Positions 1 to 41,428 of a stretch of 41,428 nucleotides of DNA are shown piece after piece; the first letter of the stretch is position 1, and each line of letters opens with the position of its first letter. The notes beneath the pieces were generated by a model, which was not told the origin of the DNA, made no database searches, and saw nothing but the letters and a program-made list of their open reading frames with translations. Source of the DNA: Pseudomonadota bacterium (GTDB lineage Bacteria > Pseudomonadota > Gammaproteobacteria > Burkholderiales > Gallionellaceae); assembly GCA_026399735.1 (NCBI GenBank), contig JAPLQK010000030.1, forward strand, positions 1-41,428, given 5' to 3'. The position numbers were made by a program, and so were the translations under genes.

Positions 1-2
1 CC

Positions 3-80
3 AGCCTGGAAGAAGCACGTCTGAGCGCGGCGAATCTGAAATCCAGCCTGGGCTATCAACCCTTGCTAAAACGGCACTAA
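3..80 (+). CDS. C-terminal end of an unidentified protein (partial)
   Basis: A reading frame enters from the left edge and ends at a TAA at 78-80, giving a 25-residue tail (SLEEARLSAANLKSS...). The piece looks helical and ends in basic residues (LLKRH). It is too short to name. A second frame is also open here and runs to about position 146, so the frame choice is a judgement based on the more protein-like composition. The gene converges on hypE, and a hairpin-rich non-coding stretch separates the two. Confidence 0.35.
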   Translation, partial: SLEEARLSAANLKSSLGYQPLLKRH

Positions 81-184
81 AAGTCTGTCGCACTTGCGAA
101 AGAAGTCCGACATACCTGGCTCTATATGAAATACGTAGGTAATACGAAAATTTCAGCGGGAATAGTACGATGAACCCGGTTTCT

Positions 185-490
185 ATCACCCCCTGTGCGC
201 CGCCGAAGACAGTCAGCAAACAGCGGTGCAGTTGGGCGAGGACTGTTCATTCAGGAATAGGCGATTTATCGCCTTATATTCCGTGGGAATGCCTTTGCGG
301 CATTTGAGCACGTGGCCGCAAGCGGATCGTGCGAGTTCCGCAGCCCCGACGTTTGTTGACTATCGAGGGTACGCCTGCCTGTTGTCAAACAGGCAGGCAG
401 GTGCGGCAAACCGGGGGCGCCTTTTCTTGGGTTACTTTCTTTTGGCGACTCAAAAGAAAGTAACCAGCCGCCGGGCTGCCCCCGGCAGAA
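185..490. repeat. Hairpin-rich dispersed-repeat-like element
   Basis: This non-coding stretch between two convergent genes holds at least five stem-loops: GGCGAT/ATCGCC (260-273), AATGCC/GGCATT (288-304), an 11-bp perfect stem with loop GTCA (373-398), a 15-bp perfect stem with a 6-base loop (430-465) and GCCGGG/CCCGGC (470-486). The overall pattern is a CCCCCTGTGCGCCGCCGAAG-like start, a GCGAGTTCCGC core and a TTACTTTCTTTT hairpin end. From memory this resembles long intergenic repeats scattered through many beta- and gammaproteobacterial genomes. Only one copy lies in this window, so repetition cannot be shown here. Open frames of 89 and 92 codons cross it, but they match no protein pattern and run through the hairpins. 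Confidence 0.55.
430..465. terminator. Perfect 15-bp stem-loop, possible bidirectional terminator
   Basis: Bases 430-444 are exactly complementary to 451-465, with the loop GCGACT between them. The stem carries runs of T on one side and A on the other, so either strand could form a terminator-like hairpin. It sits between the rightward partial gene and the leftward hypE, where a shared terminator would be expected. It also forms the end of the repeat-like element, so termination may be incidental. Confidence 0.4.
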
Positions 491-537
491 TGTGAATTCA
501 AAGTACCCACTACAAATCACATAGAACCACATACTTC

Positions 538-1578
538 CTAGCAAATCCTCGGCAGTTGTTCGCCTGCCAGCCAGTCTACGATGCGCCGTCCGCCAAGACG
601 CGTGATCATCTGCACGAAGCCATGTGAATCTGCCAGCACCTCGCCGATAATGGCGGCATCACGTGCCAGCGGATGCGCGCGCATCACGGCAAGCAAGCGC
701 ACCGCATCTTCCGGCGCGCAAATCGCGATGAGTTTACCTTCATTGGCGACATATAACGGGTCCAGGCCTAAAAACTCGCATGCCGCTTCCACCGGCTTGT
801 TAATTGCAATTGCCGCCTCATTGAGCAACATACCCACACCTGACTGCTGTGCAATTTCATTCAGCGTGGTCGCAACTCCACCGCGTGTCGGGTCGCGCAA
901 CACGCGCAACCCCGCACCGGAATCGAGCATCGCAGAGACCAGACCGTGTAGCGCCGCAGTATCGGAGACGATAGGCGCATCGAAACTCAGATTCTCGCGT
1001 TGCGAGAGCACCGCCATGCCATGATCGCCTACCGGGCCGGACAGCAATATTTTGTCGCCAGCCTGCGCCAGATTGCCAGACAGGGTAATCCCGTCGCGCA
1101 CCATACCGACAGCGGTCGTGGTGATAAAAATCCCGTCGCCCTTGCCCTGCTCCACCACCTTGGTATCGCCGGTGACAATGGGTACGCCTGCCTCTTGTGC
1201 CGCATGCGCCATGGATTCGACGATGCGTTTCAGGTCTGAGAGCAAAAATCCTTCTTCGAGTATGAAAGCCGCAGAGAGATACAGCGGCACAGCGCCCATC
1301 ATCGCAACATCGTTGATCGTGCCGTGCACCGACAGACTACCGATATCGCCCCCGGCGAAAAACAACGGTGAGACCACATGACTGTCGGTCGACATCACAA
1401 GACGCCCGGATACAGGCGGCAGCACCGCACCATCGTTTCCTTCAGCCAGATAAGGGTTGTCAAACGCCTTTGCAAACAGCTCATTGATCAGGTGCGCAGT
1501 CACACGGCCGCCTGAACCGTGCTGCATCTCGATGCGCCCATTTTTGAAATCCAGCGGACGAATATAGTTTATATTCAA
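538..1578 (-). CDS. hypE: Hydrogenase maturation protein HypE (carbamoyl dehydratase)
   Basis: HypE dehydrates the carbamoyl group that HypF attaches to its C-terminal cysteine, giving the thiocyanate used for the CN ligands of the [NiFe] centre. The 346-residue protein has the family's N-terminal HGSGGR (about residue 20), GNDGAVL and the GDTKVV nucleotide-binding segment. It ends in PRIC, so the essential terminal Cys346 is present. The best-supported start is a TTG at 1578. It overlaps the hypD stop by four bases and has an AGGTGA ribosome-binding site a few bases upstream, which suggests translational coupling. The next in-frame ATG (about residue 18) would cut into the conserved start of the domain. 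It is the last gene of the leftward hypCDE unit. Confidence 0.96.
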   Translation of the reverse strand: MNINYIRPLDFKNGRIEMQHGSGGRVTAHLINELFAKAFDNPYLAEGNDGAVLPPVSGRLVMSTDSHVVSPLFFAGGDIGSLSVHGTINDVAMMGAVPLYLSAAFILEEGFLLSDLKRIVESMAHAAQEAGVPIVTGDTKVVEQGKGDGIFITTTAVGMVRDGITLSGNLAQAGDKILLSGPVGDHGMAVLSQRENLSFDAPIVSDTAALHGLVSAMLDSGAGLRVLRDPTRGGVATTLNEIAQQSGVGMLLNEAAIAINKPVEAACEFLGLDPLYVANEGKLIAICAPEDAVRLLAVMRAHPLARDAAIIGEVLADSHGFVQMITRLGGRRIVDWLAGEQLPRIC

Positions 1579-2702
1579 TTACTCACCTCACGAAACCTGC
1601 CGTAGGAATAATGCGCCGCGCATGCGCCCTCGCTTGACACCATGCATGAACCGATTGGATTCTCCGGCGTACAAACGTTGCCGAAAATTTTGCATTGCTG
1701 CGGGCGTTTTTCACCTCTGAGAATCGCCGCACATTCGCATGCCTTATGATCGGGCACGGCAACATAATCAACGCCAAATCTGATTTCCGCGTCGTATCCG
1801 GCAAATTCCGGGCGCAGCTTCAAGGCGCTGTTTGGCAAACTTCCCAAACCGCGCCATTCAAAAAAATCTTTTAATTCAAATACTTCTGAAACAAGCACCT
1901 GCGCCTTTTGATTGCCGTCGCGGGTCACCGCGCGGGTGAATTCGTTTTCCACTGCCGCGCTGCCATTGTTTCTTTGGCTGTTGATCTGGCGTATCAGCAT
2001 CAGAATCGCCTGCATCACATCCAGCGGTTCAAATCCGGCAATCACCACCGGCTTGGCATAATCAGTGGCGAACACCTCATAGGGTTTGCTGCCGATCACG
2101 GTGGAGACATGCGCTGGCCCGATAAAACCGTCCAGCGATACGCTGCCTTCAACATCCAAAATGGCATGCATTGCCGCAGGCGTCAACACATGGTTGCACA
2201 GGATGCTGAAATTTTTCAGCCCCTCAGCTGCCGCCTGTTTGATTGCAACGGCAGTGGGCGGCGTGGTGGTCTCGAAACCGATCGCCAGAAAAACCACCTG
2301 CCGCTCCGGGTTATCTCGCGCGATCTTCAACGCATCCTGTGTCGAATAGATCATCCGCACGTCCGATCCTGCTGCCTTGGCGCGCATCAGCGTCAAATTA
2401 CCGGATGCCGGAACACGCAGGGTATCGGCGTAAGTGCACAAAATCACACCGTGATCACTCGCCAGCCTGATCGCCTGATCGATGCGGCCAATCGGCAAAA
2501 CGCACACCGGACAGCCTGGCCCATGAATCAACCGGACCGGTGCGGGCAGCAAATCGGCCAGACCATAACGCGAAATGGCATGAGTATGGCCGCCGCAAAA
2601 CTCCATCAGTCGATATATTCCGGCAGGACATGCCTCACGCGCAATGTTGGCGGCGATAATCGATGCCAGTTCGCCATTGCGGAATTCATCCAGATACTTC
2701 AT
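1575..2702 (-). CDS. hypD: Hydrogenase maturation protein HypD
   Basis: HypD is the [4Fe-4S] scaffold on which, together with HypC, the Fe(CN)2CO unit of [NiFe]-hydrogenase is assembled in the cytoplasm. The 375-residue length is normal. Visible signatures are MEFCGGHTH near residue 35, [11 protein letters not shown] (the redox-active Cys region) near residue 65, and a C-terminal cluster region with four conserved cysteines ([19 protein letters not shown]). The ATG overlaps the hypC stop by four bases (ATGA), and the stop overlaps the TTG of hypE. All three maturation genes are therefore coupled. Confidence 0.97.
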
Positions 2703-2935
2703 GCCGATGTTCCGCGCTGAAAATCGTCCATCTCAGCGAACAGTGCCAGCGTGCGTTCAGCTTCATCCGGATCGAGTTTTTGCAGCGCGTAGCCGACATG
2801 CACGATCACATAATCACCTATCGCAACATCCTCCACCAGTGCCAGTGATATTTCCTTCTTCACTCCGCCCAGATTGACGATAGCGCTGTCACCGGCGAGA
2901 AGTTGTTCGATTCGGGCGGGAATAGCCAGACACAT
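2699..2935 (-). CDS. hypC: Hydrogenase maturation chaperone HypC
   Basis: HypC/HupF-family chaperone that carries the Fe(CN)2CO moiety with HypD and delivers it to the hydrogenase large-subunit precursor, here presumably HoxH. The 78-residue protein starts with the diagnostic MCLAIP, in which Cys2 is the functional residue, followed by the small barrel ([28 protein letters not shown]). An AAGGA ribosome-binding site lies about eight bases before the ATG. It is followed by hypD with a 4-base overlap. The HDOD gene lies 57 bases upstream on the same strand, so hypCDE may be read from the promoter of the signalling genes. Confidence 0.96.
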
Positions 2936-2992
2936 TTCAAGTCCTTGTTTTAAAATAGTTTTTTATAAAAAACAATGTCGGGTCACAGAAAA

Positions 2993-3832
2993 TCAGGAGA
3001 AAGCCGATGCAATCTCTTCAGCACGCGCGCGCATGGCCGCTTCGACCGCCTCCACACGATCTTCCGCAATACCCAGTGCCTGCCATTCGCAAAGCTCGAT
3101 ACCTGAAAGTTTTTGCTCATTGCTACCGAAAGTAGGCAACAACTTTTCAGCCAGATTTGTCATGGCAATCAGCGTCTTCCCTGTTTCTGCCGCCTTATGA
3201 TGGTGGCGTAACACGGCAATGATGGCATCTGTCAGGTTCCAGTGTTCAGCCAGCAGCGCGCCTAACTCACAGTGATTAATCTCCAGCATCTCGGCCTCAA
3301 TCTCGGCGTCCATCGCCACGCCTTCTTCAAGGAGACGTGCATGAAAACGGTTGCTGAGTTCAGGTTCCACATATTCCAGTACCAGAAAACCGATATCGTG
3401 CAACAGCCCGGCAAGATAAATATCCTCATCCGGCGGACGCATTTCCTGTGGCATCGCCTTGGACAGTGCATCCATCGCCAGCGCAACAGCCATGCTGTGC
3501 TGCCAAAGTTGCCGCACATTCAAAAGGCCTGGCAGATTACGGGTAACGGATGACATCATCGCAAAACCTAATGCAACCATCTTGACGCGTTTGATACCCA
3601 GTACCGTCGCAGCATCCCCGACGGTCATGATTTTTCTTGATGTGCCGAACAGCGGAGAATTGGCCAGACCGACAATCCTGGCCGAAATGGCCGGATCCTT
3701 TTCAATCAGTTTGAGCAGCAGCTCATTGCCCCTGTCCGATGCCAGTTCAATAGACAGGATTTCACGGGCAGTTTCAGGCATGGCAGGCAGCGACTGCAGG
3801 GTACCGACGTTGTGGTGCATTGTAGGTGTCAT
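2993..3832 (-). CDS. HDOD-domain signalling protein
   Basis: The protein of 279 residues is almost entirely an HDOD domain, a degenerate HD-phosphohydrolase relative found in bacterial signalling proteins and usually non-catalytic. Typical features are LPAMPETAREIL at the start, the KDPAISARIVGLANSPLFG helix pair, a VLGIKRVKMVALGFA segment and an LLHDIGFLVLEY helix that keeps an HD pair. There is no membrane segment. The GGDEF-EAL gene ends only 11 bases upstream, so the two are probably one transcript. hypC follows after 57 bases. The ATG used is immediately preceded by GGAG with no spacer. A second ATG five codons in (about 3820) would have a 12-base spacer, so the exact start is uncertain. 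Its partner and output are unknown. Confidence 0.88.
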   Translation of the reverse strand: MTPTMHHNVGTLQSLPAMPETAREILSIELASDRGNELLLKLIEKDPAISARIVGLANSPLFGTSRKIMTVGDAATVLGIKRVKMVALGFAMMSSVTRNLPGLLNVRQLWQHSMAVALAMDALSKAMPQEMRPPDEDIYLAGLLHDIGFLVLEYVEPELSNRFHARLLEEGVAMDAEIEAEMLEINHCELGALLAEHWNLTDAIIAVLRHHHKAAETGKTLIAMTNLAEKLLPTFGSNEQKLSGIELCEWQALGIAEDRVEAVEAAMRARAEEIASAFS

Positions 3833-3843
3833 CTCCGGGTAAA

Positions 3844-6441
3844 TTATAAATTATCTGAAAACAAAGTATGACCGCTGCGCCATGCCATCAGCCGGGCTGC
3901 CGGCATCGGACGGGCAATCGCGTAGCCCTGACCGATATCACACCCCATTTCCAGCAGCAGATTAAACTGTTCTTCAGTTTCAATACCTTCCGCCACCGTC
4001 TTTAGCTCGAAGGCCCGAGAGAGTGCAATAATCCCCAGCACGATGGCATGATCGCCTTTGTTCGTCGTCAGATTGCGCATAAAGGATTGATCGATCTTTA
4101 GCACATCAACCGGCAGACGACTAAGATAGGACAATGAAGAATATCCCGTACCGAAATCATCCAGTGCAAAGCTCACGCCGAGTTTCTTGCAAGCTTCGAT
4201 GATGATCGACACTTCACCGATATCCTCCAGCGCTGCAGTTTCCAGAACCTCAATCTGAAAACGATGCGCCGGTATATCGGGATGACGCAACAGTTGTTGC
4301 TGTAACTTTTCAACAAAATTTGCCGATTCAAGATGATGAGCTGAAATATTCACGCTGATTTCGACATCCAGTCCTGCAACGCACCACGCCTCCATCTGTT
4401 GCAGCGCGGAGGCGAGCACCCATTCTCCGAGTTCGATGTCGAGTTCAGAACTTTCAATCGCAGGCAGGAATCTTGCCGGAGACAACAAACCCATTTCGGG
4501 ATGATTCCAGCGTATCAAGGCCTCTGCGCCAATCAACTGCCGGTCAAGCATGTTGATTTTCGGCTGGTAATACAGCTCGAACTCGTTGTTCAGGAGGCCC
4601 TGGCGGATTTTATTCTGCAACTCATGCTGGCTGCGGGCACGCTGATCCAGCGCGGGATCATAGATGTGGAAACGGTTTTTTCCCGACTGCTTGGCCACGT
4701 ACATGGCCTGATCCGCATGGCGCAGCAGCGTATCCGAATCTTCGTCGTCGAGCGGGTAGACGCTGACACCAATGCTGGCATTGACCACGATGGATGTAGA
4801 CATCATCTCGATCGGTTCGGCAATGGCTGCAAGCAGGCGATGAAGCGTTCGGCTGCATTCCTCACCGCGCTCCAGACCCTGCAACAGGATGACAAACTCG
4901 TCCCCACCAAGACGCGCAACCGTATCCCCTCCGCGTATCGTATTCTGGATGCGCTGTGCAATCTCGATCAATACGTGATCGCCTGCCTCATGCCCCATCG
5001 TATCGTTGATCGGCTTGAATCCGTCCAGATCCAGATAACAGATCGCCATCATATTCTGTTCTCGTGAAGTCCTGGCAATACCCTGTTTCATGCGATCGCC
5101 CAGCAGGGTACGGTTCGGAATACCCGTCAGCGCGTCGTAGTGCGCAATGCGTTCCAGTTGTTTTTCGTGATGCTTGATCAGCGTGATATCGGAAGCGATG
5201 CCGGCATAGTGTGTGACTTGTCCGGCTTCATTGGCAATGGCCGCAACACTCAGCCACTCGGCATAAACCTCGCCATCCTTTTTTCGGTTCCAGAGTTCTC
5301 CTGCCCAATGACCGCTAGCCGTAATCGATTGCCACATGGATTCATAAAACGAACGGCTTTGCAGGCCCGATTGCAGCATGCGCGGATTTTTTCCGATCAG
5401 TTCTTCTCGGGTATAGCCGCAAATCTTGCAATAGGCTTCATTGACATCGATGATATTGCCGGACGCATCGGTGATCGTAATGCCTTCCAGCGTATTCGAA
5501 AACACCTTGGCCGTCAGACGCAGCTGATCCTCTGCCCGTTTACGTTCGGTAATATCGCGGACATTCAGCACGATGCCGGCGACCACCGGATTATTGGTCA
5601 GATTACGACCTGTCATCTCGATATTGCGATAGCTGCCGTCTTTATGTCTCAGGCGAAATTCCAATTTCTCCGGAACGCATCCGTCTGCATGAATCTGCAA
5701 GCCGGAAAGCGCCATTTCAGCTTTAGCCTGCTCATCCGTATGAATCAATTCATTGATGTGCCTGTCAGTGATTTCACCGGTTGTAAAACCCAGCACCTGT
5801 TCGACTGAGGGCGAAATAAAACGCACCAGACCTGTATCGGAAATAATGGCGATGATGTCACTGCCGCGTTCGACCAGCGTACGAAACAGCGCCTCACTGC
5901 GGCGCAGCACCTCCTTTTCACGCTCCAGTCCATAGGTTTTTTCATTGAATATCTCGTAGTTGCGAATCACGAAATAGAACGCCATCAGATACAGACAAGA
6001 CGTGACGATATCGATATGGGAATAAGCGGTATTGAAACCGGGCAGAAAATGTCCGACCACAATCGTTGCGAGAATCAGCATCAGCCAGGCAAAACCGATC
6101 TTTCTGCCTTTCAGAAAAAAAGCCGAAGCCGCCAGCAGAAAGAACAGCGAGATGCGCGTCGAATTATAGCTGGCCAACAGATAAAGAGCTGTAAACAGAA
6201 AATAGGAAAGCGCCAGTGCGATCGAACTGACGATTGCTGCACGTGCTTGATGTCGCCGGAGGTAATAAATAAGCGAAAAATTGCAGATCGCAAAAACAGC
6301 ATCGGCCATACCCATCACAGCGCTGGTCTGCCAGCGATACAAAGCCATTCCCAGCGCCACAATTCCGGCAAACAGAAAAACACTATTCAGGAAGGCGACT
6401 TTATGGTCGGGTGTATTTTCGACGGGGTTGGGCTGGGTCAT
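3844..6441 (-). CDS. Membrane PAS-PAS-GGDEF-EAL cyclic-di-GMP protein
   Basis: The 865-residue protein is probably a bifunctional or switchable cyclic-di-GMP enzyme. Residues 15-160 hold about five or six hydrophobic membrane segments. Two PAS domains follow (about 185-300 and 310-425), then GGDEF (about 435-595) and EAL (about 605-860). The diguanylate cyclase site is intact (LGGDEF at 511-516). An RxxD inhibitory site, RGGD, lies exactly five residues before GGDEF. The phosphodiesterase half keeps EAL (640-642), EISVNIS, DDFGTGYSSL and AEGIETEEQ, so it also looks active. No clear Shine-Dalgarno precedes the ATG. It heads a leftward set with the HDOD gene and probably hypCDE. The second PAS has a GHWxGExWNRKKDG pattern that recurs in the divergent GGDEF protein next door. 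Confidence 0.95.
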   Translation of the reverse strand: MTQPNPVENTPDHKVAFLNSVFLFAGIVALGMALYRWQTSAVMGMADAVFAICNFSLIYYLRRHQARAAIVSSIALALSYFLFTALYLLASYNSTRISLFFLLAASAFFLKGRKIGFAWLMLILATIVVGHFLPGFNTAYSHIDIVTSCLYLMAFYFVIRNYEIFNEKTYGLEREKEVLRRSEALFRTLVERGSDIIAIISDTGLVRFISPSVEQVLGFTTGEITDRHINELIHTDEQAKAEMALSGLQIHADGCVPEKLEFRLRHKDGSYRNIEMTGRNLTNNPVVAGIVLNVRDITERKRAEDQLRLTAKVFSNTLEGITITDASGNIIDVNEAYCKICGYTREELIGKNPRMLQSGLQSRSFYESMWQSITASGHWAGELWNRKKDGEVYAEWLSVAAIANEAGQVTHYAGIASDITLIKHHEKQLERIAHYDALTGIPNRTLLGDRMKQGIARTSREQNMMAICYLDLDGFKPINDTMGHEAGDHVLIEIAQRIQNTIRGGDTVARLGGDEFVILLQGLERGEECSRTLHRLLAAIAEPIEMMSTSIVVNASIGVSVYPLDDEDSDTLLRHADQAMYVAKQSGKNRFHIYDPALDQRARSQHELQNKIRQGLLNNEFELYYQPKINMLDRQLIGAEALIRWNHPEMGLLSPARFLPAIESSELDIELGEWVLASALQQMEAWCVAGLDVEISVNISAHHLESANFVEKLQQQLLRHPDIPAHRFQIEVLETAALEDIGEVSIIIEACKKLGVSFALDDFGTGYSSLSYLSRLPVDVLKIDQSFMRNLTTNKGDHAIVLGIIALSRAFELKTVAEGIETEEQFNLLLEMGCDIGQGYAIARPMPAARLMAWRSGHTLFSDNL

Positions 6442-6761
6442 GATGTGATGGCAAGATTAACGCACTGCGAAGTGTACCCTATCGGGGAAATGCAAGGTAA
6501 GGGATTGATTACGCTAAACGGTCCATTTTCCAATAAATATCAGGCAAAGACGTTGCGGTTCATGCCCGTTCAATAAGGGTGGAAGACCCCGTTGAATTTT
6601 CCACTTCAGCTCCCTCCGGCAATACCTGAATACAGGCCTGATAATCATTGCTTCTGCTACATCCGAAGAGTAGGATGTTCCAGCAGACAATGACCGCCCT
6701 GCAACATATGTACAGAAGCGCTTCACCCCGACTCAACCCGGCTTAAAAGCAGACATATCAA
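6442..6761. promoter_or_regulatory. Divergent intergenic region between two GGDEF genes
   Basis: These 320 bases separate the leftward GGDEF-EAL gene from the rightward GAF-PAS-GGDEF gene, so they must hold promoters for both arms unless transcription starts further away. I see no convincing sigma-70 pair and no strong palindrome. A weak TTGGAA/TAATCA pair with 16-base spacing lies on the minus strand at roughly 6500-6530. No protein-like open frame is present. Confidence 0.4.
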
Positions 6762-8159
6762 ATGAAAATCGCCTCTCTTCCCGGTAACGAACATGAGCGC
6801 CTTGAGGCACTCAGGAATTACGACATCCTTGATACGGCTCAGGAAACCGCATTTGACAACATGGTGCAGCTGGCGTCCTACATTTGCAAAACGCCTATTG
6901 CCGCAATCAGCCTGGTAGATGAACAACGGCAATGGTTCAAGGCCATCACCGGAATTGATGCCAGAGAAACCCCGAGATCGGTCGCATTTTGCGCCCATGC
7001 CATCCTTCAGGACGACGCAATGATCGTCCCGGATGCAACAAAAGACGAACGTTTTTTTGATAATCCGCTGGTAGCCTCCGCACCGGACATCCGGTTTTAC
7101 GCCGGTTTTCCGCTGATTACCTCACAGGGCTATCATCTGGGTACGCTGTGCGTTATCGATCGCATACCCCGTGTGCTGGACGCATCGCAACTGGATGCGA
7201 TTAAAGTGCTGGCCGACAATGTCATGGCGCATCTTGATTTGCGCCTGTCCCACAAACATATCCGCCAGTATGCTGACGATATGAAACTGGCGGCCACCAT
7301 TTTTCAGTCCAGCAGCGAAGCCATGGTGGTCACCGACGCCGATAACCGCATCATCACAGTGAACCCGGCTTTTACGAAATTAACCGGTTACACCGGCAAT
7401 GAGGTCATCGGGAAAAACCCCAATCTGCTTAAATCCGATAAGCAACCGAAAGAATTTTATCAGCAGATGTGGCATTTACTGAAAACGAAGGGGCACTGGG
7501 ACGGAGAAGTATGGAATTTACGAAAAAGTGGTCAATTGTATGCCGAGTGGCTGTGCATCAATGTGATTTACAACGACGATGGATCGACGCGCCTGTATGT
7601 GGCGATCTTTTCCGACATTACAGAAAAAAAACAGGCCGACGAACTTGTATGGAAGCAGGCCAATTATGACCAGTTGACGCATTTGCCTAACCGGCGGTTG
7701 TTCCGCGACCGGATGGCGCAAAGCATTAAAATTGCGAACCGCAGCAAGAATTCTTTCGCGCTGATGTTTATTGACCTCGATCGCTTCAAGGAAATTAACG
7801 ATATCCTCGGACATCATACGGGCGATAAGCTGCTGCAGGCGGCGGCCCTGCGCATCAATCAGTGTGTGCGTGAAATGGATACCGTTGCCAGAATGGGTGG
7901 GGATGAGTTTACGGTGATCCTGTCGCAGATTGCCGACCCGATTTACGCCGGAAAAATCGCCGGAACCATCATCCGAAAACTTAATGATCCATTCACAATC
8001 GAAGGCGCCGATATCGACATTTCGGCCAGTATCGGCATTACGATCTATCCCGCTGACGGAGACAATACGGAGCAACTGCTCAAGAATGCCGATATCGCAA
8101 TGTATGCCGCCAAGCACAGCGGTCGCGGCCGTTTCAGTTATTTCACCCTACCCGCATAA
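6762..8159 (+). CDS. GAF-PAS-GGDEF diguanylate cyclase
   Basis: This is a soluble 465-residue cyclase that makes cyclic-di-GMP from GTP. A GAF domain covers about 20-165 (ISLVDEQRQWFKA, SVAFCAHAI, GTLCVID are typical of this GAF subgroup). A PAS domain with PAC motif covers about 175-290 and a GGDEF domain about 300-463. The active site is GGDEF at 379-383 and the inhibitory site REMD at 370-373, the correct five residues upstream. There are no membrane segments. The PAS resembles the second PAS of the divergently encoded membrane protein (IGKNP, GHWxGExWN, YAEWL), suggesting an old duplication or a shared ligand. hoxF begins 162 bases downstream on the same strand. The Shine-Dalgarno is weak (AAAAGCAGA). 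Confidence 0.95.
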   Translation: MKIASLPGNEHERLEALRNYDILDTAQETAFDNMVQLASYICKTPIAAISLVDEQRQWFKAITGIDARETPRSVAFCAHAILQDDAMIVPDATKDERFFDNPLVASAPDIRFYAGFPLITSQGYHLGTLCVIDRIPRVLDASQLDAIKVLADNVMAHLDLRLSHKHIRQYADDMKLAATIFQSSSEAMVVTDADNRIITVNPAFTKLTGYTGNEVIGKNPNLLKSDKQPKEFYQQMWHLLKTKGHWDGEVWNLRKSGQLYAEWLCINVIYNDDGSTRLYVAIFSDITEKKQADELVWKQANYDQLTHLPNRRLFRDRMAQSIKIANRSKNSFALMFIDLDRFKEINDILGHHTGDKLLQAAALRINQCVREMDTVARMGGDEFTVILSQIADPIYAGKIAGTIIRKLNDPFTIEGADIDISASIGITIYPADGDNTEQLLKNADIAMYAAKHSGRGRFSYFTLPA

Positions 8160-8321
8160 TTGATAATGCAATAAATTTGTCACCCCATTGCTTTATGATA
8201 TGACGGTTCAGATAACGATCCAGTTTAAAATCGCGTGATGCGCATTAAATCAGTTTTGTAGAATCAGCCGCGTAACCAGAAAAATTGTATCCGACAATTT
8301 AAACCCATTGAAAGTGTTCTC

Positions 8322-10130
8322 ATGGTCAGCCCAATCGACACGCATGCCGCTTACCTGAATCCGATACTCAGCGTTCACCGTCATAACGCGAACGATCTGC
8401 TTCAAATACTCATCAAGGCTCAGGAACATTACGGATACATCCATTCCGACGCGATCGATCACTTAAGTTCGCAGTTACAACTTCCCCGCTCGAAAATCGA
8501 AGGCGTGGCCGGATTTTATTCATTTATTTACCTGCAACCGCAAGGCTGCTATCGCGTATTGTTCTCCGACAACATCACCGACCGTATGCTGGGCAACATG
8601 GATCTGATGGAAAGCCTGTGCAGCCAGTTGTGGGTGGAGCCTGGCAAGATATCCGAAGATGGATTGCTCAGTGTCAACACCACATCCTGTACCGGCCTAT
8701 GCGATCAGGGGCCGGCGATGCAGGTCAACAACATCGCGATAAACCGGCTGTCGCAAAGCCGGGTGAATGCGATCTGTGAGTTAATCCGCGAGCGTGTGCC
8801 GCTATCCGCCTGGCCTGTCGAATTTTTCGCCATCGAGGATAATATCCGGCGCCCTGATGTGTTGCTTGACAGCCAGTTCAAGTCCGGATCGGCGCTACAT
8901 GCACTATTGCAGCACGGAACCGTCGAGACCTTGCAGCAAATCAAGACATCAAAATTGCGCGGACGCGGCGGCGCTGGTTTCTCTACCGGCATGAAATGGG
9001 AATTCTGTCGAGAAGCAGAGGGTGAACAGCACTATGTCGTGTGCAATGCCGATGAAGGAGAACCCGGCACTTTTAAGGATCGCGTTTTGTTGAACGGCTA
9101 CGCCGACATGGTGTTCGAGGGCATGACCCTGTGCGCCCGTATCATCGGTGCAAAAAAGGGTTTTCTCTATCTGCGCGGTGAGTATCGTTATCTGCTGGAA
9201 CACTTGCAGGCCGTGCTGCAGCATCGCCGCCACCAGAATCTGTTGGGAAACAACATTCTCGGCAACAGTGATTTCAACTTCGACATCGTGATTCATCTCG
9301 GCGCAGGAGCATATATCTGCGGAGAAGAATCCGCGCTGATCGAATCGCTGGAAGGCAAACGCGGCACACCGCGCAATCGGCCGCCTTTTCCGGTGACGCA
9401 TGGCTATCTCAACCAGCCTACCGTAGTGAACAACGTCGAGACCTTTGCCGCCTCGTGCCTGATCTCACTGCATGGCGGGGAATGGTATGCCGCCATCGGA
9501 ACGGACACGTCCAGCGGGACCAAGATCCTTTCCGTGTCAGGCGATTGTGAACGACCCGGTCTGTACGAATATCCCTTCGGCGTCACGGTAGCTCAGGTGC
9601 TGACCGATTGTGGCGCTGTCAACACACAGGCGGTGCAAATCAGCGGTCCTTCCGGCGTGTGTATCGCGCCGGATGAATTTAACCGGTGCATCGCCTTCGA
9701 GGACATCCCGACGGCGGGCGCATTTATGGTGTTCGATCAGAGCCGCGACATGTTTGAAGTCGCGCGCAACTTCGTACATTTCTTCAAGCATGAGAGTTGC
9801 GGATTCTGTACGCCTTGCCGGGTCGGCACATCCTTGCTGTCCAACATGATGGACAAACTTAGCGCAGGTCACGGCTCACCCTACGACTTTGCCGAGATCG
9901 AGAAGTTGAACGTATTGTTGCAATCTACCAGTCACTGCGGACTGGGACATTCGGCCTGTAACCCGGTGCTGAATACCATCGCCAAGTTCCGTCCAGCCTA
10001 CGACAAGCGACTGGCACACAAGGATTTTGTCCCGGCTTTCGATCTTGATGTCGCCTTGTCTCAGGCACGTCAGATGACTGGACGCGATGATACAGGCGCA
10101 CATCTGGAGAGAAGTCATGAGTCAAAGTAA
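8322..10130 (+). CDS. hoxF: NAD-reducing hydrogenase diaphorase subunit HoxF
   Basis: HoxF binds FMN and NAD(H) and passes electrons between NAD and the hydrogenase module. The 602-residue protein fuses a NuoE-like N-terminal domain (about 1-150) with a NuoF-like domain. The NuoE part keeps only one cysteine pair (SCTGLC, C123 and C127). The position of the first pair reads FSDNITD, so its [2Fe-2S] cluster is probably absent, which I believe is usual in HoxF of this type. The NuoF part has RGRGGAGFSTG and GAYICGEESALIESLEGK for FMN/NADH, and SCGFCTPCRVGT plus a later cysteine for a [4Fe-4S] cluster. No strong Shine-Dalgarno precedes the ATG. The 3' end overlaps hoxU by 14 bases. Confidence 0.96.
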   Translation: MVSPIDTHAAYLNPILSVHRHNANDLLQILIKAQEHYGYIHSDAIDHLSSQLQLPRSKIEGVAGFYSFIYLQPQGCYRVLFSDNITDRMLGNMDLMESLCSQLWVEPGKISEDGLLSVNTTSCTGLCDQGPAMQVNNIAINRLSQSRVNAICELIRERVPLSAWPVEFFAIEDNIRRPDVLLDSQFKSGSALHALLQHGTVETLQQIKTSKLRGRGGAGFSTGMKWEFCREAEGEQHYVVCNADEGEPGTFKDRVLLNGYADMVFEGMTLCARIIGAKKGFLYLRGEYRYLLEHLQAVLQHRRHQNLLGNNILGNSDFNFDIVIHLGAGAYICGEESALIESLEGKRGTPRNRPPFPVTHGYLNQPTVVNNVETFAASCLISLHGGEWYAAIGTDTSSGTKILSVSGDCERPGLYEYPFGVTVAQVLTDCGAVNTQAVQISGPSGVCIAPDEFNRCIAFEDIPTAGAFMVFDQSRDMFEVARNFVHFFKHESCGFCTPCRVGTSLLSNMMDKLSAGHGSPYDFAEIEKLNVLLQSTSHCGLGHSACNPVLNTIAKFRPAYDKRLAHKDFVPAFDLDVALSQARQMTGRDDTGAHLERSHESK

Positions 10131-10890
10131 TACCTTTACCCTCGACGGCAAGACCATTCCCTACAACGAAGGGCAAACTATCATTCAGGCCGCGATGGCG
10201 GCGGGCGTTTATATCCCGCATCTGTGTTTCAACCCCGAGTTCAAGCCGCACGGTTCATGCAAGCTCTGCACGGTGAAAGCCAACGGTCGGCAGACGGCAT
10301 CCTGCACCCAGCATCCTGCACCCGGCATGGTGGTCGAAAGCGATACCATTGAGATCAACGATGAGCGTCGTGCGTTGTTGCAGATGCTGTTCGTCGAGGG
10401 CAATCACTTCTGCCCGTCCTGCGAGAAGAGCGGCAACTGCCAGTTGCAGGCCACCGCCTATGAAATGAAGATGATGTCACCGCACTTCGATCAGTTCTTT
10501 CCGGACCGAATGCTGGATGCCTCGCATCCGGAATACCTGCTGGATTTTAACCGCTGTATCCTGTGTTCGCTGTGCGTGCGCGCCAGTCGCGATGTCGACG
10601 GCAAGAACGTGTTCGCCTTGTCGGGGCGAGGCATCAAGAGCCATTTGATCGTCAATGCAAAATCAGGTCGCCTGGCAGATACCGATTTTAGCGGTGACGA
10701 CAAGGCGGCGCACGTCTGCCCGGTCGGCGTGATCCTGAAAAAACGCGTCGGTTTCACGATACCCATCGGTCAGCGCAGTTTCGACGAGCAGCCGATAAGC
10801 GCGACGCCGCACCCGCAAGGGGCATGTCCGGTGGGTCCCCGCAGCAATACTGCGACCCTTCCGCCACACCCGACTGTGAAAGGCGGTTGA
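10117..10890 (+). CDS. hoxU: NAD-reducing hydrogenase diaphorase small subunit HoxU
   Basis: HoxU is the iron-sulfur wire between HoxF and HoxY, homologous to the N-terminal part of NuoG. I start it at the ATG at 10117, which has GGAGAG five bases upstream, rather than at an earlier ATG at 10087 inside hoxF. In this 257-residue version a ferredoxin-type [2Fe-2S] site uses C37, C48, C51 and C63. A His/Cys cluster site uses H97, C99, C102 and C108. A [4Fe-4S] site uses C147, C150, C153 and C201. The family core ends near PIGQRSFDEQPIS (residue 228). A 29-residue Pro/Gly-rich tail follows that I do not recognise from HoxU. hoxY starts one base after the stop. Confidence 0.95.
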   Translation: MSQSNTFTLDGKTIPYNEGQTIIQAAMAAGVYIPHLCFNPEFKPHGSCKLCTVKANGRQTASCTQHPAPGMVVESDTIEINDERRALLQMLFVEGNHFCPSCEKSGNCQLQATAYEMKMMSPHFDQFFPDRMLDASHPEYLLDFNRCILCSLCVRASRDVDGKNVFALSGRGIKSHLIVNAKSGRLADTDFSGDDKAAHVCPVGVILKKRVGFTIPIGQRSFDEQPISATPHPQGACPVGPRSNTATLPPHPTVKGG

Positions 10891-10891
10891 G

Positions 10892-11443
10892 ATGAACACT
10901 CCTGTTAAAGCAAAACTCAAGGTCGCTACCACCTCGCTGGCAGGTTGTTTCGGCTGCCACATGTCCTTTCTGGATATCGACGAGCGCCTGCTGGATCTGC
11001 TGCAACTGGTTGAATTCGACCGCTCGCCGCTGACCGATATTAAACACTGCGGCCCTTGCGACATCGGCATCATCGAGGGCGGCTTGTGCAATGCCGAGAA
11101 CGTGCATGTGCTGCGTGAATTCCGCGCCAACTGCAAGATTCTGATTGCATTGGGTGCCTGTGCGATCAACGGCGGCCTGCCAGCCCAGCGCAACCACCTG
11201 CCTCTGACGACGATTCTGGAAGAGGTCTATCACGCACAGCACGGCCTGGTTGACGGCTTCATTCCGAACGATCCCGAATTGCCGTTACCGCTGGACAAGG
11301 TGCACCCGATACATGAGGTAGTGAAAATAGATTATTTCATTCCCGGCTGCCCTCCCTCGAGCGACGCCATCTGGAAAGTACTGACAGATCTGTTAGCGGG
11401 TAAAGAGCCCGAACTCGGCCACGGCCTGATCCATTACGATTAA
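10892..11443 (+). CDS. hoxY: NAD-reducing [NiFe]-hydrogenase small subunit HoxY
   Basis: HoxY carries the proximal [4Fe-4S] cluster that takes electrons from the active site in HoxH to HoxU. The 183-residue size fits the short cytoplasmic small subunits of group 3 enzymes. There is no Tat signal and there are no medial or distal cluster domains. Probable ligands are C19 and C22 (GCFGC), C90 (LGACAINGG) and C153 (PGCPPSSDAIW). Extra cysteines occur in KHCGPCD and GGLC. The ATG follows the hoxU stop by a single base and hoxH starts nine bases after this gene, so the subunits are translated in close order. Confidence 0.96.
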   Translation: MNTPVKAKLKVATTSLAGCFGCHMSFLDIDERLLDLLQLVEFDRSPLTDIKHCGPCDIGIIEGGLCNAENVHVLREFRANCKILIALGACAINGGLPAQRNHLPLTTILEEVYHAQHGLVDGFIPNDPELPLPLDKVHPIHEVVKIDYFIPGCPPSSDAIWKVLTDLLAGKEPELGHGLIHYD

Positions 11444-11452
11444 AGGTACTTT

Positions 11453-12937
11453 ATGTCTTCACTTTTAGAAACTGCCGCGAATCCGGAAAATCTGCGCCGC
11501 GTCGCCATCGACCCGCTATCGCGTGTTGAAGGTCACGGCAAGGTCACGATTTTACTCGATGACAAAAACAAGATACATCAGGTGCGCCTGCACATCGTCG
11601 AGTTTCGCGGCTTCGAAAAATTTATTCAGGGGCGCCCCTACTGGGAAGTGCCGGTGATGGTGCAACGTCTGTGCGGCATTTGCCCGGTGAGTCATCATCT
11701 GGCGGCAAGCAAGGCGCTGGACGCCATTGTCGGTGCAAAACATCTGACGCCTGCTGCCGAGAAAAACCGTCGCCTGATGCACTACGGCCAGATACTGCAA
11801 TCGCATGCGCTGCATTTTTTCCATCTGTGCTCACCCGATCTGCTATTCGGTTTCGACAGCGATATCTCCAAACGCAACATCGTCGGCATCGCCCAAAAAT
11901 ATCCTGAAACGGCAAAACGCGGCATATTGCTGCGCAAGTATGGCCAGGAAGTGATCCGTCACACCGCAGGCAAACGCATCCACGGCACAGGTTCGGTTCC
12001 GGGCGGCGTGAATAAATCGCTGTCGATAACAGAACGTGACGAACTGCTCAAAGACATCTACCAGATAGTGGCATGGAGCCGGGATGCGGTGCACATGGTC
12101 AAGGAGTTGCACCACAACAATCCGGAACTCTACAACAGCTTCGGGGCTTTTCGCGCCAACTACATCTCGATGGTGGGTTTCGATGGTTCGCTTGATTTGT
12201 ATCACGGCAGACTGCGCGCACGGGATGAGAACGGCCATATCCTGTTTGACGGGGTGGACTACCAGAACTACTCTGAACTGATCGGTGAAGAGGTCAAAAA
12301 CTGGAGCTACATGAAGTTCCCCTACCTGAAATCGCTGGGCACAGAACGCGGCTGGTATCGGGTAGGTCCCATGTCACGCATACAGAATTGCGATTTTATT
12401 TCCACACCGCTGGCGGAGATCGAGCGTCGTGAGTTCATGGCCTACAGTGGCGTGATGCCGATGCACGCACCGCTCGGTTACCACTGGGCACGGATGATCG
12501 AGATGTTGCATGCCGCCGAGATGATCAAGGATCTGCTGCACGACGATGACATCACCGGCAGTGATCTGATCGTGACCGGAGAGCGCGGTTTTGAGGGGGT
12601 TGGCGTGATCGAAGCGCCGCGCGGCACGTTGATCCATCACTACCGGGTGGACGAGAACGATCTGGTCACCATGTGCAATCTGATCGTCTCCACTACGCAT
12701 AACAATCAGGCGATGAACGAGGCGGTGCGACGCGTCGCGCAGCAATATCTGCACGGCCATGAAATCACCGAAGGCCTGCTCAATCATATCGAAGTCGCAG
12801 TGCGCGCGTTTGACCCGTGCCTGTCCTGCGCCACCCATGCGCTGGGCAAAATGCCGCTGCAAGTCGAAGTGCTGAATGAGGCCGGCGAACAACTCTCCAG
12901 CCTGTCGCGTACCAGTGACGGAATCCTCAGCACATGA
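11453..12937 (+). CDS. hoxH: NAD-reducing [NiFe]-hydrogenase large subunit HoxH
   Basis: This is the catalytic subunit of a cytoplasmic bidirectional (group 3d-like) hydrogenase. The 494-residue precursor shows the N-terminal metal-binding motif RLCGICPVSHH (C74, C77) and the C-terminal motif DPCLSCATH (C456, C459), so all four Ni-Fe cysteines are present. Maturation would cleave after H462 and release a 32-residue peptide beginning ALGKMP. The protease gene hoxW begins within the last four bases (ATGA overlap). The group 3d assignment rests on the HoxF-HoxU partners and gene order. Cluster order FUYH matches the Cupriavidus-type soluble hydrogenase, without hoxI. Confidence 0.97.
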   Translation: MSSLLETAANPENLRRVAIDPLSRVEGHGKVTILLDDKNKIHQVRLHIVEFRGFEKFIQGRPYWEVPVMVQRLCGICPVSHHLAASKALDAIVGAKHLTPAAEKNRRLMHYGQILQSHALHFFHLCSPDLLFGFDSDISKRNIVGIAQKYPETAKRGILLRKYGQEVIRHTAGKRIHGTGSVPGGVNKSLSITERDELLKDIYQIVAWSRDAVHMVKELHHNNPELYNSFGAFRANYISMVGFDGSLDLYHGRLRARDENGHILFDGVDYQNYSELIGEEVKNWSYMKFPYLKSLGTERGWYRVGPMSRIQNCDFISTPLAEIERREFMAYSGVMPMHAPLGYHWARMIEMLHAAEMIKDLLHDDDITGSDLIVTGERGFEGVGVIEAPRGTLIHHYRVDENDLVTMCNLIVSTTHNNQAMNEAVRRVAQQYLHGHEITEGLLNHIEVAVRAFDPCLSCATHALGKMPLQVEVLNEAGEQLSSLSRTSDGILST

Positions 12938-13443
12938 CGGCGGTGCCTGTCCTGATTTTTGCCGTCGGAAACGAATCGCGCGGGGACGATGCGCTGGGGC
13001 CGCTGCTGTTGCGGGAACTGGATGCCTGGTTAAGTTCAGAAGACGTGGGCAGGGAGAAGGGTCAAGGGTTTGTTGAACAATTTGAACTGATTGAAGACTT
13101 TCAGTTTCAGATCGAACACGCGATGGACATGAAGGACAGAAAATTGATCCTGTTCATCGACGCAGGTATGGATACGCGCGCACCTTTTGCCTTTTATCGT
13201 TTGCAAGCCAATAACGAACCGGTGCTGTACAGCCATGCGCTGGCGCCCGAAGCCTTGCTCAAGGTCTATGCGCAGTTCTATCATCAGGTGCCACCCGATA
13301 CGTTCGTTTTATGCATCAAGGGTGAATCATTCGAACTGGGCGAAGCTCCCTCCCCTGAAGCGCTGGCGAATCTGGCTTCGGCGTTGCAATTTATCAAACA
13401 GCGCTTGCTTGATGCAGATGCGCTCGCATGGGATAAAATATAA
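12934..13443 (+). CDS. hoxW: HoxH C-terminal processing endopeptidase HoxW
   Basis: Nickel-dependent hydrogenase maturation protease (HyaD/HycI/HoxW superfamily), 169 residues. The N-terminal strand and catalytic-site motif VGNESRGDDALGP is intact, and a second metal-binding aspartate is likely in LFIDAGMD. It overlaps hoxH by four bases, the classic position for the cognate protease of the large subunit. The segment around residues 28-60 (EDVGREKGQGF...) is longer than in many HyaD-type enzymes; I believe HoxW members vary here. It is the last gene of the hox operon. No clear terminator follows in the AT-rich 60 bases downstream. Confidence 0.93.
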   Translation: MTAVPVLIFAVGNESRGDDALGPLLLRELDAWLSSEDVGREKGQGFVEQFELIEDFQFQIEHAMDMKDRKLILFIDAGMDTRAPFAFYRLQANNEPVLYSHALAPEALLKVYAQFYHQVPPDTFVLCIKGESFELGEAPSPEALANLASALQFIKQRLLDADALAWDKI

Positions 13444-13502
13444 TTATTAATCAATTAGTTACAATTTTATGTTTCATCGGGTTTATTTAGAGGAGAACCT
13501 TC

Positions 13503-13646
13503 ATGACCAGACCTCCAGACCACGCGCGCCTCGACCGGGTCGTCGCCGATGCGCGACGGCAAAGTGAATTGCGTGAATCCGGTTACCGCGAGCGGGCGCT
13601 GAAGTTATATCCATGAATATGCGGACGATGTGCGCGCGAATTCTCA
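13503..13646 (+). pseudogene. YajD-like HNH nuclease remnant with in-frame TGA
   Basis: A GAGGAG ribosome-binding site precedes an ATG and 37 codons (MTRPPDHARLDRVVADARR...). The end, ESGYREKALKIYP-like, is characteristic of the small YajD-family HNH endonucleases. The frame then meets TGA at 13614-13616, exactly where the family has the Trp of YPWxCGRC. After the stop the family sequence resumes in frame (ICGRCAREFS), then degenerates before the expected HH motif. It is therefore a broken gene: one nonsense mutation plus loss or scrambling of the catalytic half. Assignment is from memory of the family. A functional 37-residue peptide is unlikely but not excluded. Confidence 0.6.
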
Positions 13647-13874
13647 GCGGTGCTGTTGTCGGATTTGAATAACTGGTGTTGTCACGTAAGCAGTCGTAGA
13701 ATGACACGCAAATATGCTTACGCCATGGACTGCTAGGTGCCATTACCCGCCATTCAAGTTGCTGACCGGGAACGACTGCTTACTGAAGCAAAGCAGATAG
13801 TAGAAATTGCCATCGTCCCTGAATTTTGGCATCTTTGCTGTCAGTTTTGATTTTTTGTACATATCTTTGATTTA
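13647..13874. other. Non-coding debris between HNH remnant and toxin gene
   Basis: No intact gene is visible. An 8-bp inverted repeat (13685-13692 with 13715-13722, CGTAAGCA/TGCTTACG) lies here. A 37-codon GTG-started frame (13737-13850, including VADRERLLTEAKQIVEIAI) has protein-like composition and could be a fragment of a lost gene, but I cannot identify it. Confidence 0.4.
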
Positions 13875-14186
13875 TTACAGTCGTTTTTCTGCATTCGTAT
13901 AGACCAGCAGTCCATCACGTCTGTTTACTGAAAGTACCAGTACCACCAGCATGTCATCTTCAACGCTATAAACAAGTCGGTAACCGATCTTTCGCAGCTT
14001 GATCTTGTAGCACCCGTGCAGTTCGCCATGTAGTTGTGAACCCGCAACATGGGGTTCGTCCAATCTCTTTTTGAGTGCCTTACGCAGCGGGTCCTTGATG
14101 CTGCCGTCTAGAGCATTCCATTCATCCAGTGCTGCTGGAATGAATTTCAGCCGATATTTATGTTGCACGTCCGGTTTAGATTTCAT
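13875..14186 (-). CDS. RelE/StbE-type toxin
   Basis: Small basic protein of the RelE/ParE mRNA-interferase superfamily, 103 residues from the ATG at 14186. Family hallmarks are YRLKFIPAALDEWNALD at the start, the KKRLDEPHV helix, LHGCYKIKLRKIGYRLVYSV and a closing VLVLSVNRRDG strand. Homologues usually cleave mRNA at the ribosome and are held inactive by the antitoxin encoded next to them. The ATG lies inside the last codons of the antitoxin (11-base overlap), a common arrangement for co-translation. An upstream TTG (14201) would add five residues. Confidence 0.88.
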   Translation of the reverse strand: MKSKPDVQHKYRLKFIPAALDEWNALDGSIKDPLRKALKKRLDEPHVAGSQLHGELHGCYKIKLRKIGYRLVYSVEDDMLVVLVLSVNRRDGLLVYTNAEKRL

Positions 14187-14427
14187 CAATATTGACTTCA
14201 ATCGCTGAATCTTTCAGTGCAAGACGCTGACGTGCAATATTGGTCAATGCGCGGTCTTCATTGCGATCAATCAGCGCTTCATAAACACTTGGGGTAATCA
14301 TATAAAATGCAGGGCGATTGTGATTGAGAACTGCAACGGGACGTTCGCCAGCCGAACGTAGAATTTGCGATGGATTCTTTTTAAACTCGGACATGCTGAT
14401 TGAAAGATCTGCGTATATCGCTTCCAT
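14176..14427 (-). CDS. Phd/YefM (StbD-like) antitoxin
   Basis: Antitoxin of 83 residues. The start MEAIYADLSISMSEFKKNP, the middle SAGERPVAVLNHNRPAFYMI and a variable acidic C-terminus (SAIEVNIDEI) fit the Phd/YefM DNA-binding fold with a toxin-binding tail. The ATG at 14427 has GAGGAT upstream at normal spacing; a 19-codon in-frame extension further upstream has no such signal. Proteins of this family usually bind their own promoter with the toxin, so autorepression is likely. The pair sits in a patch of decayed genes, typical for mobile or addictive cassettes. Confidence 0.85.
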   Translation of the reverse strand: MEAIYADLSISMSEFKKNPSQILRSAGERPVAVLNHNRPAFYMITPSVYEALIDRNEDRALTNIARQRLALKDSAIEVNIDEI

Positions 14428-14602
14428 GAAAATATCCTCAAATAAATAGGAGTTAAATATAGAGCTATTTTCGGCGCTTATCAAGCGTATTCGATGATGC
14501 TGGTCAATTTCACAGGATTTTTAAGCCTAGCACAACATCTTGGCTGGGGAAGATATTATGGCTTGTACCGGCTTTGCATTTTTTCAATTGTGTCCGCCAT
14601 GG

Positions 14603-14983
14603 TTATTCAGGCTTGATGACTTCAACGCTATCGCTTAATCCCAGTAGCCACCAGACAAGTTGAGGTGTGTCGGCAACCGTGGCTGTCAGGCGAAATGATC
14701 CATTTTCCTGTTTGGTGATGGTTTGATCGTGGCTTAACGCGGTTTCGAACATGTGATTTCCCATGGCACTATAAAAAATGGCTTCCAACTGAATCAGTTC
14801 GCCATGTCCAAAGCCGAATTTCCCAATGTTAATCTGCTCATCGATAGAAAAGTCCGCCGGTACGCAAGTGGCCTCATCCAAAATAGTGACTGACTGGATG
14901 CGGTGTAACGCCAGTGTGCGTAAAAGCGGATAGTCACAAGGCAGATTGGCTATAACCGCAATGTCTCGTTTGCCGCCTGTCAC
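14603..14983 (-). pseudogene. C-terminal fragment of a WYL-domain regulator
   Basis: About 126 codons match the second half of WYL-domain transcriptional regulators: LALHRIQSV, FSIDEQINIGKFGFG, LSHDQTI and LTATVADTPQLVWWLLG, with the usual end after SVEVIKP. The N-terminal helix-turn-helix and first half of the WYL domain are missing. The same frame stays open upstream to about 15109 apart from a TGA at 14990-14992, and includes a WYL-like VQYRDLNSG. This suggests a nonsense-broken, 5'-truncated gene rather than a short native one. The only start available is a GTG at 14983. The truncated piece may still be made, but could not bind DNA by itself. Confidence 0.65.
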
Positions 14984-15130
14984 GCCGCATCAAGATGAAC
15001 GTCTGCAATATGAACCAAAACCGCTGTTCAAATCGCGGTACTGAACAAATAGAATTTTGCAGTTGAAATTTCTGGCTGGTTTGAGATTGGAATGAGTGGC
15101 GGAATTCATTGGAATACGTGAATAGACCGG

Positions 15131-16537
15131 TTACGGCGCATTCGCGCTTTGAACCAGCTGTTCAAGCGCGCTGACGACTTCGTCCACAACAGGCGTCCAG
15201 TCTCCCGCAACAGACTGACGAAAAAGCCGCATCACGCCGGGATACCAGGGCGTATCGGTGCGTTCTGTCAGCCAGCGCCAGTCGGTCTTGTATTCGGGCA
15301 GCAGAACCCAGCAGGGTTTGCCAAACGCCCCTGACAGATGCGCCACCGCCGTATCGACACAAATAACCAGATCAAGCAGCGACACAACTGCGGCAGTATC
15401 GGCAAAATCACTCAACTGAGGGCCGATTCTTTCAAACCGCATTCCTTCAGGTGGCGCTTCGTTTTCACCCGCGCCCTTTTGCAGGCTGACAAAAGTCACA
15501 CCCTGGACAGACCAGAGCGGTGCCAGCACTGACAGCGTCGGCAGTGATCGATCGGCATCATTTTCGAACAGCGGACTGCCCTTCCACACCAGGCCGACAC
15601 GAAAGCCGTTTTCCGGAATCAGCGGCGCCCACTTTTCGATGCGATTTTTTGCAGCATGCAAATAGGGCAACGCTGCCGGAACGCTGTCCAGACGCGTCTT
15701 GCAATGAAAGGGGATGCTCATCAGCGGCGTCCATAAATCCCAGCCTGACGCAGGGAGCGGCTCGTCGAATGAAATGACCGCATCGACGCCTGCCAGCGTT
15801 GCGAACAAGGCCTTCAAGGGCGGATGACAAAGCAGAGTGACTGCCGATGCGCCCCTCTCCTTCAGAACAGCCACGTAACGGCAGAACTGAATCATGTCAC
15901 CATGGCCCGCTTCATAGCCTACCAGTATGGATTTGCCGGCAAGCGATTCTCCCTGCCACCCGGGGACGGTCAGATACTCAGCCAACCCAGCATACCCGGT
16001 GCGCGCCTCCAGACAAAACCAGCCTTCCTCAAACCGGCCCTGGCGCAACAGCAGGTAGCTCAAATTAAAACGAGCCATTGCATAGTCAGCATCCAGAAAC
16101 ATCGCGGTGCGCTGACACCGTTCGGCTTCAGCCTCGCGTTGCATACAGGCACAGAGTACGCCCAGATTCGACCAGGCAGCAGCAGAGTGCGGCTTGAGTG
16201 CGATGGCCTGCCGGTAGGCAGCTTCAGCCTCAATGAATCGCTTCTGCTTTGCAAGCAGCACGCCCAGATTGAGATGGGGCTGCGAATATTCACAGTTCAG
16301 TTCGATGGCACGGCGGTAGCAGGCCTCGGCTGATTCCATTTTGCCGCGTTTTTCCAGCAACAGACCCAGATTGACATACGCTTCAGCAAAATCGGGGAAA
16401 ATTTGTATAGCCTGTTCAAAGCTGCTTTCGGCGCCGGCAAAATCGCCGGCTTCCATTTGGCGGCTTCCCTGAAAAAAAAGCGACTGGGCATCCGATTGCA
16501 TACCGTCAGCCACCTCTGATCCAGACTTTCTCATCAT
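15131..16537 (-). CDS. TPR protein with glycosyltransferase-9-like domain
   Basis: The protein has 468 residues. Residues 15-185 carry about five tetratricopeptide repeats (AEAYVNLGLLLEKRGKMESAEACYRRAIEL and successive AxxNLGxLL units). Residues 190-460 form a GT-B-like domain of the heptosyltransferase/glycosyltransferase-9 kind: GYEAGHGDMIQFCRY, GLVWKGSP and CVDTAVAHLSGAFGKPCWVLLP...DWRW. Such TPR-GT proteins are widespread in betaproteobacteria and mostly uncharacterised; substrate and acceptor are unknown. The start overlaps the stop of the TAXI gene by four bases (ATGA), so the two are probably co-translated. There is no signal peptide. Confidence 0.87.
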   Translation of the reverse strand: MMRKSGSEVADGMQSDAQSLFFQGSRQMEAGDFAGAESSFEQAIQIFPDFAEAYVNLGLLLEKRGKMESAEACYRRAIELNCEYSQPHLNLGVLLAKQKRFIEAEAAYRQAIALKPHSAAAWSNLGVLCACMQREAEAERCQRTAMFLDADYAMARFNLSYLLLRQGRFEEGWFCLEARTGYAGLAEYLTVPGWQGESLAGKSILVGYEAGHGDMIQFCRYVAVLKERGASAVTLLCHPPLKALFATLAGVDAVISFDEPLPASGWDLWTPLMSIPFHCKTRLDSVPAALPYLHAAKNRIEKWAPLIPENGFRVGLVWKGSPLFENDADRSLPTLSVLAPLWSVQGVTFVSLQKGAGENEAPPEGMRFERIGPQLSDFADTAAVVSLLDLVICVDTAVAHLSGAFGKPCWVLLPEYKTDWRWLTERTDTPWYPGVMRLFRQSVAGDWTPVVDEVVSALEQLVQSANAP

Positions 16538-17913
16538 TCACGCAAACTGTTTCCCGACGGATTTGATTCTGCGGGCAAGTGCCCGGACAGCAATCTTGCC
16601 CGGACAAAATTGATGTGCAGGCGCAGTTCATAGAACAGGTGGCCGCAGAAAGCCGGCACGACGATTTTGTTGATCGTATGTTCGATGTGATCAAGGTGAC
16701 GCAAAAGTTCCTCGCGTCTTTTCTGATCAGCAGAAGGTTTGAATGCGTCGCGTTCGATATCCAGCAGCGCCCGGTACCAGCGGTAAATGCGCGACTCCAG
16801 CCGCCAGCGATAGACAGACGGAACCACCTGTAATGCGGGTATCACGAACAGCGCAAGCGGCACGATAATGGTGAGCGCGCGCGTGATCAGGCTCGCGACC
16901 CAGAAGGGGAAAGTGCGATACAGGAAACTCTTGCCTGATTCGTAAAATCTCGCCGCATCCTCGCTGATGCGAAATTCGTGCTCCAGCGGTGCGGGAAATT
17001 CGCCGCGTTTCTTGAAGGGGGATGCAGCGCTGTGCACCTCTCTGGCGGCTTCCAGCAACAGATCGGATAGCGCCGGATGCAGGCTTTCACGGGCGACGAG
17101 TTCGACCGTAGGACCGATCAGATAGAGATTGTCGCCGGGAATGTTCCGGCCAAAATCGAGCGAACCTTTGGGTACTTCCAGCTTGTTCAAATAGTTGATG
17201 CGACGGGTATAGCCATCTGCCTGGGTGAAATTAAAAACGTGGACATCCGGCGTATGCATCAGATGGCGCAACGAATCTATCGGGGTCGTTTCTCCCATCA
17301 GAAAAATGGCATCGACACGATTTTCCAGCAACGCTTTCTCAGGATCGATGGCAAGCGTGTTGATCAGCGTGGTGCTGCCATCGGGCTTGATTCCATTGGC
17401 TTGCAACAGCGTGCGTGCAAGCGTATCCGCGCCGCTGCCCTTAGCGCCTATGTACAGCCGCTGGCCTTTAAAGTCGGATAGCAGGTTTTTGGTTTCGCCG
17501 CGATAAAAGATCATCAACGGTTGGTAGGAAATGCTCCCCAGCGACACCAGATTGTCGGTATTCGCACCGTTGACTTGCCCCCCCAGTACAAATCCGATAT
17601 CGACATCCAGCTTCGGATCGGACAACTTGTTAAAGTTGTCCATGGAACCCTCCGAGGGAAGGATTTTCAGGGTGACGCCGCTTTTGGCCAGAATGGTTTT
17701 GTATTTTTCAGCCGTTGCCTGGAAAGTACTGCCGGCGGGCCCGCTGGCGATGGTGAGTGTGTTGGGTGCTGCCGCTTCCATGAACATAAAAATGGTTGCA
17801 CTCAGCGCCATGCCGATAAACAGGATGATGCTGACGGTCACAACCAAGCCCTGCCCGAAAAGCGACCTCAGTTTTGCCAGCGTTCTTTCAAAATAAATTT
17901 TCGGTGTTGTCAC
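16534..17913 (-). CDS. Membrane-anchored TAXI-family TRAP-type binding protein
   Basis: The 459-residue protein has an N-terminal membrane anchor (about 22-45), a periplasmic TAXI domain (about 50-330: TLTIASGPAGSTFQATAEKY, GAKGSGADTLARTLL, VDAIFLMGETTP), a second membrane segment (about 342-368) and a cytoplasmic tail of about 90 residues rich in charged helices. TAXI proteins usually feed a TRAP permease, but none is encoded nearby. The two-membrane-segment form may be a sensor or an orphan receptor. The start appears to be GTG with no Shine-Dalgarno, close to a TATAAT box, so the transcript leader is short. It is coupled by overlap to the TPR-glycosyltransferase gene. Confidence 0.88.
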   Translation of the reverse strand: MTTPKIYFERTLAKLRSLFGQGLVVTVSIILFIGMALSATIFMFMEAAAPNTLTIASGPAGSTFQATAEKYKTILAKSGVTLKILPSEGSMDNFNKLSDPKLDVDIGFVLGGQVNGANTDNLVSLGSISYQPLMIFYRGETKNLLSDFKGQRLYIGAKGSGADTLARTLLQANGIKPDGSTTLINTLAIDPEKALLENRVDAIFLMGETTPIDSLRHLMHTPDVHVFNFTQADGYTRRINYLNKLEVPKGSLDFGRNIPGDNLYLIGPTVELVARESLHPALSDLLLEAAREVHSAASPFKKRGEFPAPLEHEFRISEDAARFYESGKSFLYRTFPFWVASLITRALTIIVPLALFVIPALQVVPSVYRWRLESRIYRWYRALLDIERDAFKPSADQKRREELLRHLDHIEHTINKIVVPAFCGHLFYELRLHINFVRARLLSGHLPAESNPSGNSLRE

Positions 17914-17937
17914 AAATATTGTTAACTATATGAATAT

Positions 17938-17943
17938 ATTATA
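17938..17943 (-). promoter_or_regulatory. Possible -10 box (TATAAT) for the TAXI gene
   Basis: A perfect TATAAT on the minus strand lies in a very AT-rich segment about 25 bases before the GTG start. There is no good -35 at 17-18 bases, and the region is so AT-rich that chance matches are likely. The DUF2147 gene ends just upstream, so the TAXI gene could also be read through from it. Confidence 0.3.
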
Positions 17944-17966
17944 TATTTTATGGATATGACCACTAT

Positions 17967-18428
17967 TTATCTGGCCCTTCTCCATATTTCAGAATGACCG
18001 ATCCAGTTAAAACTGAGGTAGCCGGTTACTTCAATGGTATTGCCATCTTCAGACAGACGAATATTGCACCGGTAGACTTTCCCGTCATCGGGGTCAATGA
18101 TTTCGCCTTCTTCAAAAGTCAGCTTGTCACGGCGCTTTAAACCGGACAGGATGCGCAGACCTAATAACGGGCGGTTGTGCAGATTGCTTGTACAGTTCGT
18201 GCAAAGCAATGCAGCGTTTTCAGCCGTATCGGGCAGGACTCTTTCTATTTTCCCTTCATAGCTGCCGCCTGCTACTTTTTCAATACGAATAAGCGCTTCA
18301 GGATTGCCCGTGTCATCGTTATACTCTGTCCACAGCCCGGCCAGCTCACCACCCCATGCAGGGATAGCGGCCAGCAAGATCAATGCACTCACTAACCTGA
18401 AAAGGATTTTATGCTGAGATTTAATCAT
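17967..18428 (-). CDS. DUF2147 secreted protein
   Basis: Probably an exported protein of 153 residues from the ATG at 18428, with a GGTGGA ribosome-binding site seven bases upstream. A GTG 12 bases further up is the alternative. A signal peptide (FRLVSALILLAAIPAWG, cleavage near GGELAG) is followed by the DUF2147 domain: GLWTEYNDDTGNPEALIRIEK, YEGKIERVLP, a paired CTNCTS, LGLRIL, DPDDGKVYRC and a closing GHSEIWRR. The family is conserved in proteobacteria; its function is not established to my knowledge. It lies 53 bases upstream of the TAXI gene on the same strand. Confidence 0.85.
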   Translation of the reverse strand: MIKSQHKILFRLVSALILLAAIPAWGGELAGLWTEYNDDTGNPEALIRIEKVAGGSYEGKIERVLPDTAENAALLCTNCTSNLHNRPLLGLRILSGLKRRDKLTFEEGEIIDPDDGKVYRCNIRLSEDGNTIEVTGYLSFNWIGHSEIWRRAR

Positions 18429-18541
18429 AAGAATATCCACCCTTTTCCGCTGTTTTTTATGGATAAAGCATACTAAACGAAAAGTGCAGTCAAAATATGT
18501 CGGGCAAGCGCAAATTTGTAACAGTTTGTATCATTCAAAAC

Positions 18542-18561
18542 CGCATCACGCAGGTGATGCG
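18542..18561. promoter_or_regulatory. Perfect 8-bp inverted repeat upstream of zwf
   Basis: CGCATCAC and GTGATGCG are separated by GCAG, 100 bases before the zwf ATG in a 233-base intergenic region between divergent genes. It could be an operator for zwf or for the DUF2147 gene, or an RNA hairpin in the zwf leader. No T-run follows it, so it is not a terminator. No classical promoter pair is clear nearby. Confidence 0.4.
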
Positions 18562-18661
18562 CTTGAAAATTGCAGGCGTGAACAAAAAATTTTAAAGACG
18601 AGGATTGAACGCACGGCACCATATCGTGTCAGTCAATTCTTACAACAAGGATAAACGTACT

Positions 18662-20179
18662 ATGAAAGCGGCAACGAATTTAAACGATACCTTGTTTGTG
18701 CTGTTCGGTGCCAGCGGCGATCTCGCATGGCGCCTGGTGGTGCCCGCCTTGTTCGACCTGTTTATCGACGGACATTTACCCTCCCGGTTTCAGTTACTGG
18801 CCGTAGATCGCTCAGATAAAAACGATGCCGAAATTGCACTCCACTTCCATCAAGGCATCACGGAAAATTCGCGGCGCGGAGAACCCGCACCGGAAGCATG
18901 GCAAACTTTCGCAGCCATGATTCGCCACATCAAGCTTAACGTCACCTCAAATGAGGATTTTCAACGTCTGGCCGACATGCTGGCTGAAACCGAACAGCAA
19001 TGGGCAAGTCAGGCTGTGCGGATTTTTTACCTGGCCACGCCGTCTGCACTGTTTGAACCGATCGCAACCGGACTCAGCACAGCAGGTCTTTCACAGGATC
19101 GCAGCCGTGTGCGTCTGGTCGTGGAAAAACCGCTGGGCAATGACATCGAATCCTTCCACAAAATCAACGATGCACTGTGCAGAATTTTCGAAGAACGACA
19201 GCTGTTTCGCATCGACCATTTTCTCGGCAAGGAAACCGTGCAGAATATCCTGGCCATGCGTTTCGCAAATCCGATCTTTGAACCCATTTGGAACCGGCAT
19301 TACGTCGACCACGTCGTGATCACGGTCGCCGAAACGCTGGGGGTTGAAAAGCGCGGCAGCTCTTATGAACAAAGCGGCGCATTACGCGACATGGTGCAAA
19401 ATCATCTGCTGCAATTGCTGTGTCTGGTGGCCATGGAGCCGCCGGTGGTCTACGACGCCGACGATGTACGAGGCAAAAAAGTGGATGTACTGCACGCGGT
19501 GCGCCCGATACCGAAGGATGCCGTGGATCAGTTTGCCGCAAGGGGTCAATACGGAGAAGGCTGGATACAGGGCGAGAAACTGGCAGCTTACCGTGAAGAA
19601 CTTAACGTTGACCCGCACTCCAACACCGAGACCTATGCCGCGCTCAAATTGTATGTCGATAACTGGCGCTGGCAGGATGTCCCGTTCTATTTGCGCACCG
19701 GCAAAGGCATGTCAAACAAGGTTTCAGAAATCTCCATCCGTTTCCGCGATGTGCCGCACCACGCTTTTCCCGCTTCGGCCGGCCTGAATTCGCAGCCCAC
19801 GCGACTCATCATTCAAATCTATCCCGAGCAAGGCATCGTGCTCAAGTTCATGGCCAAGGAACCCGGCGCACAGTTACGCCTGCGCCCGGTCGACATGCGT
19901 TTTTCCTACAAGGAAGCCTTTCAGACCGAGACACCCGCCGCCTATGAAACCTTGCTGCGCGACGTGATGATCAACGATGCCACGCTGTTCATGCGCGCTG
20001 ATCAGGTGGAAGCCGCGTGGAAACTGGTGATGCCGGTCCTTGAGGTATGGGCTGACAATCCGGCGGCTGACTTCCCCAACTATGCGGCAGGATCATGGGG
20101 ACCTGAATCAGCCGACCTGCTGGTCGCAAGCGATGGCAACAGCTGGCTGACGCCGACACTGGCAAAAAAACCAACCTGA
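18662..20179 (+). CDS. zwf: Glucose-6-phosphate 1-dehydrogenase
   Basis: Zwf oxidises glucose-6-phosphate to 6-phosphogluconolactone with NAD(P), the entry to the oxidative pentose-phosphate pathway. I start it at the ATG at 18662 (505 residues), preceded by AAGGAT at about nine bases; an upstream TTG (18605) would add 19 unconvincing residues. The coenzyme motif is FGASGDLAWRLVVPALF, with Trp where many family members have Lys (GDLAKRK). The substrate site RIDHFLGKETVQNILAMRF is complete with the catalytic His. The rest follows the family (YDADDVRGKKVDVL, YLRTGKGM). It is not next to pgl or edd. A convergent small gene ends 22 bases beyond it. Confidence 0.95.
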   Translation: MKAATNLNDTLFVLFGASGDLAWRLVVPALFDLFIDGHLPSRFQLLAVDRSDKNDAEIALHFHQGITENSRRGEPAPEAWQTFAAMIRHIKLNVTSNEDFQRLADMLAETEQQWASQAVRIFYLATPSALFEPIATGLSTAGLSQDRSRVRLVVEKPLGNDIESFHKINDALCRIFEERQLFRIDHFLGKETVQNILAMRFANPIFEPIWNRHYVDHVVITVAETLGVEKRGSSYEQSGALRDMVQNHLLQLLCLVAMEPPVVYDADDVRGKKVDVLHAVRPIPKDAVDQFAARGQYGEGWIQGEKLAAYREELNVDPHSNTETYAALKLYVDNWRWQDVPFYLRTGKGMSNKVSEISIRFRDVPHHAFPASAGLNSQPTRLIIQIYPEQGIVLKFMAKEPGAQLRLRPVDMRFSYKEAFQTETPAAYETLLRDVMINDATLFMRADQVEAAWKLVMPVLEVWADNPAADFPNYAAGSWGPESADLLVASDGNSWLTPTLAKKPT

Positions 20180-20201
20180 ATCTTTCGATCAGCGCAGACG
20201 T

Positions 20202-20396
20202 TTAACCTGCCAGCCGGGTTGTAATATCGTCCAGTGCTTTATGCATTGCCAGCAGAATCAGCTTGTCCGCGGCAAGCTGATCAATCTCAGGAATATCCCA
20301 GTCGAAAATTTTGCGATACTTTTCAACCAGACTGCGCATGTCCGCCTCGATTTCATTACGATACGCATCCAGTTCAATCTGTTCAATTTTTTTCAT
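20202..20396 (-). CDS. Small conserved-looking hypothetical protein
   Basis: A 64-codon gene with a good GAGGAT ribosome-binding site about seven bases before its ATG. The protein is acidic and helical (MKKIEQIELDAYRNEIEAD..., ending LDDITTRLAG), with no signal peptide, membrane segment or cysteine. I do not recognise a family. The strong initiation signal and balanced amino-acid use argue that it is real. It converges on zwf. Confidence 0.6.
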   Translation of the reverse strand: MKKIEQIELDAYRNEIEADMRSLVEKYRKIFDWDIPEIDQLAADKLILLAMHKALDDITTRLAG

Positions 20397-20616
20397 GATG
20401 CATCCTCATCTATTTAATATCATTAATAAACAAATACATACATAAGTTACTTTTTGTCTTGCGCATCACGATCTTGACGCCCCATATGATGTCCCACGGG
20501 AGAGCTTGGGGTCACATTTAACGCAGGATTCAGATAGTGTATGCATACTAGAGGCAATATGAAAGCGAAGTGTTTATAAAACTTATCCATTTGTAAGGAA
20601 TTGTTTCAAACGCAAT

Positions 20617-20640
20617 GAATCAACGATTCTTCCGTATAAT
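20617..20640 (+). promoter_or_regulatory. Probable promoter and operator of the mdtABC-type operon
   Basis: TATAAT at 20635-20640 lies 35 bases before the start of the adaptor gene. Immediately upstream, overlapping where RNA polymerase would contact the -35 area, is the inverted repeat GAATC-AAC-GATTC (20617-20629). No good -35 match is seen, which would fit an activated or repressed promoter. The rest of the 280-base region (20397-20675) shows a 10-bp palindrome GTATGCATAC (20539-20548) and no gene. Confidence 0.4.
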
Positions 20641-20675
20641 CCCGCCAACTCGTATGCACCCTCGGTCGTGACCCT

Positions 20676-21893
20676 ATGCCATCTCAATTACCCCTCACAA
20701 CTTTACGTCGCATGACTGGTTTTGCGCTGCTGGCATGCTCCATCTCCATCGTTCACGCAAAGGGGGGCGAAGGCGGACCAGGAGGAAATCAGCCCGTTCC
20801 TGTAATTGCAGCAACCGTACAGCAGCAAGCCATGCCGGTGTGGATAGAGGCACAGGGCACGGCAGCCCCACGCAACTATGTCAGCGTAATGCCGCGCGTA
20901 GCCGGGCAGTTGTCGACAATCAATTTTCGCGAAGGTCAGCCGGTTAAAGCAGGACAAATACTTGCCACGCTGGATGCAAAACCTTACCGCGTCTTGCTCG
21001 AACAGGCACAGGGACAAGCCATGCGCGATCAGGCAACGCTCACTGGCGCTCAGTCCGATTTGTTGCGTTATGAAACACTGCTGGCACAGGATTCCATCTC
21101 CGCCCAGCAAGTTGCCGATCAGCGCGCACTGGTGGCCCAATGGATAGGCACGGTGACCGCCGACAAGGCGACGACAGACAATGCACAACTGCAACTGGAT
21201 TACACCCGCATCACCGCACCTATTTCAGGCATTGCCGGGCTGCGCCAGGTGGATGCAGGCAATATGGTCGGCACGACTGGTGCCATCGGTGGCGGCAACA
21301 GCGCGCTGTCCGGCACCGCAGTAACGTCCACGCCTATCGTGACCATCGCCCAGGTGCAACCGATCACGGTACTGTTCGCCATCCCGCAAAACCAGCTGCC
21401 GGGCGTGCTCGAACGCATGCATACGGCTGCGACATTGCCGGTACAGGCATGGGATCAGCGCCGCACTAAACAGCTCGACGCAGGCAAAGTCATCGCATTG
21501 GACAATCAGATCAATGCCGCTACCGGCACCGTGATGATCAAGGCGGAATTTCCCAATGCCCGCATGGCACTGTTCCCCAACCAGTTCGTCAATGTAAAAC
21601 TGCTGGTCGACACACTGAAAAGTGCACTGACCGTACCGTCTGCGGCCATTGCGACAGGCGCACCCGGCAGTTATGTGTATGTGATCGACGGAAGCAACAA
21701 GGTCTTGATGCGCCGCGTCACAACCGGCGTGAGCAACCGGGACGCCACCACCATCTTAGCCGGACTAAAATCCGGTGAACGCGTCGTCACCGATGGTCTG
21801 GACAGGTTAAAAGATGGCTCACAGGTGCAAATCGTCACGCCTGCCGGCATACAAGGACTCAAGTCTGGAGCGGCAAGGAAAGCCGAAAAATGA
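20676..21893 (+). CDS. mdtA: RND efflux periplasmic adaptor (MdtA-like)
   Basis: This is the membrane-fusion protein that bridges the inner-membrane RND pump and the outer-membrane channel. It has 405 residues: a signal sequence (about 12-28, ending VHA), a Gly-rich linker, the first biotinyl-lipoyl half ([28 protein letters not shown]), an alpha-hairpin (about 105-165), the second lipoyl half ([21 protein letters not shown]) and beta-barrel and membrane-proximal domains ([38 protein letters not shown]). This order and sequence style matches MdtA. The Shine-Dalgarno is weak. The 3' end overlaps the first permease by four bases. Confidence 0.93.
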
Positions 21894-24800
21894 GTGGCAC
21901 AAAAACGCCTGAAGAAATCAGCGGACATGACGAAGATTCAAAGCGCGTAACCTCTGACAGCAGTCCCTCCAGGCTGTTTATTCTGCGCCCCGTCGCCACC
22001 ACCTTGCTGATGGTGGCGGTGCTGCTGCTGGGTTTCATCGGCTACCGGCTTTTACCGCAATCAGCCCTGCCTCAGGTGGACTATCCGACGATACAAGTGA
22101 CGACACTGTACCCCGGTGCCAGCCCCGATGTCATCACCTCCTCCATCACCTCACCGTTAGAGCGGCAATTCGGTCAAATGCCCGGACTGGCACAAATGTG
22201 GTCCGGCAGTTCAGGCGGCGCATCGGTCATCAATCTGCGTTTCGATTTAACCCTGCCGCTGGATGTCGCAGAACAGGAAGTACAGGCGGCGATCAATGCC
22301 GCAACCACTTTCCTGCCGCAGGATCTGCCTTCGCCCCCCATTTATGCCAAGGTCAATCCGGCGGATGCGCCCGTCATTACCATAGGACTGACCTCGGACA
22401 CGCTGCCGCTCACCCGGTTGCAGGACATCGCCGACACAAGACTGTCTCAAAAACTCTCGCAGGTGGCCGGCGTCGGTCTGGTGACCTTGAGCGGCGGACA
22501 GCGACCTGCCGTCAAAATACAGGTCAACGGCCGGCAACTGGCCTCCCTGAATTTGAATCTGGCCGGCATACAGGCGGCCATCGTTGCGGCCAATGTCAAT
22601 ACACCCAAGGGCAGTTTTGACGGAACAACGCGCGCGCTGACCATCAATGCCAATGACCAGTTACAGTCCGTTGAAGACTACCGGCAGCTGATCATTTCCT
22701 ACAAAAACGGTGCGCCGGTGCGCCTATCAGATGTCGCCAGCGTCTCTCAAGGTGCAGAGAATGCGCTGCTCGCCGCCTGGGTCAACCACAAGCCCGGCAT
22801 TGTCATCAATGTACAGCGCCAGCCGGGTGCGAATGTGATTGCGGTCGTCGATCATATTCAGGAGATACTGCCGAAATTGCGCGACAGCCTGCCCGAGGCA
22901 ACCGACCTGACGGTGCTGTCCGACCGAACCGTGACCATCCGTTCCGCAATAGCTGACGTGAAGTTCGAGCTGATGCTCTCGGTGGTGCTGGTGGTACTGG
23001 TGATTTTCCTGTTCCTGCGCAGCGTGCGCGCCACCTTCATTCCGGCGATGGCCGTTCCGTTATCGCTGATCGGCACTTTCGGCGTGATCTATCTGGCAGG
23101 ATTTTCCATCAACAATCTCACGCTGATGGCGCTGACCATCGCCACAGGTTTTGTGGTGGATGACGCGATCGTGATGATCGAGAATATCGCACGCTATATC
23201 GAACAGGGTGAACCGCCGATGCAGGCCGCCTTAAAAGGCGCAAAACAGATCGGTTTTACCATCATTTCGCTGACTTTCTCGCTGATCGCCGTGCTGATCC
23301 CCCTGCTGTTCATGGGCGATGTGGTAGGCCGTCTGTTCCGCGAATTCGCGATCACGCTGGCCGCAGCAATCCTGATTTCCGCGATGGTCTCGCTGACCTT
23401 CACACCCATGCTCAGCGCCCGCCTGCTCCGGCATAATGAACAGCAAGGCCGCCTGTTGCGCTGGAGCGGGCAACAGTTTGACCGTCTGATCTCGGGCTAC
23501 GGCCGGGCTTTGCGTCTGGTGTTGCAGCACCAGAACATGACGCTGCTGGTCGCAGCTGGCACGCTGGCCTTGACCGTGCTACTTTACATCTTGATTCCAA
23601 AAGGATTTTTCCCGGTTGAAGATACCGGGATGATCCAGGCCATCACAGTTTCATCACAGAGCACTTCCTTCGAGCAAATGAACCGCCAGCAACAGGCACT
23701 GGTTGACGCGCTGCTCACAGATCCTGCGGTTGCCAGCATTTCATCCTTTATCGGCGTGGACGGGGCCAATGCCACACTCAACAGCGGTCGCATGCTGATC
23801 AGCCTCAAACCACTGGAACAACGCGGTGACCGGGTCACCCCTGTGATCAGCCGGTTGCAAAAGAGGGCCGCCGGCGTGTCCGGTATCGATATTTTTCTGC
23901 GTCCGGTACAGGATCTGACGATCGACGATCTGGTCAGCCGCAGCCCCTATCAGTTCAGCATCACGGCGACCAACAGCGCAGACCTGTCCAGCTGGAGTGA
24001 AGCCCTGCTGGATAAACTGCACACCCTGCCGCAATTGACCGATGTGTCCGGCAACGTACAGAACAAGGGACTGCAGGCATTTGTGAATATCGACCGCGAC
24101 ACCGCATCGAGGCTCGGCATCACCGTCGCCGGCATCGACAGCGCGCTGTACAGCGCCTTCGGCCAGCGACTGATTTCCACCATTTTTACCCAGTCGACGC
24201 AGTACCGCGTGGTGTTGCAGCTCGACCCGTCGGACAGACAGGGCTTATCCGGCTTCGACAGCATTTACCTGACCTCCGCCTCGGGCGCATCCGTCCCCCT
24301 GTCGCAGATCGCACAGATCGAGCAGCGAACAGGTGCGCTGGAAGTCGACCATTTAGGCCAGTTCCCTGCGGCGATGATCTCCTTCGATCTGGCGCGCGGC
24401 GTATCCATCGGCGAGGCGGTCAAGGCGATACACCAGGCACAGCAAGACATCAGGCTGCCCGCATCCATCCCGTTGAAGATGCAGGGCGCAGCAGCGGCAT
24501 TCGAGGCGGCGCTCTCCAACCAGCTCTGGCTGCTGCTGGCGGCGGTCGCGACCATGTATATCGTGTTGGGAGTGCTGTATGAAAGTTTTGTGCATCCGGT
24601 GACGATTTTATCCACGCTGCCCTCTGCCGGTATCGGTGCGCTGCTGGCGCTGATGCTGTCCGGCAACAGCCTGACGGTGATCGCGATCATCGGCATCATT
24701 TTGTTGATCGGTATCGTGCAAAAAAACGCCATCATGATGGTGGACTTCGCGCTCGATGCCCAGCGAAACGGCGGTTTGTCGGCGCGCGACGCAATCTTGC

Positions 24801-25030
24801 AGGCGGCACAACTGCGTTTGAGACCGATACTGATGACCACCTTCGCTGCGCTGTTCGGCGCAATCCCGCTGATCATCGGCGGCGGTATGGGCGCCGAGTT
24901 GCGCCAGCCGCTGGGCATCACCTTAGTCGGCGGCCTGTTGCTGTCTCAACTGCTGACGCTGTTCACCACCCCGGTGATTTATCTGGCCTTTGACCGCATC
25001 GCGGCCCGCTTTTCGAAATACAACACATGA
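21890..25030 (+). CDS. mdtB: RND multidrug efflux permease (MdtB-like)
   Basis: Proton-driven HAE1-type inner-membrane pump, 1046 residues, with the twelve membrane segments and two large periplasmic loops of the family. The first helix begins at about residue 30 ([27 protein letters not shown]). The proton-relay aspartates in membrane segment 4 are present ([17 protein letters not shown]), as is the [10 protein letters not shown] motif of the second half. A hydrophilic N-terminal extension of about 27 residues precedes the first helix. In MdtABC systems two different permeases form a mixed trimer, and a second permease gene follows here. It overlaps the adaptor gene by ATGA. Confidence 0.93.
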
Positions 25031-25050
25031 AGAACCTAATAACCGTAGCT

Positions 25051-25221
25051 GTCCACGAAAGGCACGAAAAGGTTCTAGCAGGCAATCTGCGCAACAGATG
25101 CTCGCAAAAAACTCGAACAAATTCAAATACATACATGAACTTCTCATGTCACCGAATTGGTGAGTAATTGAACAAAACTAAGATGTTGATTTATTTCGTG
25201 AATTTCGTGTTTTTAGTGGAT
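25051..25221. repeat. Inverted pair of CACGAAA-type repeats between the permease genes
   Basis: The left arm 25051-25072 (GTCCACGAAAGGCACGAAAAGG) and the reverse complement of the right arm 25194-25221 (ATCCACTAAAAACACGAAAT...) share a TCCAC-AAA--CACGAAA pattern. They face each other across about 120 bases. They fill most of the 208-base gap between the two RND permease genes, an unusual gap in an operon otherwise joined by overlaps. From memory, CACGAAA-type intergenic repeats are frequent in beta- and gammaproteobacteria. No gene is seen in the gap. Confidence 0.5.
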
Positions 25222-25238
25222 GAAAGGCTTTTTCAAGC

Positions 25239-28200
25239 ATGAACTTTTCCGCACCCTTCATCAGACGCCCGGTCGGCACCACGCTGCTGGCGCTGGCCGT
25301 GTTGCTGGCGGGCGCGATCGCATTCAGACTTCTGCCCGTCTCCCCGCTGCCGCAGGTAGATTTCCCCACCATCAGCGTACAGGCCAGTCTGCCGGGGGCC
25401 AGCCCAGATGTGATGGCAGCCACCGTGGCAACCCCGCTGGAACGCGCGCTGGGGCGCATCGCCGGCATCTCGGAGATGACATCGAGCAGTTCGCTGGGCA
25501 ATACCAATATCACCCTCCAGTTCGATTTGTCCAAAGGCATCAATACGGCGGCGCGCGAAGTGCAGGCCGCCATCAATGCCTCCCGCGCCTTGCTGCCCAC
25601 CGGCATGACCGCGAATCCGACCTATCGCAAAGTCAATCCGGCCGATGCGCCGATCATGATTTTGTCGCTGACCTCGAAAAGTCTGTCGGTCACGCAGATG
25701 TACGATGCCGCATCGAGCATACTGGCGCAGAAAATCTCCCAGTTACCCGGTGTCGGTCTGGTGACCGTAGGCGGCGCTGCCTTACCTGCCGTCCGTGTCG
25801 GCCTCGATCTGGATCAGATCAACAACATGGGACTGAGCCCGGAGCAAATCCGTCAGGCCATCGCAACCGCAAATATCAACGCCCCCAAGGGCGCGCTGGA
25901 AGATGCACAGCATCGCTGGCAGATACAGGCCAACGACCAGCTTACCAGCGCTGCCGAATACCGGAATCTGATCGTCGCATATACACACGGCATACCGGTA
26001 CGACTGGAACAGGTCGCCCATGTCATTGAAAATTCACAGAATATACGCAACATGGGCATGGCCAACGGCCAGCCTTCGGTGCAGCTGATTATTTCCCGCC
26101 AGCCGGGCGCCAACATCATCGATGCAGTGGAAGCGATCAAGGCCGAACTTCCGGTGCTGGCCGCCTCGATTCCGCAGGCGATTGAAGTACATGTCATGCT
26201 GGATCGCACCGTCACTATCCGCGCCTCCCTGCACGACTCGGTGAGTACGCTGTTGCTGTCGGTGCTGCTGGTCGCACTGGTGGTTTTCGTGTTCCTGCGC
26301 GACTGGCGCGCCACGCTGATCCCGGCGATTGCAGTGCCGATTTCGCTGGTGGGCACCTTTGCCGCCATGTATCTGCTGGACTACAGCCTGGATAATCTGT
26401 CTCTGATGGCGCTGATCGTCGCAACCGGCTTTGTGGTGGACGATGCCGTGGTGGTGCTGGAAAACATCATGCGCCACGTCGAGGCCGGCATGAAACCGAT
26501 GCAGGCGGCGTTTCTCGGCGCAAAAGAGGTCGGCTTTACGGTGTTGTCGATGAGTCTGTCGCTGGTGGCGGTGTTTTTGCCGGTATTGCTGATGGGCGGC
26601 ATCATCGGCCGCCTGTTTCGCGAATTTGCCGCCACGCTGTCGATCGCGATTTTCATATCCCTGATCGTCTCGCTCACCGTGACGCCGATGTTAGCCTCAC
26701 GCCTGTTAAAGGCCCGCAGCGATACCCCGCCCGGTCGTCTGGCGGCGATGGGGGAACGCGGTTATGCGGAATTGCTGCACGGTTACGACCTGAGTCTGAC
26801 CTGGTCGCTCAGGCATCACCGGATCATGCTGGCAGTATTTTTCGGCACCATCGCTTTTACCGTTTATTTATACGGAATTGTCCCCAAGGGGTTCTTCCCG
26901 ACTCAGGATACGGGTCTGATCACCGGCAACATTCAGGCCGATCAGGCGATTTCATTCCAGTCCATGTCGCACAAACTCGAACAGATCGTTGCGATCATCA
27001 AAGCCGATCCGGCGGTACAAAATGTAGTGGCTTTTACCGGCGGAGGAGGAACCAACGGCGGCTTTATCTTCATGAGCCTGCAACCCTATACGCAGCGCCC
27101 GGATGCGGCCGCCGTGATCGGCAATCTCAGACGAAAACTGAACACAGTGCCGGGCGCGCAGGTATTTCTGGCGCCCGTACAGGATATCCGCGCAGGGGGC
27201 AGACCCTCGCCCGCACTCTATCAATACACCTTGCAGACCAGCGATCTGAATGAACTCCGCGCCTGGGAGCCTCGCGTACTGGAAGCGTTCAGGCATATTC
27301 CGGGCCTGACCGATGTGAACACCGACCAGCAGAGCAAAGGGCAACAGATCCAACTGGTGATCGACCGGGAAGCCGCAGCGCGTTACGGCATTACGGTCAA
27401 CACCATCGACCAGACGCTGAACGACGCCTTCGGCCAGCGCCTGATCTCGACCATCTACGCGCCGCTGAACCAGTACCGCGTGGTGATGGAGGCCGATGCG
27501 CGCTACCTGCAAGGCCCCGATGCACTGAACAGCATTTACCTGACCAGCGCCACAGGACGACAAGTCCCGCTGGCGTCGCTGGCACATTACGAGTTGGGCA
27601 ATACCCCGCTGGTAGTCAATCATCAGGGGCTGTTTGCCGCCTCGACGATTTCGTTCAACCTGGAAAAAACCGTCTCACTGGGTCAGGCGCAGCAAAAAAT
27701 TGCGGTGGCGATGGCGCAAATCGGTCTGCCGGGCAGTATTCAGGGCGGCTTTCAGGGCACGGCGAAACTGTTTGCCGACACACTCAACAACCAGCCCTTG
27801 TTTATTTTTACCGCCATTTTAGTCATCTACATCGTGCTGGGCATGCTGTATGAGAGCACCATCCACCCGCTGACCATATTGTCTACCCTGCCCTCGGCGG
27901 GCATGGGCGCGGTACTTGCGCTGCTGATCTTCCATATCGATTTTTCGATCATCGCGCTGATCGGCGTGTTCCTGTTGATCGGCATCGTCAAAAAGAACGC
28001 CATCCTGATGGTGGATTTCGCGCTGCAGATTGAACGAGATACCGGTGCCAGCCCGCATGAGGCGATTCACGAGGCCTGTCTTTTGCGCCTGCGCCCCATT
28101 TTGATGACTACGCTGGCAGCCCTTTTCACCGCGTTGCCGCTGGCCATCATCACCGGAAACGGCGCCGAGCTGCGCCAGCCGCTGGGGATTGCCATCGCGG

Positions 28201-28337
28201 GCGGGCTGATCGTCAGCCAGCTGCTCACGCTGTACACCACGCCGGTGATTTATCTGCAACTGGACAAAATGCGCCACTGGGGACAACTACGCTGGGCACG
28301 CCGCCGTCCGCTCAAATCCGCGAAAGGAATATTATGA
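25239..28337 (+). CDS. mdtC: RND multidrug efflux permease (MdtC-like)
   Basis: Second HAE1-type pump subunit, 1032 residues, clearly paralogous to the preceding permease. It starts directly with the first helix (MNFSAPFIRRPVGTTLLALAVLLAGAIAFRLLP), carries VDDAVVVLENIMRH in membrane segment 4 for proton coupling and has KGFFPTQDTG in the second half. The likely partner is the preceding MdtB-like subunit in a heterotrimer. An AAGG lies about eleven bases upstream of the ATG. The stop overlaps the outer-membrane factor gene by four bases. The repeat-filled gap before it may contain its own initiation signals. Confidence 0.93.
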   Translation: MNFSAPFIRRPVGTTLLALAVLLAGAIAFRLLPVSPLPQVDFPTISVQASLPGASPDVMAATVATPLERALGRIAGISEMTSSSSLGNTNITLQFDLSKGINTAAREVQAAINASRALLPTGMTANPTYRKVNPADAPIMILSLTSKSLSVTQMYDAASSILAQKISQLPGVGLVTVGGAALPAVRVGLDLDQINNMGLSPEQIRQAIATANINAPKGALEDAQHRWQIQANDQLTSAAEYRNLIVAYTHGIPVRLEQVAHVIENSQNIRNMGMANGQPSVQLIISRQPGANIIDAVEAIKAELPVLAASIPQAIEVHVMLDRTVTIRASLHDSVSTLLLSVLLVALVVFVFLRDWRATLIPAIAVPISLVGTFAAMYLLDYSLDNLSLMALIVATGFVVDDAVVVLENIMRHVEAGMKPMQAAFLGAKEVGFTVLSMSLSLVAVFLPVLLMGGIIGRLFREFAATLSIAIFISLIVSLTVTPMLASRLLKARSDTPPGRLAAMGERGYAELLHGYDLSLTWSLRHHRIMLAVFFGTIAFTVYLYGIVPKGFFPTQDTGLITGNIQADQAISFQSMSHKLEQIVAIIKADPAVQNVVAFTGGGGTNGGFIFMSLQPYTQRPDAAAVIGNLRRKLNTVPGAQVFLAPVQDIRAGGRPSPALYQYTLQTSDLNELRAWEPRVLEAFRHIPGLTDVNTDQQSKGQQIQLVIDREAAARYGITVNTIDQTLNDAFGQRLISTIYAPLNQYRVVMEADARYLQGPDALNSIYLTSATGRQVPLASLAHYELGNTPLVVNHQGLFAASTISFNLEKTVSLGQAQQKIAVAMAQIGLPGSIQGGFQGTAKLFADTLNNQPLFIFTAILVIYIVLGMLYESTIHPLTILSTLPSAGMGAVLALLIFHIDFSIIALIGVFLLIGIVKKNAILMVDFALQIERDTGASPHEAIHEACLLRLRPILMTTLAALFTALPLAIITGNGAELRQPLGIAIAGGLIVSQLLTLYTTPVIYLQLDKMRHWGQLRWARRRPLKSAKGIL

Positions 28338-29770
28338 AATTTTACTTTAAAATCAATATATTATCGTTATTCATTGCGCTGACGGGCTGCGCGGTCGGGC
28401 CGGACTACAAACGTCCGGAGACAGAGACACCCGCCAAATTCAAGGAAGGCTGGATACAGACTGCGCCGGTCAAACTGGACGGCGCCTGGTGGACGGTGTT
28501 CAATGATGCGACGCTGGATGCGCTGGAGGCGCGTGTGGCAATCGCCAACCAGAGTCTGAAAGCCTCCTTTTACACCTATCGCCAGACGCAGGCAGCCAGC
28601 GATGCAGCACGCGCTGCCGAATATCCCACGCTGGGTGCCACCGTTTCATCGACCAGAACCTCCTCAGGCGGCGTTTCGAGTACCACCGGCGCTACCACGA
28701 CCACCACGGTTTCCGGAAAATCAGCGGGTTTTACTGCCAGCTGGGTACCGGATTTATGGGGCAAAGTGCGTCGTCAGGTAGAATTCAATCAGGCCAGTTC
28801 TGAAGCCAGTCTGGAAACATTGCACTGGGCTCAGTTGAGCCTGCAAGGCACGCTGGCACAGGACTATTTCCTGATTCGCCAGCTGGACAGCCAGACCGCG
28901 CTGGCACAAGATACGGTAGCCGCGTATGAAAAGGCGCTGCAAATCACGCACAACCGCTACCAGGCAGGCGTCGCCACCCAGGCCGACGTCGCGTTGGCCG
29001 AATCGCAACTGGCGACCGCCCGGGTTCAGCATGCCACTTTCGGTGTGCAGCGCGCCCAACTGGAACACGCCATCGCCGTACTGACAGGGCAAGCGCCCGC
29101 AGGTTTCAGCCTGCCGCCCATGCCGGGTCTGGAAGAACCCAGGGCAATTCCGGCCAGTTTGCCGTCGCAACTGTTGCTGCGCCGCCCTGATGTACGCGCT
29201 GCAGAACGTCAGGTCGCCGCTGCCAACGCACAGATCGGTGTCTCAAAGTCGGCCTATTTTCCGGCTTTAACGCTGTCGGGGACACGCGGCTGGCGCAGCC
29301 CGACGCTGACCAATCTGTTTGCAGCGCCGAATATTTTCTGGTCGATGGGACCCTCGGTTGCCGAGACGCTGTTCGATGGCGGCGCGCGCAGCGCAGGTGT
29401 CGCACAAAGTCAGGGAAGCTACCAGATGGCGGTCGCTCAGTACCGGCAGCTCAGTCTGACGGCAATGCAGCAAGTCGAGGATCAGCTGGCCGCCTCCGTA
29501 ATACTCTCCGAGGAAGCGGCTTTGCAAAAACAAGCCGTCGCAGCAACAGCGCGTTCATTACGCCTGACAACCGACCAGTACAAGGCGGGAACGGTGTCCT
29601 TTTTGAATGTGGTTACGGCCCAAACGGCCGCTTATACCGCGCGCAACGCAGCGCTGCTGATCGCGGGCCAGCGCTACACCGCTGACGTTGCGCTGATACA
29701 GGCGCTGGGCGGCGGGTGGGAAAAGGATGCCTTGCTTGGTGAAGAAGTCAAACCGCAGAGCAGCAACTGA
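28334..29770 (+). CDS. Outer-membrane efflux lipoprotein (NodT/OprM family)
   Basis: TolC-like outer-membrane channel, 478 residues, that completes the tripartite pump. The signal peptide ends in a lipobox (LTGCAVGPDYKRPE), so the protein is lipid-anchored at about Cys19. The two repeated halves are visible (LKASFYTYRQTQAASDAARAAEYPTL, then VAAANAQIGVSKSAYFPALTLSG). The motif LLLRRPDVRAAERQVAAAN is typical of NodT family members. A Ser/Thr/Gly-rich loop (SSGGVSSTTGATTTTTVSG, about 112-130) probably faces outside. It overlaps the MdtC-like gene by ATGA. Confidence 0.94.
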   Translation: MKFYFKINILSLFIALTGCAVGPDYKRPETETPAKFKEGWIQTAPVKLDGAWWTVFNDATLDALEARVAIANQSLKASFYTYRQTQAASDAARAAEYPTLGATVSSTRTSSGGVSSTTGATTTTTVSGKSAGFTASWVPDLWGKVRRQVEFNQASSEASLETLHWAQLSLQGTLAQDYFLIRQLDSQTALAQDTVAAYEKALQITHNRYQAGVATQADVALAESQLATARVQHATFGVQRAQLEHAIAVLTGQAPAGFSLPPMPGLEEPRAIPASLPSQLLLRRPDVRAAERQVAAANAQIGVSKSAYFPALTLSGTRGWRSPTLTNLFAAPNIFWSMGPSVAETLFDGGARSAGVAQSQGSYQMAVAQYRQLSLTAMQQVEDQLAASVILSEEAALQKQAVAATARSLRLTTDQYKAGTVSFLNVVTAQTAAYTARNAALLIAGQRYTADVALIQALGGGWEKDALLGEEVKPQSSN

Positions 29771-29808
29771 CCGTTGATCGACAAGGCACGGAAAGTACCA
29801 ATTGAACC

Positions 29809-30744
29809 TTAAATGGAAAGCATGCGGTACGCAGTTTCCAGCCGTTCAGTGAACGTGTCCTGCTTCATATTACGGCAATTCACCATGGTCACCGTCCAGT
29901 CACGGCGGTCGAAACCGACCAGTTCGCTAAATACCAGCATCGGTGTTGTTTCATCGACATCCCGCTGGACGCCCATACTGTCCAGTGCCATCGAGGATTT
30001 GCTCAGGCGCAGATATTTTTCCGGATTGAGCAGCACGGCGTCAAAATCATCGGTGTAATCCTCCAGCGCAGTGGCCGTGTCCGGCATGCCTGACAGCATT
30101 CCGGATAATTTCTCCTCAAGGGCTGGACGTGTCTCGGTGCCGGCTGCACGCAAACTGTCCATCAATGCATCCAGTTCCTGCCGTTGTACCTGCATTTGCT
30201 GCTTGCGCGAAGTCACACGCTTTGCCACCTTGTCCAGCAGACTGTCAAAAAAACGCCATGCAATCTGATCTCTGGCCTGCTGCTCACTGGGCGCGGGATT
30301 TTCTATCGTATGACTGACAAAATACACCATATGCTGCAGCACATCCTGCTGTATCACCTGACCTGACAATTCCATTCCCGTGATTGTCTTTTCCATGCGA
30401 CGCATGCCCATCAAAGCGTAAATTTCGTCGCCTGAACCCTGTTCACGCAGATACGCCTGCATTGCAACGCTGCTTCTGAGTGCCTCCGACAGGCTATCCA
30501 TGGACGGAAAGATAGCATGCACATAATTGTCCCTTGCAAATGAATCCGGATTGACCACCACCGGACCGGGTACGCAAAGCGCGAGACTGCGTGCATATTC
30601 AAGCGCATGCATCACCGGTTTGCGGTAAGCAGCCGGATATCCGCCGGTCTGTTTGAGCATCGGTTCAACGCTTAAAACAGCGCGTTCGATGGCCTGCAAC
30701 AGCGCTGGCGTTATCTGATCAAGGGAAAACAGTTTACTGAACAT
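29809..30744 (-). CDS. Uncharacterised cytoplasmic protein downstream of cusA
   Basis: The protein has 311 residues from the ATG at 30744, with AGGAT nine bases upstream; a longer frame to 30792 has no such signal. I do not recognise a named family. It is mainly helical and soluble, with a long charged helix (about 195-225, VTSRKQQMQVQRQELDALMDSL) that may be a coiled coil, and no signal or membrane segments. It lies 53 bases after cusA on the same strand, so it may be transcribed with the copper operon, but nothing in the sequence is metal-binding in style. It converges on the outer-membrane factor gene, 38 bases away. Confidence 0.75.
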   Translation of the reverse strand: MFSKLFSLDQITPALLQAIERAVLSVEPMLKQTGGYPAAYRKPVMHALEYARSLALCVPGPVVVNPDSFARDNYVHAIFPSMDSLSEALRSSVAMQAYLREQGSGDEIYALMGMRRMEKTITGMELSGQVIQQDVLQHMVYFVSHTIENPAPSEQQARDQIAWRFFDSLLDKVAKRVTSRKQQMQVQRQELDALMDSLRAAGTETRPALEEKLSGMLSGMPDTATALEDYTDDFDAVLLNPEKYLRLSKSSMALDSMGVQRDVDETTPMLVFSELVGFDRRDWTVTMVNCRNMKQDTFTERLETAYRMLSI

Positions 30745-30797
30745 GTTTTTACATCCTGTCGTAGTCCGTCCGCAAAAAATCCGGCAAATCACTATCC

Positions 30798-33700
30798 CTA
30801 TTTAAGAGCGCGCCGTTTCACCAGCGCAAACAGCACAGGAATGACCAGCAGCGTCAGTATAGCCGATGAAATCATACCGCCGACCATCGGGGCTGCAATG
30901 CGGCGCATCACTTCGGAACCGGTGCCGCTGCTCCACAGGATGGGCAGCAAGCCTGCCATGATCGCCACCACCGTCATCATTTTCGGGCGCACACGCTCAA
31001 CCGCGCCGTGCATGATCGCTTCATTCAGATCAGCCAGACCCGGTGCACGCCCCTCATCGAGACAGCGCGCCTGAACGGTCTTCCATGCCTGTTCCAGATA
31101 GATCAGCATCACCACGCCGGTCTCGGCCGCAACGCCCGCAAGGGCGATGAAGCCCACTGCTACCGCGACAGAGAGATTATAGTCGAGCAGCCACAGCAGC
31201 CACACACCACCCACCAGCGCGAACGGCACAGACAGCATCACGATCAACGATTCGGTGACTCGCTTAAAATTTAAGAACAGCAGCAGGAAAATCAGCAGCA
31301 AGGTCACCGGAATCACGATTTTCATGCGGGCAATGGCGCGTTCCATGTACTCAAACTGACCGCTCCAGGTTACGTAGAAACCAGGCGGGAATTTGACCTG
31401 TTCATTCACCGCACGACGGGCGTCAGCGACATAGGACCCCACATCTCGATCCCGGATGTCCACATAAATATACGCGGACAGCAGCGCATTTTCAGTACGG
31501 ATCGAGGGAGCACCTTTCGTGATCCCGACCTTCGCGAGTTGCCCTAGCGGAATCATCGCACCGTCCTGTGTTGTCACCAGTACCTCGCGTGCGATCTGAT
31601 CGGGCGTACCGCGCAATTCGCGCGGATAACGCACATTAACGCCGAAGCGCTCCAGCCCTTCCACCGTGGTGGTGACATTCTCCCCGCCTAAGGCAGTGGC
31701 GATCACATCCTGCACTTCGCCGACCGTCAGGCCGTAACGTGCCAGCGCCAGACGGTCAGGTTCGATATCCAGATAGTAGCCGCCGGTTAAGCGTTCGGCA
31801 AAGGCACTGCTCGTGCCCGGCACCTTGCTGACCACGGCTTCGATCTGCTTTGCCAGACGTTCCATTTCCTCAAGATTCTTTCCGAACACCTTGATTCCAA
31901 TAGGAGTTCGTATTCCGGTCGAGAGCATATCGATGCGCGCCTTGATCGGCATGGTCCATGAATTCGCCACGCCCGGAAATTGCAACGCCTGATCCATCTC
32001 GGCGATCAATTTGTCTATATTCATGCCCGGACGCCATTGATCTTCAGGTTTCAGATTGATCACCGTCTCAAACATTTCCAGCGGTGCCGGATCGGTGGCG
32101 GTCTGCGCCCGTCCCGCCTTGCCGAACACGGATGACACCTCGGGGAAAGATTTGATGATCCTGTCCTGGGTCTGCAACAGTTCGGCAGCCTTGGTGACCG
32201 ACATGCCGGGCAAGGAAGCCGGCATATAGAGCAAGGAACCCTCATTCAGGGTCGGCATGAATTCGCTGCCCAGTCGGGTGGCCGGGTACGCGCTCAGCAA
32301 CATTGCAAGAACAGCGATCGCAATGGTGGTCTTCTTCCGGTACAGAACGGCTGCAATCAGCGGTCGATAGATGCGTATCATGAAACGGTTCAGCGGATTC
32401 TTCTGCTCCGGCATGATGCGCCCCTTGATGAACAGCATCATCAGCACCGGCACCAGTGTCACCGACAGCAAGGCGGCGCCCGCCATCGAAAAAGTCTTGG
32501 TGAATGCCAGCGGCGCGAACAGCCGCCCTTCCTGCGCTTCCAGCGTGAACACCGGCAGAAACGACACGGTGATGATCAGCAAGGAAAAGAACAGCGACGG
32601 GCCGACTTCTTTGCAGGCCACGATGATCGCTTCAGCGCGCGATTCCCCTTCCCTGAGCCGCTCGATGTGTTTATGCGCGTTCTCGATCATCACGATCGCC
32701 GCATCCACCATCGCACCGATCGCAATCGCAATGCCGCCCAGGCTCATGATATTTGAATTCATACCCAATGCATGCATCGCGATGAAGGCGATCAGCACGC
32801 CGATTGGCAGCATCACGATCGCCACCAGCGCGCTCCTGACATGCATCAGGAACACCATGCACACCAGCGCCACGATGACGCCTTCTTCAAGCAGCGTGTG
32901 CCGAAGCGTATTGATGGCGCGCTGTATCAGTTCAGAGCGGTCGTAAACAGTCTTGATCGTCACGCCCTCCGGCAGACCTGCGGACACATCGGCAATCCTG
33001 TTTTTGATGTTCTGAATGACTTCCAGTGCATTTGCGCCAAAACGGGCAATCGCAATGCCGGACACCACTTCACCTTCACCGTTGAGTTCGGTTAAGCCGC
33101 GCCGCTCATCCGGCCCCAGATCGACATGCGCGATGTCACGCAGCAACACCGGCGTGCCGCGATCCGCCTGCACCACCAGATTTTCGATATCCGATTTGCC
33201 ATGCAGATAACCGTGCCCCCGCACCATGTATTCCGTCTCAGCCATCTCAATCACGCGACCGCCGACATCGCGGTTGGAGTCACGAATCACCTGCGACACG
33301 CGACTCAACGGAATACCGTAAGCGCGCAGCTTCAGCGGATCGACAGTAACCTGATACTGCTGCACAAAACCACCGATGGAGGCCACTTCCGCGACGCCAT
33401 GTGCACCGGTCAACTGATAGCGCAGATACCAGTCCTGCATGGTGCGAAGCTCGGCAAGATTATGCTTCTCGCTCAGCACCGCATACTGATACACCCAGCC
33501 CACCCCGGTCGCATCCGGCCCCAGCTGAGGGGTGACGCCTTTGGGCATGCGGATGCTGTTGAGATATTCCAGCACACGCGATCTTGCCCAATAGATGTCG
33601 GTACCATCCTCGAAGATCACATACACAAACGATGCGCCGAAAAACGAGAATCCCCGCACAACTTTGGATCTGGGCACAGCCAGCATCGCGGTGGTAAGCG

Positions 33701-33902
33701 GATAGGTGACCTGGTCCTCGACCACCTGCGGCGCCTGACCGGAATATTCTGTGTAAACAATAACCTGCACATCAGACAAATCCGGCAACGCATCCAGCGG
33801 CGTCTTGATAACGGCATAGATACCCGCCAGAATGACAAACACCGTGGTCAATATCACCAGAAAACGGTTATGCGCCGACCAGTCTATAATTTTTTCCAGC
33901 AT
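30798..33902 (-). CDS. cusA: Heavy-metal RND efflux permease (CusA-like)
   Basis: HME-RND pump, 1034 residues from the ATG at 33902 (GAGGGA seven bases upstream, one base after the cusB stop). Export of Cu(I)/Ag(I) rather than divalent Zn/Co/Cd is supported by three methionines aligning with the E. coli CusA metal site, in LLYMPASLPG, APLEMFET and RIDMLSTGI. The proton-path region AIAIGAMVDAAIVMIEN is present, and the MLEKIIDWSAHNRFLVIL start is typical. It works with the CusB adaptor and CusC channel encoded immediately upstream. An earlier ATG (33917) exists but lies inside the end of cusB and lacks a ribosome-binding site. Confidence 0.95.
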   Translation of the reverse strand: MLEKIIDWSAHNRFLVILTTVFVILAGIYAVIKTPLDALPDLSDVQVIVYTEYSGQAPQVVEDQVTYPLTTAMLAVPRSKVVRGFSFFGASFVYVIFEDGTDIYWARSRVLEYLNSIRMPKGVTPQLGPDATGVGWVYQYAVLSEKHNLAELRTMQDWYLRYQLTGAHGVAEVASIGGFVQQYQVTVDPLKLRAYGIPLSRVSQVIRDSNRDVGGRVIEMAETEYMVRGHGYLHGKSDIENLVVQADRGTPVLLRDIAHVDLGPDERRGLTELNGEGEVVSGIAIARFGANALEVIQNIKNRIADVSAGLPEGVTIKTVYDRSELIQRAINTLRHTLLEEGVIVALVCMVFLMHVRSALVAIVMLPIGVLIAFIAMHALGMNSNIMSLGGIAIAIGAMVDAAIVMIENAHKHIERLREGESRAEAIIVACKEVGPSLFFSLLIITVSFLPVFTLEAQEGRLFAPLAFTKTFSMAGAALLSVTLVPVLMMLFIKGRIMPEQKNPLNRFMIRIYRPLIAAVLYRKKTTIAIAVLAMLLSAYPATRLGSEFMPTLNEGSLLYMPASLPGMSVTKAAELLQTQDRIIKSFPEVSSVFGKAGRAQTATDPAPLEMFETVINLKPEDQWRPGMNIDKLIAEMDQALQFPGVANSWTMPIKARIDMLSTGIRTPIGIKVFGKNLEEMERLAKQIEAVVSKVPGTSSAFAERLTGGYYLDIEPDRLALARYGLTVGEVQDVIATALGGENVTTTVEGLERFGVNVRYPRELRGTPDQIAREVLVTTQDGAMIPLGQLAKVGITKGAPSIRTENALLSAYIYVDIRDRDVGSYVADARRAVNEQVKFPPGFYVTWSGQFEYMERAIARMKIVIPVTLLLIFLLLFLNFKRVTESLIVMLSVPFALVGGVWLLWLLDYNLSVAVAVGFIALAGVAAETGVVMLIYLEQAWKTVQARCLDEGRAPGLADLNEAIMHGAVERVRPKMMTVVAIMAGLLPILWSSGTGSEVMRRIAAPMVGGMISSAILTLLVIPVLFALVKRRALK

Positions 33903-33903
33903 C

Positions 33904-35457
33904 TCAGTGTCCCTCATGCGGCAGGCGTGCTTGCAGTTTGGTAATCACCCATTCATCCGGTTTGCGCCGGACGCCCGCAGCCAGTGAAGCATTAGCCAGT
34001 GCAAAATCCATCGTCATACCCGGCCAGCCCAAGGTTTTAATCGCCTCATGCGTGATGTTCGCAGAACCATCCTCATTGATGGCATTGAAGACACCGTTTG
34101 CCTGATGCCCGACCGTCTTGATGGGTAGGTCGGGCTTCAGCCCGACTTGTCGGGATAAATCCCGACCTACATCAGCGGGTGACGCGGAAGCTGGTGTACC
34201 CAATCCGGCAAGCGCCGCCTTGAGATTGCTTTCCGCATCGATCAGGAACAACGCGGAAGTCACCACCAGCTCTCCCTCACGAATGCCATCAAGCACTTCG
34301 ACGTAATCATTGTTGCGATGTCCCAGCTTGACGGTGCGCGGCGTGTAGCGGCCTTCAGCCCGTTGCACCAGCACGATCTGCCGTGTGCCGCTGTCAATCA
34401 CGGCTGACGTCGGCACGGTCAGCACCCGGGCGTTATTGCCGACAGGCAGCGTGACATTCGCAAACATCGCGGGCCTCAACTGCCCGTCAGTATTGGCCAT
34501 TTCCACACGCACCTGTACGGTACGCGTCGCCGGATTCAGCGTCGGATATATGAAGGTAATCTTCCCTTCAAACGTCTTATCCGGGAAAGCCGCAATATTA
34601 ACCTTGGCTTTACCGCCTGCCTTGATCAGTGCGATATCCTGTTCGCTGATATCTGCCAGCACCCACACCGACGACAAATCAGCGATCTGATACAACGTCT
34701 CTCCCGGCATGAAACGCATCCCCTGCACCGCCTTCTTCTCAAGCACGATGCCCGATACCGGCGCGTAATAGGTCAGATTGCGCCTGGATTTTCCATCGGT
34801 TAATTGCCTGAGTTCACCCGGCGTAATATCCCAGTTTTTCAAACGTGCCAGACTGGCGTCTGCGAGCTGCTTCATGCCGGCTTTCGTTTCCTCATCGGCA
34901 TTGGCAAGTTTGGCCTCGCCCTGTGCCGCAATGGCATATTCACGCTGCGCCGACACCAGTTCCGGGCTGTATACATCGAACAGCGGCTGACCTTTACTAA
35001 CGGTCTGTCCGGTGCTGTTCAGATACAGACGCTCAACCCAGCCTTCGAATTTCGGCGCGATGGCATAAGTGCGTCGTTCGTCAACTTCAATGCGCCCTGT
35101 GGCATGCAGGGTTCTGTTCAAACTGCGCAACATCGCCGCTTCGCTCTTCACGCCGAGCTTCTGCACCTTGGCAACGCTGATGCTGACCGCGCCGTCTTCC
35201 CCGGCTTCATCACCCTGATACACCGCCACATAGTCCATACCCATGCTGTCTTTTTTGGGTACCGGCGAGGTATCCGGCAGACCCATCGGGTTGCGGTAAT
35301 ACAACAACTTCCTGTTTTCAGTTTGCGGTTTGCGGCTACCGGTTTCCGGTTTACCGTTTACCGTTTGCGATTTTGAATGATCTGCCTGATGGTTTCCCAG
35401 CAAGAAGCTGCCTGCCGCGACAACAACAAATAATGCTATCAGATTGATTTTTTTCAT
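33904..35457 (-). CDS. cusB: Copper/silver efflux adaptor CusB with fused CusF domain
   Basis: This is a periplasmic membrane-fusion protein of 517 residues. In order it has an N-terminal membrane anchor (about 4-22), a repeat-encoded hydrophilic stretch (about 30-48), a heavy-metal-binding motif (YYRNPMGLPDTSPVPKKDSMGMDYV, about 51-76), the CusB barrel-lipoyl-hairpin core (about 85-410), a linker that includes REP-encoded residues, and a C-terminal CusF-like domain (about 450-510, with HEAIKTLGWPGMTMDF). The fused CusF would deliver Cu(I)/Ag(I) directly. Two repeats have been absorbed in frame (see separate entries). The start overlaps the cusC stop by four bases and a single base separates the stop from cusA. 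Confidence 0.94.
   Translation of the reverse strand: MKKINLIALFVVVAAGSFLLGNHQADHSKSQTVNGKPETGSRKPQTENRKLLYYRNPMGLPDTSPVPKKDSMGMDYVAVYQGDEAGEDGAVSISVAKVQKLGVKSEAAMLRSLNRTLHATGRIEVDERRTYAIAPKFEGWVERLYLNSTGQTVSKGQPLFDVYSPELVSAQREYAIAAQGEAKLANADEETKAGMKQLADASLARLKNWDITPGELRQLTDGKSRRNLTYYAPVSGIVLEKKAVQGMRFMPGETLYQIADLSSVWVLADISEQDIALIKAGGKAKVNIAAFPDKTFEGKITFIYPTLNPATRTVQVRVEMANTDGQLRPAMFANVTLPVGNNARVLTVPTSAVIDSGTRQIVLVQRAEGRYTPRTVKLGHRNNDYVEVLDGIREGELVVTSALFLIDAESNLKAALAGLGTPASASPADVGRDLSRQVGLKPDLPIKTVGHQANGVFNAINEDGSANITHEAIKTLGWPGMTMDFALANASLAAGVRRKPDEWVITKLQARLPHEGH
34125..34170. repeat. REP-like double palindrome inside cusB
   Basis: The 46-bp element is bounded by GTAGGTCGGG/CCCGACCTAC and contains two back-to-back perfect hairpins: GTCGGGCT-TC-AGCCCGAC (34129-34146) and GTCGGGAT-AA-ATCCCGAC (34149-34166). 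It lies within the coding sequence and is translated as roughly VGRDLSRQVGLKPDLP in the linker between the CusB core and the CusF domain. From memory, the TAGGTCGGGCTTCAGCCCGAC type of palindrome is a common intergenic repeat in proteobacteria. No second full copy occurs in this window. Confidence 0.75.
35314..35369. repeat. Eight tandem heptanucleotide repeats in the 5' part of cusB
   Basis: On the plus strand the units are GTTTTCA, GTTTGCG, GTTTGCG, GCTACCG, GTTTCCG, GTTTACC, GTTTACC, GTTTGCG, with consensus GTTTNCG. They encode residues about 30-48 of CusB on the minus strand (SQTVNGKPETGSRKPQTEN). The unit length is not a multiple of three, so gain or loss of a unit would shift the frame. 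The units have diverged, which lowers slippage. Confidence 0.7.
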
Positions 35458-36707
35458 AATTTTCCCCCAATCAGGCGTTCTATTTCTGCCATCCGCACTT
35501 GCGCTTCATACTGCGCCCTGATGCGTTGCTGACGCGCTTTCAAAATTTGCCGCTGCGCCTCCAGCAGCACTGAAAAATCGACTTTACCGGTCGTGTAGCC
35601 GCTCAGCGCAGACTGGAAACTCAGTTCGGCTTGCGGCAGCAAACTCGCAGCGATCATCTCGTCGGTGTGCCGTGCGGTCTCAAGACCTGAAATACTTTCG
35701 GATAACGCAGACAACATCTGGTCGAGCAGCGACGCCTCCCGTGCGGTGGATGCCGCAAGCTTTGCTTCCGCTTCACGTTCCTGCGAACGGCGCGATGCCT
35801 GCTGTAACGGAATATTGAATTCGACCATCAGATCCCAGCTCTTCACGGCGCTGCCGACCTGGTTGGGAGCGACCCCGAAGGTAAATCCGGGATAACGATT
35901 TTTATAGGTCAGATCGCGACTCATCCGGGCTTCGTTGATGACCGCGTCGGCGACCTGTAACTGCGGATTATGCGCGCGCAACTGCTCTGCCAGCTGTGCC
36001 AGTTGTGCATCTGCAGGCAACGTGCGCTGTTTTTCAGGCGCTGAAAGTTCGGCATCAGCGGGACGCGACAGCAATGCATTCAGTCTGGCATGAACATGAT
36101 GCTGTTCGTTGCCCAGCTCAATCAGCGTCGTCTGCAAATCCGTCTTTTCGATTTGCACGCGTATCACTTCCTGCTGTGGGCCCAGCCCGTTTGCATAACG
36201 TGTTTGCGCGATTTTTTCCAGATTCTTCGTCAAGTCCAGTGTTTCACGGGTCAGCCTGATGCTGTCAGACAGGTAGTAACGCTGCGCATAGGCCGATTTT
36301 ATTTTGCCGCTCAAGTCAGCCCAGGTGACGGCCGCCTGCCCGCGCGCACCTGCCACTTGCGCTTCGGCTACCCCGCTCTGCAAATCGAGTTTTCCGAACC
36401 AGGGTACGCTTTGCATCAGCAAATAGCGCGTGCTGCCCACCTTCGAGGGCAGTAAATCCGGCGATTTGTTGGTCCCCTGATTGGTGATATCCATCAAATC
36501 CGTACGCAACACCGGATCCGGCAGACTGCCTGCGGGTTGCACGCGCATTGATGCCGCATCGGCTTCCAGGCGTATCGCCGCCAGTTCAGGATTATGCGCC
36601 TGTGCAAACTTCAACAAACCCTCTACATCCGCACCCAAGGGCGCCGCCTGAGCCGCCCAGCCTGAAAAACAGGCAAGCCACAATAATGCATTCAAATTTT
36701 TCATCAT
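35454..36707 (-). CDS. cusC: Outer-membrane efflux channel (CusC/TolC family)
   Basis: The outer-membrane factor of the Cus system has 417 residues. A signal peptide (LLWLACFSGWAAQA) is followed by two outer-membrane-efflux-protein halves rich in long helices (FAQAHNPELAAIRLEADAA; LRAHNPQLQVADAVINEARMSRDLTYKNRYPGF). Unlike E. coli CusC it has no lipobox cysteine, so it would be a non-lipidated TolC-like channel, as in many Czc/Cus operons. GAGGAG stands two bases before the first ATG and five before the second (36704), so the second Met may be the true start. It overlaps cusB by four bases. Confidence 0.92.
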   Translation of the reverse strand: MMKNLNALLWLACFSGWAAQAAPLGADVEGLLKFAQAHNPELAAIRLEADAASMRVQPAGSLPDPVLRTDLMDITNQGTNKSPDLLPSKVGSTRYLLMQSVPWFGKLDLQSGVAEAQVAGARGQAAVTWADLSGKIKSAYAQRYYLSDSIRLTRETLDLTKNLEKIAQTRYANGLGPQQEVIRVQIEKTDLQTTLIELGNEQHHVHARLNALLSRPADAELSAPEKQRTLPADAQLAQLAEQLRAHNPQLQVADAVINEARMSRDLTYKNRYPGFTFGVAPNQVGSAVKSWDLMVEFNIPLQQASRRSQEREAEAKLAASTAREASLLDQMLSALSESISGLETARHTDEMIAASLLPQAELSFQSALSGYTTGKVDFSVLLEAQRQILKARQQRIRAQYEAQVRMAEIERLIGGKL

Positions 36708-36754
36708 TACTCCTCACAGACCCGCAACGGCTATCCCCCCGTTACGCGACCTGA

Positions 36755-37087
36755 TTACCTGACCATTTCGATGCGGGTCACAACATAATCATCGTTGTTC
36801 TTTTCCAGAACGAACCGAACCTTGTCGCCGGCCTGTATGCCTTTGAGCGATGGCGCTACCTTGTAGCTCATGGTCATGGCAGGCATCACGTTGGCTATTG
36901 CGGCATGTTTCAGTGTGATCTGGCCTTTTTTCTGATCAACTTTTTTAACTACGCCATCGATCCATTGCTGCCCGGCATTCATCGTCATGCCCTGCATCGC
37001 TTCATTGTGCTGATGTTCTGCTGCCATGGCGCTGCTGCTTGCCAGCAATATGGACAACAGGACAATCTTGATATATTTTCTCATCAT
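36755..37087 (-). CDS. cusF: Periplasmic copper chaperone CusF
   Basis: Small secreted Cu(I)/Ag(I)-binding protein, 110 residues, that hands metal to the CusCBA pump. The signal peptide ends near SAMA-AEHQH. The mature N-terminus is rich in His and Met (EHQHNEAMQGMTM). The OB-fold core shows WIDGVVKKVDQKKGQITLKHAAI and VMPAMTMSYKV, which provide the family's His/Met/Trp metal site. The ribosome-binding site is GGAG before a double ATG. It is the first gene of the cusFCBA run and lies 47 bases before cusC. A second CusF domain is fused to CusB. Confidence 0.94.
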   Translation of the reverse strand: MMRKYIKIVLLSILLASSSAMAAEHQHNEAMQGMTMNAGQQWIDGVVKKVDQKKGQITLKHAAIANVMPAMTMSYKVAPSLKGIQAGDKVRFVLEKNNDDYVVTRIEMVR

Positions 37088-37253
37088 TAATCTCCAACAC
37101 TATGTTTTATATGTAAATTTATTATTGTGATATCAGCGGTATAAACAGTATGCCAAACAGGAAAAATTTTAGCGTACAAAAAACGCCGGACAATCAGTGA
37201 CGAGCAGGAGTTCAATTTACGAAACTGACAGACGGATTCGTCCTGCGTCAGTC

Positions 37254-37616
37254 TTATGCGAGCGGAGGAGGAACGAGCGGAGTAGAGCTGATGGAATAAA
37301 ACGAGAACAGATAAGGCGTGACTGAGGCGGCCGCTTGCAGAACACCAGGACTCATGATTTTTTGTACGCCCAGATAACCGCTGCATGCCAGATGACAAAG
37401 ACCGCAGTTACTGCAAGATGAATTCTGCTGATCAGACGGCTGATCTGAATTTGACTGATCATGCTGCTGATCGTCCTGCATCATCTCCATACCGGCCTCA
37501 TGGCAGACGCCGTGCGGCATCTGCATGGACACACTGACCGCCAGCGCGCTGCCACTAAACAGCGGCAGCCAAATGGCTAAAAGCACAGCGATACATTTTC
37601 GGGCAATATGTGACAT
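37254..37616 (-). CDS. Secreted Cys/Met/His-rich small protein upstream of cusF
   Basis: Probably 120 residues from the Met before SHIARKCIAVLLAIWLP; a longer frame starts at 37655 and the initiation signal is weak for both. A signal peptide (AVLLAIWLPLFSGSALA) is followed by a potential metal-binding region (MQMPHGVCHEAGMEMMQDDQQHD), a Gln/Ser/Asp linker and a cysteine cluster (CSNCGLCHLACSG). It ends in VPPPLA. This layout resembles uncharacterised small proteins (DUF2946-like) found beside metal-efflux operons; the assignment is by resemblance only. It is 166 bases upstream of cusF on the same strand. Confidence 0.6.
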   Translation of the reverse strand: MSHIARKCIAVLLAIWLPLFSGSALAVSVSMQMPHGVCHEAGMEMMQDDQQHDQSNSDQPSDQQNSSCSNCGLCHLACSGYLGVQKIMSPGVLQAAASVTPYLFSFYSISSTPLVPPPLA

Positions 37617-37822
37617 AGATAAAGCTTGGCAAGATTCGCCCTGATTGTCAATCATTAAAAATCAAAAGCCCCCGGATCAATTGCGAATGCACTCCGAACC
37701 CATCCTGTTACAAAAGCGCCACTTATCATGCATGCGTGTGAAACATCTCAATCATCTGTGCCTGCCCGCGTTAGAATGCTCACCATCCACTGGCTAATCG
37801 CCGAATTTTCTAAAGACACCTC

Positions 37823-38029
37823 ATGATTGAAGAACGTTTAGTAAACATAGAAACAAAAATTTCCTTCCAGGAAGACCTGATAGAGGAACTGAATAAAATT
37901 GTCTATCAGCAACAAAAAAAGCTGAACCAGCTTGAAGCGATTTGTACATCGCTCGCAAGACATATCCAATCGCTGGCTGAAGCGGGGAATGAGAGTAAGC
38001 CTGTGAACGAAATGCCGCCTCGCTATTAG
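37823..38029 (+). CDS. slyX: SlyX family protein
   Basis: A 68-residue coiled-coil protein with the complete SlyX layout: ERLVNIETKISFQEDLIEELNKIVYQQQKKLNQLE as a heptad helix and the conserved PPRY end (EMPPRY). Its function is not settled. It is a lone gene transcribed away from the copper operon, with a weak Shine-Dalgarno. The 177 bases after it hold two hairpins that serve the convergent helicase gene. Confidence 0.9.
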   Translation: MIEERLVNIETKISFQEDLIEELNKIVYQQQKKLNQLEAICTSLARHIQSLAEAGNESKPVNEMPPRY

Positions 38030-38133
38030 CATGTAGTCCCGCTAATCGACCGTAGCTCAATAATCGCGACGTGGCGTTATTAAGGGTCCTCTTTTTCGAC
38101 TCGCGCTGCTAAGTAATTTATGCTGGAAGTAAA

Positions 38134-38163
38134 AATCCCCTCAGGTTTGCACCGGAGGGGATT
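38134..38163 (-). terminator. Rho-independent terminator of the helicase gene
   Basis: On the minus strand AATCCCCTC and GAGGGGATT form a 9-bp stem around a 12-base loop, followed by a short T run. It lies about 45 bases after the helicase stop. A second GC hairpin (CCCCCC-TTGC-GGGGGG, 38177-38192) lies between it and the gene. The pair should end helicase transcription and could also stop slyX read-through. Confidence 0.75.
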
Positions 38164-38206
38164 AAGGCAGAAACATCCCCCCTTGCGGGGGGTGAACTGT
38201 CAGTGA

Positions 38207-39811
38207 TTACTTGTTGCCGCTGTTGTCGCCGCGATTGCCGCCAAAGCTGGGGCGGTTGTTGCCGCCGAAGCTTGGACGATTGCCGCCGTCACGACGCGGT
38301 GCGCCATTGCCGCCGCCGAAGCCACCGCCATTACCGCCGGTGTTGCTGCGAGGTGCATTGCCGAAGCTGCGTTCCTGGCTGCGTGGTTGTTGAGATTGGC
38401 CGCCGAAAGCCGGACGCGCCTGGCCGCCGAAACCGGCACCTTCATTGCGAGCCGGATGGCTGTGACGGCTGTCCGGTGCGCTGTGATGGAAGCCTGCACC
38501 GCCGTTGTTGCCGTTACCGGCAAACGCCGAGCTGCGATTGCCGCCGCCGAAACCACCGCCGTTACCACGGTTGCCGGCGTATCCGCCACCGCTGTTGCCG
38601 CCGCCGAAGCCGCCACTACGAGGGCCACCGTTGCCACGTGGACGATCCGAAGACGGGCCGCCGGTGCGCAGCTTGTACTTAGGCTCCAGACCTTCGATGG
38701 TGTGCATCTTGATGCTTTGTTCCGTGTAACGCTCGATACGCTTCAACAATTGCGCATCGCGGTTAGAGGCGAACGAAATTGCAATCCCTGACGAACCGCC
38801 ACGACCGGTACGACCGATACGGTGAACGTAGTCTTCAGCGAACTTAGGCAAGTCGAAGTTGATGACGTGTGAAATGCCGCGTACATCCAGTCCGCGAGCA
38901 GCTACGTCAGTTGCAACCAGAATACGCACGTTACCGTTACGCATATTCAGCAGCGTGCGATTACGTTCGCGCTGGCTCATGTCGCCGTGCAAAGCTGCAA
39001 CTGAATGACCTTGTGCCGAGAGTTGATCGGCCAGGCCGTCAGCATCGCGCTTGGTAGCAGTAAACACAAGTGCTTGATTAACTTCAGTATCTGTCAGCAG
39101 GTGGCTCAGCATCTTGTTCTTGTGCGCTACGTCATCAGCGAACATCATGCGTTGTTCGATGTTTTCGTGCTTGTCTTTAGCCGCAGAAACATTGATGCGC
39201 TTAGGTGACTTGAGCAGACGTGAAGCCAGATTGCCAACAACGCCTTCCAGTGTTGCCGAGAACAGCAGAGTTTGGCGAGTAGCCGGAGTTGCAGCAGCGA
39301 TGCGTTCTACATCGTCCACGAAACCCATGTCCAGCATACGATCCGCTTCATCCAGAATCAGCATTTCCAGACGTGAGAAGTCAATACGACCGCGTTCCAG
39401 ATGGTCGATCAGACGGCCTGGTGTTGCGACCAGAATATCAACGTGGCTGGAGAGCAGCCGGTTTTGTACTGGATAAGGCATGCCGCCCAGGATGCTGATG
39501 ATCTTGAAGCGCATGTTTTTGCCGTACTTGGTGGCTGCATCGCAAACCTGTTGTGCCAGTTCGCGAGTCGGAGTCAATACCAGTACGCGCGGGCCTTTGC
39601 CTGGCATCGCGGATGGAGTAGCCAGACGGTTCAATGCCGGCAGGATAAAGGCTGCAGTCTTACCGCTACCGGTTTGAGCCGATGCCATCAGGTCGTGACC
39701 GGCGATGACTTCAGGGATAGCCTGTTCCTGAATAGGCGTAGGTTCCGTGTAGCCGGATTCGGTGATAGCCTTAAGGATAAGCGGGTTTAAATTCAGTTCT
39801 TCAAATGTCAT
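38207..39811 (-). CDS. rhlE: DEAD-box ATP-dependent RNA helicase (RhlE type)
   Basis: The RNA-unwinding enzyme has 534 residues from the ATG at 39811 (AAGGA seven bases upstream; an in-frame extension to 39889 lacks a signal). The Q motif lies at about 1-30 (MTFEELNLNPLILKAI...PTPIQEQAIP), Walker A is AQTGSGKT (45-52), and PTRELA, LDEADRML, SAT and HRIGRTGRGG are all present. The core ends near residue 385. The remaining 150 residues are a low-complexity Gly/Asn/Arg/Ser-rich tail (FGGGN, RPSFGG units) typical of RNA-binding tails of RhlE/CsdA-like helicases. It is probably involved in ribosome assembly, RNA decay or cold adaptation. The Gly-rich DNA creates long spurious frames on the other strand. 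Confidence 0.94.
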   Translation of the reverse strand: MTFEELNLNPLILKAITESGYTEPTPIQEQAIPEVIAGHDLMASAQTGSGKTAAFILPALNRLATPSAMPGKGPRVLVLTPTRELAQQVCDAATKYGKNMRFKIISILGGMPYPVQNRLLSSHVDILVATPGRLIDHLERGRIDFSRLEMLILDEADRMLDMGFVDDVERIAAATPATRQTLLFSATLEGVVGNLASRLLKSPKRINVSAAKDKHENIEQRMMFADDVAHKNKMLSHLLTDTEVNQALVFTATKRDADGLADQLSAQGHSVAALHGDMSQRERNRTLLNMRNGNVRILVATDVAARGLDVRGISHVINFDLPKFAEDYVHRIGRTGRGGSSGIAISFASNRDAQLLKRIERYTEQSIKMHTIEGLEPKYKLRTGGPSSDRPRGNGGPRSGGFGGGNSGGGYAGNRGNGGGFGGGNRSSAFAGNGNNGGAGFHHSAPDSRHSHPARNEGAGFGGQARPAFGGQSQQPRSQERSFGNAPRSNTGGNGGGFGGGNGAPRRDGGNRPSFGGNNRPSFGGNRGDNSGNK

Positions 39812-40129
39812 GTTGCTTCCTTTTAAAATCAAAGGGAATCTACTTCGCCATCCGGACAGGGCGTCAGCAATAAGCTGTCGCCGAATCAAATCCGGGATGG
39901 AGAACGTGTGTAGTTCCCTAAGGTAAGCGCAGGTGGTATTGCCGCCCGTGATACGGGCAGAGGATTAACCGGCGCAAAAAACATCGTTGCTAACCGGGAA
40001 ACCCTGAAAATCCGTAAACTTTACGAATTTATGAAGAGTTCTTTAGACAGGCGCGCTTTGCAGCGAGCGAGAGGTAGGTCGGAAACGATGAACTAATGCC
40101 GCATGGTCTGCGGCAAGCGGCGCATTATA
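39812..40129 (-). promoter_or_regulatory. Putative promoter and long leader of the helicase gene
   Basis: The minus strand has a TATAAT at 40124-40129, which would give a leader of about 300 bases before the ATG. The -35 is poor (TGGCTT or CTGGCT at 16-17 bases). The leader contains a GCCGC/GCGGC hairpin just after the -10 and a near-palindrome CGTAAA-C-TTTACG (40013-40025), and no open frame of note. Long structured leaders are known for cold-regulated DEAD-box and cold-shock genes, so post-transcriptional control is a reasonable inference. Confidence 0.4.
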
Positions 40130-40176
40130 CCTATATAAAAAATTAAAGCCAGTTGTTTCTTTGCGTCAGATGGGGT

Positions 40177-40203
40177 TTGCACTGTACTTATATCACCTAT
40201 AAT
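40177..40203 (+). promoter_or_regulatory. Possible sigma-70 promoter for the PstS-like gene
   Basis: TTGCAC (40177-40182) and TATAAT (40198-40203) are spaced by 15 bases, slightly short of the ideal. The start would fall near 40210, giving a leader of about 28 bases before the ATG at 40238. It is divergent from the helicase promoter, about 50 bases away. Confidence 0.4.
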
Positions 40204-40237
40204 CGTAAAGTAAATTTCTATCAGAAATATCGCACAG

Positions 40238-40690
40238 ATGAACCCGGCCAATTCTTGCAAACGATACAAATCATCGCCGCTGGTGGCTGCGATGCTGTTG
40301 CTTGTATTGTGGATTTATGCCGGTGGTGCGCGGGCCGCCGAAATGATCGCCCATCCGGGGGTAGCGATTCAAACCCTGACGGTCAATGAAGCCCGCTCGA
40401 TGTTTGGCATGCGTCAGCTATCCTGGTCTTCTGGTCTTGTCGTACGGGTGTTTGTACTGCCCCAGCAAAACTCCCTGCATGATGTTTTTTGCAGGGAGGT
40501 TCTCAATATTTATCCCTATCAATTACAGCAGTCCTGGAATCGGCTGGTTTATTCCGGCACCGGACAAGCACCTGTTGAAGTGGCTTCAGAACAGGAAATG
40601 CTGGCAAGAGTGGCCGCTACGCCGGGCGCAATCGGCTATGTCAATAAGGTAAAGAGCAATGACACAGTTCACACGATTTCTGTTCGTTAA
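40238..40690 (+). CDS. PstS-like periplasmic protein (small phosphate-binding-type domain)
   Basis: The protein of 150 residues has a signal sequence (PLVAAMLLLVLWIYAGGARA) and a short PBP-like domain: AHPGVAIQTLTVNEARSMFGMRQLSW, a central VFVLPQQNSLHDVFCREVLNIYPYQLQQSWNRLVYSGTG, and ATPGAIGYVNKVKS near the end. The last motif is typical of phosphate-ABC-type binding proteins. At this size it covers only one lobe of a classic PstS. Such short proteins are often encoded with a porin-like protein and a sensor, not with a transporter. The start of the next gene overlaps its end by 32 bases. The Shine-Dalgarno is weak. Confidence 0.75.
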   Translation: MNPANSCKRYKSSPLVAAMLLLVLWIYAGGARAAEMIAHPGVAIQTLTVNEARSMFGMRQLSWSSGLVVRVFVLPQQNSLHDVFCREVLNIYPYQLQQSWNRLVYSGTGQAPVEVASEQEMLARVAATPGAIGYVNKVKSNDTVHTISVR

Positions 40691-41428
40691 TATTGCACTT
40701 GCGCTGCTGGTGAGCGCCGAAGCGGCTGATTTGCCTGAAGGTGTGCAATTGCACGGTTTTATCAGTCAGGGTGTTGTACGGGACAGTCACAATCAATTTG
40801 CCGGCAGCAGGGCTGGAAGTACCGGGGTTGATGCGCGTGAATTGGGTGCTAATTTATCCTGGCAGGCTGCGCCGGACTGGCTGGCGTCGGGTCAGCTGGT
40901 GTCGCGCCGGGCAGGCGGGATGGACAACGGGGCTGTGCGTGTGGACTATGCGTTTGTTGACCATACCCTGATTGATAACGGGCAGCGTCATCTCGGCATG
41001 CAGGTGGGTAAAATAAAAAATCCTTATGGTTTTTATAACCTGACGCGCGATGTGGCGCATACCCGGTCGGGGATCATGCTGCCGCAATCCATCTATCAGG
41101 ATCAGATACGCGATTTTTTTCTGGCAGCCCCCGGCATTTCCATGCATGGTAATGAGGAAAATGCCGCCAGTCTCATCTCATGGCAGGTCAGCGTGCTGCA
41201 ACCCGAGGTTAACAACCCGAACCTGACGGCCTATATCGTGGACGCGCAACAAGGGCATTTCAACGGTCGCACCTCAATGCTGGGGCAGGCCATGTGGGAG
41301 TTGGATGGCGGGAAATGGCGCGCTGGGCTGTCACTGGGTCAGTTTGGCGTTCAATTTCAGCCTATGCCGGGCGACTTTTACGGCATGGGCAGTTTCGCAG
41401 GCAGAGGCGATGTCACTCTGAATACCGG
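40659..41428 (+). CDS. Porin-like outer-membrane protein (partial, runs off the window)
   Basis: The ATG at 40659 has AAGG about eleven bases upstream and opens 256 codons to the window end. After a signal peptide (FVNIALALLVSAEAADLP) comes a beta-rich sequence: VQLHGFISQGVVRDSHNQF, LSWQAAPDWLASGQLVSRRAG, VDYAFVDHTLIDNGQRHLGMQVGKIKNPYGFYN and TRSGIMLPQSIYQ. This strand-turn pattern fits an outer-membrane beta-barrel of the general-porin or OprO/P-like kind. It overlaps the PstS-like gene in another frame, so the two are probably made together. The C-terminus is outside the window. Confidence 0.72.
   Translation, partial: MTQFTRFLFVNIALALLVSAEAADLPEGVQLHGFISQGVVRDSHNQFAGSRAGSTGVDARELGANLSWQAAPDWLASGQLVSRRAGGMDNGAVRVDYAFVDHTLIDNGQRHLGMQVGKIKNPYGFYNLTRDVAHTRSGIMLPQSIYQDQIRDFFLAAPGISMHGNEENAASLISWQVSVLQPEVNNPNLTAYIVDAQQGHFNGRTSMLGQAMWELDGGKWRAGLSLGQFGVQFQPMPGDFYGMGSFAGRGDVTLNT

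Follow-up and report, generated by a model that had tools for sequence, protein, structure and literature searches.

A candidate cyclic-di-GMP gene pair between the hyp and hox genes of a Gallionella-type bacterium

Three signalling genes lie between the hydrogenase maturation genes hypCDE and the hydrogenase genes hoxFUYHW of an uncultured iron-oxidising bacterium. We consider it somewhat better than an even bet (probability of about 0.55) that two of them, encoding a PAS-PAS-GGDEF-EAL protein (GGEAL) and an HDOD protein, constitute a two-gene c-di-GMP unit that lodged in a hyp operon, reads redox state and works independently of the hydrogenase, and that the third, encoding a GAF-PAS-GGDEF protein, is separate. 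In one protein clade, the pair would have entered a hyp operon at the hypA–hypB junction; in the lineage studied here, hypA, hypB and hypF would have gone from the site, so that GGEAL-HDOD now immediately precedes hypCDE in the same orientation, and the GAF-PAS-GGDEF gene would have arrived separately. GGEAL would be a membrane-anchored PAS sensor, probably of the redox or flavin type, that makes and degrades c-di-GMP and to which HDOD is coupled as the output, and co-transcription would couple its expression to that of hypCDE. The pair would read cellular redox instead of sensing H2 through the hydrogenase. Behind this reading stand the order of the genes, their family identity and motifs, purifying selection and the fusion of HDOD to GGEAL in relatives.

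The window (the whole stretch of 41,428 nucleotides that was analysed; contig JAPLQK010000030.1) comes from a Gallionella-type MAG. The first-pass annotation had described two divergent arms, hypCDE on the minus strand and hoxFUYHW on the plus strand, and ORF and family checks bear this out. The minus arm consists of hypE (538–1578; TIGR02124, 456.6 bits), hypD (1575–2702; TIGR00075, 457.1 bits) and hypC (2699–2935; 78 residues, read from the sequence), with 4-nt overlaps between hypE and hypD and between hypD and hypC; HypC is 84% identical to that of G015, 81% to G067 and 78% to G055. The HDOD gene (2993–3832, minus strand; 279 residues), the GGEAL gene (3844–6441, minus strand; 865 residues) and the GAF-PAS-GGDEF gene (6762–8159, plus strand; 465 residues, a putative diguanylate cyclase) are indeed the only genes between the arms, and the gaps of 57 nt between HDOD and hypC (2936–2992, AT-rich) and 11 nt between GGEAL and HDOD are as originally given. 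The remaining gaps are a divergent intergenic region of 320 nt between GGEAL and GAF-PAS-GGDEF (6442–6761), where tblastn found no remnant of hypA or hupE, and 162 nt upstream of hoxF (8160–8321).

The plus arm contains hoxF (8322–10130; 602 residues, a NuoE–NuoF fusion) and hoxU (10117–10890), both assigned with family profiles, hoxY (10892–11443; PF01058), hoxH (11453–12937; PF00374), which encodes the NiFe large subunit, and hoxW (12934–13443), a putative HoxH protease gene without a Pfam match that was named from its position and its same place in relatives. The NiFe cysteine pairs of HoxH are present in the translation, with the CGIC and DPCLSC motifs lying in RLCGICPVSHH and DPCLSCATHA. 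This single gene row (with HoxW by position only) is that of an NAD-linked bidirectional Hox hydrogenase, which we take to be HydDB group 3d. Elsewhere in the window genome (G000), the end of contig C78 carries hypA and a HypB start of 18 residues beside a group-1-type hydrogenase, and the end of contig C54 carries hypF; the HypB match is weak (E 0.006), which tells against the preferred reading.

GGEAL contains RxxD, GGDEF, EAL (EALxR), DDFG and EGIE motifs and, as judged by eye, a hydrophobic N-terminus. Both GGDEF proteins have the motifs of diguanylate cyclases (GGDEF and the RxxD I-site) and GGEAL also has those of EAL phosphodiesterases (EALxR, DDFG and EGIE), and the corresponding activities are predicted. 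The HDOD protein scores 160.2 bits against PF08668 (cut-off 22.9; E 5.6e-47) and has an LLHDIG motif. Across nine pairs, dN/dS is 0.08–0.20 with the motifs present, dS exceeding 1 in six of these pairs. Between the window and G067, GGEAL and HDOD are 77% identical, near the values for hypC, hypD, hypE and hoxF (79–84%), in line with shared descent; the values for hoxH and hoxY are higher, at 91–92%. The GC3 of the three signalling genes (0.56–0.60) is at or slightly below that of hypD, hypE, hoxF, hoxH and hoxW (0.59–0.68) and thus gives no strong sign of a recent foreign origin. Two PAS domains of the window were searched against solved structures, the first PAS of GGEAL being left out. The nearest relative in both cases is 3ewk (MmoS), with 2gj3 (NifL) second in one search and third, behind 9qq6, in the other. 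Of the MmoS flavin-pocket residues given in PMC9668731 (T103, H132, N164 and R195), the threonine and asparagine are matched by eye in the two domains; H132 and R195 are unmatched and count against the proposed redox input.

A five-gene transcript GGEAL-HDOD-hypCDE is plausible, since the genes share a strand, are separated by 11 and 57 nt or overlap by 4 nt, and show no terminator-like site in the GGEAL–HDOD or HDOD–hypC gap. Promoter-like and terminator-like matches were not above those in shuffled sequences (8 versus 13.0 and 20 versus 17.5, respectively), and both scans are uninformative. No Rfam match, including any c-di-GMP or metal riboswitch, was found up to E 1 in 1–20000, and no tRNA was found in the window. 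The 57-nt gap could harbour a weak promoter, which would weigh against the coupling of GGEAL to hypCDE. The region upstream of hoxF is 7 nt shorter than in G011, G015 and G028 and keeps most of the conserved block AAATCAGTTTT...GTAGAAT, which suggests that hoxF has a promoter of its own.

All nine fetched relatives whose contig carries hypD on the side of hoxF have hypA, hypB and hypF within the hypD–hoxF interval, and GGEAL-HDOD sits between hypA and hypB in two lineages of its clade. The order in G067 is hoxF and then, on the other strand, hupE, hypA, GGEAL, HDOD, hypB, hypF, hypC, hypD and hypE. In G061 and G065 it is hypA, an opposing chemoreceptor gene, a fused GGEAL-HDOD gene, hypB and lon; the chemoreceptor gene makes the place not identical to that in G067 and is a further point against the preferred reading. 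G061 retains hoxF fragments, and the G065 contig begins inside a hoxF-like gene. The HDOD-to-hypB distance is 33 nt in G067 and 49 nt in both G065 and G061, such that the pair is found on the hyp strand 33–57 nt before a hyp gene in all four genomes that keep HDOD at hyp (the window genome, G067, G061 and G065). In G010, GGEAL adjoins hoxF. The fusion occurs in four genomes (with a Pfam check on that of G061) and ties HDOD to GGEAL. It has been kept in three genomes without a HoxH orthologue (G031, G047 and G061, the last with a distant match only) and is under purifying selection (dN/dS of 0.12 for G031–G047). In G078 the pair is unlinked, and this genome is not one of those with a HoxH match (78 of 150). 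GGEAL-HDOD is an old pair in Gallionellaceae, mostly unlinked to hydrogenases. Other genes, too, occupy the hypA–hypB junction: in G055 they are of the chaperone-usher and spore-coat-U kinds, and in G028 they form a cytochrome-oxidase/SCO1 group.

The GGEAL clade has 100/100 support and ten members, five of them at a hyp or hox locus. Linkage is clustered on this tree, a value as low being reached in 15 of 500 shuffles, and the well-supported branches require three or more changes of the linkage label, which permits two separate gains. On the HoxH tree, the GGEAL-bearing loci are scattered (four changes), so that a single origin would call for numerous losses or for transfer; this and the absence of hyp and hox matches from the 7.9 kb upstream in G179, sister to the window and G067, speak against the preferred reading. 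A single GGEAL clade uniting G000, G067 and G010 to the exclusion of the fused group and G078 was rejected (p-AU 0.003), the group having been chosen after the tree was viewed and before G178 and G179 were added. The window and G010 also share a DUF2147-type gene (71% alike) and a TAXI-type gene (79%). Among 80 named hox loci, only that of G010 has such close copies, besides a weak TAXI-type match (39%) in L044, a pattern that speaks for an enlarged locus inherited from a common ancestor. The DUF2147/TAXI-type pair itself changes place between the window and G010.

Orthologues of GAF-PAS-GGDEF (62–64%) are found away from hox in G023, G055 and G067, and the idea of the three signalling genes as a single module was rejected on this ground. 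The three genes have two histories, GGEAL-HDOD being the older pair and GAF-PAS-GGDEF a separate arrival.

The first-pass annotation had taken absence of the signalling genes beside hox in close relatives as evidence against a link, and this is partly what was found. Of 20 wide Gallionellaceae hox loci, 18 lack them, among these the loci of G011 and G028 (the nearest HoxH relatives of the window) and of G055, and two have them, the same two genomes accounting for two of the 80 named loci; they are thus not a conserved hox-linked regulator. The 80 loci, from which the window was left out, include 64 with hoxF and 48 that reach at least 5.5 kb beyond it. They hold 17 signalling proteins (11 with GGDEF, two EAL-only and four HDOD-only), 15 in 929,156 flanking bases and two inside the hox span (L058 and L102, the latter stretched by a second large subunit). 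On the hoxF side (377,412 bases) eight were found versus 8.2 expected and on the hoxW side (551,744 bases) two versus 12.0, the expectation being taken from the 52 GGDEF matches in the 2.38 Mb window genome, a density that differs in other species. The lack of enrichment led us to reject, as a general rule, an association between c-di-GMP genes and hox. The chance of at least two GGDEF domains in a given 5.4-kb stretch of the window genome is about 0.006 under random placement. Another GGDEF lies within 3 kb of nine of the 52 GGDEF domains, and a GGDEF lies within 3 kb of seven of the 16 HDOD matches (random expectation 12% in each case). GGDEF beside HDOD is thus common in this genome, and it is the place between hyp and hox that needs explanation.

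A rival account is that the hypA–hypB–hoxF region is a rearrangement hotspot in a GGDEF-rich genome, where the genes landed without functional consequence. The other genes at the hypA–hypB junction of G055 and G028, the many GGDEF and HDOD matches, the background (hoxF side) or lower (hoxW side) frequency of GGDEF/EAL around the 80 loci and the shifting DUF2147/TAXI-type pair all agree with it. Against it stand the recurrence of the same GGEAL clade, in two lineages between hypA and hypB, and its place on the hyp strand 33–57 nt before a hyp gene in all four genomes that keep HDOD at hyp, and we consider it unlikely, if a serious competitor. A dedicated circuit is somewhat more doubtful. Here, the PAS and GAF domains would read hydrogenase activity or NADH state and set c-di-GMP, leading to attachment where H2 is available, and joint action would keep the genes beside hyp and hox. 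The link from H2 or NAD redox state to c-di-GMP proposed in the first-pass annotation survives insofar as one GGEAL clade accompanies hyp or hox genes in several arrangements (hypC side, hypA–hypB interior and hoxF side), its linked members cluster with room for two gains, the PAS domains may resemble flavin redox sensors, and precedents exist in HydDB group 2c and in an EAL/GGDEF/PAS cluster that a survey of [NiFe]-hydrogenase neighbourhoods lists (PMC12727194). It is weakened by the 18 loci that lack the genes, the absence of enrichment, the fusion kept under selection without HoxH, the unlinked pair in G078 and the unlinked GAF-PAS-GGDEF gene in three relatives. A bolder form of the lodged-pair reading is improbable: the clade would be a maturation-coupled c-di-GMP switch at the head of the hyp transcript, with flavin-PAS redox input, tying attachment (or stalk) to active hydrogenase in iron oxidisers, gained at least twice at hyp or hox and outliving lost Hox.

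A functional link would tie the building of a hydrogenase to an attachment second messenger in iron-oxidising bacteria. If there is none, signalling genes in a GGDEF-rich genome can appear operon-linked through history alone. The arrangements (in the hypA–hypB interior, in front of hypCDE, next to hoxF and persisting where Hox is gone) offer a natural experiment. Regulatory hydrogenase systems of the HupUV/HoxBC-HoxJ-HoxA type combine a sensory hydrogenase with a two-component system; H2 would be tied to cell regulation in both cases, but the window has no gene of this kind between hyp and hox. HupUV occurs in some Gallionellaceae (PMC10734462).

The earlier statement that hydrogenase loci usually lack second-messenger enzymes has known exceptions, such as [NiFe] group 2c of HydDB, named 'Diguanylate cyclase-linked (putative)' (PMC5037454). 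There too, hydrogenase genes are linked to c-di-GMP enzymes and a route from H2 to c-di-GMP is proposed, marked as putative. The linked enzyme of group 2c is of group 2 (alternative or sensory uptake), whereas the window HoxH, judged by the genes around it, is part of an NAD-linked HoxFUYH set. In the window, it is to the hyp maturation genes that the signalling genes are most closely linked physically. In the betaproteobacterium Dechloromonas aromatica, a GGDEF gene near hypABF and hydrogenase genes is flanked by two hydrogenase clusters (PMC2907700, Table 5), but both clusters are of the membrane/uptake type and the relevant part of that table shows no HDOD or EAL gene. In the open-access literature, as far as the texts consulted extend, we found no experiment tying Hox to c-di-GMP. 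DibA/Gmr-type PAS-GGDEF-EAL proteins (NF045675 and NF007474) have the same domain order as GGEAL, which scores 594.5 bits against the DibA model (cut-off 980) and, unlike them, has an extra hydrophobic N-terminal region and an HDOD partner gene.

The window occupies all 41,428 bases of contig C72 of a metagenome-assembled genome (MAG) of 2.38 Mb and 82% completeness, and the named hox loci that match it best come mostly from Gallionella or Gallionellaceae MAGs. For the hyp–hox locus, the coordinates, strands, families and gaps of the first-pass annotation were correct on re-checking, and the signalling genes are indeed lodged between hyp and hox. The interval from hypC to hoxF yielded just three genes: an HDOD gene (2993–3832) with an HDIG motif, a PAS-PAS-GGDEF-EAL gene (GGEAL; 3844–6441) with RxxD, GGDEF, EAL, DDFG and EGIE motifs, and a GAF-PAS-GGDEF gene (6762–8159) with RxxD and GGDEF motifs. 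The strong interpretation, a three-gene device coupling hydrogen to c-di-GMP, is unsupported as stated, because one gene has a separate history and the other two, as a unit, live without hydrogenase. The remaining interest is that one GGEAL clade repeatedly accompanies hyp and hox genes.

HDOD directly adjoins GGEAL in nine of the 15 loci of one fetched set, and at E 1e-6 none of the 15 matched hyp or hox; the set includes genomes G178 and G179 from the clade of the window GGEAL, and several contigs are short. Among 16 loci fetched for GGEAL or HDOD, two (G061 and G065) contain hyp or hox genes and three others gave only distant hypE or hoxF paralogue matches (28–31%). From these surveys, GGEAL–HDOD is an old unit that is mostly unlinked. 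The window GGEAL belongs to a ten-member clade with support of 100/100, of which five members are linked to hyp or hox (the window, G067, G010, G061 and G065) and the others are G078, G179, G178, G031 and G047. GGEAL is unlinked in G078, with both flanks visible; in G179 no linkage is seen over 7.9 kb upstream, and HDOD is cut by the contig end; in G178 the visible sequence extends 215 nt past HDOD with no neighbour gene in view. G061 and G065 have the two genes as a single fusion; hypB flanks it on one side, and on the other comes an opposing chemoreceptor gene followed by hypA. In G031 and G047 the fused gene again has these chemoreceptor (81–82%) and Lon-type (86–87%) genes as neighbours; both genomes gave no match to HoxH (E 0.001), HypD (1e-60) or HypB (1e-40). 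G061 retains only hoxF fragments, adjoining hypA (locus L244, 5130–5698), which are apparently the remains of a decayed hox operon.

The GGEAL tree requires three changes of linkage label, and the forced minimum is also 3; shuffled labels averaged 4.8 changes, and 15 of 500 shuffles came out as low. Three changes correspond to two gains and a loss or to one gain with losses. On the HoxH tree, linked loci are scattered among pair-less loci, with four changes, no better than shuffles. Between the window and G067, GGEAL and HDOD are 77% identical and hypC, hypD, hypE and hoxF 79–84%, a similar divergence that counts against recent transfer between the two; hoxH and hoxY are closer (91–92%).

We compared 20 wide Gallionellaceae hox loci. 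In nine (G001, G002, G011, G015, G024, G033, G055, G067 and G080) the contig also carries hypD, on the side of hoxF. Between hoxF and hypD, all nine contain hypA, hypB and hypF, and seven contain hupE. Members of the window's signalling set occur at >60% identity in two of the 20 loci (GGEAL and HDOD in L199 of G067, GGEAL in L202 of G010); L200 and L205 (G001 and G080) have different GGDEF-EAL genes outside hypE, as seen from similarity. Going away from hoxF, the order in G067 is hupE, hypA, GGEAL, HDOD, hypB, hypF, a FliD_C-like ORF (scoring under its cut-off), hypC, hypD and hypE, on one strand throughout. The hox and hyp genes of G055 are nearly identical to those of G067 (HoxH 98%, HypB 92%), and the hypA–hypB site filled by GGEAL–HDOD in G067 is filled in G055 by chaperone-usher and spore-coat-U genes (L191, 3523–7634); both sets may be related to attachment. 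The HypF beside hox in many Gallionella (L197, L198, L204 and others) aligns only to residues ∼413–775, a short form, and is full length in L192, L191 and L199. Near hoxW, the window carries a TAXI/NMT1_3-type and a DUF2147-type gene (16534–18440), 79% and 71% identical, respectively, to a pair adjoining GGEAL in G010 (L202, 13569–15385); copies this close were found in one of 80 named hox loci, that of G010 itself.

Closeness of GGDEF and HDOD genes is a habit of the window's genome, as nine of its 52 GGDEF domains have a second GGDEF within 3 kb and seven of its 16 HDOD matches have a GGDEF within that distance. Around the 80 named hox loci we found 17 proteins (11 with GGDEF, two EAL-only and four HDOD-only). 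The GGDEF proteins show no general enrichment there, with eight on the hoxF side against 8.2 expected from the window genome's GGDEF density and two on the hoxW side against 12.0. Despite this, there are striking single cases: GGDEF-EAL genes shortly upstream of hoxF in L064 and L077 (the latter from similarity only), and a 1090-aa HAMP-PAS-GGDEF-EAL gene between hoxH and hoxW in L058, from a Rhodocyclaceae MAG (11449–14718). In the portions of text available to our literature search, no direct report of a hydrogenase–c-di-GMP link was found. The HydDB excerpt labels group 2c 'Diguanylate cyclase-linked (putative)' and adds 'May sense H2 and regulate processes through cyclic di-GMP production' (PMC5037454); a study from 2025 on the gene neighbourhoods of [NiFe]-hydrogenase and succinate dehydrogenase includes an EAL/GGDEF/PAS cluster in a gene-cluster table (PMC12727194). 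The available sections of the Gallionellaceae pangenome give 71% as the share of iron-oxidising members that have HoxFUHY, describe HupUV as confined to iron oxidisers, and treat c-di-GMP proteins separately, drawing no tie to hydrogenase there (PMC10734462).

That HDOD and GGEAL work together is argued by their fusion in four genomes. The fused genes of G031 and G047, both without a HoxH match, have a dN/dS of 0.12, so the unit is of use without Hox; the value is 0.15 for G061 versus G065, the latter having HoxH. The closest solved structure to the second PAS of GGEAL and to the PAS of GAF-PAS-GGDEF is 3ewk, with 2gj3 second or third; these represent the PAS domains of MmoS and NifL, two flavin redox sensors (PMC9668731). 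By eye, both window domains match the MmoS pocket residues named there at T103 and N164 but not at H132 and R195; redox sensing is a plausible but unproven role. All four genomes that keep HDOD at hyp have it ahead of a hyp gene on the same strand, by 57 nt in the window, 33 nt in G067 (before hypB, with GGEAL and HDOD overlapping by 4 nt) and 49 nt in G061 and G065. Judged from this arrangement, with its gaps of 33–57 nt, shared transcription of HDOD and the hyp gene is likely. The window hoxF retains most of an upstream block common to G001, G011, G015, G028, G055 and G067, counted in seven of the 20 upstream regions aligned, that of the window among them, with a pattern written after the alignment was seen; given this conservation, hoxF probably has its own promoter.

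The window's hyp–hox site lacks hypA, hypB and hypF. On other contigs of the same MAG, HypF was located at the end of C54 and HypA at the end of C78, adjoining a HyaB-like large subunit, where the first 18 residues of HypB also gave a weak match (E 0.006); the failure to match HypB in the MAG at E 1e-40 probably reflects a contig break. Besides the HyaB-like large subunit of a hydrogenase, C78 (L243, 1–8290) carries genes for HupE-like and HypA proteins, and the organism may therefore make two hydrogenases. Elsewhere in the window are two RND efflux systems (20676–29770 and 30798–36707), one with two AcrB-type pumps and the other of the CusA/CzcA heavy-metal type, whose HlyD-type protein bears a CusF-like domain.
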